Source of the DNA: Alphaproteobacteria bacterium
GTDB taxonomy: Bacteria > Pseudomonadota > Alphaproteobacteria > DSM-16000 > Inquilinaceae
DNA length: 64,000 nucleotides
Direction of reading: 5' to 3'
Assembly: GCA_028281925.1 (NCBI GenBank)
Contig: JANQIX010000008.1
Location: forward strand, 1-64,000
Part shown: positions 1-64,000 of the stretch, piece by piece
How the letters are laid out: each line of letters opens with the position of its first letter
Numbering within the stretch: the stretch's first letter is position 1
Program-made: the position numbers and the translations under genes
Notes under the pieces: model-generated
Told to the model about the DNA's origin: nothing
The model's input: the letters and a program-made list of their open reading frames with translations, nothing else
Databases searched by the model: none

Positions 1-616
1 GGCCAAGGTTGCTCCATGCCTCTGCCAGATTTGGCGCCAGCTCCGTCGCACGACGCGCCACGGCGAGGGCCTCGGCCAACTGACCACGCGTGCGCAGCAG
101 CCCAGCCAGGTTCAGATGGGCGACCGCCGCGTTCGGGTCGGCTTCGATGGCGTTCCGGTAGGCCGAAACGGCTTCGTCCGCAGCCCCCTGCTCGCGCAGC
201 AGATTGGCCAGATTGCTTTGCGCGACGGCCAGGTTCGGGTCGAGGGCGACGGCACGGCGGTAGGCGGCCAGGGCCTCGTCAGTACGCCCCAGTCCCTTTA
301 GCGAGAGCCCGAGATTGCAATGGGCGTTGGCGTCTCTCGGCGTCAGCTTCAGACAGCGCTCCAGCCAGGAGACGGCCGTCTCGCAATCGCCCAGGGCCTG
401 CTCGATCACGCCCATCATGTGCAAGGCGGCCGGTGACTTGGGGGCTTGCTGCAGCAGCGTCTGGCAGACCGCTTTGGCAGCCTTGTCCTGGCCCTGGCGG
501 TGAAGGGACTGTGCCTGGCGGAACAAGGTCTCCGCACGTTGCCGTCCGGCGACGCGCAGCTTCAGTCGCCGCTCCTGCGGCTTTTGAGGGTCGGCGGGGC
601 TGCGGCCCTGTGCCAC
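1..616 (-). CDS. TPR-repeat protein, 5' part only (gene runs off the left edge)
   Basis: Read on the minus strand this frame stays open to base 1. It encodes tandem 34-residue tetratricopeptide repeats with the usual spacing, for example a helix pair containing NLGLSLKGLGRTDEALAAYR followed by a DPN turn. At least four full repeats and the start of a fifth are visible. TPR arrays are protein-protein interaction scaffolds; whether a catalytic domain (for example sulfotransferase or glycosyltransferase) follows lies outside the window. The start is uncertain. GTG at 616 is used here; TTG at 640 is also in frame, but the GGAGG at 644-648 sits too close to it. It lies 40 bp downstream of the small gene ending at 657 and may be cotranscribed with it. 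Confidence 0.8.
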   Translation of the reverse strand, partial: MAQGRSPADPQKPQERRLKLRVAGRQRAETLFRQAQSLHRQGQDKAAKAVCQTLLQQAPKSPAALHMMGVIEQALGDCETAVSWLERCLKLTPRDANAHCNLGLSLKGLGRTDEALAAYRRAVALDPNLAVAQSNLANLLREQGAADEAVSAYRNAIEADPNAAVAHLNLAGLLRTRGQLAEALAVARRATELAPNLAEAWSNLG

Positions 617-656
617 CGTATTCAGCGCCGGTCGTCGCAACGGCCTCCAGCCGTCG

Positions 657-911
657 TCAATTGGTCTGCTGGGGCCCCAGAGCGCCGCTTCGGATCTGAT
701 AGGGAAGCTTCTCGGCAACTTCCGTGGCCGCCTCTTGGCCGATCGTCCCGACAAGCTCCGCAAAGCCTGTTGCGATGGCCACGGCGGCCAGGGTCTGGGG
801 CGCCACGCCGCGTTCGATAGCCATCCGCCAGGCATCGATGATCAGTTCCACGGCCACCTCCTCCTGTTCGGCGACGGAGAGCGGCGGATGACTTTCGTCG
901 GTCGGAGGCAC
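657..911 (-). CDS. small acidic helical protein, unknown function (84 aa)
   Basis: GTG start at 911 with an AAGAAGGGG Shine-Dalgarno about 9 nt upstream. The product is predicted to be almost entirely helical (AEQEEVAVELIIDAW, then an alanine-rich helix GVAPQTLAAVAIATGFAELV). It has no signal peptide, membrane segment or cysteines. Codon usage has the high third-position GC of its neighbours. It precedes the TPR gene on the same strand, so the two may form an operon. I do not recognise the family, and the function is unknown. Confidence 0.6.
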   Translation of the reverse strand: MPPTDESHPPLSVAEQEEVAVELIIDAWRMAIERGVAPQTLAAVAIATGFAELVGTIGQEAATEVAEKLPYQIRSGALGPQQTN

Positions 912-1142
912 GGTCGAAGCCCCTTCTTCCTAGCTTGCGGGAAGTCTGCCAGAGGACGATAGGCGCCCGCGCTTGGCAGGGAAACCGCCATCGCGATCCG
1001 GCGCCCGAATGGTCGTACACCTTCACTTCGGGCGGTCGGGCAAGGTCATATTCAATTGTTGATGGAACGGACCTTTAAGCCTCGTTAACATCCTCACCCT
1101 AAGATGACATTCAGTTTTGCTTCCAAGATCAGAGGATGGACC

Positions 1143-2864
1143 GTGTCCGACGGAATCGCGAGCGATCCGTGTGTAGACCGGTACGATATCGGGGCACGGA
1201 CAGAGGATGACGACCCTCGTCCCTGCACGGTGGGGGATCTTGTCTCCAGCTATCCGGGGCCCGCGCTTCTGCTCGATGCCAATGGTCATGTGCTTGGCGC
1301 CAGCTACGCCGGCCTGGGGCTGATTCCCGGACTGGAGGATGCGCCATGGTGGCATACCCTGCTGTCGTGGCTGGCGCAGGTCGGCCAGGACGTCCCGGTC
1401 CACCACAGCTCCACCATCTCCACGGTCCGCGGCGACTTGATTGTCGAATGGCAGGCATCTCCTCTCGGCGATGGAACGATCGCGCTGCTGGGCCGCGACG
1501 TGACGATGGAACGCCATCTGCGGGGGGCCCTGATCGACTCGCGACAGCGTTTTCGTGATCTGGTCGAACTGGCGAGCGATTTCGCTTGGGAAACGGACGC
1601 CGAGGGGCGTTTCGTCTACGTCTCTCCTGGGGGCGCGCTGGGCTATGCGGCCAGCGAGCTGACCGGACGGCCGGCGGAAGACCTGCTGGCCATGGATCAG
1701 GAACTGGTGCGACTGCCCTTTACGGCCGACAGGCCGCTGAACGAGGCGGAGGTCTGGCTGTGCCGGGCCGATGGCGAGATTGCCACCGTCGTCGTCTGGG
1801 CTCGGCCGATCCTGTCGGAGGACGATGAACGGCTTGGCGTGCGGGGGCTGTGCCGCGACGTCACGGAGGATCGTCGGCGCGACATGGCGCTGGCCGGCGC
1901 CCGTGCCCGCGAACGTGTGATCGCCCACATTCTCCATGGCATGAGCGACGCCACGGACCCCCTGAAGGGCCTGGAACAGGCGGTGAAGGACACCGCCCAC
2001 GCGATCGGCTCTTCAGGCTGTGCCGTCTATCCGCAGGATCCGGAGTTGGCTAAGCTCAGTCCCTTCGTCCACTGCCTCGACTCGGCCGATCCGGCTGCCA
2101 TGCCTGGCTGCTTCGCAGCGGCCGGCATCGTCGCCAAAGCGCTATCGGATGCAGGGCCGGTGTGGGAGACGGTCGACGGTTGCGCCGTCCTGGCTGTCGC
2201 GACTCTCTACCGCCAGCAGGCGAACGGCGTGCTGATCCTTTGGCGCGCCGAAGACCGCGGGCCGTGGCAGGCCGGTGACGACGTGTTGGCGCGACTGATC
2301 GCCGACCAACTCGGGATGGGCCTTGCCAACGCCGACATGCTGGAGCGCCTGCGCCATCAGGCGGAGCGGGACGGCCTGACCGGCCTGTGCAACAGAGCAG
2401 CGGTGCTTTCCCGGATGCAGGCCGATCTCGGTGATCCGCGACCTGCGGACCGGGCGCTGCTCTACATCGATCTGGACGGTTTCAAGGCCATCAACGATCA
2501 TTTCGGGCACCGGCGCGGGGACTCAATTCTGCTGTCCATGGGGGATCTGCTGCGCTCAGCGGTGGGTCCGGATGATGTCCCAGGTCGGCTGGGCGGGGAT
2601 GAATTCGTGATCTGGCTCAAGGTGGCTGACAGGGACCGCGCCGCGAGCGTTGCCGCGGCGGTTGTGGAGGGCGCGCGCAAGTTGATCCGGGACGGTGAAG
2701 AGACAGCAACACCGTTCGGCGCATCGGTCGGCGTTGCCTGCGTGTCCTCGCCGACCAGCGAAAGGCTGGATGTGCTGATTAGCCGTGCGGATGCGGCGAT
2801 GTACAGGGCGAAGGCGGCCAGCAAGTTGCGGACGGACCGCGGCGCTTGGCACGTCGAGACATAA
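1143..2864 (+). CDS. PAS-PAS-GAF-like-GGDEF diguanylate cyclase
   Basis: Predicted cytoplasmic sensor that makes cyclic di-GMP from GTP. An upstream in-frame ATG at 1104 has no ribosome site, whereas GTG at 1143 follows AGAGGA at the right distance, so the 573-residue version is preferred. Order: PAS-like domain (about 30-130), second PAS (about 140-250, with FRDLVELASDFAWETDAEG), a GAF-like region (about 270-405), then a GGDEF domain with an intact LGGDEF signature at about 484-488. The product-inhibition I-site, normally RxxD ending five residues before GGDEF, reads GPDD, so the arginine is missing. No EAL domain and no membrane helix are seen. The DUF2336 gene begins 14 bp downstream, suggesting cotranscription. 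Confidence 0.88.
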   Translation: MSDGIASDPCVDRYDIGARTEDDDPRPCTVGDLVSSYPGPALLLDANGHVLGASYAGLGLIPGLEDAPWWHTLLSWLAQVGQDVPVHHSSTISTVRGDLIVEWQASPLGDGTIALLGRDVTMERHLRGALIDSRQRFRDLVELASDFAWETDAEGRFVYVSPGGALGYAASELTGRPAEDLLAMDQELVRLPFTADRPLNEAEVWLCRADGEIATVVVWARPILSEDDERLGVRGLCRDVTEDRRRDMALAGARARERVIAHILHGMSDATDPLKGLEQAVKDTAHAIGSSGCAVYPQDPELAKLSPFVHCLDSADPAAMPGCFAAAGIVAKALSDAGPVWETVDGCAVLAVATLYRQQANGVLILWRAEDRGPWQAGDDVLARLIADQLGMGLANADMLERLRHQAERDGLTGLCNRAAVLSRMQADLGDPRPADRALLYIDLDGFKAINDHFGHRRGDSILLSMGDLLRSAVGPDDVPGRLGGDEFVIWLKVADRDRAASVAAAVVEGARKLIRDGEETATPFGASVGVACVSSPTSERLDVLISRADAAMYRAKAASKLRTDRGAWHVET

Positions 2865-2878
2865 GAGGCTTAGGACCA

Positions 2879-4147
2879 ATGCAGGCAGCGGCAACCCAGA
2901 AAGGGGGCCTGGACTACCAGACGGCCAAACGCGTTGCGCGGTACGGCAAGACCGAAGAGCGTTGCGCCCTGGCGGCGCGTGACGATACGCCTCCTGAGAT
3001 CCTGTTCTTTCTTGCGGCCGATGCCGCGGAGATGGTTCGGCGCGAACTGGCAAACAACGGACGGACGCCAGGCAAGGTGGACCTGCTGCTGGCCGGCGAT
3101 CGCGATCTGGAGGTGCGCAGCAGCCTCGCCCGCAAGGCCGTGGAACGGGTGCCGGGCAACACCGCCGCCAATCCCGGGCAGCTTGAGAAGCTGACGCTGG
3201 AGGTTCTGTCGGCGTTGAGCCGGGATGGGGCGACGGATGTGCGGCGGATCCTCTCCGATGCGCTGAACGACCTGAAGCATGCACCGAAGTCCGTGATCAA
3301 GACGCTGGCCTGGGATAAGGAGATCGAGGTTGCCGGCCCTGTGCTGGAACGGTCACCGGTTCTGGAAGACGGCGAACTTGTCGAGATCGTACAAGGCTCA
3401 AAGGCCAAGGGCGCGGCCGGCGCCGTCGCCGGCCGCCGCATGGTGTCGGAAATGGTGGCCGATGCCGTGGTTCGGACTGACGATGCGGCGGCGATCGCAA
3501 CTCTGCTGGCCAATGACAGCGCCCAGATCCGCGAAGAGACGTTGGACCGCATCCTTGACCAGGCTCCAGCGCAGGAAAGCTGGCACCGGCCGCTGGTCAG
3601 CCGGCCGTCCCTGCCGGGTGGCGCTGCACGGCGGCTGGCGCGCTTCGTTGCGCTTTCGCTGGTGGAGATACTGCAGTCCCGCCCCGATCTGGATCCGGAG
3701 GCCGCCCATGATGTGGCGGGGCTGTTGCGCCACCGGCTTGAGAACCGGAACGACGGCGGGGCCGCAGAGCCGGCGCCGGCCGCCCGGGCCCAGGCCGTGA
3801 ATGAAGAACGGGACAAAGCGCGGCGGCTGGTGAAGGACGGTCAGGTCACCGAATACATGATCGACGAGGCCATCTTCGACGGGCGGCGGGATTTCGTGGA
3901 AGCCTGCCTGGCGGCCATGGCCAAGGTGGACGATCAGGTTGTCGCCCATATTCTGCAGTCGCGCGCCGCGCGGGGCGTCGTGGCCCTGGCCTGGAAGGCC
4001 CAGGTGAGCATGCGCCTGGCCATGAAGATCCAGCTGCAGCTGGCCCGCATCCCCCCGAAATCGGTGATTCACCCGGCCAGCGGCGACAAGTTCCCCATGA
4101 CGCGCGAAGAAATGATCTGGCAGCTGGAGTTCTTCGGCGCGGCGTAG
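2879..4147 (+). CDS. DUF2336 domain protein
   Basis: 422 residues from ATG 2879, which follows AGAGG. A TTG at 2846 would overlap the upstream gene and is less likely. The protein is built from short helical HEAT-like units (DDTPPEILFFLAADAAEMVRR, DRDLEVRSSLARKAVE, DGATDVRRILSDALN) and a conserved C-terminal region ending ...KFPMTREEMIWQLEFFGAA. This matches DUF2336, a family I know mainly from Alphaproteobacteria and of unknown biochemical role. Placement directly behind a diguanylate cyclase suggests a role in the same signalling circuit, but that is inference. No membrane segments or enzyme motifs are visible. Confidence 0.85.
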   Translation: MQAAATQKGGLDYQTAKRVARYGKTEERCALAARDDTPPEILFFLAADAAEMVRRELANNGRTPGKVDLLLAGDRDLEVRSSLARKAVERVPGNTAANPGQLEKLTLEVLSALSRDGATDVRRILSDALNDLKHAPKSVIKTLAWDKEIEVAGPVLERSPVLEDGELVEIVQGSKAKGAAGAVAGRRMVSEMVADAVVRTDDAAAIATLLANDSAQIREETLDRILDQAPAQESWHRPLVSRPSLPGGAARRLARFVALSLVEILQSRPDLDPEAAHDVAGLLRHRLENRNDGGAAEPAPAARAQAVNEERDKARRLVKDGQVTEYMIDEAIFDGRRDFVEACLAAMAKVDDQVVAHILQSRAARGVVALAWKAQVSMRLAMKIQLQLARIPPKSVIHPASGDKFPMTREEMIWQLEFFGAA

Positions 4148-4182
4148 ATTTGCCGTTCGACCTGAACCTAAAGCTCGTCTCC

Positions 4183-5118
4183 CTACTCCAACCCCGCCGC
4201 CTGCCAGTAGCCCGGCCGGCCGATCGTTTCGGCCAAGTAGTCGACGAAGGCACGGACCTTTGGCGACAGGTGGCGGCTGGCGGGATAGACGGCGTAGACC
4301 TCGCTCTCATGCATGTTGAAGCGCTGCAGCAACGGCACAAGCCGCCCGTCGGCCAGCGCGCCCATGAACTGATAGGCCGCCAGCCGGATAATGCCGATGC
4401 CAGCGAGTGCGGACTGGACCAGAACGGCGATGCTGTTGCTGCGCACCGTGCCCTTGATCGGTACGGAGACGCGCACCTCGTCCACCATGAAGGTCCAGTC
4501 GAGCTGGTACCCGGGCTCGGCATAGAGCAGGCAGTTATGGCGCAAGAGATCCGTCGGCGTCTCCGGGCATCCGGCGCGGGCGATATAATCCGGGCTGGCA
4601 CAGACGACACGGCGGTTTGGGGCAAGGCGCCGGACGACCAGGCTGCTATCGGCCAATTCGCCGATGCGCACGGCCACGTCGATCCCCTCTTGCACCAAGT
4701 CGACGAAACGGTCGGTGATGATGATTTCCAGAGAGATGTCCGGGTACCGCGCCGCGAATTCCGGCAGAACCGGCGCCACATGTTCCTGGCCGAACGCGAT
4801 CGGCATGGTGACGCGAAGATTGCCGCGTGGCGTCGTGCTGAGATTGGAGACCGCGGTCTCCGCCTCCTCCAGCGCAGCCAACACATGGCGGGCGCGGAAA
4901 CGGAAGGCCTCGCCCACCTCGGTCAGGCTGAGCTTGCGTGTCGTGCGGTGCACCAGGCGGGCACCCAGATGGTCTTCAAGCTGCGCGATCTGCTTGCTGA
5001 CGGCCGAGGGCGTCAGCCCCAAGACCTGCGCGGCGGCGGAGAAGCTGCCGCTGTCCGCAACCTGGGCAAAGACGGTCAGCGCCGAGAATCGATCCATGAT
5101 TCGATCTGTGAATTTCAT
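4183..5118 (-). CDS. LysR-family transcriptional regulator (CrgA-like)
   Basis: 311 residues, a normal LysR length. The N-terminal winged helix-turn-helix is clear (FAQVADSGSFSAAAQVLGLT, then SAVSKQIAQLEDHLGARL, and RTTRKLSLTEVG). A type 2 periplasmic-binding-protein-like effector domain follows (RGNLRVTMPIAFGQEHVAPVL). The second methionine, ATG at 5097 (MDRFSALTVF), aligns better with family N-termini and may be the true start. It converges on the DUF2336 gene with a 35-bp gap. Its likely targets are itself or the genes to its right, across the 5119-5226 interval; the effector is unknown. Confidence 0.9.
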   Translation of the reverse strand: MKFTDRIMDRFSALTVFAQVADSGSFSAAAQVLGLTPSAVSKQIAQLEDHLGARLVHRTTRKLSLTEVGEAFRFRARHVLAALEEAETAVSNLSTTPRGNLRVTMPIAFGQEHVAPVLPEFAARYPDISLEIIITDRFVDLVQEGIDVAVRIGELADSSLVVRRLAPNRRVVCASPDYIARAGCPETPTDLLRHNCLLYAEPGYQLDWTFMVDEVRVSVPIKGTVRSNSIAVLVQSALAGIGIIRLAAYQFMGALADGRLVPLLQRFNMHESEVYAVYPASRHLSPKVRAFVDYLAETIGRPGYWQAAGLE

Positions 5119-5226
5119 TCATGAGACATGTGCAATCATACAGGATTATCGCTTTCTCCGGAACAGATATGCTCTTTGCCAAGGCGGCCGATGAGCCGCC
5201 GATGCGAAGCGGATGAGGTCGGAGCA

Positions 5227-5433
5227 ATGCAAGGCATGGATCATTTGCCCGGCGGTCTGCCGGGTCCGTCAGAGCGGTATGCCTATGTCGAGAAAGGCCG
5301 GCTGTTGCAGGCCCAGGCTGTGCGGCAGACTGCGGCCACCTGTGCGCGGATGGTTGCAGCCGGTCTCGTTTGGGTGGTGCGGACGGCTGTCGACCGTCCC
5401 CAGCGCCGGATCTCGGCCCGCCCAGTTGCTTGA
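5227..5433 (+). CDS. possible small protein (68 aa), unknown
   Basis: Short frame starting at ATG 5227 behind GAGGTCGGAG and ending TGA at 5433. Third-codon-position GC is high throughout, and the sequence looks like protein: a short loop (PGGLPGPSERYAYVEKG), then a helix (RLLQAQAVRQTAATCARMVAAG) and a basic tail. Its E-x-G-R-x-L-Q-A-x-A pattern resembles small DUF proteins I have seen in Alphaproteobacteria. Function unknown. It lies between the divergent LysR gene and the FzlA-like gene. A second ATG at 5236 is possible. Confidence 0.45.
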   Translation: MQGMDHLPGGLPGPSERYAYVEKGRLLQAQAVRQTAATCARMVAAGLVWVVRTAVDRPQRRISARPVA

Positions 5434-5521
5434 GAACGGTGGCGGCGAAGGGCCGTCGCCTCTGCTGCAGATGTGAAACCGCGTTTGGCGCCAGCCCGGC
5501 TTGGGCTACAGTGCCGGCGTC

Positions 5522-6190
5522 ATGCGGCAAGTGTTTCACTTCTGGCTTTCGGCGGCCTCACGCCTGATCCGTCTGGCCCTTGCGGAAAAGCGGCTGGAAT
5601 TCGAGCTCGTCGTCGAGAAGGTCTGGGAACGGCGCAGCGAGTTCCTGTCGATCAACCCGGCCGGCGAGGTGCCTGTGCTGGTGGAGCCGGACGGAACCAC
5701 GCTGATCGGCGCATCGGTCATCGTGGAATTCCTTGAGGAGGTGTATCCGGAGCGCGCCCTTTTGGGCGACGGGCCGCTGGAACGCGCCGAAACGAGACGG
5801 CTGGTCGCCTGGTTCGACCGAAAGTTCGACCGCGAGGTGACGGAGAATCTGGTCGGCGAGAAGGTGATGAAGCGCTTCCTGCGCATCGGCCAGCCGAGTT
5901 CCGAGGCGATCCGCGCCGGACTGGCGAACATCCACTATCACCTCGACTACATCGCCTATCTGGCCGAACAGCGGAACTGGCTGGCGGGCGACGAATTGGG
6001 CCTGGCCGACATCGCAGCCGCCGCGCATCTATCGGTGGTCGACTATCTGGGCGACGTGCCGTGGGACGACCATCCGGAAGCGCGCAACTGGTATGCGCGG
6101 ATCAAGTCGCGGCCAGCGTTCCGCCCGCTGTTGGACGATCTGCTGCCCGGCCTGCCGCCGCCGGCCCATTACGCCGATCTCGATTTCTGA
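5522..6190 (+). CDS. fzlA: glutathione-S-transferase-fold protein, probable cell-division protein FzlA
   Basis: 222 residues from ATG 5522 (a TTG at 5501 is in frame but less likely). The N-terminal thioredoxin-like GST half contains SRLIRLALAEKRLEFELV and NPAGEVPVLVEPDG, followed by a helical C-terminal half. The last residues, PPAHYADLDF, match my recollection of the conserved C-terminal tail of FzlA. FzlA is an FtsZ-binding GST-fold protein that sets FtsZ filament curvature and constriction rate in Caulobacter. It would act at the cytoplasmic division ring rather than conjugate glutathione. If the family call is wrong, it is a generic GST. It converges on the SDR gene with a 33-bp gap. Confidence 0.65.
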   Translation: MRQVFHFWLSAASRLIRLALAEKRLEFELVVEKVWERRSEFLSINPAGEVPVLVEPDGTTLIGASVIVEFLEEVYPERALLGDGPLERAETRRLVAWFDRKFDREVTENLVGEKVMKRFLRIGQPSSEAIRAGLANIHYHLDYIAYLAEQRNWLAGDELGLADIAAAAHLSVVDYLGDVPWDDHPEARNWYARIKSRPAFRPLLDDLLPGLPPPAHYADLDF

Positions 6191-6223
6191 TCTTCCTGAC
6201 CGCTGTGCAGGCTTGCGGCCGGA

Positions 6224-6928
6224 TCAGACGGACCGGGTCAGCCCGCCGTCGATGCGGATGTTCTGCCCGGTGAGGTAGGCCGCCTGCTCAGACGCAAGAT
6301 AGGCGATCAGCGAACTGACCTCGGCCATGGTGCCGTACCGGCCGGCAGGAATGCGGGCGCGGCGGTCTTCCGTTTCCGGCAAGCTGTCGATGAAGCCGGG
6401 AAGGATGTTGTTCATCCGGACATTGTCGGCAGCGTATCTGTCGGCAAACAGTTTGGTGAAGCTGGCCAACGCAGCACGGAACACGCCGGATGTCGGGAAC
6501 AGCGGGTCCGGTTCGAACGCGGCGAAGGTCGAGATATTCACGATGCTGCCGCCGCCATTGGCCGCCATGATCGGTGCCACCAACCGGACCGGCCGCACGA
6601 CGTTCAGAAGATAGACCTCCATTCCCAGGTGCCAGTCCTCGTCGCTGATGTCCAGCACAGGCCCTTTGGGCCCGTGCCCGGCGGAGTTGACCAGCACGTC
6701 GACACGGCCCCATTGGTCCATCGCCAAGTCGACAAGCCTCTGGATGTCGGCGGCCGACCGGTTTGATCCGGTCACGCCGGCGCCGCCCAGTTCAGCGGCA
6801 AGCGCCTCGCCCTTGCCCGACGAGGAAAGGATGGCGATCTCGCACCCGTCTGCCGCGAGCCGGCGTGCCGCGTCGGCGCCCATGCCGCTTCCGCCTGCCG
6901 TGATGAGCGCCACTTTCTTGGAAGCCAT
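6224..6928 (-). CDS. SDR-family protein lacking the canonical YxxxK pair
   Basis: 234 residues from ATG 6928, which follows a strong GGAGAGGG. The Rossmann start reads ALITAGGSGMG. NSAG and a C-terminal NIRIDGGLTRSV are typical of short-chain dehydrogenases/reductases. At the position where the catalytic Tyr-x-x-x-Lys is expected, the sequence is SGVFRAALASF. The Tyr is replaced by Ser and the Lys by Arg. I recall other proteobacterial SDRs with the same FPTSGVFRA block, so this is probably a subfamily trait rather than damage. Activity may be altered or lost. It is divergent from the LysR gene at 7049, its probable regulator. Confidence 0.85.
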   Translation of the reverse strand: MASKKVALITAGGSGMGADAARRLAADGCEIAILSSSGKGEALAAELGGAGVTGSNRSAADIQRLVDLAMDQWGRVDVLVNSAGHGPKGPVLDISDEDWHLGMEVYLLNVVRPVRLVAPIMAANGGGSIVNISTFAAFEPDPLFPTSGVFRAALASFTKLFADRYAADNVRMNNILPGFIDSLPETEDRRARIPAGRYGTMAEVSSLIAYLASEQAAYLTGQNIRIDGGLTRSV

Positions 6929-7010
6929 CGTACCCTCTCCAACACCTCTCGCAGCCATTAGGATGCTCTGGCTGCAGACACTTGACCAATCATGTTTCGT
7001 CGCTTCAGGG

Positions 7011-7024
7011 TGTAGAAAATCTAC
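7011..7024. promoter_or_regulatory. candidate LysR-type operator between divergent SDR and LysR genes
   Basis: The 120-bp interval between the SDR start (6928) and the LysR start (7049) contains the perfect inverted repeat GTAGA-AAA-TCTAC at 7012-7024. It also fits a T-N11-A LysR box (T7011, A7023). It sits about 25 bp upstream of the LysR start, a usual place for autoregulation. Binding is inferred, not shown. Confidence 0.4.
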
Positions 7025-7048
7025 TGCCTGGGAGCGGAGTGCTGGTGA

Positions 7049-7933
7049 TTGCGTACGCCGAACCTCAATGCACTGCGCATGTTCGACGCCGCTGCCCGGC
7101 ACCTGAACTTCCGGCTTGCCGCCGATGAGCTGAACCTGACGCAGGGCGCCGTCGCGCAGCAGATCCGGCGGCTGGAGACCGAGCTCGGGCTGCAACTGTT
7201 CCACCGAAGACCGCGCGGTTTAGCGCTTACCGAGATCGGCCGACGCTATCACGGCCCTGTTCGACGGGCGCTCTCGATCATTGATGACGCGACCAAGGAC
7301 ATCCGTCCACGGACCGGACGCGTCACGATCAGCGTAACGCCGTCCTTTGCTGCGAAATGGCTGGTGCCGCGGCTCGCCCGCTTTGCCAAAGCCCATCCCG
7401 ACATCGATCTTCAGACCGTCGCCAGCGAAGGGTTGGCCGATTTCCGGTCCGATGGCATCGACATTGCCATAAGGCAGGGTGCTCCGCCCTTTGACGGCGA
7501 CCACCATGTCGAACTGCTGGCGCCACTGGATCTGTGTGCCGTGAGCAGCCCGACCTTCGCGGCGCTAGCTCGGCCGATCCGCCGGATCGAGGACTTCGCA
7601 GCGCAGCCGCTCCTTCAGGACGCTCACCGGCTCTGGGACAGACTGCTCGACGAGGCCGGGGTCACAGCCAAGCCACGCATGATGCAGTTCAACCAGACGG
7701 CATTGGCGATGGACGCCGCCGTAAACGGTCAGGGTGTCGCCCTTGTACCTAGGATCCTGTTGGACGCCGAAATCGCTAGAGACGACCTTATCGAGCTTTG
7801 GCGAGACAACGGGCCAAGTCATGGCGGCTACTACATCGTCTTTCCAAAAGGGCGCGACAGCGATCCTGCAGGGCGCGCTGTCATCGAATGGATGCGCCAC
7901 GAGATCGGCCGCACCGGGCCGGCGTCGCCTTAA
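7049..7933 (+). CDS. LysR-family regulator, GcvA-like
   Basis: 294 residues starting at TTG 7049. The TTG is preferred because the resulting N-terminus (RTPNLNALRMFDAAARHLNF) matches the GcvA-type pattern. The helix-turn-helix is RLAADELNLTQGAVAQQIRR, followed by RRPRGLALTEIG. The effector domain contains RVTISVTPSFAAKWLVPRL and SDGIDIAIRQG, both typical of the GcvA/AmpR branch. It is transcribed away from the SDR gene, which it probably controls. Its stop is 5 bp from the stop of the convergent hydrolase gene. Confidence 0.9.
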   Translation: MRTPNLNALRMFDAAARHLNFRLAADELNLTQGAVAQQIRRLETELGLQLFHRRPRGLALTEIGRRYHGPVRRALSIIDDATKDIRPRTGRVTISVTPSFAAKWLVPRLARFAKAHPDIDLQTVASEGLADFRSDGIDIAIRQGAPPFDGDHHVELLAPLDLCAVSSPTFAALARPIRRIEDFAAQPLLQDAHRLWDRLLDEAGVTAKPRMMQFNQTALAMDAAVNGQGVALVPRILLDAEIARDDLIELWRDNGPSHGGYYIVFPKGRDSDPAGRAVIEWMRHEIGRTGPASP

Positions 7934-7938
7934 CGCGC

Positions 7939-8760
7939 TTACCCTGTGGGAAGCACGGTGCCTAGATGTCTATTGATGAAATCGTGTGTCGTGCTGAAGA
8001 ACAGCCCCGGGCTGATCACGTGCGGTTCGTCGGCAAAGATGCAGAGCTCGACCGGCACGCCGTTCTGAGCCAGGGCGTGGGCAAACTGCTCGGCTTGCGC
8101 CGGGGCGAACTGTTCGTCCCGGCCGCCGTGCATGATCAGCACCGGGCATGCGATCCTGTGCGCCTTCGTCAGTGCCGAGCGCTCGTCAAACGCTTGCGCT
8201 GTCGTTCCCGCCTCAGCCTCGATGTTCCGCCGGATACCCGGAACGGGGCAGTCCCGATAGCCGGCGGCGAAGTCGTAGAAACCGGCGCTCAGCACAAGCG
8301 CGTTCACGCGGTCGGTGTCGGTTGCCGCGACGGCCGATGCAATTGCCCCGCGGCTGCCGCCAACCAGGGCAATCCGGCCGGGTGTTGCATGCAGATGATC
8401 GATGGCATGGCCGATCACCGCCAGGATGGCCCGCTGGGTTTCGGGGCCGCAGTAGTCGGGCGGCCCGTCGGATCCGCCATAACCGGGCTGTGAGACGGCG
8501 ATAGCCAGAACGCCATCGGCGGCCACCTGGTCTAGATAGCCGCTGTCTGCCAGCCTTCGGCCGCCGGGGCGGTCGGGAAACTGGTGCCCGTGGACATGAA
8601 TGAGGGCCGGCCACGGTCCCTCATCGGTCGGCTGGCAGAAGAAGAACTCGATCCGCCTGGACGGGACGGCCGGGGAGGGGATGAGGGCGGTATCGGCCAA
8701 TCGGCATGTCTTCTTCGGCGTACAGACCACCAATGGGTACCGCAGTTTCCGCCGGCACAC
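7939..8760 (-). CDS. alpha/beta hydrolase (S9/dienelactone-hydrolase-like)
   Basis: Up to 273 residues. It shows an alpha/beta-hydrolase core: HVHGHQFPDRPGG (oxyanion region), nucleophile elbow VGGSRGAIAS (Gly-x-Ser-x-Gly), acid loop MHGGRDEQFAP and histidine loop DEPHVIS, so the Ser-Asp-His triad is complete. The substrate cannot be read from the sequence. Lack of a signal peptide suggests a cytoplasmic enzyme. The start is uncertain: GTG 8760 has no clear ribosome site, and a GTG about 12 codons downstream is possible. The next gene upstream on this strand, the pentapeptide protein, ends 59 bp away. Confidence 0.8.
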   Translation of the reverse strand: MCRRKLRYPLVVCTPKKTCRLADTALIPSPAVPSRRIEFFFCQPTDEGPWPALIHVHGHQFPDRPGGRRLADSGYLDQVAADGVLAIAVSQPGYGGSDGPPDYCGPETQRAILAVIGHAIDHLHATPGRIALVGGSRGAIASAVAATDTDRVNALVLSAGFYDFAAGYRDCPVPGIRRNIEAEAGTTAQAFDERSALTKAHRIACPVLIMHGGRDEQFAPAQAEQFAHALAQNGVPVELCIFADEPHVISPGLFFSTTHDFINRHLGTVLPTG

Positions 8761-8819
8761 GACATGTGAAAACCGCGCGCTGACGCGTCGGCCCGCTACT
8801 GCAGATTAAGTACTGCGGC

Positions 8820-9848
8820 TCAAGTGTTGAGGATCGTCACCAGAGGCGTGCCAGGCAGAGCGCCGATGCGTGCCTTCTTCAGTACGGCGTCGCGCATGTT
8901 GGCGTCGGAGAAGTCTGTGCCCCTGAGGTCGGCGGACTGCAGGTCGGCGCCGATCAGGTTGGCGCTGCGCAGATTGGCAGCGGCAAGATTGCAGTTCCGC
9001 AGCTTTGCCCGCCGCAGCACAGCCAGCTCAAGATTGGCCGCGGCAAGGTTGGCTCCGGATAGGTTCATGCCCGTCAGGTCGCAAGTGGACAGGTCAAGCC
9101 GCACGCCGGAAGCCCCGCCGCTGTCCACCCATGACGCGTGCGCCGATAGGGTTTCGAACAGCTCCTTCTGGGTCATCTGTTTCTGAGGCGCCATCTTCGC
9201 GCGCGAGATATCGATCGATGCCAGAATGTCCTGGTCGACCGCCGCACCGATGAAATCGGTATCGGTGATCACCGCACCGCGCAGGTCGCTGCCCGTCAGC
9301 TCCGCACCGCGAAAGCTGCAGGCGCGCAGATCCGCGCCCCGCAGGTCGCAATTGTCCACGACCGCACCAGAAAAGTCGGCATTCTTCAGCTTGCAGTGGC
9401 CCAGATTGGTGTCCCGCAGTGTAGCGCCGCGGAACGAGCTTCCCGGCGACCGATCCGTGTCGGGCCCTTCCTGGATTGTCGTCATGCTCATGACGACGCC
9501 TTCGCGCATATCCGCCTCTGACAGCCTGACGTTGGTCAGGTCGGCGCGCTCGAAACGGGCGCCGCGCAGGTCCGCGCGTTCCAGGATGGCGCCGGTCAGA
9601 TCGGCATCGTCGAAGGTCGCGCTGAACACATTGGCGGCGCGGAAATTGGCGTTGGTGAGATAGGCGCGGCTGAAGTCGCAGCCAATGAACTCGCTGTTGC
9701 TGAAGTTCATGCCTGACAGGTTCAGTCCGGTCAGATCGCAATTCAGCAGCGCCGCCTTCTGCCCGTTGCGCTGGCCGCTGATATGGCGCTTGTGCAGCTG
9801 GCCGATTCGCTCGGCGATTTCCTGAGTTATACGAACGTTCTCGATCAT
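8820..9848 (-). CDS. pentapeptide-repeat protein, copy 1
   Basis: 342 residues. A conserved N-terminal helix (NVRITQEIAERIGQLHKRH, then GQRNGQKA) leads into pentapeptide repeats of the A(D/N)Lxx type. The first array runs from about residue 38 to 110, then comes a less regular insert, a second array from about 150 to 210, a short helical linker, and a third array from about 255 to 330. Such arrays fold into a right-handed quadrilateral beta-helix. No catalytic motif is present, and DNA mimicry as in Qnr/MfpA is one possibility only. It is a close paralogue of the gene at 10122-11153, same strand, 273 bp apart; this pair is a tandem duplication. Confidence 0.88.
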   Translation of the reverse strand: MIENVRITQEIAERIGQLHKRHISGQRNGQKAALLNCDLTGLNLSGMNFSNSEFIGCDFSRAYLTNANFRAANVFSATFDDADLTGAILERADLRGARFERADLTNVRLSEADMREGVVMSMTTIQEGPDTDRSPGSSFRGATLRDTNLGHCKLKNADFSGAVVDNCDLRGADLRACSFRGAELTGSDLRGAVITDTDFIGAAVDQDILASIDISRAKMAPQKQMTQKELFETLSAHASWVDSGGASGVRLDLSTCDLTGMNLSGANLAAANLELAVLRRAKLRNCNLAAANLRSANLIGADLQSADLRGTDFSDANMRDAVLKKARIGALPGTPLVTILNT

Positions 9849-10121
9849 CGGCCGGTAAGCGACGCCTGTGTCGTTGACGTGCCGGCGCCCTGTCGGGCGA
9901 CGGCTCTATGGCTGGACAGGCCTCGGCGAGGATGCGGCCCGACAGAGTGATGTCTAAGCGAACAACCGTTAAATCTTGGTATGTCGGGAAAAAGGCGAAC
10001 CATTGAGAGGGCTTACGGCCCTCCGCGCCCTGTCTCGACTGCCTTCCGAGACATGGCGCGTGGTGCGGGTCGGCGAAGGCCGCCGTGCGCTGCCGGTTGG
10101 GGTGGCGTCCTGCAAAACCTG

Positions 10122-11153
10122 TCAATTGTCGAAGAGTGTCGCCAATGGCGTTCCGGGGAGCGTCCCGATCCGGGCATCATGCATATCGGCATCGCGTATG
10201 CTGGCGCGGGAAAAGTCTGTCCCCCTTAGATCGGCGCCGCGGAGATCGGCGCCGATCAGATTGGCGCCGCGCAGATTGGCCGCGGCGAGGTTGCACAGCC
10301 GCAGTTTTGCGCGCCGCAGCACCGTCAGCTCCAGATTGGCGGCGGCAAGATTGGCGCCCGCGAGGTTCACCCCGGTGAGGTCCCGACTGGACAGATCGAG
10401 ACGCTGCCCCTCCGCGCCGTTGCTGTCGAACCAGAGGGTATGCGCTGCAATCGCATCGGCAAGCGGTCCCCCAGCTACCCTCGCCGACGGCACCGCTTTG
10501 GCACGTGTGAGGTCGATGGAGTCCAGGATGTCGCTGTCGACTGCGGCACCGCGGAAATCAGCGTCCGTGATCATGGCGCCGCGCAGGTTGCTGCCGGTCA
10601 CTTCCGCCCCGCGAAAGCTGCAGGCGCGCAGATCCGCCCCCCTCAGGTCGCAGTTCTCGACAATTGCACCAATGAAGCTTGCGTTCTTCAGCTTACATTG
10701 CCCGAGGTGAGCATCACGGAGAATAGCGCCGCGGAACGAACTGCCGTGCTCCCCGTTCGCCTGCTCGTCCTCGCCATCGATGACCATACGCCTCACGACC
10801 ATTCCCTCGCGCATATCGGCGCCCGACAATCGAGCCTCGGTCAGATCAGCCTCTTGAAACCGCGCGCCGCGGAGGTCGGCGCGTTCAAAGTTGACCCCGG
10901 TCAGGTCGGCTTCGTCGAATGTGGAACTGAACACATTGGCTGACCGGAAATTGGCGTTCCTCAGACACGATCGGCTGAAATCGCATCCGACGAGCTCACT
11001 ATGGCTGAAGTCCTTGTCGGAAAGATTCAGCTCACTTAGATCGCAGTAAAGCAATGTAGCCCGCTGACCATTACGCTGGCCGGTTACGTGCCGCCAATGG
11101 AGCTCGCAGATCCTGTCAATGATCTGTTGAGTGATGCGCATATTCTCAAGCAT
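10122..11153 (-). CDS. pentapeptide-repeat protein, copy 2
   Basis: 343 residues from ATG 11153. This start follows GGAG at a good distance and aligns exactly with the start of the downstream paralogue (MLENMRITQQI versus MIENVRITQEI); a longer frame from 11213 is not needed. The architecture matches copy 1: N-terminal RIT...LH.RH..GQRNG block, three pentapeptide arrays (for example FERADLRGARFQEADLTEAR) and a C-terminus ending LPGTPLATLFDN. The role is unknown. An AT-rich region with a large palindrome lies upstream (11214-11445), the likely control region for both copies. Confidence 0.88.
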   Translation of the reverse strand: MLENMRITQQIIDRICELHWRHVTGQRNGQRATLLYCDLSELNLSDKDFSHSELVGCDFSRSCLRNANFRSANVFSSTFDEADLTGVNFERADLRGARFQEADLTEARLSGADMREGMVVRRMVIDGEDEQANGEHGSSFRGAILRDAHLGQCKLKNASFIGAIVENCDLRGADLRACSFRGAEVTGSNLRGAMITDADFRGAAVDSDILDSIDLTRAKAVPSARVAGGPLADAIAAHTLWFDSNGAEGQRLDLSSRDLTGVNLAGANLAAANLELTVLRRAKLRLCNLAAANLRGANLIGADLRGADLRGTDFSRASIRDADMHDARIGTLPGTPLATLFDN

Positions 11154-11259
11154 GGCCGACTCCGGATGCCTTTCGCTTAGATCGCGATACCTGGGCCGAC
11201 TGGGCTCTGACACCCGCGCGGCCGCGAAGCAATTGACAAAGGACTAGACAAAAACAGTA

Positions 11260-11279
11260 AATATTGCGCTAATATTGCG
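11260..11279. repeat. 11-bp-spaced direct repeat
   Basis: The nonamer AATATTGCG occurs at 11260-11268 and again at 11271-11279. The 11-bp phasing is about one helical turn. It lies in the AT-rich control region upstream of the pentapeptide genes and may be a regulator site. Confidence 0.4.
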
Positions 11280-11290
11280 ATCTCTGGCAT

Positions 11291-11390
11291 ATGTACTCAA
11301 TAATAATCGGAAATTTATTGAGTGCATGACAGTAAGAGTCATGACAAACTGGTGACAATCCTCAGACAGCTTCCGGTTTTATGAGTGCAT
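11291..11390. promoter_or_regulatory. operator-like palindrome plus a distant third half-site
   Basis: ATGTACTCAATAA (11291-11303) and TTATTGAGTGCAT (11315-11327) form a 13-bp inverted repeat with one mismatch and an 11-bp spacer. The half-site TGAGTGCAT (11319-11327) is repeated exactly at 11382-11390, 63 bp away, about six helical turns. Spacing on one DNA face suggests cooperative binding of a dimeric regulator controlling the pentapeptide genes (minus strand), the exported TPR gene, or both. The regulator is unknown. Confidence 0.5.
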
Positions 11391-11445
11391 CACATTGATA
11401 ATGAGGACATAGATTTGATAATGGTTGCGATATTCTTGTGAGACT

Positions 11446-12231
11446 CTAATCCAGATTCAGCCGATTCAGATTCGTTTCGGCGGCCCGGGCCGCGGCAGAG
11501 CCCGGCGCAGCCTCGATCACAGCGCGCCAATCCGCGCGTGCGCCTTCCGGATCGCGCAGCAATCGCCGGATGTTGCCGCGTTCCAACAGCAGGTCCGGAC
11601 TGCCGGGATCGAGGGAGAGTCCCGATTCCACATCCGAGAGCGCCAGATCGAAGGCGCCGAGACGGCGCCGGGCCGCGGCGCGCAGCAGATAGACGTCCGG
11701 ATCCTGCGGCATCAGCTCTTGCGCGCGGTCGAGATCGGCGAGCGCGGCTGGAAACTCGTCGCGCTGTCCCAGCAGCTGGGCGCGCTCCAGCAGCAGCAAG
11801 CCGTCGTCGGGCCGCAGCACGATGGCCCTGTCGAGCGCGGCGACCGCGTCGCCATCCTGCCCGGAAAGGCCAAAGGCTGTGCTGGCTTGCAACAGCAGTT
11901 CCACGGCGAGATCGGGTTGCGACGGCTCCACCCTTGCGGCCAGCCGGTCGAGTCTGCCGGCAGACGCGGCATAGTCGCCCAGCGTGAACAGGGCGGTCGC
12001 CATGCAGTGTTCCGCCGGGTTGCCGCCGCCGGCCAGGGCCCAGGCATCGGCGATGGCGACGGCCTCTTCCGGCGCCTGCCGCGCCAGCCCCATGCACTGT
12101 TCATAGAGCGCCTGGGGATCGAGCGCAGGCGTCGACTGGGCCGCGGCGGGGCCGATCGAAAGGGCGATCACCAGCCCCGCGCACGAGGCGGCTGTACCTA
12201 TCGTCGCCCCCGGTTTCCTGACTGCGTCCAC
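11446..12231 (-). CDS. exported TPR-repeat protein
   Basis: 261 residues from GTG 12231. The N-terminus has a basic start, a hydrophobic stretch (GTAASCAGLVIALSIG) and a cleavage-like PAAAQS, so export to the periplasm is likely. The mature part is made of TPR-type helix pairs, for example DGDAVAALDRAIVLRPDD and DEFPAALADLDRAQELMPQD, in roughly five units. No catalytic residues are seen; a scaffolding role is the default. A longer upstream open frame exists, but it would bury the signal peptide and overlap the divergent gene at 12303. Confidence 0.8.
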   Translation of the reverse strand: MDAVRKPGATIGTAASCAGLVIALSIGPAAAQSTPALDPQALYEQCMGLARQAPEEAVAIADAWALAGGGNPAEHCMATALFTLGDYAASAGRLDRLAARVEPSQPDLAVELLLQASTAFGLSGQDGDAVAALDRAIVLRPDDGLLLLERAQLLGQRDEFPAALADLDRAQELMPQDPDVYLLRAAARRRLGAFDLALSDVESGLSLDPGSPDLLLERGNIRRLLRDPEGARADWRAVIEAAPGSAAARAAETNLNRLNLD

Positions 12232-12302
12232 GATGCTAGAGGTCCCTGCCCCATGTCCCGGGCTCGGGACACTAGCGCAACAACCTGGGCGAACTTTGGG
12301 CC

Positions 12303-13178
12303 ATGGCAAAGCTCTTCTGTTTCGGTCTCGGATTCTCGGCCATGCGGCTCGCCGGCCGTCTGCAGCGCGAAGGCTGGTCGGTCGCCGGCACGTGCCGTGG
12401 CGAAGACAAGCGCCAGGCCCTGATCCGGCAGGGCATCGATGCACATCTGTTCGACCGCGGTGTGCCGATCGCCGATCCGGCTGCGGCCCTTGCCGGCACC
12501 ACGCATGTGCTGCTCTCGGCGCCGCCCGATGCGGCCGGCGATCCCGTGATCGACCACCACGCCGACGACATCGTCGCCGCCGGCCCACTGGCCTGGGTCG
12601 GCTACCTTTCCACCACCGGCGTCTATGGTGATAGGGCCGGTGGCTGGGTGGATGAAGACGATGCGCTGGAACCGACCACCGAACGCGGCCGACGCCGTTT
12701 GTCAGCGGAATACGCTTGGCTGCGCCTTTGGAAGAACCACGGCCTGCCTGTACACCTGTTCCGCCTGGTGGGCATCTATGGTCCCGGCCGCAGCGCCATA
12801 GACCAAGTGCGCGGTGGCCGCGCGCGGCGGCTGGACAAGCCGGGCCAAGTGTTCAACCGCATCCATGTGGATGACATCGCCGCGGTGCTGATGGCCTCCA
12901 TCGCCCAGCCCAACCCCGGGACGGCCTACAATGTCGCAGACGACGACCCGGCGCCGAGCCATGAGGTGGTGGCCGAAGCCTGCCGCCTTTTGGGCCAGCC
13001 GGTGCCGCCGCTGGTGCCGTTCGAGGAGGCGGAGCTGTCGCCCATGGCCCGCAGCTTCTATGCCGAAAACAAGCGCGTGCGGAACGACCGAATGAAGCGC
13101 GAACTGGGCGCGGAGCTGACCTATCCCAGCTACCGCGACGGGCTGAGGGCGCAGCTTGCGGCGGAGCGCGGCCCGTAG
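12303..13178 (+). CDS. NAD(P)-dependent epimerase/dehydratase-like protein (atypical SDR, YeeZ-like)
   Basis: 291 residues from ATG 12303. The Rossmann start is LFCFGLGFSAMRLAGRL rather than the classical GxxGxxG with a long core. YLSTTGVYGDRAGGWVDE matches the atypical (a5/a6) SDR group, and HVDDIAAVLMASI and AYNVADDDP are epimerase-family motifs. Substrate is unknown; a role as a nucleotide-sugar or redox enzyme is only family inference. It is divergent from the exported TPR gene (71 bp between starts) and converges on the patatin gene with a 30-bp gap. Confidence 0.82.
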   Translation: MAKLFCFGLGFSAMRLAGRLQREGWSVAGTCRGEDKRQALIRQGIDAHLFDRGVPIADPAAALAGTTHVLLSAPPDAAGDPVIDHHADDIVAAGPLAWVGYLSTTGVYGDRAGGWVDEDDALEPTTERGRRRLSAEYAWLRLWKNHGLPVHLFRLVGIYGPGRSAIDQVRGGRARRLDKPGQVFNRIHVDDIAAVLMASIAQPNPGTAYNVADDDPAPSHEVVAEACRLLGQPVPPLVPFEEAELSPMARSFYAENKRVRNDRMKRELGAELTYPSYRDGLRAQLAAERGP

Positions 13179-13208
13179 CCGGGTCACAATGTCCGGCTGA
13201 GACGCCGC

Positions 13209-14171
13209 TTAAAGAAGCCTGACGACCTCGTCCAGCTCAGGGCCTTGGCGATCGAGGATGCGTTCGGCCTCCCGTTTCAGGGCGCTGATATTGGCGGCGT
13301 GGGCGGCGTCCAGATCGTCGAGCGCTTCGGTCAAGGCAATGTTGAAGCGGAAATAGCGCTGTCCGCTCTCGCCGGGGCCCGGAAGCAGTTGCAGCAGATG
13401 GTGGTGCACGGCGTCGGCCGCGCCGTCCATGAACACGCCGATCATCGGCACGGCCCAGCCGGCTTTGCCCCAATCTTTGGCCTTCTCATACGGGATAGAC
13501 CGCGTGGTTATGCCCGTGCCGATCGACACGATCACAATGTCGTCCGGCGGCTGCTTCTTCTTTCGCGCCTCGGTGTAGCCGCATAGGGCAGGGTTGTTGG
13601 CAAAGACGCCCCCGTCGATCAGAACGCGCCGTGTCTGCCCATCGACGGTCCGCACGACGGCGGGTTCGAAATAGGTGGGGGCGGCCGATGTCGCCCGCGC
13701 CACGTCCCGCAAGAAATGGTTCCGCTCCGGCGCGGCGGCCTTGCTGCTCTTGAACAGATACGGCTCGTGCTTCTCGATCTCGAACGATGTGACCAGAAGC
13801 TCGGTGAGCACATCGTTCAGTCGGGCGTCGCCTGCGAAATCGCCGACGACCCGTTCAAGATTGTCCGCGCTGTAAAGCTCGTCGAAAACGCCGGCCGGGT
13901 TGGTCAACCCGTCCCAGAACGACCGCTCGAAGATCTCGCCACCATGATCCGTCAAGAGATCGACGAGATCTTGCGCCGACAGCGCGGTTCCGGACCGCTT
14001 GGGGCTTGGGCCCGCGAGCCCCACCGCGATGATCCCGCCGATGGAGGTTCCGGCAATCAAGTCGAAGGCCTGATGGAGGGGCTTGCCGATGCGTCGTTCG
14101 ATTTCGGCGAGGACCACGGCCGGGATCACGCCGCGGATACCGCCGCCGTCGATGGCGAGGATTCTGTACAC
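13209..14171 (-). CDS. patatin-like phospholipase
   Basis: 320 residues from GTG 14171, preceded by AAGGGAGG. All patatin motifs are present: DGGGIRGVIP oxyanion loop near the N-terminus, nucleophile elbow GTSIGG (Gly-x-Ser-x-Gly), and LIDGGVFANNPA carrying the Asp of the Ser-Asp dyad. Expected reaction: release of fatty acids from membrane phospholipids or other acyl lipids. There is no signal peptide, so it acts in the cytoplasm. It is the last gene of the six-gene minus-strand operon that begins with a fatty-acid alpha-dioxygenase-like gene, and could feed it substrate. Patatins also serve as CBASS effectors (CapV), but no cyclic-nucleotide synthase is nearby. Confidence 0.9.
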   Translation of the reverse strand: MYRILAIDGGGIRGVIPAVVLAEIERRIGKPLHQAFDLIAGTSIGGIIAVGLAGPSPKRSGTALSAQDLVDLLTDHGGEIFERSFWDGLTNPAGVFDELYSADNLERVVGDFAGDARLNDVLTELLVTSFEIEKHEPYLFKSSKAAAPERNHFLRDVARATSAAPTYFEPAVVRTVDGQTRRVLIDGGVFANNPALCGYTEARKKKQPPDDIVIVSIGTGITTRSIPYEKAKDWGKAGWAVPMIGVFMDGAADAVHHHLLQLLPGPGESGQRYFRFNIALTEALDDLDAAHAANISALKREAERILDRQGPELDEVVRLL

Positions 14172-14206
14172 GATGGCCTCCCTTCTTCTTGTTGCTGCGC
14201 CGGCCC

Positions 14207-14632
14207 CTAGGGCCGCGTCTGTAGCTCGGCAATCACGAGGCGGCGATAGGTGACGTAGAGCGCGACGGCAAAGATGCCGTCGAACGCGGCCAGCCAGAGG
14301 AAGCCGCCGCCGAGGGTGAGGAAGAGCACCGCCATCCCCCCGCGCCCCAGCACGCCGACTACGTTCGGGATGCGGTTGTGGATCGGATCGAGATAGCCGG
14401 GGACCTGCAGCGCGCTTGCCATCAGTACCATCGCCGCCCAGACGCGTGCCCAGTCGATTGCCGCGTCGGGGTGCTCCAACCCGACCAGGCCCAACAGCGC
14501 CGTCGGCCAGATCAGGGCCACGACCGCGATCAGGCTCTGCAGGGCGAGGTTGAAGCCGTAGAGGCGCCGATGTGTCTTCAGGGCCTTGTCGGCCTCGGCA
14601 CGTGTCCAGCCGATCGAAAGCGAGTCGGTCAT
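14207..14632 (-). CDS. small four-helix membrane protein of the lipid-oxidation operon
   Basis: 141 residues from ATG 14632, which follows GGAAGTGGGGG. Four hydrophobic segments are visible, including LALQSLIAVVALIWPTALLG, VWAAMVLMASALQVPGYL and a C-terminal GGFLWLAAFDGIFAVALYV. There are no heme or metal ligands of a recognised type. The gene lies 19 bp behind the cytochrome c gene and 35 bp ahead of the patatin gene, so it belongs to the same transcript. It may anchor or pass electrons to the complex; that is inference. Family not recognised with certainty. Confidence 0.75.
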   Translation of the reverse strand: MTDSLSIGWTRAEADKALKTHRRLYGFNLALQSLIAVVALIWPTALLGLVGLEHPDAAIDWARVWAAMVLMASALQVPGYLDPIHNRIPNVVGVLGRGGMAVLFLTLGGGFLWLAAFDGIFAVALYVTYRRLVIAELQTRP

Positions 14633-14651
14633 TTCCCCCACTTCCTTCCCA

Positions 14652-16208
14652 TCAGAAACGCAGCAGATAGGCGAGCAGCGCCGCCTTATCCGCCTCGTTC
14701 AAAGACGTTCCGTAGATGTGCCCCTGGTTGCCGTTGCCTGGCAGGGTAGTGTCGAAACAGAAGCCATCGTCGGGACCGGTCTCGCCCGGGTCGCAAGGCG
14801 GGGCTACGAACCCGCCGCGCACAACGTCCAGAACGTCCGGACCGCGAAGGAACGCCCATGGCCTTTCCTCCGGCGGCGCAAGCAAATCGGCGAGTGTCGG
14901 CACCGAACCGTTGTGCAGATAGGGGGCCCGCAGCCAGAGCCCGTCCAGCGGATGGTTGGCGTATCCATCGGTCTTGACGAAGTAGCGGAACCGGTACTCC
15001 GTGTCGGCGAACAGGTCGCTCAGCTGCCGCTCACGGAAGGCGGCGGTGTAGGAGTCCAGGCGTCTGGGGTCCGTGCCGATCGCCCCGATCGGCTCCACCT
15101 GGCCAAGGCGCTCGCCGGTGAATTGGTAGCTGCCGTCCTCGCCCAGGTATCCGTGGCAGGCCGCGCAGTGCTGCATATAGATTTCCCGGCCTGCGGCAGC
15201 TTCGGCATCGTCGGTCGCGATCGGGCTCGGCGGCGGCTCAAGGTCCGACAGCCAGCCGGCCACCCGCTCGATCGCCGCATGTTCGACCGTCGCCGGCGTC
15301 ACGCCGGCGCCGAGCGCGGCCGACAGATTGCGCTCATCCAGCGACGGATTGTTGCCGTCCCAATGCAGCTGCATGCCCTCGCGCGGTCCCTGCAGAAAGA
15401 TCGAAGGGAAGTCCGCCGCCCCGATCGCCTCGGCTTCGGACAGCTGCAGGATCGGCGGTTCCAGACGCGCCACCTTGTAGGGGTTGAAGGTATCGACCCG
15501 CCCCGGCCCCCAGGGCGGCTGCCCGGCCAGTAGCGGTTCCAGGCGCAGCCTCTGGAACAACAGCCCCTCGCGCACCCGCGGCAGCACGATGTGCTGCCAC
15601 ATCAGCCGTTCCAGCATCCCCAGCGACTGGCCGCTTTCCTCAATGGCGGCGAACACGCGTTCGTCGCCCAGCCGCGCGTCGTCTGCCGCCCCCAGCAAGA
15701 AATCGACGAACCCGTGGAGGTCCAGATTGTTGGCCGGCATGCCGGCGACGATCACCAGCTCGGCTTCCGGCTCCGTCCGATAGGTACCGGTATGGCAGAC
15801 GGCGCAGTTGAACCACACCAGATCGACGCCCAAGACGCGGCGCTCAGAGATGCCGATGGGCAGGTCGCGCGGCCACCCATCCTCGGTGCCGTAGAGGAAG
15901 CCGAAGGCCGCATAGTCCGTGCGCCCGCCGAACGCCTCGGGAAACAGGTGCGGCAGTGCGTGCCAGAGCTTCAGCGGCAGGCCGCTGGCTTCCTCCGCAC
16001 CAATCGAGCCATAGAGGAAGTGGTCGGCATCGTCGCCGTAATGCGCCGTCGACTGCCCCGCCAGCCGCAGCCCGGCCGCCGCCAGCACGAGTGTGAGGAT
16101 CACCGAGGCCGCCACCAGCAACACAAGCGCCCCGAAAACGATGCGCCAGCGCCCGCGGCGGCGAGCGAGCTCCGCCTCGACAGCCGTGATGGTCGGAGGC
16201 GCGCTCAC
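14652..16208 (-). CDS. membrane-anchored diheme cytochrome c
   Basis: 518 residues. An N-terminal membrane anchor (IVFGALVLLVAASVILTLVL, about 22-45) is followed by a periplasmic region with two CxxCH heme-c sites, CAVCH near residue 135 and CAACH near 347. The spacing resembles diheme peroxidase/MauG-like cytochromes. The C-terminal part has APYLHNGSVPTLADLL, typical of that group (a methionine-free sixth-ligand region is also common there). Probable role: electron transfer or peroxide chemistry in the periplasm. Its start overlaps the stop of the Old Yellow Enzyme gene by 4 bp (16205-16208), so translation is coupled. Confidence 0.88.
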   Translation of the reverse strand: MSAPPTITAVEAELARRRGRWRIVFGALVLLVAASVILTLVLAAAGLRLAGQSTAHYGDDADHFLYGSIGAEEASGLPLKLWHALPHLFPEAFGGRTDYAAFGFLYGTEDGWPRDLPIGISERRVLGVDLVWFNCAVCHTGTYRTEPEAELVIVAGMPANNLDLHGFVDFLLGAADDARLGDERVFAAIEESGQSLGMLERLMWQHIVLPRVREGLLFQRLRLEPLLAGQPPWGPGRVDTFNPYKVARLEPPILQLSEAEAIGAADFPSIFLQGPREGMQLHWDGNNPSLDERNLSAALGAGVTPATVEHAAIERVAGWLSDLEPPPSPIATDDAEAAAGREIYMQHCAACHGYLGEDGSYQFTGERLGQVEPIGAIGTDPRRLDSYTAAFRERQLSDLFADTEYRFRYFVKTDGYANHPLDGLWLRAPYLHNGSVPTLADLLAPPEERPWAFLRGPDVLDVVRGGFVAPPCDPGETGPDDGFCFDTTLPGNGNQGHIYGTSLNEADKAALLAYLLRF

Positions 16209-17554
16209 GGCGCCGCCTCTTCGGCCGTCGGGATGGCGAGTTCGCTCCGCGTGCGATAGATCGACATCAGCTGATCGATCATCTGCTCAGGGCTGTCGAA
16301 GCGGCTTTCCTCATAGCAGCCCATGGGGTTCTTCGGGGCGTTCAAGAGGCACTTGTTGCAATAGGTGCAGGGTCGCTCGGGCAGGTCTCGCCCGGCCTGC
16401 CACTGCTGCACCAGGTCGTTGTTGGCCACCAGCGAACGCGCGATTGCCACGCCGTCGATGTCGCCGCGCTCAAGCGCGCTGCGCACGAGGCTTGCGGACT
16501 GATAGCCGCCGGTGCTGATCACCGGGATCGTCACGGCCTGTTTGATCGTCCGTGCGTCCTGCAGGCTGATGCCCTCGTTCCCGCGCCCACGCTTCAGGCG
16601 GAACCAGAGCCACCGGAACAGCGGCCTGAGCGCCGGATAGCGGAAGAACAGGAAGTTCCGGAACCCGTGGATGCCGGACGAGATCATGGCGTCGTAGGTG
16701 ACGGCCAGCACCTCCAGCGGCAGGTCGCCTGGCGGATTCAGCGGGTGGGGGAACAGCGAGCCCGTCGAGATATGCAGGGCGTCGGCGCCGGCCGCCTCGC
16801 ACCAGCGTGCGACCTGCACCGTGTCGGCGAGCGTGTTGCCCTTGCCCTCCCAGGGGAGCACGTCGTTGTGGTCGACCGCGCTCAGCTTGACCTGCAGGTG
16901 GTAGTCGCGGCCCACCGCCTCGCGGATCGCGGCGATCACTTCCAACAGGAAGCGCGCGCGGTTGCGCAGGGAGCCGCCGTAGAGATCCTTGCGGTCGTTG
17001 ATGGCAGAGCTCAGGAACTGGGTGAACAGGTAGCCGTTGGCGGCGTGCAGTTCGACCCCGTCCAGCCCGGCCTCGCGCGCCCGCCAGGCGCCACGGGCGA
17101 ACGCCTTGACCAGCTGTCGGATCTCGCCGACCCCCATGGCACGCGTGAGGAAGCCGTGCAGGGTTTCCGGCTGGCTGGTGGCGCTGGGTGTCGGGCGGGC
17201 CTGGTTGTGGATGCCAGGCAGGTCCATCTGCCGCCCGGAATGGCTGAGCTGCAGGATGTACTTCGCGCCATGCGCATGCACGGCCTCCCCCAGCCGCTGC
17301 CACAGCGGGATGAAATCATCCCGGTGGATCGTCGCGTAGTTCGCGATGATCCGCCCCTCCATCGCCACCGGGACGTAAGAGGAAAGGATGGCGCCGACGC
17401 CGCCGGCGGCGAACTTCGTCTCCCAATTGATCCGCGTCTGGGTCAGTGACCCGTCTTCATTGTCGAAGCGGCCGGAGATGTTGGACCGGAAGATGCGGTT
17501 CTTGACCTCCAGGGAGCGGAACTTGAGCGGCGTGATGAGGATGTCGTCGGCCAC
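16205..17554 (-). CDS. NADH:flavin oxidoreductase (Old Yellow Enzyme type) with cysteine cluster
   Basis: 449 residues from GTG 17554, which follows GGGAGGGGGTGAG. It is an FMN TIM-barrel: TPLKFRSLEVKNRIFRSNIS start, QLSHSGRQ, the substrate pair His/Asn in GVELHAANGY, YGGSLRNRARFLLEV, and a phosphate-binding STGGYQSASLV. Near the C-terminus CTYCNKC plus a later GC gives CX2CX2CX10C, the Fe-S pattern of the 2,4-dienoyl-CoA reductase branch, but the FAD/NAD domain of that branch is absent. Typical chemistry is reduction of enones or dienes, including oxidised lipids. It lies 17 bp after the P450-like gene and overlaps the cytochrome c gene by 4 bp. Confidence 0.9.
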   Translation of the reverse strand: MADDILITPLKFRSLEVKNRIFRSNISGRFDNEDGSLTQTRINWETKFAAGGVGAILSSYVPVAMEGRIIANYATIHRDDFIPLWQRLGEAVHAHGAKYILQLSHSGRQMDLPGIHNQARPTPSATSQPETLHGFLTRAMGVGEIRQLVKAFARGAWRAREAGLDGVELHAANGYLFTQFLSSAINDRKDLYGGSLRNRARFLLEVIAAIREAVGRDYHLQVKLSAVDHNDVLPWEGKGNTLADTVQVARWCEAAGADALHISTGSLFPHPLNPPGDLPLEVLAVTYDAMISSGIHGFRNFLFFRYPALRPLFRWLWFRLKRGRGNEGISLQDARTIKQAVTIPVISTGGYQSASLVRSALERGDIDGVAIARSLVANNDLVQQWQAGRDLPERPCTYCNKCLLNAPKNPMGCYEESRFDSPEQMIDQLMSIYRTRSELAIPTAEEAAP

Positions 17555-17571
17555 CGTCTCACCCCCTCCCG

Positions 17572-18459
17572 CTATTGCCAGACCGCCTGTGACCACACAG
17601 CGGCGATCATGGCTGGGACGACACGGTGCGCTGGGCATTCGCTCCAGCCGCCGCGCATGAAGGTGATGCGTGGGTCGAGGCTGCGTTGGCCTGCCTCGCG
17701 AATGGCAAACGTGACCAGCGTCCCGGGCCGGAGCGGGCCGACCAGGCTGTCCGCATGGCCGTCGGCCTGGCGCACGATGGTGCGCGGCCCGACAAGCGTG
17801 CGGGCGATGGCTTCGGCTGTACTGACGCTCGCCCGGTCGTCCGCCTCGCGATAGAGCTTCGCCAGGCCCTCCATCGCATCGACCAGATTGTGCACGGCAA
17901 TCCCGGTGCTGTGCACCGCGGATGGGTCCCCCTTCGCGGCATCCGACAAGGTCCGCTGGGCCCTGTAGATGCTGCCGATGATGACCCTCAGCAGATGCGT
18001 GAGCGGGTTGTTGCTCTCCGCCGCCCGCTGCAGCCGCTTTGCTGCGGCCCATGTCTCGCCCGTGGCCTGATAGTCGGCGTCAAACAGCCGGCCCACAAGC
18101 TGCTGGGTCAGCGGGCCGACCTCGCCACCTTCCCCGCGGACGAAGCCGCTTAGCGCTGCCACCGTTTCCTCGTCCAACAGGCGTTCCGGCTCGGCAGGCG
18201 TCAGCCGGTCCGTCAACGCGGCCTGGGCGGCCGCCCGGTCGGTGTCGTCGCGGCGGAGGATCGTCGGCAGCGGCCGGCGGCCGGTGCTCAGAGTGAAACG
18301 CAGGCGCCCGGTGACGAAACGGTTGAACAGCGGTCCCGCAGGACGCAAGCCCCGATCGAGGGTCGGATGCGGGGCGACGGCCCTGATCGCGTCCGGCGTC
18401 GACACCGAGACAACGTCGATCAGCCAGGGGATGCGGATCCGCCTCGCCACTGCCGTCAC
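17572..18459 (-). CDS. unknown protein with cytochrome-P450-like C-terminal signature
   Basis: 295 residues from GTG 18459, overlapping the stop of the alpha-dioxygenase gene as GTGA. The last 80 residues read like the end of a P450: an EAIAR...R helix (ExxR position), R-x-A before LVGPLRPGTLVTF, then SLDPRITFM and GGWSECPAH, where Gly and Cys align with the FGxGxHxCxG heme-thiolate loop. The protein is much shorter than a 400-residue P450 and the loop is degenerate, so heme binding is not assured. Fungal psi-factor oxygenases fuse a related heme dioxygenase to a P450 domain, which makes this pairing meaningful. Otherwise an unknown lipid-oxidation accessory. Confidence 0.6.
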   Translation of the reverse strand: MTAVARRIRIPWLIDVVSVSTPDAIRAVAPHPTLDRGLRPAGPLFNRFVTGRLRFTLSTGRRPLPTILRRDDTDRAAAQAALTDRLTPAEPERLLDEETVAALSGFVRGEGGEVGPLTQQLVGRLFDADYQATGETWAAAKRLQRAAESNNPLTHLLRVIIGSIYRAQRTLSDAAKGDPSAVHSTGIAVHNLVDAMEGLAKLYREADDRASVSTAEAIARTLVGPRTIVRQADGHADSLVGPLRPGTLVTFAIREAGQRSLDPRITFMRGGWSECPAHRVVPAMIAAVWSQAVWQ

Positions 18460-20297
18460 CTCTCCGCCGTCTTCCAGGGGAAGAAGGGATTACGCGCATC
18501 GGCAAAGGCATCGGCCAGTACCGGGCAGTGACGCCGGACGACCGAGGCGAACCCATTTTCCTGCACCCAGCGGAATCCGGCCTCGGTGTAGATCTCCGGC
18601 CGGAAGTCGTCGGTATAGAACCGGTCGCTCTTCAGCCGCCGCGAGGCCATGACGATGAAGATGCGAAAGGCCGTGTCGGAGAAGCCGAAGCGGTACGGCA
18701 TGCCGCGCTTGGAGCGCGATTCGGCCAGCGTGCCGATCAGCAGGTCGACCTTGTCGACGCTGCCATAGATGTCCTTCAGTTCTTTCTGCCAGTCCTTGTC
18801 GTCGGTGATGTCGGCGAAAGTGTCCGGCGGCTTCATGCCCAGGAGACGGCGACATTCCTTGAACCGGGGCACGCCGCGCTCGCGGTCGCGCAGGATGTCG
18901 ACGGCGGCCAGATCCATGAACACCGATTCGTCGGCGCGCTTGTCGATCTTCCGCAGCGTGTTGGGGAAGTTGTGCAGCACCAGCGCGCCCGGATGGTCGG
19001 TGGCAAGCGAATAGACGACGTCTTCGAACGACGCGTGGTCGTAGATCGACCGCGCGCTCGCGAACGCGGCCTCGGTCAGCGTCCGGCCGAACAGCGCGCT
19101 GTTGTCTTCATGGCTGCGGAACGACAGGTCGTCCGGCAGCAGCGAATGCATGCGATAGATGGCCGTGAATTCCTCGGTCATCGCGTAAGGCACGTCGCTG
19201 TGGTCCTGCGGCGAGCCGGGGATGCCCGAGGTCACCTCGCTGTCGGAAAACCGGCCGAAGGCGTTGATGAACGTTTCGCCCATCAGCCCCCAATAGTTGC
19301 CGCGCATGATCAGGCGGCCCCGCGGCGAGTCCATCAGCGCCGGCGTCCATTCCACGGTGTGGATCTTCGCCATCAGGGCGGCGTTCACCAGGCGCGCCTT
19401 GTGGTACAGCCAGTCGCCGGAGGCCTGGGGGAAGTCGATCTTCAGCCGGTCGACGATGGCATTGTGTTCGCGCGTGAACAGGGTGTGCAGGACGGATAGG
19501 CCGATCCACCAGTTGCCGTTGACGCCGGAGAGCTCAAGGCTCTCGGTCGTTCCGTCGATCGGTAGCAGCCCGCCGTCGGTCAGCCCCAGCTTGCCGTCGT
19601 CAAGAAACGCGGCGGGCTTGCCGTCCGGGCCGGGCCGGCTGCGCACCTGCCGGTTGCGTTCAGGCGTGGAACCATAGATCTGCGAGCCGTCCCACCAATG
19701 GGTTTCGATATTGCGATAGGTGGCCGGCCGGCCTTCGTCTTTCGGATTGGTGTCGTCGTCCGGCTTGGTGCGGGGCACCAGCATGGGCCGCCGCGGCCAG
19801 TCGTCATCGGCGCCAAGCGGGACCTCGAGCATGTTCTCCTTCTTGTTCTTCCCGTGCCCCAGCCAGTCATGCACCATGAACTGGATCCACGCCGCCGCCA
19901 GCAGGTTGAGATGCGGGACAGGCGCGAAGCTCTGGCGCGCAAGCAGGCGCCGCGACACCTCGCGGGGGTTCGGATCCATCAACAGCGGCGGCGACTCGCC
20001 GAACGCGGCCGAGAGCGGCACGTTGCGCCCGAAGCGGGTGTCGGTCTTGCCCATCCAGGGCGTGCCGAGATCGTTGAAACTGCCGTCGATGGTGCGCGCA
20101 CCCTGAATATCGAAATCTTCGGGAACCGAAGGGTTCTCCGGCGCAGTTTCAGTATCAACTAAATTGTTGTTACGCAGATTGACGCGATGGCCAAGGACGA
20201 TCGCAATGCCGGCGATGAACGGCCAATGATGCCAGACACGAAATCCCTCGGTCAGCCGCGCCAGCGTGCCGAGGATCCAATCAGCGAATTGCTTCAC
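18456..20297 (-). CDS. fatty-acid alpha-dioxygenase-like heme protein (animal heme peroxidase/cyclooxygenase superfamily)
   Basis: 613 residues from GTG 20297, preceded by GGGAGGA. Key motifs fit plant-type alpha-dioxygenase: AAWIQFMVHDW with the distal His near residue 140, a WWDGSQIYGS block, TLFTREHNAIV, and EEFTAIYRMHSLLPD near 375-390 holding the catalytic Tyr and proximal heme His in the same order as cyclooxygenase YHWH. Length matches alpha-DOX (about 630). Expected reaction: O2 addition at C-2 of a fatty acid to give a 2-hydroperoxide that decays to a shortened aldehyde. An N-terminal hydrophobic stretch (WPFIAGIAIVLG) may associate with membrane. First gene of the six-gene operon. 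Confidence 0.88.
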   Translation of the reverse strand: MKQFADWILGTLARLTEGFRVWHHWPFIAGIAIVLGHRVNLRNNNLVDTETAPENPSVPEDFDIQGARTIDGSFNDLGTPWMGKTDTRFGRNVPLSAAFGESPPLLMDPNPREVSRRLLARQSFAPVPHLNLLAAAWIQFMVHDWLGHGKNKKENMLEVPLGADDDWPRRPMLVPRTKPDDDTNPKDEGRPATYRNIETHWWDGSQIYGSTPERNRQVRSRPGPDGKPAAFLDDGKLGLTDGGLLPIDGTTESLELSGVNGNWWIGLSVLHTLFTREHNAIVDRLKIDFPQASGDWLYHKARLVNAALMAKIHTVEWTPALMDSPRGRLIMRGNYWGLMGETFINAFGRFSDSEVTSGIPGSPQDHSDVPYAMTEEFTAIYRMHSLLPDDLSFRSHEDNSALFGRTLTEAAFASARSIYDHASFEDVVYSLATDHPGALVLHNFPNTLRKIDKRADESVFMDLAAVDILRDRERGVPRFKECRRLLGMKPPDTFADITDDKDWQKELKDIYGSVDKVDLLIGTLAESRSKRGMPYRFGFSDTAFRIFIVMASRRLKSDRFYTDDFRPEIYTEAGFRWVQENGFASVVRRHCPVLADAFADARNPFFPWKTAER

Positions 20298-20561
20298 CCA
20301 GTCCTCCCGGTTCTTGCTGGCGGCCGATACTTCGTCGGATATTGAACGGACGGCGCCTTATGTAAGACCAGGATCTTCGCTCGATTGCGGCCGGGACGCA
20401 ACTGGGGAGGCACCAGCACGGGCGCAACCTTCGGTCGTTCTGCGGAGATCCGGCCTGCGTACGCGGATCTGAGTTTGGACAAGAGCCGTTCGGCGAGACA
20501 GCAAATGGCCGAGAGGCAGCCATTGTAGCGCGAATCGGCTCCATGCGGAGACAGCCCCCCG

Positions 20562-21242
20562 CTACAGGTGCCGAACGATGATCCTGCCATTGCGTGGCAC
20601 CGTCAGTTCGAAGTGCCTGCGCTGAACGACATCGCGCACCGCAGGCGGCCGGAACGAGACGACGTTGGTGCCTGCCGGATCGCGCACGCTGTCATAGACG
20701 ATGCCCGCGTGCGGCGATGCGCGGACCTGGGCGCCGAAGGCCTGGCCGGCGGCATAGTCGTCGGGCCGGTAGACATCAGGCAGAGTGGCGGAACGGCCGC
20801 GGATGTCGACATGGTCGCCGGCAAGATGCGCCTGATAGGCGCGGTACTGGGAGACGATCTCCGGCTGGCCGGCACGGTGCGCTTCGCGGCGCAAGTGGTG
20901 GGCGACCTCTTTGATCGCGGTTTTTTCGGCCAAGCTGGCATACCAGGCGCCCAGCTGCGCATCGCTGAAGCGAGCGCCGTCGGGCGAGGGGTGCAGGAAG
21001 GCGGCCAGGATCACGCCGGCGTTGCTCCGCCCCAGCACTCGCTGATCCTCGGGCAACCGGTGCAGGCGATGGCGGACCAGCCGATCGTTGGTCCAGCCCT
21101 CCAGCGCCATCACGGCGTCCAGGTCGCCGGCCGAGGCGACGGTGTCGAACGCCTGAATGGTGGGATAGCGACTGGGGATCAGCCGCCACGTTTCAGGGAA
21201 CGGACCGGCTGTCGGCAGTCGGTCGAGGCCGGTCCCGGTCAC
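20562..21242 (-). CDS. RES-domain toxin of a RES/Xre toxin-antitoxin pair
   Basis: 226 residues from GTG 21242, overlapping the antitoxin stop as GTGA. The family-defining Arg, Glu and Ser are seen in TWRLIPSRYP, KTAIKEVAHH and YDSVRDP. RES toxins (MbcT-like) fold like ADP-ribosyl transferases and deplete NAD+ when free of antitoxin. The gene order antitoxin-then-toxin with overlap is standard for this type. It lies downstream of the antitoxin, next to a TIR-STAND gene, in what looks like a defence-type island. Confidence 0.88.
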   Translation of the reverse strand: MTGTGLDRLPTAGPFPETWRLIPSRYPTIQAFDTVASAGDLDAVMALEGWTNDRLVRHRLHRLPEDQRVLGRSNAGVILAAFLHPSPDGARFSDAQLGAWYASLAEKTAIKEVAHHLRREAHRAGQPEIVSQYRAYQAHLAGDHVDIRGRSATLPDVYRPDDYAAGQAFGAQVRASPHAGIVYDSVRDPAGTNVVSFRPPAVRDVVQRRHFELTVPRNGRIIVRHL

Positions 21243-21763
21243 GCGAAGACCAGATCGTCGTCCACGATCGGCGTATGTTCGAAGTTCGCGCCGGCGAGCG
21301 GGGCCGAGGCTTGGCCGCCGTGCCACGCGTCGAGATAGCGCCGCACCAGATAGAGGCCGTCTTGCGTGCCGGAGACGACCAGCGCCAGGGGCGGCTGGCC
21401 ACCAAAGGTCGTACCGTCATTGGGCGCGGTCAGCCACGCCAGCCCCTGACCGTCGCGGACGAAGATCAGCTTCAGCGCCTTGTAGATGCCGAGCACGGCG
21501 GAGATGCGCAGCAGCCCGTCCAGCGGCAGCCGGACGGCGGCCCCCGCCTGGGCCTTCGCCAGCCAGCCATGATAGGTCGACCGTCCGGGCTGGCCCAGGA
21601 CGGCCAGCCGGTCCTTCTCGCTCAGCCCCCATTCATTGGCGATGTTGGCAAAGATCCGCAGCCCCGGACCGCTGAGGCGCATGCGTTCGTCATTGGTTAT
21701 GCTGCGTGGGTCCATATCGGTCGCCGGCGCGAGACTGTGAATGAGGGCTGTCTGCGCGGCCAT
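21239..21763 (-). CDS. MbcA/ParS/Xre-type antitoxin
   Basis: 174 residues from ATG 21763 (ATG 21778 is also in frame). The N-terminal/central part is a helix-turn-helix region (FANIANEWGLSEKDRLAVLG, then RSTYHGWLAKA). The C-terminal part (ALVVSGTQDGLYLVRRYLD) is the toxin-binding DUF2384-like domain. It neutralises the RES toxin encoded directly downstream and should repress its own promoter. The start codon lies beside a strong palindrome (21779-21799), which supports autoregulation. Confidence 0.88.
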   Translation of the reverse strand: MAAQTALIHSLAPATDMDPRSITNDERMRLSGPGLRIFANIANEWGLSEKDRLAVLGQPGRSTYHGWLAKAQAGAAVRLPLDGLLRISAVLGIYKALKLIFVRDGQGLAWLTAPNDGTTFGGQPPLALVVSGTQDGLYLVRRYLDAWHGGQASAPLAGANFEHTPIVDDDLVFA

Positions 21764-21778
21764 GATCCATATGTCCAT

Positions 21779-21799
21779 ATATGGATATAATATCCATAT
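21779..21799. promoter_or_regulatory. 21-bp perfect palindrome, probable antitoxin operator
   Basis: ATATGGATAT-A-ATATCCATAT is a perfect 10+1+10 inverted repeat. Further CCATAT half-sites occur at 21767-21772 and 21775-21780, so four related half-sites are packed into 33 bp. It covers the likely -10 region on the minus strand (TATTAT, 21792 to 21787) and abuts the antitoxin start. A TATAAT on the plus strand (21786-21791) means rightward transcription toward the STAND gene could be controlled as well. Confidence 0.7.
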
Positions 21800-21892
21800 C
21801 CGGACATTGCCAGCCAAATACTCTTCCCTTGACCAGCGGTGGCCCGAGAGGCGGCCAAACGTGCCAGGCGTTGGATAGGTGCGACTCCAGAC

Positions 21893-21996
21893 GGCAGGAG
21901 ATGCCCGTCTCGCGCGGGCATGACGGTCTTGATTGTTGTTTCTCCGGCAACTCAACCAGCTCGTCGTCCTCGCGAAGGCGAGGACCTCCCTGGCAC
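21893..21996. repeat. intergenic repeat element, copy A
   Basis: About 100 bp shared with 28078-28174. Both begin GGCAGGAGATGCCCG and end ACCTCCCTGGCA. Two hairpins are visible: an ATGCCCG/CGGGCAT stem (21901-21921), and GTCCTCGC-GAAG-GCGAGGAC, an 8-bp stem with a GAAG tetraloop. The middle is less conserved. It lies between the antitoxin and the TIR-STAND gene. Confidence 0.75.
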
Positions 21997-22129
21997 GGAG
22001 CAATGGCCGCTCAACCTGCGCCTCTCCCTCCGCTTCAGGGGTTGACCGCCGCCGATGACCGAACGATCGCAACATCTGTCGCCACTTCGGGTAGTTTTGG
22101 TTGGAGACCGATCGCATTAGGCTTCATCG

Positions 22130-25100
22130 ATGGCCGGAGAGCAGCCCCGCATCTTCATCTCGTATTCCACCCATGACGGGGCGGAGCGCGCCGCCGAACT
22201 GCGCCGTGAGCTTGAGGCCAAGGGGTTCGCCGTCTGGCAGGATCTGGTGGCGCTGCAGGGCAGCGCCGACTGGTGGACGCAGATCGAAGCGGTGCTGCGG
22301 TCCAAGGCACTGCAGCACTTCATCCTGATCGTCACGCCGAAGGCCCTGGCGAGCCGCCATGTGCGGGCCGAGATCCGGCTGGCGCGGCAAGAGGGCAAGA
22401 CGGTTTCGCCCGTGCGCGGGCCCGACATCGAAAGCCTGGACGACATGCCCCGCTGGCTGGGCAACGTCTATGACCTGAACGTTCCGGAACGCCGCACGAC
22501 CCTGATCCGCGTGCTGGAGCTGCCGAGCAGTGCCGCGCGCGTGCCCATGATGGCGCCGGAACCGCCGGAGGATTTCGTCCTCCGGCCGCGGGAGTTCGAC
22601 GCGCTGAAGCAGCAATTGCTGGACGCCAAGGACGATGCCGTGGCGATCACCGCGGCCCTGCGCGGCGCTGGCGGCTACGGCAAGACGACCCTGGCCCAGG
22701 CGCTGGCCCACGACCCGGACATCCAGGACGCCTATTTCGACGGCGTGCTGTGGGTGGAATTGGGCGAACAGGGCGGCGGCCGCGTGCTGGCGGAGATCGC
22801 CGATCTGGTCAAACTGCTGACCGGCGAAGCCCGCGAGATGTCCACGAACGACGGTGCCCGCACGGCGCTGGCTGAGGCGCTCGGCGACCGCCGCATCCTG
22901 CTGGTGGTGGACGACGTCTGGCAGCGCCCGCACCTGGAGCCGTTCCTGTTTGGCGGCCGTAACACAACGCGGCTGGTCACCACGCGGTTCGACCCGGTGC
23001 TGCCGGACAAGGCGGCGCGACAGCCGGTCGATGCCATGCAGGATGCCGAGGCGCTTGCGCTGCTAGGCCGGAACCTGCCGCCCGATCAGGTGGCCGGTCA
23101 GACGATAGCGCTCAGCCGGATGGCGACCCGGCTCGGCGAGTGGGCGCAGCTTCTCAAACTCGCCAACGGCTTTCTCAGAGACTGCGTCGATTTCGGCGCG
23201 ACGCTCGAAATCGCCATCGCCGATCTTTCGGCGGGTCTCGATGAACATGGCTTGGTCGCGCTCGATGCGGCAGAAGACGTCAGCTACGAGGATCGGCGGA
23301 CGTCCATCGCCAAGGTGATCGACACGTCGCTTGGGTTGCTGAACGACCAGGAGCGTGCCCGCTTCGGTGAGTTGGGCATCTTCCCTGAAGACGTGGACAT
23401 TCCGACCGGTATCGCGGCGCGGCTTTGGGCGGAAACCGGGCCGCTGAACGCGTTCCAGACACGGAAGCTGCTGATCAGGCTGTCCGGCCTCTCTCTTCTG
23501 TTCTCCCTGGACCTTGGCCGGCAAACGCTGCGTCTGCACGACACGACGCGCCATTTCCTGCGATACCGGGCGGGCGAGGAGGGGCTGGCTGCTCAGAACC
23601 AAGCGCTGGTCCGCGCCATCGGCGGCATCAACGGTGCCAAGGGCATGCCGACGGCGGAAGCGGAGTATGTCTACCGCCATCTGCCACAGCACTTGGCCGA
23701 CGCGCACGACCGTCAGGCGCTGGACGCGTTGCTGCTCGACCCCGGCTGGCTGAAGGCCAAGTTGGCGGCCAGCGGCAGCCCGCAGTCTATTGTCGGCGAC
23801 TACACACAGCACCGCCATGGACGGTTGCAGGACCTGATCGGCCGGACGCTAGGCGTGACCATCGGCATCTGCGCGCGCGATCCGCGTCAACTGTTGCCAC
23901 AGATCCTCGCCCGACTGATGGCGGTCACCGATGCCGACACCGAGGGTTACCGTGAGGCGGCGCGCAGACTGGTCGATCGCCCAGCGCTGTTAACGGAGCG
24001 GGCCAGCCTGAGACCCCCGGGGGCGGAAATTGCCCGCCTGGAGGGGCATACCGACTGGGTCACGGCGCTGGCGGTGCTGCCGGACGGCCGCCTCGCCTCG
24101 GGGTCCTCCGACACCACTGTGCGGCTGTGGGACCCGGCGACGGGCGCCGAAACCACCTGCCTGGAGGGTCACACCGACTGGGTCACGGCGCTGGCGGTGC
24201 TGCCGGACGGGCACCTCGCCTCGGGATCCAACGACGGGACAGTGCGGCTGTGGAACCCGGCGACGGGCGCGGAAATCGCCCGCCTGGAAGGTCACGCCGG
24301 CGCGGTGAGGGCACTGGCGGTGCTGCAAGACGGCCGCCTCGCCTCGGGGTCTTTCGACACCACGGTGCGACTGTGGGACCCGGCGACGGGCGCGGAAACC
24401 GCCCGCCTGAAGGGCCACACCAGGCGAATGCGGGCGCTGGCAGTGCTGCAAGACGGCCGCCTCGCCTCGGGGGCCGACGACAAGACGGTGCGGTTGTGGG
24501 ACCCGGCGACGGGGGCGGAAATCGCCCGCCTGGGCGGCCATACCAGTCGAGTGAGGGCACTGGCGGTGCTTCAAGACGGCAGCCTCGCCTCGGGGTCAGA
24601 TGATAGGACGGTGCGGCTGTGGGACCCTGCGACGGGTGCGGAAACCACCCGGCTGGAGGGGCACATCGGCGCGGTCACGGCGCTGGCGGTGCTGCCGGAC
24701 GGCCGCCTCGCCTCGGGGTCTTCCGATACCACGACGCGGCTTTGGGACCCTGCGACGGGCACGGGAACCGCCCGCCTAGAGAGCCATACCGGCGCGATCA
24801 CGGCGCTGGCGGTGCTGCCGGACGGCCGCCTTGCCTCGGGGTCTTCGGACACCACGGCGCGGCTGTGGGACCCGGTGACGGGCACGGGAACCGCCCACCT
24901 GGAGGGCCACACCGACGAGGTCACGGCGCTGAGGGTGCTGCCAGACGGCCGCCTTGCCTCGGGGTCCAATGACACCACGGTGCGGCTGTGGGACCCGGCG
25001 ACGGGGGCGGAAACCGCCCGCCTGGAGGGGCACGCCGACTGGGTCAGGGCGCTGGCGGTGCTGGCCGACGGCCGCCTCGCCTCGGGCTCCGACGACTGGA

Positions 25101-25756
25101 CGATGCGGCTCTGGGACCCGACGACGGGTGCGGAAACCGCCCGCCTGGAGGGCCACACCGGCTGGTTCACGGCGCTGGCGGTGCTGCCGGACGGCCGCCT
25201 CGCCTCGGGGGGCAACGATGGGACGGTACGGCTGTGGGATCCGGCGACGGGCGCGAAAACCGCCCGCCTGAGGGGCCACACCGGCTGGTTCACGACGCTG
25301 GCGGTGCTGCCGGACGGCCGCCTCGCCTCGGGGGGCAACGATGGGACTGTGCGGCTGTGGGACTCGGCGACGGGGGCGCAAGCCACCCGGCTGGAGGGCC
25401 ACACCGGCGCGGTCACGGCGCTGGCGGTGCTGGCGGACGGCCGCCTCGCCTCGGGCTCCGCTGACAACACGGTGCGGCTGTGGAACCCGGCGACGGGGGC
25501 GGAAACCGCCCGCCTGGAGGGGCACGCCGACTGGGTCAGGGCGCTGGCGGTGCTGGCCGACGGTCGCCTTGTCTCGGGATCGGATGACAACACTGTGCGG
25601 CTGTGGGATCCGGCGACGGGGATCGAGCTTTGTCGCCTCGAATTGGACAGGCCCATCCACTGCCTTGCGGTTCCGCCTCCCTACACGCGCTACGTCTGCC
25701 GCGTGGTCGCCGGCGATGAGGACGGCCGCCTGCACTGGCTTGAAATCTTGGATTGA
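22130..25756 (+). CDS. TIR-NB-ARC-WD40 STAND protein (apoptosome/NLR-like)
   Basis: 1208 residues from ATG 22130. A TIR domain (RIFISYSTHDGAERAAEL, residues 6-130) is followed by an NB-ARC ATPase with Walker A GAGGYGKTT near 180 and Walker B ILLVVDDVW near 256, a winged-helix region (about 430-510), and WD40 repeats from 638 to the end. Thirteen repeats of exactly 41 residues plus a degenerate last blade make 14, enough for two seven-bladed propellers as in APAF-1-type sensors. TIR domains of such proteins commonly hydrolyse NAD+ or signal on target sensing, so an antiphage or regulated-death role is plausible. The trigger is unknown. The gene neighbours a RES/Xre module. Confidence 0.92.
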   Translation: MAGEQPRIFISYSTHDGAERAAELRRELEAKGFAVWQDLVALQGSADWWTQIEAVLRSKALQHFILIVTPKALASRHVRAEIRLARQEGKTVSPVRGPDIESLDDMPRWLGNVYDLNVPERRTTLIRVLELPSSAARVPMMAPEPPEDFVLRPREFDALKQQLLDAKDDAVAITAALRGAGGYGKTTLAQALAHDPDIQDAYFDGVLWVELGEQGGGRVLAEIADLVKLLTGEAREMSTNDGARTALAEALGDRRILLVVDDVWQRPHLEPFLFGGRNTTRLVTTRFDPVLPDKAARQPVDAMQDAEALALLGRNLPPDQVAGQTIALSRMATRLGEWAQLLKLANGFLRDCVDFGATLEIAIADLSAGLDEHGLVALDAAEDVSYEDRRTSIAKVIDTSLGLLNDQERARFGELGIFPEDVDIPTGIAARLWAETGPLNAFQTRKLLIRLSGLSLLFSLDLGRQTLRLHDTTRHFLRYRAGEEGLAAQNQALVRAIGGINGAKGMPTAEAEYVYRHLPQHLADAHDRQALDALLLDPGWLKAKLAASGSPQSIVGDYTQHRHGRLQDLIGRTLGVTIGICARDPRQLLPQILARLMAVTDADTEGYREAARRLVDRPALLTERASLRPPGAEIARLEGHTDWVTALAVLPDGRLASGSSDTTVRLWDPATGAETTCLEGHTDWVTALAVLPDGHLASGSNDGTVRLWNPATGAEIARLEGHAGAVRALAVLQDGRLASGSFDTTVRLWDPATGAETARLKGHTRRMRALAVLQDGRLASGADDKTVRLWDPATGAEIARLGGHTSRVRALAVLQDGSLASGSDDRTVRLWDPATGAETTRLEGHIGAVTALAVLPDGRLASGSSDTTTRLWDPATGTGTARLESHTGAITALAVLPDGRLASGSSDTTARLWDPVTGTGTAHLEGHTDEVTALRVLPDGRLASGSNDTTVRLWDPATGAETARLEGHADWVRALAVLADGRLASGSDDWTMRLWDPTTGAETARLEGHTGWFTALAVLPDGRLASGGNDGTVRLWDPATGAKTARLRGHTGWFTTLAVLPDGRLASGGNDGTVRLWDSATGAQATRLEGHTGAVTALAVLADGRLASGSADNTVRLWNPATGAETARLEGHADWVRALAVLADGRLVSGSDDNTVRLWDPATGIELCRLELDRPIHCLAVPPPYTRYVCRVVAGDEDGRLHWLEILD
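24041..25639 (+). repeat. thirteen 123-bp tandem repeats encoding WD40 blades
   Basis: Period exactly 123 bp, 13 copies, high nucleotide identity (ALAVLPDGRLASGS and TVRLWDPATGAE recur almost unchanged). Variation concentrates in the residues just after GH(T/A) (DWV, GAV, RRM, SRV, DEV, GWF) and before the RLW strand. These positions are surface-exposed in WD propellers. The pattern suggests recent expansion or gene conversion. Confidence 0.95.
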
Positions 25757-25796
25757 GGCTGACGGTACGTAGCCGAATGGCGACGCGAGATCACGC

Positions 25797-26152
25797 CTAT
25801 CCCTGCTTCCAGTCCCGCACCGGCTCTTCGTCCATCTCTAGATGCAACTCTGCACCCTCGTACGGGTGTGCCGCGGCCACCGCCTCATCCAGCTCCACAC
25901 CCAGACCTGGTTCCGAGGACGGGATCACATAGCCATCCTCCCACCGGATCGGCTGTTTCAGGATCTCGGCGTGGAAGCCGCCCCAGGTCTGGATGCTTTC
26001 CAGGATCAGGAAATTCGACGAACAGGCGGGAAGCTGGATGTTCGCCGCGCCCTCGATCGGGCCGCAATAGAGGTGGAGGCGATCTGGGTATGGCGCGCCT
26101 CTGCCATGCCGGCGATCTTCTTGGCCTCCAGCAGGCCGCCGATGCGGCCCAG
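25797..26152 (-). pseudogene. 3' fragment of a duplicated enolase-superfamily dehydratase
   Basis: The C-terminal ~115 residues of the dehydratase encoded at 26834-28024 are repeated here (shared CGPIEGAANIQL, LILESIQTWGGFHAEILK, GLGVELDEAVAAAHPYEG). Homology stops abruptly near 26152 after GCGGCCCAG on the plus strand. A 1-nt deletion near 26080 puts IGGLLEAKKIAGMAEA out of frame with the rest. No start or catalytic half remains, so it cannot be functional. It ends at a TAG (25797-25799). Confidence 0.85.
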
Positions 26153-26184
26153 GGGCCGTGCCGAAGCCGGCGGCGGGGCGGCCT

Positions 26185-26661
26185 TCACCTTGGCACGAGT
26201 CTGTAGTTCGCGGGATCGTATCGCTCGGCCGCATTGGCGCCGCCCGCAAACGTATTTCCGAACGAAACAGACGTGTATATCCCCGGTTTCCCGAGAAACT
26301 GTCGGACCCCATCGAAGGTGATGAACTCCGCAACGCAGGTGCTGTCAGAGCAGACCGAGATGTCGTTGTCCAGACCGCTCAGCGTCAGCACAGGATCGTT
26401 CAGGTCGCTTCCGTCAACCAGATCAGCGAGGCTCGTCACAAAGGGCAACGCGGGGCCGGCCACGCCGTCAAGGCGCGCTTTTTCGAAGGCGCTCACGATC
26501 ACGGTGTCGCCATCGTCCTGCAATTCGCCCGTGACGTCCACTTCAAGTACGCTGCCGAATGTGAAGGTGTAGGTGAGCCTGAAATCTTCGGCGGCCACCG
26601 GTCCTGCGGCAAAAGCCGCAGCGGCGAAGATGGCTGCAATCCCATTTACTGATTTCCGCAT
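26185..26661 (-). CDS. exported protein of unknown function
   Basis: 158 residues from ATG 26661. It has a clear signal peptide (basic MRKSVNG, hydrophobic IAAIFAAAAFAAG, cleavage-like VAAED), then a beta-rich mature domain beginning FRLTYTFTFGSVLEVDVTG. A Cys pair in CSDSTC may form a periplasmic disulfide. There is no enzyme motif. The gene sits between the complete dehydratase and its broken duplicate, same strand, and seems to have been caught in or inserted into that duplication. Family not recognised. Confidence 0.65.
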   Translation of the reverse strand: MRKSVNGIAAIFAAAAFAAGPVAAEDFRLTYTFTFGSVLEVDVTGELQDDGDTVIVSAFEKARLDGVAGPALPFVTSLADLVDGSDLNDPVLTLSGLDNDISVCSDSTCVAEFITFDGVRQFLGKPGIYTSVSFGNTFAGGANAAERYDPANYRLVPR

Positions 26662-26833
26662 CGGCCCGCCTTTTCCAAGTGGCGCGTTGGGTGAAGGCAA
26701 GGGTTGCCCGATCCCGAGTTCCGGTCAATCTCGCATGGCCCGCGGGGAGTGCTGAGGTCGTCCGCACGCCCTCCGATGTGAGGTGGAGGCTGCGATCATT
26801 CGTTGGAAGAGCCGACAGGGGCTATCCCTGCAC

Positions 26834-28024
26834 TCAGTCCTGCACCGGATCGCCGACCATATCCAGATGTAGATCCGCGCCCTCATACGGGTGCGCCGCC
26901 GCTACCGCCTCGTCCAGCTCCACCCCCAGGCCCGGCGCTGTCGGCGGGATGACGTAACCGTCTTCCCACCGGATCGGCTGTTTCAGGATCTCGGCGTGAA
27001 AGCCACCCCAGGTCTGGATGCTCTCCAGGATCAAGAAATTCGGCGAACAGGCGGCGAGCTGGATGTTCGCCGCGCCCTCGATCGGGCCGCAATAGAGGTG
27101 GGGGGCGATCTGGGCGTAGTGCGCCTCGGCCATGCCGGCGATCTTCTTGGCCTCCAGCAATCCGCCGACGCGGCCCAGTGCCATCTGCAGGATCGAGGCG
27201 GCTTGGAGCTGCAGCACGCGGGCGAATTCGTACTTAGTTGTCAGCCGCTCGCCCGTGGCGATGGGGATGGAGGTCTGCCGGGCGACGCGGGCCATTTCCT
27301 CCGGCACCTCGGGCGGTGTCGGCTCCTCGAACCAGAGCGGGTCATAGGGCTCCAGCGCCTGGGCCAGGCGGATTGCGCCCGACGTGGTGAACTGGCCGTG
27401 GGTGCCGAACAACAGATCCGCCTTGGTGCCCACGGCTTCGCGGAGGCGGCGCACGAAGGCGGCGGAGCGTTCGATCGCCGCCAGCGACGGCTGGCGCGGG
27501 TCGAACACCGTGTACGGTCCCGCGGGGTCGAACTTCACCGCGGTGAAGCCCTGGGCGACACAGGCCGCGGCGCGCTCCGCCGCCAAATCCGGGTCGGCAT
27601 AGACCTCGGTACCCTCGCCCTCGGCCGGATAGAGATAGGTATAGCTGCGCAGGCGCTCGTGCACCTTGCCGCCCAACAGGTCATAGACCGGGCGGCCCAC
27701 GGCCTTGCCGACAATGTCCCAGCAGGCCATTTCCAGCCCGCTCAGCACGCCTACCAGCGACACGTCGGGGCGCAGCGTATAGCCACCGCCGTAGACGCGG
27801 CGCCACAGCGTCTCGATGCGGAACGGGTCGGCACCCTGGACGTGCCGTTCGAACACGTCCTCGATCATCGCCACGATCGTCTGGGGCCCGAAGGTCGCGG
27901 CATAAACCTCGCCCACGCCTTCGATGCCGGTGTCGGTGACCAGCTTCAGGAACAGGAAATAGCGGCCGCCGAAATGCGGCGGCGGATTGCCGACGACGAA
28001 GGTGCGGAGCTCGGTGATCTTCAT
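26834..28024 (-). CDS. enolase-superfamily sugar-acid dehydratase (mandelate racemase/ManD-galactonate dehydratase group)
   Basis: 396 residues from ATG 28024. The capping domain (MKITELRTFVVGNPPP) is followed by the barrel. Visible active-site elements are TAVKFDPAGPY (Lys region), the Glu ligands in LWFEEPTPPE and IATGERLTT, and HLYCGPIEGAANIQLAA. These Mg2+ enzymes abstract a proton alpha to a carboxylate and eliminate water. The substrate is likely a hexonate or related sugar acid but cannot be read from sequence. A repeat element and an alcohol dehydrogenase gene lie upstream on the same strand, and a 3' duplicate of this gene lies at 25797-26152. Confidence 0.85.
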   Translation of the reverse strand: MKITELRTFVVGNPPPHFGGRYFLFLKLVTDTGIEGVGEVYAATFGPQTIVAMIEDVFERHVQGADPFRIETLWRRVYGGGYTLRPDVSLVGVLSGLEMACWDIVGKAVGRPVYDLLGGKVHERLRSYTYLYPAEGEGTEVYADPDLAAERAAACVAQGFTAVKFDPAGPYTVFDPRQPSLAAIERSAAFVRRLREAVGTKADLLFGTHGQFTTSGAIRLAQALEPYDPLWFEEPTPPEVPEEMARVARQTSIPIATGERLTTKYEFARVLQLQAASILQMALGRVGGLLEAKKIAGMAEAHYAQIAPHLYCGPIEGAANIQLAACSPNFLILESIQTWGGFHAEILKQPIRWEDGYVIPPTAPGLGVELDEAVAAAHPYEGADLHLDMVGDPVQD

Positions 28025-28077
28025 GGGGTTCTCAATCTGTTTGATGGGCAGACGTTTTGATTGGCCCGGTGCAACAT

Positions 28078-28174
28078 GGCAGGAGATGCCCGCCTGCGCG
28101 GGCATGACGGCATTTGTTCTCTCGCGATCGATCAACCAAGTCGTCGGTCTCGCGAAGGCGAGAACCTCCCTGGC
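28078..28174. repeat. intergenic repeat element, copy B
   Basis: Second copy of the element at 21893-21996, same orientation. The first hairpin is ATGCCCGC-CTGC-GCGGGCAT (28086-28105). The second is TCTCGC-GAAG-GCGAGA, in which a C-G pair of copy A is replaced by T-A, a compensatory change. It lies between the dehydratase start and the alcohol dehydrogenase stop. Confidence 0.75.
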
Positions 28175-28222
28175 AGGGACACCAGCCTCTCCACAAGCGC
28201 ACGCGCAAAGGTGTGCCCCGGC

Positions 28223-29302
28223 TCAGAACAGGATGACGTTGCGTAGCGCGTCGCCGCGCTTGACCTCGTCGATGGCGACGTTGATGTCGGAAAGGCCGTA
28301 GCGGCCGGTGATCAGCTCATCCAGCAACAGCCGACCCTCCCGGTAGAGGCTCACAAGATGCGGGATGTCCACGGCGATGCGGGCGGAGCCCATCTTGCAC
28401 CCCAGGATGCGGTGGTTGGCCGAGGCAATGTTGGACGGGTCGATCTCGCTCATCACGCCAGAGGGCGGCATGCCGACCAGCACCGCAGCACCACCGCGGG
28501 CCAGCAGGCCAAAGGCCATGTCGAAGGCGGGCTTCGCACCGACCGTGACGATCACAGTGTCGGCGCCGTGACCGCCGGTCAGGCTGCGGATGGCCTGAGC
28601 GGCATCTTCCTTTGTCGGGTTGACGATGTGGGTAGCGCCGAAGCGACGTGCCGCCTCCAGCTTCATGTCCGACAGGTCGACGGCGATCACCGGGTCGGCG
28701 CCGGCAATGCGCGCACCTTGCACGCTGTTCAGCCCGACGCCGCCCGTGCCGATCACGACCACGCTCATGCCCGGCTCCACCTGGGCGGTGTTGACCGCCG
28801 CGCCATAGCCGGTGATGACGCCGCAGGCCAACAGCGACGCGCTCTCCATCGGCATGGCGGCGTCTATGGCGACGGCCTGCGAGGCGTCGACCACGACGGA
28901 TTCGGCAAAGGCCCCGGTGCGCAGGCCGTGGACGACCGGGCTGCCGTCCGGCAGCGAGAGCGGGCTATGGCGATCCAGCGGAAACTCCGCATCGCACTGC
29001 ACCGGCTCGTCGCGCGCGCAATAGCGGCAGGTGCCGCAGGCGCGGATCAGCGTCACCACGACCGGGTCGCCCACTGAGAGCCCCTGGACGCCGGGGCCCA
29101 CCGCCTCGACATGTCCGGCTGCCTCATGGCCATAGACGGCCGGCAACGTGCCGCCCCAAGCGCCGTCGGCATAGAAGATATCGCTGTGGCAGATGGCGCA
29201 GGCCGCAATCCTGACCTTGATCTCGCCCGGGCCGGGATCCGCCAGGGCAATATCTTCGATCGTCAGCGGCTGTCCGAAGCCGTGGCACACTGCGGCTTGC
29301 AA
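28223..29302 (-). CDS. zinc-dependent alcohol dehydrogenase (MDR family)
   Basis: 359 residues from TTG 29302, which is supported by AGGAGGA eight bases upstream. The catalytic zinc site is indicated by CAICHSD and GHEAAG. The structural zinc loop is CGTCRYC with a fourth Cys seven residues on. The nucleotide fold has VVVIGTGGVGLNSVQGA. It oxidises an alcohol or reduces an aldehyde with NAD(P)(H) in the cytoplasm; the pattern is closest to class III-type/mycothiol-type dehydrogenases, but the substrate is not determinable. It is on the same strand as the dehydratase downstream, with a repeat element between, so a shared catabolic role is possible. Confidence 0.9.
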   Translation of the reverse strand: MQAAVCHGFGQPLTIEDIALADPGPGEIKVRIAACAICHSDIFYADGAWGGTLPAVYGHEAAGHVEAVGPGVQGLSVGDPVVVTLIRACGTCRYCARDEPVQCDAEFPLDRHSPLSLPDGSPVVHGLRTGAFAESVVVDASQAVAIDAAMPMESASLLACGVITGYGAAVNTAQVEPGMSVVVIGTGGVGLNSVQGARIAGADPVIAVDLSDMKLEAARRFGATHIVNPTKEDAAQAIRSLTGGHGADTVIVTVGAKPAFDMAFGLLARGGAAVLVGMPPSGVMSEIDPSNIASANHRILGCKMGSARIAVDIPHLVSLYREGRLLLDELITGRYGLSDINVAIDEVKRGDALRNVILF

Positions 29303-29511
29303 GGCAGGGGTCCTCCTGCGGCATCTGGGTGGCGGGCCGCTCCGCACTAAAAGGCATCCGCGGGGCTGCCGATAGCGCGAAAGCGCCGGTCCCGGACGAA
29401 AAGCGCCAGGCAGTGCACTTTTGGAGCGCTGAGGCGGGGCGGCTGGACAAGCCTCCGCCGCCGTCCCATATCGCCCGTAAGGCCCCTTTCGCAGACCCTT
29501 CGGCAGGATCC

Positions 29512-30111
29512 ATGGAAGCGATCGACGTGCTCTTGACCCGGCGGTCCGTCGTGGTCGCCAATCAGATCGGGCCGGGGCCCGACGAAGCGGCGCTTCAGAC
29601 GATCCTGCGCGCCGCGACGCGCGTGCCGGACCACGGCAAGCTGGCGCCGTGGCGCATCCAGATCCTGCGTGAACCGGGGCAGGCTGCCCTGGGCGACCTG
29701 CTGGCCCGCCTGTTCGCCGCGCAGTACCCGCAGGCCAACGACAAGCAGATCGCCTTCGAACGGCAGCGGCCGCAACGCGCACCGCTGCTGCTGGTGGTCG
29801 CCACCAGGCTGCGGCACGACCACAAGATCCCGGTGATGGAACAGATGCTTTCGGGCGGAGCGGTCTGCATGTCCCTGCTGATCGCGGCCCAGGCGCTGGG
29901 CTATTGCGGGCAGTGGCTGACCGAATGGCCGGCCTACCGGCCGGAGGTCGCACGCTTCCTTGGCCATGACCCGGAAACGGACAAGATCATCGGCTTCGTC
30001 TATCTGGGCAGCCGGGCCGAGGCGCCGGACGACCGGCCGCGCCCCGATCTCGCCGATATCGTCTCCGAATGGTCAGGGCCGGTTGGCGCCGATGCTGTAG
30101 AGAGTGCGTAG
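29512..30111 (+). CDS. nitroreductase-family flavoprotein
   Basis: 199 residues from ATG 29512 (AGGA just upstream). Family signatures are DVLLTRRSV at the N-terminus, ATRVPDHGKLAPWRIQIL (FMN region) and a Gly-rich LSGGAVCMSLLIAAQALG helix, ending with a KIIGFVYLG strand. It resembles the small YdjA/TdsD-type nitroreductases, which reduce nitro compounds or quinones with NAD(P)H and FMN as dimers. It is divergent from the alcohol dehydrogenase gene, with 209 bp between starts. No neighbour indicates a specific substrate. Confidence 0.88.
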   Translation: MEAIDVLLTRRSVVVANQIGPGPDEAALQTILRAATRVPDHGKLAPWRIQILREPGQAALGDLLARLFAAQYPQANDKQIAFERQRPQRAPLLLVVATRLRHDHKIPVMEQMLSGGAVCMSLLIAAQALGYCGQWLTEWPAYRPEVARFLGHDPETDKIIGFVYLGSRAEAPDDRPRPDLADIVSEWSGPVGADAVESA

Positions 30112-30336
30112 GCCCTTCGAAGCTCGAAATCATAAACGAATAGAATTTGTTAGCGGACTGCTCAAAATTCTTCGGACAATTTATCGTTAATGCCTGAAGG
30201 ATCTGCGAAGCACAAATACGTCGACAACAGTGTTAATGTTGTATAATCCAAATCTTGCCTTAGCATGATAGTCGAATCGCTTTGGCGGTTACTTCGAATT
30301 GAAAATAATAGAGATCGAAACGAAGGGTGGGGCGCG

Positions 30337-31158
30337 ATGAGATTGGAGATCATTCGTCGAAAGCCGCAGGGGCCGGCGCATCCGACGCCGCTGTTGTTCG
30401 TGCACGGGGCATTCTCTGCCGCCTGGTGCTGGGATGAGCATTTCCTGCCCTATTTTGCGGAGCGCGGATTCGATGCCTATGCGCTCAGCCTGCGTGGCCA
30501 TGGCCTGAGCGAGGGCCACAACGCGGTTCGCTGGGCGACACTGGCCGATTATGTCGCCGATGTCGCCGCGGCGGTCGAGGCACTGCCGGCACCGCCTGTG
30601 CTGATCGGCCAGTCGATGGGCGGTTTCATCGTGCAGCACTATTTGCGCAAGCACACGCTGCCCGGCGCGGTGCTGATGTCGTCGACGCCACCGCACGGGA
30701 TCTACATCACCGCGCTGGACATGATGATCCGGCGGCCGATGCTGTGGATGCAGATGGCCATGGCCCAGTATGTCGGCCCCACGGCTGCCGCCGACCGCAC
30801 CATCCGCCACAGCTTGTTCTCACACACGTTGCCGAATGCGTTGGCCAACAGATACATGCGCCGGTTCCAGGACGAATCCGTGGTGGTCGCCTGGGAGAGT
30901 ATGGTCTACGCCGTCTCATACTGGACGCGGCAGATCGAAACGCCCATCCATGTGATCGGTGCGCGGGATGACGCGTTCGTTCCGGCCTTCGAGGTCGAAT
31001 CGACGGCTCGTGCCTACGGCACGCGCGCCGACATCATCGATGATCTGGCGCATGCCATGATGCTGGACACGAACTGGGAGAGTGCAGCCCGAAGCGTCCA
31101 TCGCTGGGTCAACCGCACTCTGGCACTCCCCGATGCCTCGGTCGGCGCCGCCGCCTGA
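30337..31158 (+). CDS. alpha/beta hydrolase
   Basis: 273 residues from ATG 30337 (GGGTGGGG upstream). It has a classic fold: LLFVHGAFSAAWCWDEHFLP (oxyanion), SLRGHGLSEG, nucleophile elbow LIGQSMGGFIVQHYL (Ser), acid loop GARDDAFVPAFEV (Asp) and DLAHAMMLD (His). The triad is complete. The arrangement resembles haloperoxidase/lysophospholipase-like esterases; substrate unknown. The 225 bp upstream are unusually AT-rich and probably hold its promoter. Confidence 0.88.
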   Translation: MRLEIIRRKPQGPAHPTPLLFVHGAFSAAWCWDEHFLPYFAERGFDAYALSLRGHGLSEGHNAVRWATLADYVADVAAAVEALPAPPVLIGQSMGGFIVQHYLRKHTLPGAVLMSSTPPHGIYITALDMMIRRPMLWMQMAMAQYVGPTAAADRTIRHSLFSHTLPNALANRYMRRFQDESVVVAWESMVYAVSYWTRQIETPIHVIGARDDAFVPAFEVESTARAYGTRADIIDDLAHAMMLDTNWESAARSVHRWVNRTLALPDASVGAAA

Positions 31159-31425
31159 CCCGGCGGTGCACCGCTGGACGGCTCACTGACGGGGCGCCAA
31201 GAGCCCCAGCCCCCGGAATGCCGATATCGAACCTGGATCGGGCCAGATTCGAACACGCTCGCATGCGTTGATAAAGTATTGTGTCGAATATGGGTAATGG
31301 ACCGCCTCTGCCCTCGCGCGGTTCTTGACAGACAATGGCGATCGTTCGATTTCTTTCGAAGCGGCGGTTGCGTCCCCCCATTGCTGCGCGCCGCGATCCG
31401 CAATCCCGTAAATGAGGCGCCCATA

Positions 31426-31602
31426 ATGACGCAGACCCATTCTGTTGAGCTGACGGACCAGCACGGTCCGATCCTGGTCGGCAGGCCGAACGAACACGCC
31501 ATGCAGGCGTGGTATCGCGGCTGCTTTCCCGTCCGGCAGGCGGCGAACGACTCGATGGAAGAAACCCTGGTACCGTTCTCCGCTGCCGGCAACGACTGGT
31601 AG
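31426..31602 (+). CDS. possible small protein (58 aa), unknown
   Basis: ATG 31426 follows ATGAGGCGC with GAGG about 8 nt upstream; the stop is TAG at 31602. Third-position GC is very high, as in neighbouring real genes. The sequence (MTQTHSVELTDQHGPILVGR..., with a WYRGCFP segment) has no signal or membrane part. A strong terminator-like hairpin follows at 31684. Not recognised. Confidence 0.4.
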   Translation: MTQTHSVELTDQHGPILVGRPNEHAMQAWYRGCFPVRQAANDSMEETLVPFSAAGNDW

Positions 31603-31683
31603 GCCGCGTAGCCTGATCTCTTCCCATTGATGATGACGGCCGGGCCGACGAGCAAAGGCTTGGTCTGAGTCGGCACAGTTTGG

Positions 31684-31713
31684 AATGCCCGGCGCGTCCT
31701 CGTGCCGGGCATT
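31684..31713 (+). terminator. terminator-like hairpin
   Basis: AATGCCCGGC and GCCGGGCATT form a perfect 10-bp stem with a 10-nt loop, followed by a short T-containing tail (TCATTG). The weak U-tract means termination on either strand is only likely. It separates the small gene at 31426 from the VWA gene. Confidence 0.6.
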
Positions 31714-31869
31714 TCATTGTCCGCCATAGTGACCGGGGCCTTCCTGTCGGCGGTTCATATCGTGCTGCCGGAATGGTAAGACGCTTCCCGTGCTCAGGCG
31801 GTTGCGCGGCCCATTTCCTGAAGGGCCGGGCCGGCCGCTCATCGAGCACCGACTGGGAGGCATAATCAC

Positions 31870-34800
31870 ATGTGGTACCGGCTTACGGCCCTGATTGCGC
31901 TCGCCTGCCTGGCGGGGATGGTACGGCCCGCCACGGCGCAGGCGCAGGACGGCAGCCCCAACGTGGTCATGGTGCTGGACGCCTCCAACAGCATGTGGGG
32001 CCAGGTCGAGGGCGAGCACAAGATCGTCATCGCGCGCCAAGTGGTGGCCGAGCTGTTGGGCGACTGGGACCCGGGCGTGGAACTGGGCCTGGTGGCCTAC
32101 GGGCACCGGCGCGAAGGCGACTGCTCGGATATCGAGACGGTTATCCCGGTCGGCACTGTGGATCCGCAGGCATTCTCCCAACAGGTCGACGGCCTGCTGC
32201 CGCGTGGCCGAACGCCGCTGACGGCGGCCGTGCGCCATGCCGCGGAGCTGCTGCGCTATGACGATGAGCCCGCCACCGTGATCCTGCTGAGCGACGGGAT
32301 CGAGACCTGCAATGCCGACCCCTGCGCGCTCGGGGAAGAGCTGGAGCGCGCTGGCGTGAACTTCACGGCCCATGTCATCGGCTTCGACGTGGCCGCGCCG
32401 GAGGACCAGGCGCAGCTGCGCTGTCTTGCCGACAACACCGGCGGCGTGTTCCTGACGGCCGAGACGGCGGAAGAGCTGTCGCAGGCGATGGACACCGTGC
32501 GCGAGGCCACGGTTGAGCCTGTGACCGATGCCACCATTACGCTGCAGGCCATCGACGGTCCGGACGGCCCGGTGTTTTCGGATGGCGTGACGTGGCGGGT
32601 CACGACCGAGGCCGGTGCGCCCGTTTTCGACGCCACGGACACGGGCGCGGCGGAGGCGGTGCTGGAAGCGGGTCGCTATGTGGCCGGCGCCGAACGCGGC
32701 GATGCGTTCGGATCGACCGTGTTTGAGGTGACGGCAGGCGATCCGGCGACGCACCAGGTGGTGCTGACGATGCCTCTGCCCGAGGCCACGCTGGACGCAC
32801 CGCCGGAGGTGCCGGCCGGGTCCGGCATTCCGGTTGTCTGGACCGGGCCGGACGATGATGGCGACTACATCACCGTGGTACCCGCCGATGCGGATGCCGG
32901 CGCCTATCTTGATTACAGCTACACCCGCGACGGCAGCCCGCTCGAGGTGCTGGCCCCTGAGGAGCCCGGTGAGTACGAGCTGCGCTACATCTGGGACGAT
33001 TCCCGCGAGATCATCGCAAGCCGCCCGATCATCGTAACGGAGGTGCTGGCCACGCTGGAGGCGCCGCTGGAGGTGGTAGCGGGCTCCGACGTCAGGGTGG
33101 ACTGGACCGGACCGGACAACGATCTGGACTTCATCACGATCGTCGCGGCCGGCGCCGATGAGGGCACGCACGGCAACTACACCTACACGCGCGAGGGCAG
33201 CCCGCTGGATGTGGCGGCCCCGGACGAGCCGGGGGCCTATGAGATCCGGTATCTGACGGCCCAGACGCGGTCGACGCTGGCCAGCATTCCGCTGACCGTC
33301 TTGGAGGCCGGCGCGACATTGGAGGCGCCTGCAGAGGTTGTTGCCGGTGCCGATGTGCGGATCGACTGGACTGGGCCGGACAACGACCTTGATTTCATTA
33401 CGATCGTCGAGGCGGGCGCCGATGAGGGCACGCACGGCAACTACACCTACACGCGGGAAGGCAGCCCGCTGGATGTGGCGGCTCCGGACGAGGCCGGCGA
33501 CTACGAGATCCGCTACCTTACGGCCCAAACGCGAGCCACGCTGGCCAGCATCCCGCTGACGGTTGCGGAGGCCGGCGCGACGCTGGAGGCGCCGCTGGAG
33601 GTGGTGGCGGGGGCGGACGTACGGATCCACTGGACCGGTCCGGACAATGAACGCGACTTCATCACCATCGTCGAGACAGGGGCGGACGAGGGCACGCACG
33701 GTAACTACACCTACACGCGCGAGGGCAGCCCGCTGGATGTGCCGGCCCCGGACGAGCCGGGTGCCTATGAGATCCGTTATCTGACGGCTCAGACGCGGGC
33801 CACGCTGGCCAGCATCCCGCTGACGGTTGCGGAGGCCGGCGCGACGCTGGAGGCGCCGCTGGAGGTGGTGGCTGGTGCAGATGTCCGGATCGATTGGACC
33901 GGACCGGACAACGAGCGCGATTTCATCACGATCGTTGAGGCCGGAGCCGACGAGGGCGAGTTCGGCAACTACACCTACACGCGCGAAGGCAGCCCGCTGG
34001 ACGTGCCGGCCCCGGATGAGGCCGGCGACTACGAAATCCGGTATCTGACGGCACAAACGCGGGCAACGCTGGTGAGCCTTCCGCTGACGGTGACAGCGGC
34101 CGGTGCGACGCTCGAGGCACCGCAGGAGGTCGTGGCGGGCGCGGATGTCCGGATCGACTGGACCGGGCCGGATAACGAGCGCGATTTCATCACGATCGTG
34201 GAGGCTGACGCTGACGAGGGCGAATTCGCCAACTACACCTACACGCGGGAAGGAAGCCCGCTGGAGGTACCGGCTCCGGATGAAGCCGGCGACTACGAGA
34301 TCCGGTATCTGACGGCCCAGACCCGGGCAACGCTGGTGAGCCTTCCGCTGACGGTGATGGCGGCCGGGGCGACACTGGAGGCACCGCAGGAGGTCGTGGC
34401 GGGCGCGGAAGTCAGGATCGACTGGACCGGGCCGGATAACGAGCGCGATTTCATCACGATCGTGGAGGCTGGCGCCGACGAGGGCGAGTTCGGCAACTAC
34501 ACCTATACGCGCGAAGGAACCCCGCTGGAGGTGCTGGCGCCGGAGGAGGCCGGCGCTTTCGAGATCCGCTATCTGACGGCCCAGACTCGGGCGACGCTGA
34601 CAAGCCTCCCGCTGACGGTGACGGAGGCCACAGGGACGCTCGACGCGCCGCAAGAGGCAGTGGCCGGTGCCGATATCAGCGTGGTCTGGACCGGACCGAA
34701 CAACGACCGCGACTTCATCACCGTGGTCGAAGCCGGCGCCGATGAGGGTGAGTTCGCGGCCTACACCTATACGCGGGAGGGGAGCCCGCTGGAGGTGCGC

Positions 34801-35157
34801 GTGCCGGATGAGCCCGGCGCCTATGAAGTGCGGTACGTGACCGCGCAGACCCGCGCCACGCTGGTGAACCTGCCGATCACGGTGATCCCCGCGACGGCTA
34901 CTCTGCAGGCCCCCGAGGTGGTGATCGCCGGCGAGCTTTTCGACGTGACCTGGGAGGGGCCGGACAATCAGGGCGACGTGATCACGCTGGTTGAGGTCGG
35001 CGCGGATGAGGGCTCGGTCTTGTCCGGCTATACCATCACCAGGGGCGGCAATCCTGCCAGGGTGAGGGCACCGAACGAACCCGGGGACTACGAGCTGCGC
35101 TATGTGACGGGCCAGTCGCGCGCCACACTCGCGTCGATTCCCATCCGGGTGGAGTGA
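31870..35157 (+). CDS. exported VWA-domain protein with nine 88-residue tandem repeats
   Basis: 1095 residues from ATG 31870 behind GGGAGG. A signal peptide (LTALIALACLAGMV...ATAQAQ) is followed by a von Willebrand A domain (about 30-215) with an intact MIDAS motif DASNSMW and a later ILLSDGIETC. A beta-rich linker comes next, then nine repeats of about 88 residues from about 306 to the end. Each repeat has the form ATLEAP.EVVAGADVRIDW, TGPDN..DFITIV, YTYTREGSPL and YEIRYLTAQTRATLASIP, so an immunoglobulin-like fold is likely. Repeats are acidic. Probable metal-dependent adhesive or scaffolding protein in the periplasm or at the surface. No membrane anchor or sorting signal is seen. Confidence 0.9.
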   Translation: MWYRLTALIALACLAGMVRPATAQAQDGSPNVVMVLDASNSMWGQVEGEHKIVIARQVVAELLGDWDPGVELGLVAYGHRREGDCSDIETVIPVGTVDPQAFSQQVDGLLPRGRTPLTAAVRHAAELLRYDDEPATVILLSDGIETCNADPCALGEELERAGVNFTAHVIGFDVAAPEDQAQLRCLADNTGGVFLTAETAEELSQAMDTVREATVEPVTDATITLQAIDGPDGPVFSDGVTWRVTTEAGAPVFDATDTGAAEAVLEAGRYVAGAERGDAFGSTVFEVTAGDPATHQVVLTMPLPEATLDAPPEVPAGSGIPVVWTGPDDDGDYITVVPADADAGAYLDYSYTRDGSPLEVLAPEEPGEYELRYIWDDSREIIASRPIIVTEVLATLEAPLEVVAGSDVRVDWTGPDNDLDFITIVAAGADEGTHGNYTYTREGSPLDVAAPDEPGAYEIRYLTAQTRSTLASIPLTVLEAGATLEAPAEVVAGADVRIDWTGPDNDLDFITIVEAGADEGTHGNYTYTREGSPLDVAAPDEAGDYEIRYLTAQTRATLASIPLTVAEAGATLEAPLEVVAGADVRIHWTGPDNERDFITIVETGADEGTHGNYTYTREGSPLDVPAPDEPGAYEIRYLTAQTRATLASIPLTVAEAGATLEAPLEVVAGADVRIDWTGPDNERDFITIVEAGADEGEFGNYTYTREGSPLDVPAPDEAGDYEIRYLTAQTRATLVSLPLTVTAAGATLEAPQEVVAGADVRIDWTGPDNERDFITIVEADADEGEFANYTYTREGSPLEVPAPDEAGDYEIRYLTAQTRATLVSLPLTVMAAGATLEAPQEVVAGAEVRIDWTGPDNERDFITIVEAGADEGEFGNYTYTREGTPLEVLAPEEAGAFEIRYLTAQTRATLTSLPLTVTEATGTLDAPQEAVAGADISVVWTGPNNDRDFITVVEAGADEGEFAAYTYTREGSPLEVRVPDEPGAYEVRYVTAQTRATLVNLPITVIPATATLQAPEVVIAGELFDVTWEGPDNQGDVITLVEVGADEGSVLSGYTITRGGNPARVRAPNEPGDYELRYVTGQSRATLASIPIRVE
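32785..35154 (+). repeat. nine tandem 264-bp repeats within the VWA gene
   Basis: Copies start at 32785, 33049, 33313 and onward in 264-bp steps (88 codons). Copies 2 to 7 are highly similar at the DNA level; copies 1, 8 and 9 have diverged. This gradient is typical of an array growing by unequal crossing-over in its centre, so length variation between strains is expected. Confidence 0.95.
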
Positions 35158-35401
35158 CCGGCCCCCGCTCGCAGGCCCAGGAACGCCACCGCGTCATGCG
35201 TTGACGCGTCGCGGCTGTTGCGCAATGCCGGCTGGGTCTGGCGTTTGTGCGCGCTATCGAAACCGGTTCCAGCCGGATAACGGTCATCGGCCGAAGATGC
35301 CGCGTTGACCGGCATAGTGTGCTGTGGCCTTTCAGCGCCTGGCTTCACGTCGTTCGCTATCCCTTGCCCGGCGCCAGCCGGCAACCGTGGAGGGTGACGG
35401 C

Positions 35402-36256
35402 ATGTTCGGACTGAATCGTCATGCGTGCCGCGGTCGCACGCCTATGCGTTTGGTGACAGTGGCAGGGCTGCTGGCCCTGGGTGCTGCTGCGACTGTCGCG
35501 CCGGCAGCGGCCGAGGGCCCGCCCTTGGACCTTGAAGGATATCGGCTGACCTTCGCCGAAGAATTCGACGAACTGCCTGATGTATCGCCCTGGGGCCCGG
35601 GGACCCGATGGATTGCCCATACACCCTGGGCAGGGGACTTTGGCGATGCTCGGTTCGTCGATCCGCGCCCAGGCTTTCCTTTCACCATTGAAGACGGCGT
35701 GCTGGTCATTACGGCGGCGCGAACACTGGAGGGCAGATGGGAGTCGGGCCTGCTGGCCTCTGCCGACCCTCAGAACCAGGGATTCTTGCAGACCTACGGT
35801 TACTTCGAGGCGCGTATGCGGCTGCCGCCCGGACCCGGCGTCTGGCCGGCCTTCTGGCTGATGGGCCGGTCAGACGACCGCAGCTTCGCAGCAGAGATCG
35901 ATGTGCTGGAGTATCTCGGTCAGTTCCCGGGCGGGTACGGCACCTATGTCCACACTTGGTACAATGACGGCGAGCGCGAGCATGAAGTGATCTCCGAGCG
36001 TCATCGCCCGGACGCGGACCTGACCGGTGCCTTCCACACCTACGGCGTTCTGGTCGACGAGACGGACATCACGTTCTACTTCAACCGCCAGCCGATCTGG
36101 CAGACGCCGACACCGGAAGCGCATCGCATCCCGAAGATGGTCCTGGTCAACCTCGCGCTTGGCAGCGGCTACCCCATCGACGAGACCTTCGATCCGTCGC
36201 ACCTCTATGTCGACTACATTCGCGTCTATGAAGAGTGTCCGTCAGGCGGGTGCTGA
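35402..36256 (+). CDS. secreted glycoside hydrolase family 16 enzyme
   Basis: 284 residues from ATG 35402 behind GGAGGG. A signal peptide is present (VTVAGLLALGAAATVAPAAAEG, possibly read from the internal Met). The GH16 signature EIDVLEYLG carries the catalytic ExDxxE pair. YGYFEARMRLPPGPGVWPAFW and HTYGVLVDETDITFYFN are family hallmarks. Such enzymes cleave beta-1,3 or mixed-linkage glucans, agar or succinoglycan-type polysaccharides; the exact glycan is not evident. It follows the VWA gene by 244 bp on the same strand. Two C-terminal cysteines (ECPSGGC) could form a disulfide. Confidence 0.92.
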   Translation: MFGLNRHACRGRTPMRLVTVAGLLALGAAATVAPAAAEGPPLDLEGYRLTFAEEFDELPDVSPWGPGTRWIAHTPWAGDFGDARFVDPRPGFPFTIEDGVLVITAARTLEGRWESGLLASADPQNQGFLQTYGYFEARMRLPPGPGVWPAFWLMGRSDDRSFAAEIDVLEYLGQFPGGYGTYVHTWYNDGEREHEVISERHRPDADLTGAFHTYGVLVDETDITFYFNRQPIWQTPTPEAHRIPKMVLVNLALGSGYPIDETFDPSHLYVDYIRVYEECPSGGC

Positions 36257-36411
36257 GCGACGGCAAGGGACCGGATCAGACGCCTTTCCGACGCGTCCCT
36301 CTGTTCTCCCGATGTTGCCCAGCGAGATGCGAGGCCGGCCACCCTTTGTCAGGTGACCGGCCCCCATTCTCGGATGCGGGGCGGCGGACCGCGACGGAGA
36401 CGATGAACCTA

Positions 36412-37473
36412 TGCCAACCGGCATTGATCAGAACTCATGAGCCCATTGGCGATGTCCGATGGACATGATCTTCCAGGGGTGATCGATGAGCTTGTTCCAG
36501 GCGTCGCAGCAGTGGGCGAGGGTATCGTCGTAGGCCTCGAAGACGCGGTTGGACAACCAGTTGTCGCGCAGGAACTGCCAGACTTTTCGACCGGGTTGAG
36601 CTCGGGCGCCCGCGGCGGCAAGTAGAAGAGCGTGATATTGTCGGGGATCGTCAGGGCGCCGGAGAGGTGCCAACCGGCCTGATCCCGAAGGATCACCGCA
36701 TGGGCGCCGGGCGCCACCTGGGTGGCGATCTCGTGGAGATGCCATTGCATCGCCTGGGTGTTGCAGCGGGGTAGGACGAGGCCTGCGCCGACGCCGCGCT
36801 CAGGGCAGATGGCGCCGAAGAGATAGGCCGATCTGGTGCGCTGGTCATGCGGCGCCCGGGGACGGGTGCCGCGCCGGGCCCAGCGGCGGGTGATCTTGTT
36901 CTTCTGGCCGACCCGCGCCTCATCCTGCCACCACAGCTCTATTGGGGGTGTCCGCCGGGAGCGTGGCGCGGATCGCCGCCAGCTCGGCCGGGAGGCTTCT
37001 TTATAATCCTCAAGCGCCAGCTCGTTCTGGGCATGGTGTCGGGGACGCGCGGAGAGCTTGCGGAACCCCAGCGCCTTGAGCTCGCGCCCCACCGTGGTCT
37101 GGTCGAGCGAGACGCCGAACTCCTCGAAGAGCCAGCGCACCACGCCGTCGACCGCCGGTATCGATCCGCTCTCCACCCTCTGCACCAGAGCCTGGCGCTG
37201 GCTGTCGGTGAGCTTTGGCCGCTTGCCCGGCGCCTTGCCGTCGATCAGCCCCGCCGGCCACCGTCATAGATCATCGCCAGCGCCAGCAGCCGCCGCGTCC
37301 GGTTGGCATCGTTGGACGCCTTCGCCAACCGGCGCAGCGTCGGACCATCATGATCGTCGCGAAGCGGGATCGCGGAAGCCATGGCAAACACTCCATCGTT
37401 TGCCATGGTGAATTGTGTCTGGCCTCCCTTGGGAATCCTCCACCTGAGAGTCTCACTCAACGCCGATTGGTGT
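36412..37473 (-). mobile_element. IS630-family insertion element, decayed
   Basis: About 1.06 kb flanked by TA dinucleotides (36410-36411 and 37474-37475), the IS630/Tc1 target duplication. The ends are imperfect inverted repeats: CCAACCGGCATTGATCAGAAC from the left, CCAATCGGCGTTGAGTGAGAC read inward from the right. The single transposase gene inside is broken. The right end lies only 9 bp from the stop codon of the membrane protein gene at 37485. Confidence 0.85.
36428..37382 (-). pseudogene. IS630-family transposase, deleted and frameshifted
   Basis: The N-terminus (MASAIPLRDDHDGPTLRRLA...LLALAMIYDGG) is joined near 37262 directly to LIDGKAPGKRPKLTD, out of frame. The roughly 36-residue helix-turn-helix segment usual at this place is missing. 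The DDE core follows (ELWWQDEARVGQKN with the first Asp, HAVILRDQAGWH with the second). A second frameshift near 36600 moves the PELNPVE region (the Glu) and the C-terminus (WQFLRDNWLSNRVFEAYDD to HRQWAHEF) into another frame. It is therefore not expected to make active transposase. Confidence 0.88.
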
Positions 37474-37484
37474 TAGGGATCGAA

Positions 37485-38330
37485 TCAGTTTAAGCCGATA
37501 TCAGATGGCGATAGGAATGCCGCGGCGAGGACGGCCCCGAGCAAGACCAAAGAGATAAGAATGAATACGGACGTGCAAACACATACTGCAATGTTGCGAT
37601 TTTTCCTGCGACGCGTTGTGTCAGCACGAGTTTCCTGCTGCACTTGTTGCGGAGATATTTTCTTACCGGCGTCAATATCTGCAGGTCTAGCCTCCCCCAA
37701 GTCGGCTCTTGTCTTCACCAGTCCTGGGCCTGGACAGCGCTTTACAAAGTCCAAATAATCCTTCACACGCTTCTGATCGGCTCTTAAGATCAAGTAGACA
37801 AGACAAAAGCAGATAAAGATAGGAAGCCCGAGCATGAAAATATGTAGCCAATCGCTTGCGATCAGCCATTCAAGCATTCTGTTGTCTGGCAAAATCTCTA
37901 TGAGTTCTGCAATATAGTATAGACTCGTCAAAGCAGAGAAAAATATGAACGCATATAATTGATAGCGCAAACTGTTCATAAGTTTTATTCTTGGGTGCGT
38001 GCCCAGATAGGGATTGAGCACCGATTTATCCTCACTCGTGCAATAGATCGCCTCTACATTCGCCAAGAATGCGATTGCTCTTACCGACCAGAAATTGGCA
38101 TCGATGATGTGCAGCATTCCCCATCCGAATACAATGAGCGCGATGGAGACCGCAATCGGCAAAGGCAAATGTCCTTGCTCACCGAGACTGATGGCTGCGA
38201 CCGCACCGGCGATCATAGCGATGGATTGCCAACCGCTCTTGAGATGACGATCAAGATCCATTGTCGCCATATTGTAATATGCCAACAGAAACTCGTGCCG
38301 TTCCCTCTTGATATCTGTCCCGTTGGACAT
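37485..38330 (-). CDS. multi-pass membrane protein, unknown (low-GC gene)
   Basis: 281 residues from ATG 38330 with GAAGGG upstream. Hydrophobic segments: SIAMIAGAVAAISLG, IAVSIALIVFGWGMLHII, YAFIFFSALTSLYYIAELI, LHIFMLGLPIFICFCLVYLIL, and a C-terminal CVCTSVFILISLVLLGAVLAAAF, so about five helices, with a charged cytoplasmic loop before the last. Base composition is clearly more AT-rich than the surroundings, suggesting transfer. The layout recalls membrane effectors in defence loci, but I cannot assign a family. Divergent from the pair at 38358/39062. Confidence 0.7.
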   Translation of the reverse strand: MSNGTDIKRERHEFLLAYYNMATMDLDRHLKSGWQSIAMIAGAVAAISLGEQGHLPLPIAVSIALIVFGWGMLHIIDANFWSVRAIAFLANVEAIYCTSEDKSVLNPYLGTHPRIKLMNSLRYQLYAFIFFSALTSLYYIAELIEILPDNRMLEWLIASDWLHIFMLGLPIFICFCLVYLILRADQKRVKDYLDFVKRCPGPGLVKTRADLGEARPADIDAGKKISPQQVQQETRADTTRRRKNRNIAVCVCTSVFILISLVLLGAVLAAAFLSPSDIGLN

Positions 38331-38357
38331 CGAATTTGCCCTTCACAAACCTTGCAT

Positions 38358-39071
38358 ATGTTCAACTGGTTTTATAGCATGCTGCGATCGATTTACAATC
38401 TCCAGCAAGATATGCTCAAGTTTGTTTCTCACAGCTACACTGTGCAGAAGTTGGCGAAGGAGTATGGCTGGTTGCCCGGCGCCAGATACACGAATCTTAG
38501 GGACGTGAAGAAACTGGATCGACTGGGTTTTCTCGATATCGACTGGAAGAGCTACAATTTTGATGCCCATCTGCGCGCGGTAAAATCAACCCAACCTCTA
38601 ATGACTGTTGCTCAAGACGTTCTCGTCATTGAAGATCTTGAAAACATTCTCGAGCAGGCTTGGCAGCTGCGAGAGCACGCGTCCCATGTGATCGTCGTTC
38701 CGAAGGATCCGCGGATGGAATCGCGGCTCAGCGAGCTTATTCCCGATGAATTCATCCTTGGCTACAGTGTTCCTACCCGCTACGGCGGAACGACGATCCG
38801 CCCGAGTGCTTTCCGCGGCCCGGTCCATCTGCTTGGGGGTCGGCCGGATGTCCAGCGCAGGCTGGCGAATGAACTGCCCGTATGCAGCATCGACGGGAAC
38901 CGGTTCACGGTCGATGCGGCCTACGGAGACTACTTCAACGGCTCCCGCTTCGTGCCCCATCCAGAAGGGGGATATGAACGTTGCCTGAGGGCGTCTTTTG
39001 AAAGCATCAATGAGCTTTGGGCAGACTATGACAGACATCCGGCAATTGGAACCTGCGCGTCATGCCCCTAG
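38358..39071 (+). CDS. DUF6610-like protein (possible TGT/DpdA-related fold)
   Basis: 237 residues from ATG 38358 (no strong ribosome site; ATG 38379 is an alternative). The N-terminal third is helical. The C-terminal part has conserved-looking blocks: HVIVVPKDPRM, ILGYSVPTRYGGT, GPVHLLGGRPDVQRRL, SIDGNRF and a final GGYERC. From memory these define DUF6610, and the VHLLGG-P-Q arrangement resembles the last strands of queuine tRNA-guanine transglycosylase-like barrels such as DpdA; both points need checking. It overlaps the next gene by 10 bp, so the two proteins probably work together. A YhhQ-type deazaguanine precursor transporter lies just downstream, convergent. Confidence 0.6.
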   Translation: MFNWFYSMLRSIYNLQQDMLKFVSHSYTVQKLAKEYGWLPGARYTNLRDVKKLDRLGFLDIDWKSYNFDAHLRAVKSTQPLMTVAQDVLVIEDLENILEQAWQLREHASHVIVVPKDPRMESRLSELIPDEFILGYSVPTRYGGTTIRPSAFRGPVHLLGGRPDVQRRLANELPVCSIDGNRFTVDAAYGDYFNGSRFVPHPEGGYERCLRASFESINELWADYDRHPAIGTCASCP

Positions 39072-39694
39072 TCGACAGTATTGACAAGATAATCACAAAC
39101 TATGTCAGCGCAGCCGCCAGTGAACCATTCACGTACCGATCACGGAGCTTCACCCCGGCCCGCCTGCTCGTCTCTCCTTTGTTGTTGAGATCGTTCGAAT
39201 GTCAGCCTGCATGCGGCGGATGCTGCCCGAGGTTCTCGCTGGACTACCTTCCGGATGAGCCGATGCCGGCCGGCGCGGCACCGCGGTGTGTCGAAGTCAA
39301 CAGTGTGGCCAAGACTGTCCATTCAGATTTGCAGGACGATCACAGCGACCGTTTCTGCCGGCATCTGAATAAGGAAACCGGAAGGTGTCGCATTCATGCC
39401 CTTCGGCCGTTTTCCTGCGATTTTGAGCTGATCCGCTTCACCCACCGCAGAGACGGCGTCGTCCTGAACCAGAAGATGTACGGACGCGGCTGGGCGATGA
39501 CGAGAGTCGATGGCGGGAAAGGGGCGACATGCCGTCTGGGTCCGCCAGGATCGGGCGCACGCCGTGAGGTGATCCGGAAGCTTCAGCGTCTTGGTCGGTG
39601 GTGCGAATACTTCGGCGTTTCCTCTCGCGTGCCTGTCATCATCGACTGGATAGAGACGTCGGATTTGCGCAGACCGCTGCGATTCAGGCCTTGA
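39062..39694 (+). CDS. YkgJ-like cysteine-cluster protein
   Basis: 210 residues from ATG 39062. The cluster CQPACGGCCPRFSLDYLP is followed by CRHLNKETGRCRIH and RPFSCDFELIRF. This is the zinc- or iron-sulfur-binding CxxxCxxCC...C..C..C arrangement of YkgJ/CxxCxxCC proteins. Members of this group have been linked to modification reactions but many are uncharacterised. The 10-bp overlap with the DUF6610-like gene implies coupled translation and a shared function. The C-terminal part is basic (RREVIRKLQRLGRW), compatible with nucleic-acid contact. Confidence 0.75.
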   Translation: MPLVDSIDKIITNYVSAAASEPFTYRSRSFTPARLLVSPLLLRSFECQPACGGCCPRFSLDYLPDEPMPAGAAPRCVEVNSVAKTVHSDLQDDHSDRFCRHLNKETGRCRIHALRPFSCDFELIRFTHRRDGVVLNQKMYGRGWAMTRVDGGKGATCRLGPPGSGARREVIRKLQRLGRWCEYFGVSSRVPVIIDWIETSDLRRPLRFRP

Positions 39695-39720
39695 TGTCGT
39701 CCCCAGCCCACACAGCGCGC

Positions 39721-40248
39721 CTATGATGCCGACTGCTGTTGCCAAGTGGGGAACCTTGCGCGCAGCTGGCGGAAGATGATGGTGCTCATGGACACGGTAA
39801 CCGCTTTGGCGCCCAGGTCGCCGATGGCCCAAGTCACCCAAGGAAGGCCGGTCCCGTAGAACGCCAGCGAGAAGAAGAAGATCGTGTCGATGGTGGAACC
39901 GGCGGACGACGACAGAAGGGGCGGAATCCACCAGCGCCGTCGCCTAAGGCGATGAAACACCCAGACATCGATGCACTGGGCCATCAGAAAGGCCGTCGCC
40001 GAAGCGACTGCGATCCGTGGGGTTGCCAGGTAAGCCGACAGCGCGCATCCGACGAAGAACCCCAGAAACACCAGCTGATAAGCTCGGCGCGGGCCGTAGG
40101 AGAAGTTGGTCAGATCGATGATCAGGAATGTCAGAGGATACGTGAAGGCGCCAAGGGTGACCCAGTCGTTGAGGGGATACTGGACCGCAACATTGGAGAG
40201 AATCACGACGAAGACGATGCCTGCAGCCAGGGCAACGGATCGCGGCAT
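39721..40248 (-). CDS. yhhQ: queuosine-precursor transporter (YhhQ/VUT family)
   Basis: 175 residues from ATG 40248, which follows GGGAGAG; an ATG at 40260 is also in frame. There are about six membrane helices. Family signatures are SNVAVQYPLNDWVTLGAFTYPLTFLIIDLTN, FSYGPRRAYQLVFLGF, and VASATAFLMAQCIDVWVFHRLR. Proteins of this family import 7-deazaguanine precursors (preQ0/preQ1 or queuine) for tRNA queuosine. It converges on the cysteine-cluster gene with a 26-bp gap. This may be a housekeeping salvage gene or may serve a DNA or RNA modification function of its neighbours. Confidence 0.88.
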   Translation of the reverse strand: MPRSVALAAGIVFVVILSNVAVQYPLNDWVTLGAFTYPLTFLIIDLTNFSYGPRRAYQLVFLGFFVGCALSAYLATPRIAVASATAFLMAQCIDVWVFHRLRRRRWWIPPLLSSSAGSTIDTIFFFSLAFYGTGLPWVTWAIGDLGAKAVTVSMSTIIFRQLRARFPTWQQQSAS

Positions 40249-40524
40249 CGTCTCTCCCATCGCTTGCAGGGCTGGATTACGAAGGACTGCTCAGGGGACC
40301 TGATCCGCGCATCGTATCACAGGATCTGCAGCGCCCCTCATGCGCCATTCGTCTTCGGGTGAGAGACTGTTTCTGGCGACCGCTGCGTTAGCGCAGCCGC
40401 GTTCAGCGCTGCCCGTGGCATGGCGACGCCAGGGGACACCAACGTTCCCCGGTCCGGCTGCGCATCACCAGCTGCAGCAGCCCAGACGACCCGGCGCGGG
40501 CGAGCCGCGCCGGGTTGGCCGCTC

Positions 40525-42330
40525 TTACGACCCCGCCGATTCCGCCAGCAGGTTCTTCACCACGTCGCTGGTGGACAACACGCCGATGGGAACGTTGCGG
40601 CCCTCGCGTTCCTCGACCACCACCAGGCGGTGGATGCGCCGGGCGGTCATCATGCTGACGGCGTCGGTCAGCAGGGTGTTCGCGGTGCAGGTCACCGCTC
40701 CCAGCGTCATGACGCTGCGCACCGGCATCTTCAGTGCGGTGTCCTGAGAACGGCCCTGGCGCGCCAGGATGATGTCCGTGTGCGAAACCACGCCGGTCAC
40801 CTGTCCGCTCTCCAGCACGGCAACGGCGTGGATCCCGTGTTCGACCATCAGGCTCGCTGCCGTGCGCAACGTATCCTGCGGGCTGCAGGCAACGATGCGG
40901 GGCGTCATCAGGTCGCCTACGCGGGTTGTCTCGTCGATCGCCACCGCGTCCGGCAGATCGAGCGCAGCCGCGGCACTGCCCGTGGGCACGACGTGCGGGC
41001 GGGCCGGCTCCATGATCGTATGGGTGTCGCCCTTCGGCAGCATGTCCGCGGCCGAAACGCGCGGCGCCTCGCCCGTGCGGCCCAGGCCGAAACCGGGCGC
41101 GCCGACCAGCACGGCCATGTTGCCGTGCGGATGCTGGTTGTCGTGCATCAGCTGGTGCGCCAGCGGAATCTCGTCGTATTTGAACGACCGGGAGAGGCAG
41201 GCATCGATCTTGCCTTCCAGCACCATGTCGTTGAAGGCGATGGACTGGTCGCCGTTGGCGAAGTGGGAGCCCTGGATCCGCTTCTGACGCATCCAGACAT
41301 AGCGCAGGTCGACCGTGGCGTTATAGCCGCTGGTGCCGGCGCAGATGACCACCATTCCGCCGGTGTCGCAGACGAACATCGAGGTCGGCACAGTAGCCTC
41401 GCCCGGATGCTCGAAGACGATGCGGGGGCTCTTCTTCTCGCCCAGAATGTCCCAGATGGCGGCGCCGAACGAGCGTACGCCCTTCAGCCAGCGGGCATAG
41501 CCGGCCGTGTCCTTCCAGTGTGGCAGCATCCCCCAGTGGTCGAAGTTGCGGCGATTGATGCAGCCTTTGGCGCCCAGGCCCATGCAATAGGGGATCTTGT
41601 CGTCGTCGGAGATGATGGCGATCGGGATTGCGCCTTTGGCCTTGGCAATCTGGATGGCCATGGAGCCGAGGCCGCCCGCGCCACCCCAGATCAGCGCCAC
41701 GTCGCCTTCTCGCACCGTGTGCTCATCCCAGCCCATCAGCATGCGGTAGGCGGTGGCGCCGACCAGCACATAGGCCGCCGCCTCTTCCCAAGTCATGTGC
41801 TTGGGCTTCGGCATGCACTGCTGGGCCTGCACTTTGGTGAACTGGGCGAAACTGCCGAAGTTGGTCTCGTAGCCCCAGATCCGGTAGGTCGGCGAATACA
41901 TCGGGTCGACGCCCGCATTGACCATCGGGCAGTTGCGGTCCCACATGCCGCAATGGACGACGACCTCGTCACCCACCTTCACGTTGGTCACGTCCTTGCC
42001 GACCTTGTAGACGATGCCGGAGGCATCCGACCCGCCGATGTGGTATTCCTCCGGCTCTCCCGCCTTGTTCCGCGCCTTGATGACATTGACCGGGATGCCC
42101 AGCCCTGCCCAGACGTTGTTGTAGTTGACGCCGGCGGCCATGACATAGACCAGCGCCTCGTCATCGGCGATGTCGGGAACCGGCACCACCTCGGACTTCA
42201 GGCTGTCGTTGGGTTCGCCGAAACGCTCTTCACGCGCCAGGAACGCGTGCATCTTGGGCGGCACGACCCCGAGGGGCGGCGCTTCTCCCACGTCGTAAAG
42301 ATCGCGGGCGACGGCGTCGGTCATGGACAT
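40525..42330 (-). CDS. ccr: crotonyl-CoA carboxylase/reductase fused to a C-terminal CBS pair
   Basis: 601 residues from ATG 42330 behind GGGAGAA. Residues 1-430 form a complete [31 protein letters not shown] and GSHFAN, which hold the residues known to form the CO2 pocket, and nucleotide fold [16 protein letters not shown]. It converts crotonyl-CoA, CO2 and NADPH to ethylmalonyl-CoA. A linker and two CBS motifs follow ([14 protein letters not shown]... about 470-530; [12 protein letters not shown]... about 540-598), which normally bind adenine nucleotides and regulate. Typical CCRs end near 430 residues. It is the last gene of the ethylmalonyl-CoA operon, 23 bp after meaB. Confidence 0.93.
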
Positions 42331-42353
42331 GTCAGTTCTCCCTTCGGGCTTTC

Positions 42354-43343
42354 CTATCGAGGCGCAACCGCGCCCAGCGTTCTGCCAAATCGGTCCAGTT
42401 GCTCAAAAGCTGCGGCGGGGTCTTCCTCGACCGCGGTCCGCACGGCTTTCTCCCCACCCAATCGAACAATGCCGTGGCGGCCGAATTCCTGATCCAGGCG
42501 TTTCAACACCCAGTTTGCGGCGAAGCCCTGCCGCTTCGGGCCCAGCGTGCTGCGGTCGGCAAGCCAGGTGCGGTGGCCCGACAGCCGATCCGCCAGATCG
42601 TCGATCCCGGTCTGCGCCGCAGCACTGGTGGCGACAATCGGCGGGACCCAGACCTCGTCATCCCCGGTACCGACGGCAATGCTCAGATCGGCCACCGTCT
42701 TTTCCCAGGCGATCCCCAGATCGGCCTTGTTGACCACCAGCACGTCCGGCACCTCCATGATACCGGCCTTCAGGAACTGGATGGTGTCGCCCGATTGGGG
42801 CTGCAGCACGAAGCAGGTGGTGTCGCAGAAGCTGGCGATGTCGATCTCGCGCTGGCCGACGCCCACGGTCTCGATCAGCACGATGTCGAACGCTGCCAGC
42901 ATGACCACGCTCATCGGCCAGACTTCCGCGCTCAGCCCGCCGTAGTCGCCGCGGTTGGCGAGCGAGCGGATGAACACGCGCGGGTCGTCGATCCCGGCCA
43001 GCATGCGCAGCCGGTCGCCCAACAGCGCGCCGCCAGTGATCGGGCTGGACGGGTCCACGGCCAGCACGCCGACGGTCAGCCCGCGGCCCAGCCAGAGCCG
43101 GATCAGGGCGGCCGACAGCGTCGACTTGCCGACGCCGGGCGGCCCCGTCATGCCGATGATGTGGCCCTCGCTCAACAGTCGATCGTGCGACAGCGCCGAC
43201 AAGAGCCGCGCAGCCCGCCGATGCATGTCCGGTCGGCGGTCGTCGATCCAGTTCAGCCCTGTCGCCACCGCCGCGCGGTCGCCCGCGGCGGTGGCCGCCG
43301 CCAAGTCGGCGATATCGGGCTCCACCATGCCTTGATGGGTCAC
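42354..43343 (-). CDS. meaB: MeaB-type GTPase chaperone of B12-dependent acyl-CoA mutase
   Basis: 329 residues from GTG 43343, overlapping the mutase stop as GTGA. It is a P-loop GTPase: [18 protein letters not shown] (Walker A), [21 protein letters not shown] and [17 protein letters not shown] (switch and Asp regions), and NKADLG (guanine specificity). MeaB/ArgK proteins load and protect adenosylcobalamin in methylmalonyl- or ethylmalonyl-CoA mutase. It lies between the mutase and ccr genes, as expected for the ethylmalonyl-CoA pathway. Confidence 0.95.
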
Positions 43344-45361
43344 GCCGCCTCCTCATAGGGGCCAAGCCCGTTGGCATCGCGGATGATGTCCACCAGTTCC
43401 GCCATGATACGGTTCAGGTCCATGTCTTTCGGCGTATAGACCGCTGCGATCCCGGACGCTCTCAAGGCTGTGGCGTCATCGTCGGGGATAATGCCGCCGA
43501 TGATGACCGGCACCTTGGTGAGGCCGAGCCTGTCGAGTTCGGCGCGGATCTCTTCCACCAGTTCGGTGTGGCTGCCGGAGAGCACGGAGAGGCCGATCAG
43601 ATGCACGCCTTCCTCCAACGCGGCGGTGGCGAGCTGGCGGGGCGTCAGACGGATGCCTTCATAGACCACCTCGAAGCCGGCATCGCGGGCCTTCACGGCC
43701 ACCTGTTCGGCACCGTTGCTGTGGCCGTCCAGACCAGGCTTGCCGATCAGAAGCCGTAGCGGCCGGCCCAGACTGTCTCCGGTCTCACGCGTGCGGTCGC
43801 GCAAGGCCTCGACCTTGGCGCTGTCCGTCCGCGTCGTGATCGCACCGTCGATGCCAGTGGGCGCGCGGTATTCACCGAACACCGCGCGCAACGCGCCGGC
43901 CCACTCGCCGGTCGTCACGCCGGCATGGGCGCAGGCGATGGAGGCTGGCATGACGTTGGCGCCGCTCTGCGCCGCTTCGGTCAGCGCCTCCAAAGCCTGC
44001 TTGACGGCTCCCGGGTCGCGCTTGGCCCGGAAGGATTCCAGCCGGTCGATCTGTTCGCGCTCCGCGGTCGGATCGACCTTCATGATGCCGCCGTCGGTGC
44101 CCTGGGTCAGCGGCGAGTCCGCCGTTTCGGTATAGCAGTTCACGCCGACGATCTTCAGATCGCCGCTTTCGATCGCCCGCATGCGGGTGGTCTGGCTGCC
44201 CACCAGCTCGCGTTTCACATAGCCGCTTTCGATCGCCCGGATCATGCCGCCATGTTCGGCCACGCGGGCCATCTCGGCCTCCGCGCCGGCAACCAGCGAG
44301 GCGACCTTTGCAGCGACGGCGGGCGAGCCGTCCAAGAGATCGCCGTATTCCAAGAGGTCCGTTTCGAACGCCATGACCTGCTGGATGCGCAGCGACCACT
44401 GCTGATCCCAAGGGCGCGGCAGGCCCAGCGCCTCGTTCCAGGCGGGAAGCTGGATTGCGCGAGCGCGGGCCGTTTTGGACAGGACGACGCCCAGCATCTC
44501 CAGCACGATGCGCTGCACGTTGTTCTCGGCCTGGCTTTCGGTCAGGCCCAGTGAGTTGACCTGGACGCCATAGCGGAAGCGCCTGAGCTTTGCGTCTTCC
44601 ACGCCGTAGCGTTCATGGGCGATGCGGTCCCAAAGCTCCACGAAGCCACGCATCTTGCAGCATTCTTCGATGAAGCGGATGCCGGCATTGACGAAGAACG
44701 AAATGCGGCCGACCACGTCGGAGAATTCGTCTGCCGCGATCTCACCGGAGTCGCGGATCGCATCCAGCACGGTGATCCCGGTCGACAGCGCATAGGCCAT
44801 CTCCTGCACCGGCGTGGCCCCGGCCTCCTGCAGGTGATAGCTGCAGACATTGGTCGGGTTCCATTTCGGCACATGCTTCACCGTGTAGGTGATGACGTCC
44901 GTCGTTAGCTTCACCGAGGGCTGCGGCGGGAAGATGTAAGTGCCGCGCGACAGGTATTCCTTGATGATGTCGTTCTGCACGGTGCCCTGCAGGGCCCGCG
45001 TATCGGCCCCCTGGCGCTCAGCCACGGCGATATAGAGGGCCATCAGCCAGGGCGCTGTGGCATTGATGGTCATCGAGGTGTTCATCCGCTCCAGCGGGAT
45101 GCCCTCGAACAGGGTCTCCATGTCTTCGATGGAACAGATGGGCACGCCCACCTTGCCGACTTCGCCGCGCGCCAGCGGGTGGTCGGCGTCATAGCCGGTC
45201 TGTGTGGGCAGGTCGAAGGCAACCGACAGGCCGGTCTGCCCCTTGGCGAGGTTGGTACGGTAGAGTTGGTTCGACGCCTTGGCCGAGGAATGTCCCGAAT
45301 AGGTGCGGATCAGCCAGGGCCTGTCACGTTTGACCTGGGTGTTCTTTTCCAAAGTGTCCAT
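43340..45361 (-). CDS. ecm: ethylmalonyl-CoA mutase (adenosylcobalamin-dependent)
   Basis: 673 residues from ATG 45361; TTG 45385 is in frame and possible. The catalytic half begins RPWLIRTYSGHSSAKASN and contains GLSVAFDLPTQTGYD. The C-terminal B12 domain has the base-off motif GLDGHSNGAEQ, then LSVLSGSHTEL and VIIGGIIP. It interconverts (2R)-ethylmalonyl-CoA and methylsuccinyl-CoA. The methylmalonyl-CoA mutase family is very similar; the call of Ecm rests mainly on its operon with ccr, mch and mcd. It overlaps meaB by 4 bp and follows mch by 25 bp. Confidence 0.92.
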   Translation of the reverse strand: MDTLEKNTQVKRDRPWLIRTYSGHSSAKASNQLYRTNLAKGQTGLSVAFDLPTQTGYDADHPLARGEVGKVGVPICSIEDMETLFEGIPLERMNTSMTINATAPWLMALYIAVAERQGADTRALQGTVQNDIIKEYLSRGTYIFPPQPSVKLTTDVITYTVKHVPKWNPTNVCSYHLQEAGATPVQEMAYALSTGITVLDAIRDSGEIAADEFSDVVGRISFFVNAGIRFIEECCKMRGFVELWDRIAHERYGVEDAKLRRFRYGVQVNSLGLTESQAENNVQRIVLEMLGVVLSKTARARAIQLPAWNEALGLPRPWDQQWSLRIQQVMAFETDLLEYGDLLDGSPAVAAKVASLVAGAEAEMARVAEHGGMIRAIESGYVKRELVGSQTTRMRAIESGDLKIVGVNCYTETADSPLTQGTDGGIMKVDPTAEREQIDRLESFRAKRDPGAVKQALEALTEAAQSGANVMPASIACAHAGVTTGEWAGALRAVFGEYRAPTGIDGAITTRTDSAKVEALRDRTRETGDSLGRPLRLLIGKPGLDGHSNGAEQVAVKARDAGFEVVYEGIRLTPRQLATAALEEGVHLIGLSVLSGSHTELVEEIRAELDRLGLTKVPVIIGGIIPDDDATALRASGIAAVYTPKDMDLNRIMAELVDIIRDANGLGPYEEAA

Positions 45362-45386
45362 CACATCCAATCCAATCGATTGCAAA

Positions 45387-46595
45387 TCAGTGAGGGCGGC
45401 GCTTGATCACAACGCGCCGCTCGATCTCGAAGATCTTCGCGGGGATCTTTTCTTTGCCGAGTTTCTTCTTGCTGTTTTCCTTGATGAACAGATCGGCGCC
45501 ATGGGTATCGAGAGCCGCGCCCGCCGACATGCCCTTCACGCCGATCAGCTGGAAGGTGACGATGCCCGTCGTCTCGCCCAAGGGGCCCGGCGTCGGCTGC
45601 GTCTCCAGCACACGCGAAATCGCAGCGACCGTGTCGCCCGACACCGCCGGCTGCGTATGGTAGCCCTCGGTGAACCCAAGCTCCCACACGGCATTCTCGG
45701 TGGCGTCGCGGCTGGCGCATCCTTCCAGCCAGGCGAACACGAGGCCGCCATAGACGATCGGCTCTCCGCTCATCTTGCCGCTGAGCGCGCCGGAGAAGAT
45801 TCGGTCGAAATGCAGCGGGTGGCTGTTGCCGATCTTGTAGGTCTGACCGATGTGCTCGTCGGTGATGGTGCGGCCATTGGCGTGCACGATGATATCGCCG
45901 GCTGCGAAATTCTCGAAATACGTATCGGAACCGGTGAGGTCCGCCGGGTAGGGTCCCTGCGGCAGGGGTATCTCCGCCACGGCGTCGGGATCCCAGGGGA
46001 ACTCGATGCCGGGGGCTTCCGGGTCGTCGAGCGGCGTCTTCACGGGTGGCGTGCCGGGGGGCCGGTGCCCGACCATGATCTTGCGGCGATACTGCAGGAC
46101 GACCGCGCCGTCCTGGTTCACGCCCACGGTCTGCAGCGTGACGATACCGGGGCTGTCCGGCCCCCGATCCTGTCGGTCTTCAACACGCGTGAAAGCCCGA
46201 AGCGTCTCGCTGGCATAGACCGGACGCAGGAACTGAACATCGTAATAGCCGAGATTGGCGATCGCCCGTTCGCTATTGTTCTGGACACCCAGCGAGAGGA
46301 TGGCATTGAACACCATCTGCGGGCTGACCGGAATGTCGCGAAACCCATGCTCGTGGGCATAGATCTCGTTCAGATACAGGGGGTTGGCCTGCATGAACAC
46401 GCGCGCGAACGCGGTCATGCCCGAGCGCAGAAACGTCATGCCGCGCGGGTGGGCGTAGACATGCCCCGGCTCCAGATCGTCGAGAAAGCGGCCATACCGG
46501 GGCCGGCGGACGCGGCCGAGATTGATGTCCTGGCCCGGTGCCAGCTCGGCCTGAGGCGGCACCGGGATGGCCGCAGTTTTCGTCGGCTGATCCAT
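45387..46595 (-). CDS. mch: mesaconyl-CoA hydratase (double hotdog MaoC-type)
   Basis: 402 residues from ATG 46595 with GGAGG upstream. Two MaoC-like hotdog halves: the first with DDLEPGHVYAHPRGMTF, the second with FENFAAGDIIVHANGRTITD and NSHPLHFDRIFS. This double-hotdog layout and its position in the operon identify mesaconyl-CoA hydratase, which forms beta-methylmalyl-CoA in the ethylmalonyl-CoA pathway. It follows mcd by 17 bp. An upstream extension to 46700 is not supported. Confidence 0.92.
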   Translation of the reverse strand: MDQPTKTAAIPVPPQAELAPGQDINLGRVRRPRYGRFLDDLEPGHVYAHPRGMTFLRSGMTAFARVFMQANPLYLNEIYAHEHGFRDIPVSPQMVFNAILSLGVQNNSERAIANLGYYDVQFLRPVYASETLRAFTRVEDRQDRGPDSPGIVTLQTVGVNQDGAVVLQYRRKIMVGHRPPGTPPVKTPLDDPEAPGIEFPWDPDAVAEIPLPQGPYPADLTGSDTYFENFAAGDIIVHANGRTITDEHIGQTYKIGNSHPLHFDRIFSGALSGKMSGEPIVYGGLVFAWLEGCASRDATENAVWELGFTEGYHTQPAVSGDTVAAISRVLETQPTPGPLGETTGIVTFQLIGVKGMSAGAALDTHGADLFIKENSKKKLGKEKIPAKIFEIERRVVIKRRPH

Positions 46596-46612
46596 ATCGG
46601 CGGTTCCTCCCG

Positions 46613-48331
46613 TCAGCGGCGGCCCAACAGGCCGCGCGCGATCACCTGAGCCTGGATCTCCGCTGCACCCTCGAAGATGTTGAGGATGCGGGCATCGCAC
46701 AGCACGCGGCTGATCGGGTATTCCATGGCATAGCCGTTGCCGCCGTGGATCTGCAGCGCCGCGTCGGCGTTGGCGAAGGCCACGCGGGCGCCCAACAGCT
46801 TGGCCATGCCCGCTTCGATGTCGCAGCGCTCGTCACTGTCCTTGGCGCGGGCGGAGAAGTAGCTGAGCTGGCGCGCGATCATGGTCTCCACCGCCATCCA
46901 GGCGATCTTGCCGTAGACGCGGGGGAACTCGAAGATCGGCCGGCCGAACTGGATGCGCTCTTTGGCATAGCGCAGCCCCAGCTCCAGCGCGCTTTCCGCC
47001 ACGCCGACGGCGCGCGCCGCCGTCTGGATGCGCGCACTCTCGAAGGTTTCCATCAGCTGGTAGAAGCCGCGGCCTTCCTGGTCGCCCAACAGGCTGGTAG
47101 CCGGAATGACGAAATCGTCGAAGCCGATTTCGTATTCCTTCATCCCGCGATAGCCGAGCACCGGGATCTCGCCGCCGGTCATGCCCGGGGCCGGGAAGGG
47201 ATCGGCATCGGTGCCGCGCGGCTTTTCCACCAGGAACATGGACAGGCCGCGATGGCCCGGTTCGTCCGGGTTGGTGCGCGCCATCAGCGTCATCAGATCG
47301 CTGCGCACGGCATGCGTGATCCAGGTCTTGTTGCCGGTCACCCGGTAGACGTCGCCGTCGCGCACGGCACGGGTGCGCAAGCTGGCCAAGTCGGATCCCG
47401 TGTTGGGTTCGGTGAACACGGCCGTGGGCAGGATCTCACCGGAGGCGATCTTGGGCAGATAATGGGTCTTCTGTTCGTCCCGCCCGCCAAGCCGGATCAG
47501 CTCCGCCGCGATCTCGGAGCGCGTGCCGAGAGAGCCCACGCCAATATAGCCGCGGCTCAACTCTTCGGTGACGACGCACATGGCCGTCTTGCCCATGCCG
47601 AAGCCGCCCCAGTCTTCCGGCACGGTCAGGCCGAACACGCCGAGTTCCGCCATTTGGGCGATGACAGCATCGGGCACCAGCTCGTCCTTCAGGTGCCATT
47701 CGTGTGCTGCGGGCAGCACCTGCTCCGCCACGAAGCGGCGGAATTGGTCGCGCACCATCTCCAGGCTTTCGTCTTCCAGCCCGGAGGCGCCAAAGGCGCC
47801 GGTGTCCAGCCCGGCGGCCACCAGCTCCGCGGTCCGCCGGCGGACGGCATCCGTATTGCCGGCGCGCATCACCAGTGCGACCGGTTCTCGCGAGAATGGG
47901 GCCAGTGCGTCTTCGCCCAGGCCGAAGTCCCGTGGCCGGACGATCTCCACCTGGCTCAAGGGGATGCCGCCGATCAGCTGCGCCATGTACTCGCCGAAGG
48001 CAGCCTGCAGGATCAGCGCCTCCAGCTCCCCGAAATGGCCGTGCTCGGTCAGCCGGTCGGCCCAGCCGACCAGCTCTCGCAAGCCCGCCACATAGGTGGC
48101 GTACCAGGCATAGCCGTGGGCCGACGATTGCCGTTGATCCATGGCCGCCGCGTCGATGCGGCCGTCGCGGGTGACGTCCTTCGCCACGGCATCGCGGATG
48201 CGGTCCAGAAGCTGCTCACAGGCCGGCAGGCAGGCTCGGCATGCGTCGACGGGATCGGCGATGCTGACCTCGTGGGCCGCCGCCTCTTCGATATCGGCAA
48301 CTGCGCTGGGCACGGGCTTGTCGTCTCCCAA
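46613..48331 (-). CDS. mcd: methylsuccinyl-CoA dehydrogenase
   Basis: 572 residues from TTG 48331 (AGGGG upstream). It has an N-terminal helical extension of about 170 residues before the acyl-CoA dehydrogenase fold, which is the known hallmark of Mcd. The dehydrogenase part shows FGLTVPEDWGGFGMGKTAM, PTAVFTEPNTGSDLAS, NKTWITHA and a C-terminal QIHGGNGYAMEYPISR. FAD-dependent oxidation of (2S)-methylsuccinyl-CoA to mesaconyl-CoA. First gene of the five-gene operon mcd-mch-ecm-meaB-ccr; its promoter must lie within 48332-48746. Confidence 0.93.
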   Translation of the reverse strand: MGDDKPVPSAVADIEEAAAHEVSIADPVDACRACLPACEQLLDRIRDAVAKDVTRDGRIDAAAMDQRQSSAHGYAWYATYVAGLRELVGWADRLTEHGHFGELEALILQAAFGEYMAQLIGGIPLSQVEIVRPRDFGLGEDALAPFSREPVALVMRAGNTDAVRRRTAELVAAGLDTGAFGASGLEDESLEMVRDQFRRFVAEQVLPAAHEWHLKDELVPDAVIAQMAELGVFGLTVPEDWGGFGMGKTAMCVVTEELSRGYIGVGSLGTRSEIAAELIRLGGRDEQKTHYLPKIASGEILPTAVFTEPNTGSDLASLRTRAVRDGDVYRVTGNKTWITHAVRSDLMTLMARTNPDEPGHRGLSMFLVEKPRGTDADPFPAPGMTGGEIPVLGYRGMKEYEIGFDDFVIPATSLLGDQEGRGFYQLMETFESARIQTAARAVGVAESALELGLRYAKERIQFGRPIFEFPRVYGKIAWMAVETMIARQLSYFSARAKDSDERCDIEAGMAKLLGARVAFANADAALQIHGGNGYAMEYPISRVLCDARILNIFEGAAEIQAQVIARGLLGRR

Positions 48332-48746
48332 AATCTACCCCTGCATGCACGGCGGCGAGCCGGCATGAGGAGGCGGGGGACGCAGAAATTACAATACGGC
48401 AATTGGATCATATTTGGAAGGATCAAGTCAGAATCATGAATCTCCGTTCCTTCGTAATCGCTGCGATCGCGAAGGATGAATTCAATCTGTGTAAAACTCG
48501 AAACTGTTGAGCGACAATGACTTGTGGAAACACGAAGAGTAACGGAATATTAAGTTTTGTTGCTTTGGAGGCGGATTAGGTATTCGAAAAGGTCAGGCTG
48601 TTTTGTGGCAATGCCGGATGGCGGAATACACCAGCCTTTGCTTTCGGTCTCTCCAATCCAGCCGCGCGTGGCTGGTGGGGGCACAGGGGATCGGGGGCAG
48701 CGTGCCGCATCGTTTGGGCCCACCTTGGTCAGTCCAGACCCCAGTT
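48332..48746. other. intergenic region with probable promoter of the ethylmalonyl-CoA operon
   Basis: No convincing gene. The first 250 bp above mcd are AT-rich. A 7-bp inverted repeat TCCTTCG (48448-48454) / CGAAGGA (48470-48476) with a 15-bp spacer lies about 117 bp upstream of the TTG start and could bind a regulator. The right half becomes GC-rich toward the RTX gene end, with no terminator hairpin that I can call. Confidence 0.5.
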
Positions 48747-49763
48747 CTAGAGTATCATCACGCCATCGGTGAAGATCAGCCGTTCGATCCCCACTAGCGT
48801 GTCGTAGCCTTCATTGCCGCTCAACGCCTGCACAGCGAAGGAGCCACCCAGGTCGACCACCTGATAATGGGCCTGCGGCAGCAGGAAGACGGCGGAATCG
48901 GTGCCGGCACCGCCGAACAGGCCGTCGTTGCCGCCCCCACCGAGCAGCAGGTCGTTGCCGTCATTGCCGAGCAGCGTGTCCCGGCCGGCTTCGCCGTTCA
49001 GGTGGTCGTCGCCATGGCCGCCGGACAATCTGTCCTTGCCGCGACCACCGAGCAGCCTGTCGTCGTGCGAACCACCCTCGATGGTGTCGTCGCCTCTGCC
49101 GCCCTCGATGTAATCCTCACCATGGCCGCCATCGAGGGTGTCCATGCCGAGACCGCCGTAGAGGAAGTCGTCGCCGTCGTACCCATCGATGACATCGTGG
49201 CCGCGCTCTCCATAGATCTCATCGCTGCCCTTGTCGCCGAAGACCGTGTCGTCGCCCCGGCCCGCGTAGATGGTGTCGTGGTGCACGCTGCCCTGGATCT
49301 GGTCGTCACCGTCGCCAGCATCGACCAGTGGTGCAGCGATCGGGATGCCACCGGTCGATGGGCTGTCGATGTCGACGACGTCGTCGCCCAAGGACAATCG
49401 CTCGATGAGCGCTTCGCCGCCCTGGTAGAACGCGTTGTAGACGTCAAGCGGATCGAAGTCGTCGACATAGGACGCCAGCACCGCATCCACGGTGTCCGGG
49501 TTCTCGTCGTCGATGAGGTCCGTAATCTGGGTCAGGCGTAACACGGCCACGAGGGAGCCGAAGATCGGCTCGCCGAGCGCGTTCAGAACGATGTCCTCAC
49601 CCAGGAATACGGTATAGGTGCCGTCGATGTTCAGATGCGCCCAGCCGTTGACCCCCTCCATCAGGGCATCGGCCGCGATCTCAATGAACGGCGCCGTCGG
49701 GTCGACGACCAGTTGCCACGGTGCGAGACCGAAGCTGCCTTCGAAATAGTTCACGGTTGCCAT
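48747..49763 (-). CDS. RTX-type calcium-binding protein
   Basis: 338 residues from ATG 49763 (GAGGG upstream). Residues 1-140 are a unique beta-rich domain. About 146-285 carry RTX nonapeptides of the GGxGxDxLx type (GRGDDTVFG, GYDGDDFLYGGLGMDTLDG, GNDGNDLLLGGGGNDGLFG), which fold as calcium-filled beta-rolls. The last segment (VGIERLIFTDG) is the usual C-terminal secretion region of type I exported proteins. Likely secreted; no protease, lipase or toxin motif is visible. No type I secretion genes are adjacent. Confidence 0.9.
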   Translation of the reverse strand: MATVNYFEGSFGLAPWQLVVDPTAPFIEIAADALMEGVNGWAHLNIDGTYTVFLGEDIVLNALGEPIFGSLVAVLRLTQITDLIDDENPDTVDAVLASYVDDFDPLDVYNAFYQGGEALIERLSLGDDVVDIDSPSTGGIPIAAPLVDAGDGDDQIQGSVHHDTIYAGRGDDTVFGDKGSDEIYGERGHDVIDGYDGDDFLYGGLGMDTLDGGHGEDYIEGGRGDDTIEGGSHDDRLLGGRGKDRLSGGHGDDHLNGEAGRDTLLGNDGNDLLLGGGGNDGLFGGAGTDSAVFLLPQAHYQVVDLGGSFAVQALSGNEGYDTLVGIERLIFTDGVMIL

Positions 49764-49988
49764 CGGGGTCCCTCTTTGGCTCGGGTTCGATCACCGCATC
49801 GCTGTTGAAGGCCCTCCATCGTGGTCCTGATGTCTCGGTGATGCAGTGACTGTCGTCACGTGCCTGGTCTCAATGGGCGCCATCGCGATCCGTAAGATGA
49901 CGGCCTGCGCGGCTCAGTGGCCCGACCCCATGGTGCAGCCGATGCGATGGCCCAACCGAAATCGACAGCCACGGCAGGAGAGCTGCGC

Positions 49989-50099
49989 GTGCTCGCCAAC
50001 ATCCCGCTGCTACTGCTTGTGGTCGGCGCCTACAACGTGCTCGCCGGCTTCACGGTCACCATCACCGGCGCCCGCCGCGATCTGGGCATGGTGCGGTAG
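49989..50099 (+). CDS. possible very small membrane protein (36 aa)
   Basis: GTG 49989 is preceded by CAGGAGAG at a good distance. The product has one hydrophobic helix (NIPLLLLVVGAYNVLAGF) and a short basic tail ending at TAG 50099. It could be a genuine small protein or the 5' remnant of a larger membrane gene. It is isolated between the RTX gene and the AraC gene. Confidence 0.35.
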   Translation: MLANIPLLLLVVGAYNVLAGFTVTITGARRDLGMVR

Positions 50100-50480
50100 C
50101 GTAGGGGGCCGCCGCACCAAACAGCGGATCTTCCGCACGCCGTGCGCTCACGCCTCTGGTTCCGAGCCCGTCCCGCAAGTTACGAGGATACAGTCGCAAT
50201 TCCGGCAGCTGACCACCCAATCGCGGTCAGTCGGCGTTCTGCGGGTCATGACCCGATGCGGACAGTCGCATCTCCGCGAGCGGTAGCCGGTTCTTGCCTA
50301 AGGCGGAACTGAGGCATTCCACATACCGCGTCACAAACGGGAAGGAGAACTGACATTGGTGAGACCTTGGGCTACTTCCCTTTGCCCGATAGACCCGTGG
50401 GTTAGAGCCCGGCGGCAAGTACTGCTACTGGACCAACAAGTGTAACCAGCATCGCCTTCTGACAGTTTCTCCGGGAATTC
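50100..50480. other. intergenic region, no confident gene
   Basis: No supported gene. Near 50412-50445 the plus strand reads like a scrap of coding sequence (EPGGKYCYWTNK) between stops, possibly the end of a lost gene. No clear terminator or operator was found. Confidence 0.4.
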
Positions 50481-51371
50481 CTAGGATCCTGTAGCCCGAT
50501 GTTCGGCGCTCGGCGGACGGCCAAAGGTCGCGCGAAAGTCGCGGCTGAAATGCGCGGCGCTTGTGTAGCCCGTCGCGTGGGCGGCCTCCGCGACGCTTGC
50601 GCCCTGGTCGCTGAGCAAGCTCCGAGCGCGGAGCAGCCTGCGCCGCTTCAGATACTGGAGCGGCGAGACGCCGAAGGCTTCGCGAAAGCGCCGGTAGAAG
50701 GTCGCGGGGCTCATGCCGGTCTCTGCCGCCATCTGCTCGACATTCCGATCGCGGCAGGGATCCCGATCGAGACGGCGCAACAGCGCGGCGATGCGCGCCT
50801 CCGGCCGATCCGGCCGCGTCTGCGCCATCAGCACCCGGCCGTGACGATCCTGAAGCGCATGGAAGAAGACCTCGCGCAATGTGGCCGGAGCCAGAAGCTG
50901 CGCCTGCGCGTGATCGCAGAGCTGCGTCGCCAGGCGCGAAACGGCGTCCAGCATGGCCGGCGAAAGCGGCAACGGCTCTACGCCGAGCGTAACCGGCGTC
51001 GCGCACGACGCAGAGTCTGTTTCGGCGAGGCCGGCAGCGAGTTCCCGCAGCATCGCCTGCTCAGCGTGCAGAAAGATCCCGACCATCGGTTCATCCGGCG
51101 TGGCTTCCGTTTCGCAATCGAAGCAGACCGGCAGCCCTACAGCGAGATAGGAACCTGCGCCGTAGACGAATGTCGCGCCATTGAGAAAGCCGGTCTTTCG
51201 CCCGGAGACGATGACGGCGATCCCCGGATCGTAATAGAGCGGGACGCGCGGTATCGGATGGTCCGACCAGAAGACCTGCGCTCCCGGCAGCCGTGTCGCC
51301 GAGAAACCCGGCTGCGTGGTTCCGGCCTCGTGGCGAAGGCGGCGCAGCCGCTCTTTGAGACAGTCGTTCAT
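50481..51371 (-). CDS. AraC-family transcriptional regulator
   Basis: 296 residues from ATG 51371 (GTG 51389 also in frame). The N-terminal cupin-like effector domain of the AraC_N type (YDPGIAVIVSGRKTGFLNG, YLAVGLPVCFDCET) is followed by a C-terminal double helix-turn-helix: VEQMAAETGMSPATFYRRFRE and SVAEAAHATGYTSAAHFSRDF. It is divergent from the hydrolase at 51539 (167 bp between starts), which it most likely activates, together with the decayed oxidoreductase behind it. The inducer is unknown. Confidence 0.92.
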   Translation of the reverse strand: MNDCLKERLRRLRHEAGTTQPGFSATRLPGAQVFWSDHPIPRVPLYYDPGIAVIVSGRKTGFLNGATFVYGAGSYLAVGLPVCFDCETEATPDEPMVGIFLHAEQAMLRELAAGLAETDSASCATPVTLGVEPLPLSPAMLDAVSRLATQLCDHAQAQLLAPATLREVFFHALQDRHGRVLMAQTRPDRPEARIAALLRRLDRDPCRDRNVEQMAAETGMSPATFYRRFREAFGVSPLQYLKRRRLLRARSLLSDQGASVAEAAHATGYTSAAHFSRDFRATFGRPPSAEHRATGS

Positions 51372-51538
51372 GTATCCCAATCCGGTCACCGTGAGAGGAA
51401 TGTCAAGCGCTGGGGCGCATCTGAGCCTTGATCATCGTGAACATGAGAGGATCCGTCATAGCTTTGACAGGAACCGTCATTCCGGCCGCGCCTTGTGCCG
51501 GTTAGCTTCATGGTCGTCCGCAGCGAGAGGAGAGACGG

Positions 51539-52474
51539 ATGACCGCCGAGCAGACGATCCCCGAGGACAAGCTGGCCGTCGTAAAGTACCTGGCGCATTT
51601 CGCCGTCAAGCCGATGTTCCGCACGCCTGTCCACAAGACGCCGGCGGACCACGGCATCGAGGCATGGGAGGACGTGTTTTTCCCCTCCGCGGACGGCACG
51701 CCGCTGGAGGGATGGTACGTGCCCGCGGTCGGCGGCGAGAGCGACCGGCTGATCATCATGAATCACCCGATGCCGATGAGCCGCTCGGGCTTCACGGGCC
51801 ACTGGGGCGAGCCATGGAGCACGGTCGACGCCATCGAGATCGACTTCGTCGCGCATATCGCCCACCTCGCGCGAGCCGGCTACAACGTGCTGGCCTATGA
51901 CCTGCGCAACCACGGCACCTCGGGCTCGGCCAATGGCGGGGTCTGCGGCATTGGCCGCTACGAGTGGCGTGACTGTATCGGCGCGAAAGCCTATGTAGAC
52001 ACGCATTCCAAGCTCTCGGGCATGACGCTCGGCCTTTACAGCCAGTGCACCGGCGGCAACGCACAGTACGAGGCGATCTCGCGCCATCCCGAGATGTTCG
52101 AGAATGTCCGCTGCATGCTAAGCCCGCTGGTGGTGTCGATGTCCGCGCTGATGGGCCAGTTCGCCAGCCTGCAGGGCGTTGGCGAGCACATGGATGCGAT
52201 GGATGCGGAGCAGAAAAAGCTCGGGGGTTTCACCAACGCCGAGATGACGCCGCACCTCTTCGCCGCCGATGTGAAGATGCCGACTTTCATCGTTCAGGTG
52301 AAGGACGACCTCTGGACAACACCTGCCGACGGCCAGAAGACCTTCGACCTTCTCGGCGCCAAAGAGAAGGAGCTGTTCTGGATCGAAGGCACCAGCCGGC
52401 GCTTCGACGGCTACAACTACTTCGGCAGGAACCCCGAGCGCATGATCGCGTGGTTCAACATGCACATGAGTTGA
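51539..52474 (+). CDS. alpha/beta hydrolase-fold protein with Cys at the nucleophile position
   Basis: 311 residues from ATG 51539, with an excellent AGGAG six bases upstream. The fold is recognisable (LIIMNHPMPMSRSGFTG, VLAYDLRNHGTSGS, FIVQVKDDLWTTPAD). The elbow reads LGLYSQCTGGNA, so the residue normally Ser is Cys (Ser-x-Cys-x-Gly). Where a catalytic His is expected after IEGTS the sequence is RRFDGYNYFG. I recall the same RRF(D/E)GYNYF in relatives, so this appears to be a subfamily feature. Dienelactone hydrolase also uses Cys. Function unknown; probably under the divergent AraC regulator. Confidence 0.8.
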   Translation: MTAEQTIPEDKLAVVKYLAHFAVKPMFRTPVHKTPADHGIEAWEDVFFPSADGTPLEGWYVPAVGGESDRLIIMNHPMPMSRSGFTGHWGEPWSTVDAIEIDFVAHIAHLARAGYNVLAYDLRNHGTSGSANGGVCGIGRYEWRDCIGAKAYVDTHSKLSGMTLGLYSQCTGGNAQYEAISRHPEMFENVRCMLSPLVVSMSALMGQFASLQGVGEHMDAMDAEQKKLGGFTNAEMTPHLFAADVKMPTFIVQVKDDLWTTPADGQKTFDLLGAKEKELFWIEGTSRRFDGYNYFGRNPERMIAWFNMHMS

Positions 52475-52490
52475 GGGGCGGCTTAGACCG

Positions 52491-53019
52491 ATGCGGAAGG
52501 CCTTCATCATCAACGCGCATCACCACTATGACTTCTCGAAAGGGTTGCTGAACGCCAAGATTGTCCGGTGCATCACGAGCGAACTGGAGCAGAAGGACCA
52601 TGAGGTCCGCTCGACGGCCACTGATGCTGACTGGGGTGGTGGCGGCGGAGCTGGAAAAGCACCAATAGGCCAGTCTGATCATCGTCCAGTCGCCGGTGAA
52701 CTGGATGGGCGTGCCCTGGCCCATGAAGAAGGATATGGACGAGATCTACACCGCCGGGATCTCCGGCGCGCTCTGCCATCGCGACGGCCGTACGTCCGAG
52801 GTGCCGAAGGACGGCTACGGCTCGGGCGGCCTGCTCGGCGGCAAGAAGTATGTGCTTTCGCTGACGTTCAACGCGCCGAAGGAGGCGTCCGACGACCGCT
52901 TCCAGTATCTGTTTCAGGGCAAGGGCGTCGACGAACTGTGGTTTCCCATGCGCATGAGCTTCCGGTTCTTCACTATGGAGGCTCGGCGATGCCTTGATGC
53001 CCGCCATCCCGAGACATGA
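52491..53019 (+). pseudogene. decayed flavodoxin-fold NAD(P)H oxidoreductase (MdaB/KefF-like)
   Basis: The start (RKAFIINAHHHYDFSKGLLN) and the middle (IIVQSPVNWMGVPWPMKKDM, GGLLGGKKYVLSLTFNAPKE, FRFFTME) match the flavodoxin_2 quinone-reductase family, but in different frames. A frameshift lies near 52635. In the second frame TAG at 52666-52668 replaces the expected Trp codon before the SLIIVQSP strand. The C-terminus is lost after FFTME. It would have followed the hydrolase in one operon, 16 bp downstream. Confidence 0.85.
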
Positions 53020-53050
53020 CCAGCCTTAGGGGCAGCAAGGCGGGGCGGGG

Positions 53051-56471
<3,421 letters not shown>

Positions 56472-56800
56472 AGTCCCGACCCGCTTTCGTTCGTCTCGTC
56501 CACCGTCACGCCCGTGCCCGGCGGGGGGAAGACTAGCCCTTCGCTTGCGAAGCATGCCATCGACCAGATCAATCCACTCGTGAATTTCCCGCGACAGGTG
56601 CTCGGACGCGGTTCGAGATGTCCTGTCTCTAGGTTCGGTCGACGGAGTGGCAGCAGCGAAGGGGTCGTTTTGACGATGGTGATCGGCGCATGTGCCGTCG
56701 ACGGCATCTGCATGAAGCCGCATCCCTTTGCTGCCGGTGTGCCGAAAAACCCCGGTGGTCCCTCCGCGGGCCGTTTCTCTGCGAACGATGGCGACGGTCG
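56472..56800. other. divergent promoter region between glgP and the MFS gene
   Basis: About 330 bp containing the 5' regions of both genes. I see no gene, repeat or strong palindrome. The plus-strand frame upstream of 56801 lacks membrane character and is not counted as part of the transporter. Confidence 0.4.
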
Positions 56801-58096
56801 ATGCGGTCCCTGCTGCTTTCCGTCACGGCGCTGATTTCAAGCCTGTTCCTGCTACTGGCGGGCAACAGCCTGCAATTCGTCGTGCTGGGCCTGCGGGCGG
56901 ATGCCGAAGGCTTTGCGCTGACCACCATCGGGGCGATGACTGCCGGGTACTATGTCGGCTATGCCGTCGGGTCGCTGCGCGCGTCGGCCGTGGTGGCGGC
57001 GATCGGGCATATCCGCACCTTCGCTGCCCTCAGCTCTGTCATCTCCGCCGTGGTGCTAGCCCATGCCTTATGGGTGGACCCGGTGTTCTGGGTCGGTCTG
57101 CGGGTGATCACCGGCCTGTGCTTCGCCGGCCTGGCCACCGTCGTGGAAAGCTGGCTGAACGCCCGCGCCACGCGGGAAGTGCGCGGCCGGCTGCTGGCGA
57201 TTGCCAGCATCGCCGCGATATCAGGCTATGCCGTGGGGCCGCTGTTCACGGCGCTGGGGTCGGTCGACGGCTACCTGTTGTTCGTGATCGCATCGATCCT
57301 GATGTCGGTGGCGCTGGTGCCGGTCACGGTCACGCGCGCACCGGTACCGCTGCAGCCGGGCGACGGCCGGCCGCGGGCGGACTATTCGCTGCGCCGCCTG
57401 TTCCGCGAAACGCCGTTGGGATTGGTAGGGTGTATGGCCATCGGTGCCGTGCAGGGGTCGATCCTCGGCCTCGGCGCGGTGTTCGGTGGCCGCATCGGCC
57501 TGAGCGACACGCAGGCGTCGCTGTTCGTCACTGGCGTGCTGGTGATGGGCATGGCGGCACAGTATCCATTCGGCTGGCTGTCCGACCGGTTCGACCGTCG
57601 CGCGGTCGTGGCGGGGGCAACGCTCACTTTGGGCGCTGGCGCGGCCTTGGTGGTCGCGCTGTTCACCATGGTGGGGCCGGTACTGCCCGTGATCGTGCTG
57701 GCCGCGACGGTCGCCGGGGTGGCGGCCATGCCGCTCTATCCCATCGTGATCGCCCATGTGAACGACCGGCTGCCGGAGAGTTCCATCGTGCCGGCGGCAG
57801 CGACGCTGATCTTAAGCTTCTCCATCGGATCGGCGCTGGTCGGCCCGGTTGCGTCAGCGGCGATGGACCATGCCGGGCCGGGGGCCCTCTTCGGCGTCAT
57901 GGCCGTCATCCTGGTCGGGCTCGGCCTTTTCACCGTCTACCGCATGGCCCGCCGTGAAGCACCCATGACCGTGACGGATGACGAAACCGCCGTGGTGGCT
58001 GCCACGCCCGCGCTGCTGCCGATGGATCTGGTCGAAACGGAGCAGCAGCTTACCTTCGACTTCGACGACGCAGAGCGGGCCGCCGGGGTTCCTTAA
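56801..58096 (+). CDS. MFS transporter (YcaD-like)
   Basis: 431 residues from ATG 56801; the ribosome site is weak. Twelve hydrophobic helices can be traced, beginning LLLSVTALISSLFLLLAG. The loop motif GWLSDRFDRRAVV is the conserved MFS GxxxDRxxRR signature, between helices 8 and 9 here. The N-terminal half carries ESWLNARATREVRGR, typical of the YcaD/UMF1-like group. The C-terminal tail is long and acidic (TFDFDDAERAA). Substrate unknown. The stop is 2 bp from the stop of the convergent fumarylacetoacetate hydrolase-family gene. Confidence 0.9.
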   Translation: MRSLLLSVTALISSLFLLLAGNSLQFVVLGLRADAEGFALTTIGAMTAGYYVGYAVGSLRASAVVAAIGHIRTFAALSSVISAVVLAHALWVDPVFWVGLRVITGLCFAGLATVVESWLNARATREVRGRLLAIASIAAISGYAVGPLFTALGSVDGYLLFVIASILMSVALVPVTVTRAPVPLQPGDGRPRADYSLRRLFRETPLGLVGCMAIGAVQGSILGLGAVFGGRIGLSDTQASLFVTGVLVMGMAAQYPFGWLSDRFDRRAVVAGATLTLGAGAALVVALFTMVGPVLPVIVLAATVAGVAAMPLYPIVIAHVNDRLPESSIVPAAATLILSFSIGSALVGPVASAAMDHAGPGALFGVMAVILVGLGLFTVYRMARREAPMTVTDDETAVVAATPALLPMDLVETEQQLTFDFDDAERAAGVP

Positions 58097-58098
58097 GG

Positions 58099-58944
58099 TC
58101 AGGCGGCCGCCACGCAGGTCTGCTGCTGGGTGCCCAGGCCCTCGACGCCCAGGCGTACGACATCGCCGGCCTTCAGATAGACCGGCGGCTTCTGCCCCAG
58201 GCCGACGCCCGGCGGCGTGCCCGTGGAGACAACGTCGCCCGGCTGCAGGCTCATGAATCGGCTGAGATAGCTGACCAGATGGGCGACGCCGAAGACCATC
58301 GTCTCGGTGTGGCCGTCCTGATACCGGTGGCCGTTCACCTCAAGCCAGAGGCGCAGCGCCTGTGGATCCACCACCTCGTCCGCCGTCACCAGCCAGGGGC
58401 CGATCGGGCCGAAGGTGTCTGCGCTCTTGCCCTTCACCCATTGGCCGGTGCCTTCGATCTGGAAGGCCCGCTCGCTCACATCGTGGCTGACGCAGTATCC
58501 GGCGACATGGTCCATGGCCTGCTCGACGGGCACGTACTTGGCCGGCTTGCCGATGACGACGCCCAGTTCGACCTCCCAGTCCGTCTTGGTGGAGCCGCGC
58601 GGGATCTCCAGATCGTCATACGGACCGGAGATCGCGCTGGTCGCCTTCATGAACAGCACCGGTTCCGCAGGGACCGCCAATCCGGATTCGGCGGCATGGT
58701 CTGAATAGTTCAGGCCGATGCACATGAACTTGCCGACCCGGCCAACGCACGGGCCGACGCGCTGCGTCCCCTCAACCAGCGGCAATGCGGCCGGATCGAG
58801 AGCCGCCAGGCGTCCCAGGCTGTCCGGCAGCAGCGCGTCCCCTGCGATGTCGTCCACCACGCCTGAGAGATCGCGAATCCGCCCACCGGCATCCAGCAGC
58901 CCGGGCTTCTCCCCACCTTTCGGTCCGTAGCGCAGCAGTTTCAT
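58099..58944 (-). CDS. fumarylacetoacetate hydrolase-family enzyme (2,4-diketo-3-deoxy-sugar-acid hydrolase-like)
   Basis: 281 residues from ATG 58944, with GGAAGGA upstream. The FAH fold is shown by FMCIGLNYSDHAAESG, VLFMKATSAISGPYDD, the metal-ligand stretch DWEVELGVVIGK, and SLQPGDVVSTGTPPGVG. Members cleave carbon-carbon bonds of 2,4-diketo acids, including 2,4-diketo-3-deoxy-L-rhamnonate or -fuconate. The SDR gene 34 bp upstream on the same strand would make such a diketo acid, supporting that reading over ureidoglycolate-lyase annotations. Confidence 0.88.
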   Translation of the reverse strand: MKLLRYGPKGGEKPGLLDAGGRIRDLSGVVDDIAGDALLPDSLGRLAALDPAALPLVEGTQRVGPCVGRVGKFMCIGLNYSDHAAESGLAVPAEPVLFMKATSAISGPYDDLEIPRGSTKTDWEVELGVVIGKPAKYVPVEQAMDHVAGYCVSHDVSERAFQIEGTGQWVKGKSADTFGPIGPWLVTADEVVDPQALRLWLEVNGHRYQDGHTETMVFGVAHLVSYLSRFMSLQPGDVVSTGTPPGVGLGQKPPVYLKAGDVVRLGVEGLGTQQQTCVAAA

Positions 58945-58978
58945 AGGCAATGTCCTTCCCGGTCGGATTGGATGCGCG

Positions 58979-59722
58979 TCAGGTGGTCCAGCCGCCGTCG
59001 ATGATGTGAGCAGCACCGGTGGTGAAAGCGGACTCGTCGGAGGCCAGATAGACCGCCAGCGCCGCGATCTCTTCCGGCCGGCCGACCCGCCCCATGGGCT
59101 GGCGGGCGATGAAGGCGGCGAGTGCCGCGTCCGGATCGTCTGCGGCGCGGACGCGTCCCTCCCAGGACGGAGAGTGCACCGTGCCCGGACAGATGGCGTT
59201 GCAGCGGATGCCGCGGCCGGTGAAATCGGCGGCGATTGCCTTGGTCATGCCGATCACGGCGGCCTTCGCCGCCCCATAGACGAAGCGGTTGGGCGCACCG
59301 ATCACACTGCTGGCCACCGAAGAGACGTTGATGATGCTGCCGCCGCCCGCGTCCAGCATGGCCGGCAGAAAGGCCCGCATCGTCCAGTACATGGACCGCA
59401 CATTGACGTCGAACGACGCATTCCAGTCGGCATCCGTGCAGTCGAGGATCGTGCCCGTATGGACGATGCCGGCGCAGTTGAACAGCACGTCCGCCGTGCC
59501 AACTGCACGCGACAGTGCGGCGATGGCCGATGCGTCGGTCACATCCAGGCGCCGGGTTTCGATACCGGGAATATGGGCTGCCAGGGCGGCCAGTGCCGTT
59601 TCGTCGATGTCCGTGGCCCAGACCGTCGCCCCTTCGCGGGCGAAGGCCTCGGCCGTTGCCCTGCCGATGCCGGCGCCTGCGGCGGTCAGCACCGTCACTT
59701 TGCCGGCCAGTCGCCCGGTCAT
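58979..59722 (-). CDS. SDR dehydrogenase, probably for a 2-keto-3-deoxy sugar acid
   Basis: 247 residues from ATG 59722 behind GGAGAGG. A complete classical SDR: VLTAAGAGIGRAT cofactor loop, NCAG, INVSSVASS (catalytic Ser), VYGAAKAAVIGMTK (Tyr-x-x-x-Lys), and HIIDGGWTT at the end. Paired with the fumarylacetoacetate-hydrolase-like gene 34 bp downstream, it fits the 2-keto-3-deoxy-L-fuconate/rhamnonate dehydrogenase step of non-phosphorylative sugar catabolism. No dehydratase or aldonolactonase gene is adjacent, so the pathway is incomplete locally. Confidence 0.9.
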   Translation of the reverse strand: MTGRLAGKVTVLTAAGAGIGRATAEAFAREGATVWATDIDETALAALAAHIPGIETRRLDVTDASAIAALSRAVGTADVLFNCAGIVHTGTILDCTDADWNASFDVNVRSMYWTMRAFLPAMLDAGGGSIINVSSVASSVIGAPNRFVYGAAKAAVIGMTKAIAADFTGRGIRCNAICPGTVHSPSWEGRVRAADDPDAALAAFIARQPMGRVGRPEEIAALAVYLASDESAFTTGAAHIIDGGWTT

Positions 59723-60189
59723 GGGACAGCCTCTCCGATTGGGTATTCACTGGTCAGTGACATAGCCGCTGATCCGATCCGATGCGAGGAAAACGTACAC
59801 GAGGTCGCTCGCTTTCCATTGCGCTGGCGATCGGTCTCGCGGTCGGTGTCGATCGGAATGGATTTCGAGTAATCAATCGGCTGCCAATGATATCGTGTCT
59901 TGTAGAGTCCCGTGACCAGATTAGGTCCGTCAATGCGCGCAAATGCCCACGCGCGTTGCGGTTTCTGCATTATTCGATGAAAATAGGTAATAAGGTAGCA
60001 ATTTTGCCCGCCTATTTGGCAGAGCAAACCATTTTGTCTCAAAATATTCAGGCAATTACTAACGAACTGACAATCTGTCGCATCTTTTTTATGGAATAAT
60101 CGCCTCCTTTGGTTGTTTTCTTAACGGAGAAGACTGTCGCCGCTGGGCGGAACAGTCCTATGGCTCGAGCACTCAGGCAGGGTAACGCG
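59723..60189. other. intergenic region, partly AT-rich, no confident gene
   Basis: A plus-strand frame of about 105 codons (59782-60099) exists but has codon usage unlike the neighbours and no ribosome site, so I do not call it. The segment 59975-60120 is markedly AT-rich and probably holds the promoter of the GNAT gene at 60190. No clear hairpin or repeat was seen. Confidence 0.4.
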
Positions 60190-60858
60190 ATGACACATCA
60201 TTCGACGGCACGACCGGTCGCCGATCTTGGTCATGCAGATCTCTCGTTTTCTCTTCTTCAACTGGCGATCGCCCAGCGCGTTGCCAGTGATCTCGTTCTC
60301 CGGCCCGCCGAACCGGCGGATGCCGACACGCTGGTGGATCTCTGGCACGACGGCTGGCACAGGACGCATGCACCGCTGGCGCCGCCGGAACTGGTGGAGC
60401 GCAGAACCTGGGAAGACTTCCAGTCCCGGATTGGCAGCCGCCTGCCGCAGGCCACGGTCGCGGAGGTCGACAAGACGATTGTGGGCTTCTGCTCGATCAA
60501 GCAGAGCGAGATCGACCAGCTCTATGTTGCACCGTTGGCCTGGGGTACAGGAACCGCTCAGGCCCTGTTGCAGGATGGCCTGGCCCGACTGGCGCGCAAC
60601 GGTGTCACTGTGGCGTCCCTGATCTGTGCCATCGGCAACTGGCGCGCGGCCCGCTTCTACGAAAAGATGGGTTGGGTCAATGCGGGCGTCGTCACGCTGA
60701 TGACCGAGACGTCGAGCGGTCCGCTGCAGGTGAACGGCTGGCGCCTGGAGAAGTCGCTTGCCACGCCGGCCGAACAGCGCCGCGAAGACGCCTACGCCGT
60801 GCTGATCCATGTGGCACAGCCCCGGCGTCATTTCTTCAACCCGGCGAAGATGGCGTGA
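60190..60858 (+). CDS. GNAT-family N-acetyltransferase
   Basis: 222 residues from ATG 60190 (AGGGTAACGCG upstream). The GNAT fold is shown by LVLRPAEPADADTLVDLWHDG, IVGFCSIKQSEIDQLYVAP, the acetyl-CoA loop PLAWGTGTAQALLQDGL (in place of Q/RxxGxG/A) and NWRAARFYEKMGW. The acceptor is unknown. Its 3' end overlaps the 3' end of the convergent methyltransferase gene by 31 bp, so both C-termini are read from the same DNA. Confidence 0.88.
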   Translation: MTHHSTARPVADLGHADLSFSLLQLAIAQRVASDLVLRPAEPADADTLVDLWHDGWHRTHAPLAPPELVERRTWEDFQSRIGSRLPQATVAEVDKTIVGFCSIKQSEIDQLYVAPLAWGTGTAQALLQDGLARLARNGVTVASLICAIGNWRAARFYEKMGWVNAGVVTLMTETSSGPLQVNGWRLEKSLATPAEQRREDAYAVLIHVAQPRRHFFNPAKMA

Positions 60859-61589
60859 CCGGCATGCATCCAGTAGACATCCACATCGCGGAACCCTGAC
60901 GCCTCCAACCAGCGCAACTGCTCGAAAATCGTCGACGGTTTGTCGACCGGGTCCGGCTGGGGCTGTTCGTAGAAGTTCCAGCCGGCATCACGGAAATAGG
61001 CATGGGCACCGGGTGTGCCCAGGTCCCGTTCCCGGTCGCGTACGGCTTGGTCCCAGAGATCGGCGGCGACGTGCCAGCCGGCTGCCGCTGCCGGTTTCAC
61101 CAGATCAGCGATGACGAAGGCACCGCCGGGCAGGAGTGTGCGACCGACAGTCGCGAACAGCGCCTGCTTGCCGGGTCCGTCGAGGTGGTGGATCGCCAGC
61201 GACGACACGCACGCCGCGGCTCGCAGCCCCTCGGCCCAAGAAGGATCCTCAAGGGCAAAGGGGGCGATCTCGGCGCGGCCGGCGTGGCGGGCCAGCGATC
61301 GTGCGGTCAGGGTCCGCATCGCCGCTGATCCGTCGAGGGCCAAGAGGCGCGACATCGGCAGGCGGTCGAGCAGGTGCGCCGCCAGCGTGCCGTCGCCGCA
61401 CGCCAGTTCCACCACCAGCGGCTGTGCCCCGAAGTCGCCGGCCGAGAGGGCGTGGACGAGGATTTCGGCCATGATGTGCCGTTGGCGCTGCCGATCCGGC
61501 ACAAGGCATTCGCCGAAGTCCTGGAAGTCGCGGCTGAGATCCTCGGACCAGGTAACGGTGGTGCCGGGGTCGCCGTCGGTGAGGGGCAA
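60828..61589 (-). CDS. class I SAM-dependent methyltransferase
   Basis: 253 residues from TTG 61589, strongly supported by GGAGGCAGG eight bases upstream. SAM motif I is VVELACGDGTLAAHLLD, motif II area LLALDGSAAM, and then SLAIHHLDGPGKQ and LLPGGAFVIADLV. This is the Methyltransf_25/UbiE-like layout for a small-molecule methyltransferase. The substrate is unknown. It overlaps the GNAT gene end to end over 60828-60858. Confidence 0.88.
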   Translation of the reverse strand: MPLTDGDPGTTVTWSEDLSRDFQDFGECLVPDRQRQRHIMAEILVHALSAGDFGAQPLVVELACGDGTLAAHLLDRLPMSRLLALDGSAAMRTLTARSLARHAGRAEIAPFALEDPSWAEGLRAAACVSSLAIHHLDGPGKQALFATVGRTLLPGGAFVIADLVKPAAAAGWHVAADLWDQAVRDRERDLGTPGAHAYFRDAGWNFYEQPQPDPVDKPSTIFEQLRWLEASGFRDVDVYWMHAGHAIFAGLKK

Positions 61590-61847
61590 GGACCTGCCTC
61601 CGGCTGGAATACGGAATGTGAACAGCGGCGAAGTCTATCATGGTTTGGTCCCAGCCACAGGACCATGATCCGCGGATCCGGGAGGCATTCGTATGGCGCT
61701 GGCAACGCTCGTCGACTGCCGCTGGTCCAAAAGGACGACGCGATGTGTTCGCCGTCACGGCGTCCGTTGTCGCTACCGATCATGTTGACCGCAATGGCCG
61801 GGCAACATGGCGCCGGACAGAACGCAATAGGGCGAAGGTCCGGAACG

Positions 61848-62009
61848 ATGCTGAAGATGGCTGCCTCTCTGCTCGTGATCGTGGTGGCGTCGATCGTCTA
61901 CCTGCAAGTGGCGCAGCCGGGTGGCCTCTGCGCGGCGATCGGTCATTCGCATCTTTGCGGCGACAAGGCCGGAGCTGTGGAGGCGTTGGGCGTCGCTGCC
62001 GCGGATTGA
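61848..62009 (+). CDS. small membrane-anchored or exported protein (53 aa)
   Basis: ATG 61848, with GAAGG upstream, gives MLKMAASLLVIVVASIVYLQV, a single hydrophobic segment, then a short tail with two cysteines (GLCAAIGHSHLCG) that could form a disulfide outside the cytoplasm. High third-position GC supports coding. It may be a single-pass inner-membrane peptide or a short lipid-free secreted protein. The function is unknown; it precedes the NnrU gene by 86 bp on the same strand. Confidence 0.55.
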   Translation: MLKMAASLLVIVVASIVYLQVAQPGGLCAAIGHSHLCGDKAGAVEALGVAAAD

Positions 62010-62095
62010 CCCGTCGGTCCGCCGCGGCCACCAATGGGTGGCGGTCCGTGAGGTGACTCCTCCGCCGCTGGCCTTCACCGTTCGAGGCAATGGCG

Positions 62096-62785
62096 ATGTT
62101 GGAGTTCGGGATTGCTCTCGGCGTCTTTCTGACCGCCCATGTGGTGCCGTCTCGGCCCGTCGTGCGGCGGCGCCTTGTCGGGATTGCCGGCGAGGGGGCG
62201 TATCTGGCGGCCTATTCCGTCGTCTCGCTGGCCCTGCTCGTCTGGGTGATCCATGCCGCCGTAACGGCCCCGTATATCGGCCTCTGGTATCCGCGGCCTT
62301 GGCACTTTGTGGTCTCCGTGGCGGTGATGCCGCTGGCATTGGTGCTGCTGGTCGCCGGGCTGATGCAGCCCAATCCGCTGTCGGTGACGATCGTACGCGG
62401 CCCGTTCAAGGTGCACGGTCCCGGTATCGTCGCGGTGACGCGCCATCCGGTGCTGTGGGGATTCACCCTCTGGGGTGCGGCACACATCCTTCCGAACGGT
62501 GATGCGTCCTCCGTCATCCTGTTCGGTGGGCTGACGCTTTTCGCACTGGCCGGCATTCCGATCCTCGACCGGCGGCGCCGGCGCACGCTGGGCGAAGACC
62601 GGTGGTCGGAGATAGCGACCGCGACCTCGGTTCTTCCGTTTGCGGCCCTTGTCGCCGGCCGTGCCCGCGTGCCACGCGACGCCCGCACCTGGGTGGGCGT
62701 GATCCTTGGCCTGGCCGCCTATGCCATGCTGCTCTTCGGCGGGCATCTCTGGCTGTTCGGCGCCGATCCGCTGGCGCTGCTTTAG
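62096..62785 (+). CDS. nnrU: NnrU-family membrane protein
   Basis: 229 residues from ATG 62096 (GAGG eight bases upstream; ATG 62090 is also possible). Six or so membrane helices. Family marks are FLTAHVVPSRPVVRRRLVG, IGLWYPRPWHFV and VTRHPVLWGFTLWGAAHI. NnrU proteins occur near denitrification genes in some bacteria, and related DUF proteins act in carotenoid or tetrapyrrole chemistry. No nitrogen-oxide genes are present here, so the role is open. Confidence 0.85.
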   Translation: MLEFGIALGVFLTAHVVPSRPVVRRRLVGIAGEGAYLAAYSVVSLALLVWVIHAAVTAPYIGLWYPRPWHFVVSVAVMPLALVLLVAGLMQPNPLSVTIVRGPFKVHGPGIVAVTRHPVLWGFTLWGAAHILPNGDASSVILFGGLTLFALAGIPILDRRRRRTLGEDRWSEIATATSVLPFAALVAGRARVPRDARTWVGVILGLAAYAMLLFGGHLWLFGADPLALL

Positions 62786-63357
62786 ACGCTCTCCGGTTCC
62801 CTCACGACCGCTTCGCCTACGGGACATCGAAGATGTGCTGGATCGTGTCGACCGCCTTGTCAAAGTTGGCCCGCTGCCCGCCATCCCGATCGGCCAGCAG
62901 CACCAATTGCGACATTGACTTAACAAATCAAGGGAATGTTCGTGATTTGCGTTCGCAATACCAATCGCGTCATCGGCAAGATCTGTCGATCTCCAGATCA
63001 GAAATGCGTAACGAAAAGCATGAATGGGGGCATGCCATCGATCGATCCTTGCCTTCGATGCGATTCAGCGAAATCACGCTGGACTGCGCTGTGACCCTGG
63101 ATAGACTGCTTGGATCGTTAACCGTAAGTCAGGGAGCGCGCAGGATGCCAAACAGCGTCGGCACAACCGTCGTGCGGCGGCTCGCGCCTATCCCGGCTTT
63201 TTTGCAGCCGGAGTCTGCCCGTGACCGCGGCAACTCCTAGAGGACTCATCGGGATGGAATTCATCCGCGCCTTCACCCCGCTGCCGAACCGTTAGCTGCT
63301 CCGGCCCCGATCCCGGCCCGGAGCAACATCCGGACAGCCTGAGATCGGAGCCAGATC
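62786..63357. other. 572-bp intergenic region, no confident gene
   Basis: No frame with coding character. The middle (62910-63010) is comparatively AT-rich, with a TTGACT-like box and a small inverted repeat GATCTG-N8-CAGATC near 62980-63000. It probably holds the promoter of the ABC exporter gene at 63358. Nothing else was recognised. Confidence 0.4.
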
Positions 63358-64000
63358 ATGACCGTCGCAGAAGCCCAATTGGGCCTGCAGGGCGACGAGC
63401 CCGAACGAAAACAGACAATCACCTTCACTGACGCCTTTGCGTTCGGTTGGCGTTACTGGCGCCGCCATCCGTGGGCGATCGCATTCCTGCTGGTCTGCGC
63501 CACGGTCGGGCCGGTGCTGCTGGACGTGCTGGGCCCGCTGTTCACCGGCTACATGGTGGACGCTCTGACCGACGGCGAGGCGCGAGCATTGGGCGAGCCG
63601 CTGTTGTGGCTGGGGCTCTACCTGGTCACGGCGGGCATCTATGTCACGCTGAAGCATGCCGGCGATTTCGTCTGGATCCGCCTGGCGGCCGACGTCATGC
63701 ACCGGCTGACGCAGGACGGCTTCCGGCGCGTTCAGAGCTATTCGACCGACTGGCACGCCAACAACTTCGCCGGTTCGACCGTGCGGTCGCTGACCCGCGG
63801 CATGTGGGCGTTCGACCAGTTCGGCGACGTGCTCTACGTCAACATGATCCCGATGACGACGGTGCTGACCGGCGTGGCCATCGCACTGACCGTGCGGTTC
63901 CCCCTCGTCGGTGCGCTGGCCATCGCCTTCATCATCCTGTTCGGCGCCGTCAGCATCTGGATGGCCACCGTCTGGGCGAAGCCGGCGATCACCGAGACGA
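63358..64000 (+). CDS. ABC exporter, N-terminal membrane domain (gene runs off the right edge)
   Basis: ATG 63358 follows CGGAG and the frame is open to base 64000 (214 codons). A charged N-terminus (TFTDAFAFGWRYWRRHPW) leads into membrane helices AIAFLLVCATVGPVLLDVL, LGLYLVTAGIYVTLKHA and LTGVAIALTVRFPLVGALAIAFIIL. The loop HANNFAGSTVRSLTRGMWAFDQF corresponds to the coupling-helix region of type I ABC exporters. The ATPase domain should follow outside the window. Substrate unknown. Confidence 0.85.
   Translation, partial: MTVAEAQLGLQGDEPERKQTITFTDAFAFGWRYWRRHPWAIAFLLVCATVGPVLLDVLGPLFTGYMVDALTDGEARALGEPLLWLGLYLVTAGIYVTLKHAGDFVWIRLAADVMHRLTQDGFRRVQSYSTDWHANNFAGSTVRSLTRGMWAFDQFGDVLYVNMIPMTTVLTGVAIALTVRFPLVGALAIAFIILFGAVSIWMATVWAKPAITET

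Follow-up and report, generated by a model that had tools for sequence, protein, structure and literature searches.

An alpha-dioxygenase operon encoding a miniature P450-fold protein in an alphaproteobacterium

Introduction

Fatty-acid alpha-dioxygenases (alpha-DOX) are represented by plant enzymes and by newly assayed cyanobacterial members, and in the available part of that report the proteobacterial members appear as tree sequences only (PMC8720084). In other systems an oxygenase is coupled to a second heme enzyme acting on its hydroperoxide, as would be the case here. The accessible portions of two reports describe this for the coral fusions with catalase-related hydroperoxide lyase or allene oxide synthase (PMC5617202) and for the Nostoc 10S-DOX with a catalase-related lyase (PMC13049297). 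The available part of the latter also covers the fungal dioxygenase-P450 fusions and other self-sufficient P450s, which likewise combine a haem-peroxidase-family dioxygenase with a P450 fold lacking the O2-activation motif. Finally, the rubber oxygenase RoxA and the Pseudomonas PA2077/PA2078 oleate-diol synthase enzymes have, in the accessible part of PMC4496055, two CXXCH hemes, a PY(F/L)HNGSVP motif and the Trp W302.

Here, we describe an operon from an Inquilinaceae contig (JANQIX010000008.1), of which the first 64,000 nucleotides were analysed (the window). Its alpha-DOX shares full-length homology and key residues with the rice (4kvj) and cyanobacterial (CalDOX, LepDOX) enzymes. However, unlike these, as presented in the available part of PMC8720084, it belongs to a conserved unit of five genes that also encodes a putative P450-fold partner, a flavoenzyme and a diheme cytochrome. 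Compared with the fungal fusions, so far as the accessible part of PMC13049297 describes them, the genes are separate, the dioxygenase is an alpha-DOX and not a linoleate dioxygenase, and the P450-fold protein (mini-P450) has only about 300 residues, no ExxR and no Pfam P450 match. In contrast to the catalase-related partners in the available parts of PMC5617202 and PMC13049297, the partner here has a predicted P450 fold, while catalase-like partners are found in other alpha-DOX lineages. The window cytochrome shares the three RoxA and PA2077/PA2078 features above, but differs from what the accessible part of PMC4496055 gives for those proteins in lacking the F317 Phe, in being membrane-anchored and in having an alpha-DOX partner. 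Our literature search found no description of the alpha-DOX/mini-P450 five-gene unit.

Results

Layout of the operon

The operon consists of six genes, all on the minus strand between 13209 and 20297, see Table 1. In transcription order they encode alpha-DOX, mini-P450, an Old Yellow Enzyme (OYE), the diheme cytochrome c, a small membrane protein and a patatin. The junctions are -4, 17, -4, 19 and 35 bp, where the 17-bp gap presupposes that the OYE starts at GTG 17554 and the 19-bp gap that the small membrane gene starts at ATG 14632 (GTG 14641 would give 10 bp). The open reading frames and starts thus confirm the places, strand and spacings of the first-pass annotation. Judging from the spacing, the six genes are probably one transcript. 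GGAGG is found directly 5' of the alpha-DOX GTG start, and a promoter and terminator scan of the operon gave nothing clearly exceeding shuffles.

Table 1. Genes of the operon, in transcription order, with window coordinates.
Feature	Coordinates	Strand	Basis
Alpha-DOX, 613 aa	18456..20297	-	Full-length rice alpha-oxidase match; catalytic-aligned residues invariant in 7 bacterial sequences
Mini-P450-fold protein (predicted), 295 aa, presumed heme ligand Cys275	17572..18459	-	Predicted structure, family alignment
OYE-type flavoprotein, C-x2-C-x2-C-x10-C cluster, 449 aa	16205..17554	-	Domain match, alignment, PDB relatives
Membrane-anchored diheme cytochrome c, probable RoxA/PA2077 kind, 518 aa	14652..16208	-	Family models, alignment, hydropathy
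Small membrane protein, predicted four-helix bundle, <=144 aa, start GTG 14641 or ATG 14632	14207..14641	-	Model, hydropathy
Patatin-like phospholipase, 320 aa, operon member in this genus only	13209..14171	-	Domain match, locus comparison

Conservation of the five-gene unit

The first five genes recur in the same order in 21 of 80 alpha-DOX loci, in a range of proteobacteria, which argues that the grouping is not due to chance. Carriers include Caulobacter hibisci, a Labrys and a Halomonas strain. The sample was the best 80 of 564 confirmed candidates and therefore leans towards relatives of the window alpha-DOX; it includes a genus-mate contig (L026) and 7 Halomonadaceae. Neighbours were called by phmmer matches to chosen reference proteins (>35 bits, within 9 kb). 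By this measure 29 of the best 80 of 564 loci have no partner among the reference proteins, 4 of these 29 being catalase fusions, so alpha-DOX would often work without these partners. When the remaining genes near the cassette were clustered, none stood out as an additional conserved neighbour with an evident meaning. Over the 21 loci the protein distances of the cassette members correlate at 0.86-0.95, with untrimmed ORF starts and with shared ancestry left in.

In a draw of genomes from the phylum, mini-P450 was found in 4 of 398, the window's own included, and alpha-DOX was directly upstream in all four. In the class draw the window's own genome was the only one of 385 with mini-P450. As the mini-P450 profile derives from sequences linked to alpha-DOX, it would miss unlinked relatives that are too distant. 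In a first set of 96 relatives, the window alpha-DOX was present only in its own genome and in the genus-mate; 8 further matches are partial, with no more than 41% identity.

In the alpha-DOX tree, the mini-P450-linked rows are confined to one clade of 27 sequences (26 linked, SH-aLRT 100), with a single member, L037, in which mini-P450 is missing. The tree was made by a quick method with SH-aLRT support only and a midpoint root, and L025 was dropped for its short match. L050 and L072 are not labelled catalase because the match lies kilobases from alpha-DOX, and L023 is unlabelled although its N-terminus is catalase-like.

Patatin and a possible defence role

By the first-pass annotation, its reading would fall if homologues of the six genes never clustered elsewhere; five of them do cluster in other genomes. 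Near alpha-DOX, no match to any of three patatin references was found in 79 of the best 80 of 564 loci, which rules patatin out as a core gene. It recurs solely in the genus-mate contig (L026, the same as L123), where the DNA is 90% identical. Patatin thus lies outside the conserved unit and is an operon member only in this genus.

Could the operon be an anti-phage, CBASS-like defence module around patatin? The protein narrowly passes the NCBIfam model of CBASS phospholipases (CapV-type, 202.9 vs 200 bits) and matches PADLOC phospholipase effectors (E 1.6e-73), and a RES/Xre pair and a TIR-WD40 protein are found upstream of the operon; its best PDB match is plant patatin-17. However, patatin is not conserved, none of the five core proteins has a PADLOC match, a search with PF18144 found no SMODS nucleotidyltransferase (CD-NTase) in the genome, and the similarity to the close relative stops near 20402, short of the RES/Xre genes. 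We therefore reject a defence role as very improbable.

The lead gene

The lead protein aligns to the rice enzyme from residue 20 to 609 (E 3.9e-101) and contains an animal haem peroxidase domain (E 1.7e-104). Its best solved relative is the plant fatty-acid alpha-oxidase, and it scores 342 bits as an alpha-dioxygenase against 109 as a lactoperoxidase and 45 as COX. The key residues of the rice enzyme, H157, H311, T316, Y379, H382 and R559, have counterparts in the window protein, where H143, H313, Y381, H384 and R554 are the equivalents of the catalytic Tyr, the heme His pair, His311 and Arg559. The residues aligned with the catalytic ones are invariant across 7 aligned bacterial alpha-DOX sequences. 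Homology identifies the lead protein as a genuine fatty-acid alpha-dioxygenase, in agreement with the first-pass annotation, which placed such an enzyme at the head of the operon.

A miniature P450-fold protein

At the sequence level mini-P450 is not recognised as a P450. None of the 26 family members has a Pfam P450 match, PDB sequence searches with the single sequence and with the profile found no P450, and an HMM-HMM comparison with one ordinary P450 was fruitless. A CHAD domain was also rejected, as the single match, in one of the 26 members, scores 18.9 bits, below the cut-off of 25.6. The predicted structure (pLDDT 92.8) superposes on a P450 with a Z of 19.8 and an rmsd of 3.2 over 268 residues, and all 50 chains among the Foldseek matches listed are P450s, by title or recognition. 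Thus, the P450-like call, which had been based on motifs, is borne out by the model, according to which the protein has a P450 fold.

Cys275, the presumed heme ligand, is kept in all 24 aligned members, and Trp272, His183, Arg47 and Arg230 are likewise invariant. If helix L is ungapped, the ends of the structural alignment place Cys275 at the ligand positions of BM3 (Cys400) and four other P450s. In the aligned segment, the helix K ExxR and the I-helix acid-alcohol motif AG-x-D/E-T/S, used for O2 activation, are both found in 0 of the 24.

Instead of a hydroperoxide isomerase, mini-P450 could be a hydroxylase that is driven by H2O2 or O2 and acts on the fatty acid or the alpha-DOX aldehyde; these losses argue against that. 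The P450 fold itself and the presence of fatty-acid decarboxylase structures (8w1k, 8w1j) among the Foldseek matches listed would agree with a hydroxylase, but homology clustering showed no ferredoxin or reductase among the conserved neighbours, and we consider this unlikely. Marginally less likely still is that mini-P450 carries no heme or has no catalytic function and serves as a subunit for stabilising or localising alpha-DOX. This would explain the small size, the loss of ExxR and the strict adjacency to alpha-DOX, whereas the five invariant residues are expected of a retained heme site.

The flavoenzyme

All 25 aligned OYEs contain the His-x2-Asn-Gly-Tyr active site and the C-x2-C-x2-C-x10-C cluster, which may hold an Fe-S center. 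The proposed likeness to plant oxophytodienoate reductase stands at the superfamily level; by sequence the 2,4-dienoyl-CoA reductase, of another OYE class, has the higher score and is the best solved relative (E 1.8e-38, compared with 4.6e-31 for OPR3). The window OYE and 2,4-dienoyl-CoA reductase share the Cys cluster after the barrel, but the window OYE lacks the C-terminal reductase part (449 vs 671 residues). In the 26 mini-P450 loci from the best 80 of 564, an OYE is found in 24 and an unrelated FAD enzyme, as in Qingshengfaniella, in 2, never both, i.e., a flavoenzyme of either kind is always present.

The diheme cytochrome and the small membrane protein

The cytochrome has one hydrophobic N-terminal segment and CXXCH motifs at 135 and 348, and its score of 161 exceeds the cut-off (150) of the NCBIfam model for di-heme cytochrome c peroxidases. 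Its family combines two CXXCH with a MauG-type PYxHNGSV motif (here PY(F/L)HNGSVP). The position of RoxA W302 is a Trp in 17 of 18 aligned cytochromes, while that of F317 is Ala in 17, Asp in one and Phe in none. RoxA-type oxygenase was dropped as a firm label because the F317 equivalent is missing. The anchor and the two hemes agree with the first-pass annotation; by its motifs, however, the protein is of the RoxA/PA2077 diheme type rather than a plain carrier. Searching the window's own genome and 14 control genomes for the RoxA-like cytochrome family, with PA2077 itself as the aim, was fruitless.

The small membrane protein has four long helices in the predicted model, and a hydropathy scan flags two regions only. 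Its best Foldseek match has an E of 2.0, and Pfam gave three weak matches in the family (n=23), each in one member.

Other partners of alpha-DOX

In Mycobacteriaceae and Nocardia a catalase-like protein lies beside alpha-DOX or is fused to it, and in Rhizobium a catalase-like domain (Pfam Catalase 28.1) is fused to it. The mycobacterial protein scores 21.8, under the Pfam Catalase cut-off of 25, and a PDB search with it gave 0.034 as the best E. A Streptomyces alpha-DOX locus contains a GlcD-like dehydrogenase, whose match is under the curated cut-off (394 of 568 bits), and a benzoylformate-decarboxylase-type enzyme.

Discussion

We suggest, with a probability of roughly 55%, that the operon is a dedicated fatty-acid alpha-oxidation (oxylipin) cassette in which mini-P450 uses the alpha-DOX hydroperoxide directly. 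In the first step, which is strongly supported by homology and by the intact residues, alpha-DOX would add O2 at C2 of a free fatty acid, giving a 2-hydroperoxy fatty acid; in this genus patatin may supply that acid by cleaving phospholipid. Plant CYP74, thromboxane synthase and the P450 partners of fungal dioxygenases act directly on other peroxides. By analogy, mini-P450 would bind heme via Cys275 and rearrange or cleave the 2-hydroperoxide without O2 activation or an electron partner. The Cys-cluster OYE, or the FAD enzyme in some loci, would then oxidise or reduce the product, a step suggested by the alternation of the two between loci. The weakest step is the last, in which the periplasm-facing cytochrome and the small membrane protein might form a redox or peroxide-handling module. 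As the end route we favour an alpha-oxidation that shortens the chain by way of a 2-hydroxy or 2-oxo acid. Against the cassette we count that the linkage test comprises 4 genomes, one being the window's own, and that the membrane would separate the cytochrome from the cytosolic flavoenzyme.

The operon could instead serve disposal and not synthesis, with alpha-DOX shortening surplus free fatty acids and mini-P450 and the cytochrome c peroxidase-like protein only removing hydroperoxides. The match to the peroxidase model, the pairing of a single peroxide-forming enzyme with two heme partners that handle peroxide, and the lack of a regulator or exporter among the conserved neighbours agree with this. 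However, the ever-present flavoenzyme would be superfluous for simple peroxide removal, and we regard disposal as a rather doubtful, though serious, alternative to the cassette.

The five-gene unit points to an undescribed bacterial way to make or dispose of oxidised fatty acids. More tentatively, and at somewhat less than even odds, mini-P450 would represent a new class of free-standing hydroperoxide isomerases or lyases with a P450 fold and about 300 residues, which P450 sequence models overlook and which act only on the 2-hydroperoxy fatty acids of alpha-DOX. Together with the Cys-cluster flavoenzyme and the membrane diheme module, it would either make a novel bacterial oxylipin or carry out a bacterial alpha-oxidation that has spread by horizontal transfer among proteobacteria.

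The conserved unit places the proteobacterial alpha-DOX in a context and offers a candidate for the second enzyme as well as a product to search for. The alternation between P450-fold and catalase-like partners recalls the P450 and catalase-related hydroperoxide enzymes of other systems, and suggests that dioxygenases were joined with a second heme enzyme on more than one occasion. Mini-P450, lacking both ExxR and the O2-activation motif, would show the minimal P450 needed when a peroxide is the oxidant.

Conserved alpha-dioxygenase cassette

All six genes assigned by the first-pass annotation to an operon headed by a fatty-acid alpha-dioxygenase (alpha-DOX) were recovered on the minus strand with unchanged coordinates and spacings, in a host assembly of 122 contigs and 6,326,713 bases. 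Plant fatty-acid alpha-oxidases are the best solved relatives of the lead enzyme (342 bits, residues 20-609 of 613), and with bit scores of 109 and 45, lactoperoxidase and COX-1 rank well below them. In the alignment H143, H313, T318, Y381, H384 and R554 correspond to H157, H311, T316, Y379, H382 and R559 of the rice enzyme, and these six residues do not vary in seven aligned bacterial sequences, the window's included. His311 and Arg559 are named in the title of a work in the reference list of PMC8720084.

A scan with the alpha-DOX alignment gave 564 relatives, and the best 80 were kept as loci. The expected clustering in other genomes holds for five of the six genes: alpha-DOX, the miniature P450-fold protein (mini-P450), the Old Yellow Enzyme-type flavoprotein (OYE), the cytochrome and the small membrane protein are arranged in that order and in the same orientation at 21 of these best 80 loci. 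Mini-P450 is carried by 24 of the same 80, i.e., the 21, two variants (L041 and L048) and L032, where an FAD_binding_4/ALO protein (FAD enzyme) takes the place of OYE. Carriers include Labrys, Caulobacter, Sphingomonas, Roseibium, Neoroseomonas, Mesorhizobium, Halomonas, Ectothiorhodospira and a Burkholderiales MAG. Within 9 kb, the 26 mini-P450 loci have either OYE (24) or the FAD enzyme (2), never both; genome G468 is a third case of the latter, and a Qingshengfaniella plasmid also has the FAD-enzyme version.

All 26 mini-P450 rows of the 86-row alpha-DOX tree fall into a single clade of 27 (SH-aLRT 100); the Methylobacterium soli locus (L037) lacks mini-P450 though its alpha-DOX belongs to this clade. 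Pairwise distances of the five proteins over the 21 loci correlate at 0.86-0.95, a level reached by 0 of 1000 permutations. In a draw of 398 genomes from the phylum, alpha-DOX was found in nine (E up to 1e-60) and the mini-P450 profile matched four, the own genome among them. Mini-P450 directly follows alpha-DOX in all four: the two genes overlap by 4 bp in the window, and in the other genomes 11, 58 and 15 bases separate the ends of the two matches. The class draw gave one match in 385 genomes, the own genome; distant unlinked relatives could escape these counts, since the profile was built from alpha-DOX-linked sequences.

The mini-P450 fold

At the sequence level, none of the 26 family members matches Pfam P450, PDB sequence searches found no P450, and an HMM-HMM comparison with one ordinary P450 gave no match. 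The AlphaFold2 model, made with 24 sequences, is confident (pLDDT 92.8, pTM 0.90). Foldseek listed 50 PDB matches, the best at E 8.1e-6, with query-side TM scores of 0.47-0.64; each is a P450, named so in its title or recognisable as one, and a second structure comparison (Z 19.8, rmsd 3.2, 268 of 295 residues) likewise listed 50 matches, P450s only. Provided that helix L is ungapped, the end of this alignment makes Cys275 correspond to the ligand cysteines of P450 BM3, CYP2C9, CYP1B1, GcoA and CYP175A1.

Arg36, Arg47, His183, Pro225, Arg230, Trp272, Cys275, Pro276 and Ala277 are invariant in all 24 aligned sequences, while ExxR and AG-x-D/E-T/S occur in none of the 24 aligned segments. The I-helix mostly reads H-A-T-G-I-A-V-H-N, with His190 and Asn191 each in 21 of 24. 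Thromboxane and prostacyclin synthase, as well as the P450 partners of fungal dioxygenases, are self-sufficient, needing no electron chain, according to PMC13049297. Because of its motif losses and its linkage to alpha-DOX, mini-P450 may by analogy act in the same way.

Other members of the operon

All 25 aligned OYE sequences retain the active-site and Cys motifs. RoxA/PA2077 signatures are present in the cytochrome; by the residues given in PMC4496055, the place of RoxA W302 is Trp in 17 of 18 aligned sequences and that of F317 is Ala in 17 and Asp in one. The cytochrome is a related protein and at most a candidate oxygenase. The small membrane protein has a predicted structure with four long helices, for which the structure search matched no known fold. 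The patatin lies near CapV-type phospholipases by model score, and plant patatin-17 is its best solved match. There is no SMODS cyclase in the host genome.

Alternative partners of alpha-DOX

Among the best 80 of 564, a distant catalase-like protein adjoins alpha-DOX in Mycobacteriaceae and Nocardia, downstream at 12 loci and divergent at five; L050 and L072 also have such entries, but kilobases away. In four Mycobacteriaceae loci (L070, L076, L082, L090) it is fused at the alpha-DOX C-terminus, with 56-69% identity to the separate protein of relatives. Rhizobium phaseoli and Phyllobacterium have a catalase-like domain fused at the N-terminus, so the order in Rhizobium is opposite to that in Mycobacteriaceae.

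A GMC oxidoreductase is near alpha-DOX at three of these best 80 loci (L021, L054, L067). The FAD enzyme follows alpha-DOX where mini-P450 is absent in L053 and L114, and OYE is close to alpha-DOX in L074, L092 and L100. On a Streptomyces plasmid alpha-DOX is accompanied by a hydrolase, an ordinary P450, an enzyme of the benzoylformate-decarboxylase type, which passes its cut-off (634 bits against 493), and a GlcD-like dehydrogenase, which stays under its own (394 against 568). Together they read as putative parts of an alpha-oxidation. At 29 of the best 80 loci of 564, four of them catalase fusions, none of the reference partners matched; therefore alpha-DOX often occurs without such partners.

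Upstream of alpha-DOX, in the opposite orientation, the Halomonadaceae loci (L042-L047 and L049) carry another gene for this type of diheme cytochrome. In Sorangium cellulosum two kinds of fatty-acid oxygenase adjoin, and in Iningainema tapete the remaining ~320 residues of a long alpha-DOX ORF gave no Pfam match.

Coordinates of the operon, its surroundings and two unusual alpha-DOX loci
Sequence	Coordinates	Strand	Feature
Window	8820-11213	minus	adjoining proteins of 342 and 363 aa, pentapeptide-repeat-like by sequence
Window	13209-20297	minus	six-gene operon
Window	20562-22117	minus	RES-domain protein and Xre/MbcA/ParS-type antitoxin, just upstream of operon
Window	22130-25756	plus	1208-aa protein, TIR-like N-terminus, WD40-type repeats as read from sequence
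L084 (Sorangium cellulosum)	9815-13449		alpha-DOX, then lipoxygenase-like ORF (Pfam E 4.1e-9)
L102 (Iningainema tapete)	9902-12748		948-aa ORF, alpha-DOX part ending near residue 628

Surroundings and implications

The RES-domain and Xre/MbcA/ParS-type genes are likely a RES-Xre toxin-antitoxin pair. Similarity to the genus-mate's contig stops at ~20402, before this pair; the contig (L026/L123) is recorded as Anaerolineae, a label that is probably wrong.

The alpha-DOX cassette is real and conserved. Searches of a library of open-access papers yielded no description of this operon or of mini-P450, and within these searches the cassette is undescribed. Its most surprising part is the partner with the predicted miniature P450 fold. 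In outline, the cassette would operate in the manner of known dioxygenase-P450 pairs.

Follow-up and report, generated by a model that had tools for sequence, protein, structure and literature searches.

The nearest bacterial case to the receptor described here is that of the WRAP STAND proteins of cyanobacteria. Npun_R6612 and its cyanobacterial relatives are STAND ATPases whose 14 WD40 blades arose by recent amplification (Dunin-Horkawicz et al. 2014, summarised in PMC9218822). The blades are distinguished by 10 point mutations, none of them silent, a TIR-STAND partner is encoded in the same operon, and a function in prokaryotic innate immunity has been proposed (PMC9218822). The fungal HET-D/HET-E (HNWD) proteins carry highly similar WD40 repeats that undergo concerted evolution and exchange blades between paralogues; their units are 42 residues long, the blades number 14 in total (11 plus 3 cryptic ones), and their allorecognition of HET-C has been shown genetically (PMC1805685, PMC12222747). 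Diversifying selection acts on four codons of each fungal unit: 7 and 9, on either side of a conserved residue of the d-a loop region, and 25 and 27, on either side of another in the b-c turn (PMC1805685). According to the accessible parts of the survey by Hu et al., prokaryotic highly repetitive WD40 proteins as a class combine high internal identity with diversity kept at interaction hotspots, as does the array described below, and these parts contain no analysis of a receptor family, of paralogue exchange or of an effector (PMC5587647). No experimental work on a TIR-NB-ARC-WD40 protein was found in the open-access literature searched.

The window analysed here is a stretch of 64,000 nt from an alphaproteobacterial genome (G000), in which a preliminary description had noted a gene with the domain order TIR-NB-ARC-WD40. 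A single ORF was confirmed on the plus strand, and the domain order is borne out by Pfam matches above the cut-offs. The features of the gene are the following:

22130..25756, plus strand: whole gene, 1208 aa, TIR - NB-ARC - APAF1_C helical - WD40 array
22151..22423, plus strand: TIR_2 domain (PF13676, aa 8-98, E 1.4e-15), the domain itself covering about aa 1-130
22370..22372, plus strand: codon for the glutamate E81, which is the TIR's candidate catalytic residue, aligns with E77 of TIR-APAZ and is invariant among the aligned relatives
22595..23002, plus strand: NB-ARC domain (PF00931, aa 156-291, E 6.7e-17)
22664..22690, plus strand: P-loop GAGGYGKTT (aa 179-187), read from the sequence, GK-T invariant in the alignments
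22892..22921, plus strand: Walker B RILLVVDDVW (aa 255-264), read from the sequence, DD-W invariant in the alignments
23531..23542, plus strand: MHD-like motif RLHD (aa 468-471) of the winged-helix part, R468, H470 and D471 invariant
23654..23818, plus strand: APAF-1 helical domain (PF17908, aa 509-563, E 8.4e-7)
24020..25618, plus strand: 13 WD40 units of 41 aa (123 nt) each (aa 631-1163), with positions 13, 15, 30 and 32 hypervariable
25619..25753, plus strand: degenerate 14th blade and C-terminus (aa 1164-1208), matching the last blade of other members

TIR_2, NB-ARC and APAF1_C all pass the Pfam cut-offs in the focal protein, the TIR match covering the first 91 residues only, and the three domains are present in all six family members scanned. 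With its P-loop, Walker B and MHD-like motif the protein belongs to the NB-ARC/AP-ATPase type of STAND NTPases. It thus resembles the WRAP proteins as a STAND ATPase with 14 amplified WD40 blades (13 + 1), whereas TIR and repetitive propeller are there found on two proteins of an operon and here on one; no second STAND gene lies beside the focal gene. An identity as an Avs or bNACHT defence STAND was not found either, PADLOC yielding TIR-bearing models only and Pfam giving NB-ARC rather than NACHT.

When a profile built from six family members was compared with all solved structures, Apaf-1 was the top match (E 3.8e-26, aa 143-564), followed by AfsR, plant NLRs and CED-4 and, for the TIR, by SPARTA and SARM1. 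Apaf-1 was also the best fold match of a predicted TIR-NB-ARC model of middling confidence (pLDDT 70, pTM 0.45), with CED-4 and plant NLRs again among the best. Using Foldseek, the focal TIR matched the SPARTA TIR at 2.9 A over 136 columns, as well as that of SARM1. The layout is therefore that of Apaf-1 with the CARD replaced by a TIR, in agreement with the preliminary description. NB-ARC, a winged-helix part with an MHD-like motif, the APAF1_C helical domain and C-terminal WD40 blades follow one another in the identical order in both proteins. The N-terminus is a TIR_2 domain and not a caspase-recruiting CARD, so the protein is Apaf-1-like and not Apaf-1, from which it also differs by homogenised blades and by their number, 14 against the 7 + 8 of Apaf-1.

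In a phmmer alignment E81 of the focal protein aligns with E77 of TIR-APAZ; E77A is a catalytic mutant of SPARTA TIR-APAZ (PMC10474274). E81 is invariant in all aligned family members. The domain has a TIR fold and a candidate catalytic glutamate, which suggests NADase activity. The TIR NADases SPARTA TIR-APAZ, Thoeris ThsB and SARM1 share this fold, and in the case of SPARTA also the aligned glutamate, but they have other sensors and other activation machinery.

Two paralogous loci were found in the same genome. One (contig C111) has a TIR-NB-ARC part 69% identical to that of the focal gene, and its contig ends within the array; the other (C85) is complete, with a TIR-NB-ARC part 43-47% identical. 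A further contig, C4, carries an array end with blades of 91% DNA identity to C111; judging from this similarity, C4 and C111 are probably two ends of one gene that were left unjoined. Contig ends do interrupt arrays whose exact repeats are longer, as in C4 (87 nt). A genome of the same family (G004) has a complete copy, 69% identical, and further relatives were found in a Rhodospirillales MAG, a Devosia MAG, a Bradyrhizobiaceae MAG and Microvirga massiliensis, together with a diverged one on a Rhizobium leguminosarum plasmid (37.7% identical). The gene is absent from the single available congener and from most other genomes of the family, and a class-wide search gave full-length matches in only 2 of 385 genomes. 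No phage-borne relative is encoded in the viral contigs or phage records searched. The members are solitary genes with a patchy distribution, which is a new observation.

The array stands far above chance (Tandem Repeats Finder score 1909, period 123, 13.0 copies). Thirteen blades of exactly 41 residues follow one another in a strict, unbroken register, and the one degenerate blade previously noted is the 14th. The earlier wording that the blades are nearly identical at the DNA level was too strong, since the units average 81% DNA identity (range 74-93%) and 75% amino-acid identity (range 63-90%), with a pS of 0.269 within the array. The longest exact repeat measures 79 nt in the focal array, 57 nt in G004 and 87 nt in C4. 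An assembly artefact was considered for the array and rejected, the repeats of 79 and 57 nt being short relative to typical reads and the 13+1 or 6+1 organisation recurring in independent assemblies. Complete arrays contain 13+1 (focal gene and G004) or 6+1 blades (C85 and Microvirga), the degenerate blade always being the last, and the Rhizobium gene has diverged blades across 580 aa, about 14 by reading of the translation. Such counts (14, 14, 7, 7 and about 14) are what ring closure in sevens predicts. The two seven-blade propellers of the preliminary description fit these counts but were not reproduced by an AF2 model of the isolated focal array, made from a three-row alignment, which gave a nine-blade ring and five further blades (pLDDT 82, pTM 0.59) with a low-confidence junction between them. 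The nine-blade ring is best matched by the designed Cake9 (Z 44.9, rmsd 1.5), and we judged the predicted 9+5 arrangement to be an artefact of near-identical blades and a shallow alignment. Closure into 2 x 7 rings would be in line with the counts and with the published fungal and WRAP cases (PMC12222747, PMC9218822).

The fungal codons 7, 9, 25 and 27 correspond to unit positions 13, 15, 30 and 32, with V14 and D31 as the residues enclosed by the two pairs. Only these four positions, fixed beforehand by the fungal work, were used in the site test. The differences between blades had been described as sitting in a few surface positions; the top entropy peaks of the focal array are indeed at positions 32, 30, 13 and 12, although several other positions vary too. 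In each of five arrays (from few genomes) the four positions had a mean entropy of 1.3-2.3 bits, compared with 0.2-0.5 at the remaining ones. Four of these arrays lie outside the focal gene and vary at the identical positions, so that a lack of site-specific variation among orthologues, which the preliminary description had named as refuting it, was not observed; the variation suggested by analogy with fungal NLRs was recovered among relatives as well. The permutation P values of 0.00023, 0.00003, 0.00014, 0.00002 and 0.0044 are indicative only, because units within an array are not independent. The ratio of pN at the four sites to unit-wide pS was 1.84 (1.40-2.31) for the focal array and 3.06, 2.42, 6.67 and 2.18 for the others, with bootstrap intervals above 1 in all five. 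Restricted to the four codons, pN/pS reached no more than about 1.1-2.0; relaxed loop constraint together with framework homogenisation could therefore account for part of the excess. Ten distinct four-residue combinations were found in the 13 focal units, and every unit of the other arrays had its own (12/12, 6/6, 7/7 and 4/4). By DSSP on the AF2 model, the four sites fall where strand a begins and within the b-c turn. The HNWD pattern of four hypervariable codons per unit, one pair in the d-a loop region and the other in the b-c turn, is found in all five arrays; that the positions diversifying in fungal HET-D/HET-E are the hypervariable ones of these bacterial arrays, with amino-acid change exceeding the silent rate, is a new observation.

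With the four sites masked, blades clustered by gene for C4/C111 (0.999) and for G004 (0.964), and the blades of the focal gene and C85 were interleaved. Framework identity between focal and C85 blades was 0.850, compared with 0.847 within the focal array and 0.751-0.787 for other pairs. The pS between focal gene and C85 fell from 0.574 in the TIR-NB-ARC part to 0.266 in the blades, close to the value within the focal array, and dropped less in other pairs. Blades within a gene are homogenised, and the focal gene and C85, both of G000, have mixed theirs, a new finding that matches the blade exchange of the HNWD family. Outside the array, C85 is 43% identical to the focal protein over aa 1-525 and 68% over aa 526-630, whereas other close members run in the opposite direction (C111, for example, from 71% to 58%). 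None of 5000 permutations reached the break at aa 520-525, whichever of three references was used. As controls, Microvirga and G004 gave no significant break, and a third sequence (L031) gave a significant (P 0.0022) but weaker one at aa 366. The break indicates that the sensor half moved onto a diverged TIR-NB-ARC head, and C85 is, on sequence grounds, a chimera in which a diverged TIR-NB-ARC is followed, from about aa 525 on, by a sensor of the focal type, which is also new.

In comparison with the WRAP proteins, the focal receptor differs by blades 75% identical, with a pS of 0.27, by four-site variation and by sensor exchange between paralogues. With the HNWD proteins it shares a STAND module, similar repeats, the same four variable positions, blade exchange and 14 blades (13 + 1); those proteins have HET and NACHT domains and 42-residue units, whereas TIR_2, NB-ARC and 41-residue units are found here, and the relation is an evolutionary parallel, not orthology. 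New with respect to both the WRAP proteins and the survey by Hu et al. are the union of TIR and homogenised sensor in one protein, the four-site match and the sensor swap.

A RES/Xre pair adjoins the focal gene in divergent arrangement. The congener G001 is colinear (93%) with the window up to 20402 and again from 26165, the two flanks lying on different contigs in G001, and the receptor and the RES/Xre pair are therefore part of a lineage-specific segment (20403-26164). Their adjacency, their divergent orientation and their common absence from the congener are what could be expected of a single NAD+-linked module. However, the pair was not seen beside the G004, C85 or Microvirga homologues, and RES/Xre is a self-sufficient type of toxin-antitoxin system. 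Such a module is therefore very improbable; the pair noted in the preliminary description is indeed adjacent, but a functional link was rejected, as the neighbours are not conserved among complete members with readable flanks, and RES/Xre is a bystander of the receptor gene. The other copies have surroundings of their own: C111 adjoins a large serine recombinase, the Microvirga gene sits between a resolvase and tyrosine integrases, and the G004 and C85 copies lie among housekeeping-type genes. The genes flanking the focal, C85, G004 and Microvirga copies differ, with no partner common to them, and the receptor therefore reads as a one-gene system. The same comparison bears on the idea that, with the architecture unchanged, the TIR does not itself deplete NAD+ but acts as a mere scaffold or produces a signal (a cyclic ADP-ribose isomer) to which an effector encoded elsewhere responds. 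Weak PADLOC and NCBIfam matches of the TIR to SAVED-TIR and Thoeris proteins point in this direction, and sequence cannot tell the product chemistry of a TIR, but no such effector recurs among the neighbours. We regard this reading as unlikely, though compatible with an effector gene dispersed in the genome.

A similarly low probability is given to the view that the array is a recently amplified neutral or structural repeat whose loops tolerate change and whose blades came to be shared through slippage and gene conversion of the usual kind, with no selection on recognition. Bacterial WD40 proteins have often amplified their blades recently (PMC9218822, PMC5587647), and the local pN4/pS4 near 1-2 would suit such an explanation. 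It is opposed by the excess of four-site pN over unit-wide pS, each of the five arrays having an interval above 1, by the coincidence of the sites with exactly those named beforehand in the fungal study, and by the fact that nearly each unit has its own residue combination. Lower still is the probability of an internal regulator or a self-recognition (kin) device, comparable to AfsR-type NB-ARC regulators or fungal incompatibility receptors. Streptomyces AfsR does match the NB-ARC profile, and the nearest known evolutionary dynamics are those of fungal allorecognition genes (PMC1805685), but AfsR lacks a TIR and carries a DNA-binding domain, whereas the focal protein has a TIR with the conserved glutamate, and the patchy distribution and nearby recombinases suit a mobile defence gene better.

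On balance, the gene probably encodes a one-gene, Apaf-1-like STAND receptor in which a TIR effector is combined with a swappable, diversifying WD40 sensor, presumably acting in immunity. If the protein works as Apaf-1 and TIR NLRs do, the array would keep an ADP-bound NB-ARC closed in the resting state, until its face with the hypervariable loop residues is bound by a foreign protein, for which a phage or another mobile element is the most likely source. Nucleotide exchange would then allow the NB-ARC domains to form a ring and the TIRs to cluster, and the clustered TIRs may hydrolyse NAD+ and shut the cell down (abortive infection). Specificity could change by mutation at the four codons of each blade, by copying of blades within the array and between paralogues, or by replacement of the whole sensor half through recombination near aa 525, while ring closure would limit arrays to 7 or 14 blades with the degenerate one always last. 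More tentatively, and with slightly less than even confidence, we propose that the family is an independent bacterial specificity system of the HNWD kind, with a genome-wide blade pool common to the paralogues, four contact codons of each blade under selection, arrays of 7 or 14 blades set by ring closure, and sensors swapped onto diverged heads.

To our knowledge, bacterial innate immune receptors are usually treated as fixed recognisers of conserved phage proteins, and diversification of bacterial receptors is known mainly from retroelement systems. If the proposal is true, this alphaproteobacterial relative of the Apaf-1 layout would represent a second way for bacteria to diversify receptors, through recombination, and one that could be cloned as a single gene.

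The WD40 arrays of contigs C111, which carries a receptor paralogue, and C4 (loci L019 and L027) run into the contig ends. The two contigs probably carry the two ends of a single receptor gene, at whose repeats the assembly was broken. The features surrounding the receptor gene in the window, and a further WD40 protein gene on contig C11 of the same genome, are as follows:

18456-20297, minus strand: gene with an animal-type haem peroxidase domain (PF03098)
20562-22117, minus strand: RES toxin and Xre/MbcA-type antitoxin, oriented divergently to the receptor gene
21893-21995 and 28078-28179: interspersed repeat of ~105 bases
25822-26154: enolase-superfamily (MR_MLE) gene fragment
31870-35157, plus strand: putative secreted VWA protein gene (repeats 33052-34864)
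L026:3351-6827 (C11): DUF4062, NACHT/NPHP3_N and WD40 protein (weak domain matches)

The haem peroxidase gene is common to the window and the congener. The MR_MLE fragment lies directly 3' of the receptor gene, inside the lineage-specific segment, and duplicates part of an MR_MLE gene that is intact at 26834-28135. About a dozen long copies of the interspersed repeat are found in the genome, one between Xre and the receptor gene and another ~1.4 kb upstream of the paralogue on C85. Besides the receptor gene, the VWA gene is a second homogenised repeat gene of the window, with ~7 tandem units of 88 residues each (period 264 nt, 83% matches).

The C11 protein, in which the DUF4062 and NACHT/NPHP3_N matches are weak and the WD40 blades C-terminal, has the same domain layout as human TEP1/NWD1. 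DUF4062 has been described as a TIR-like NADase (PMC13174449).
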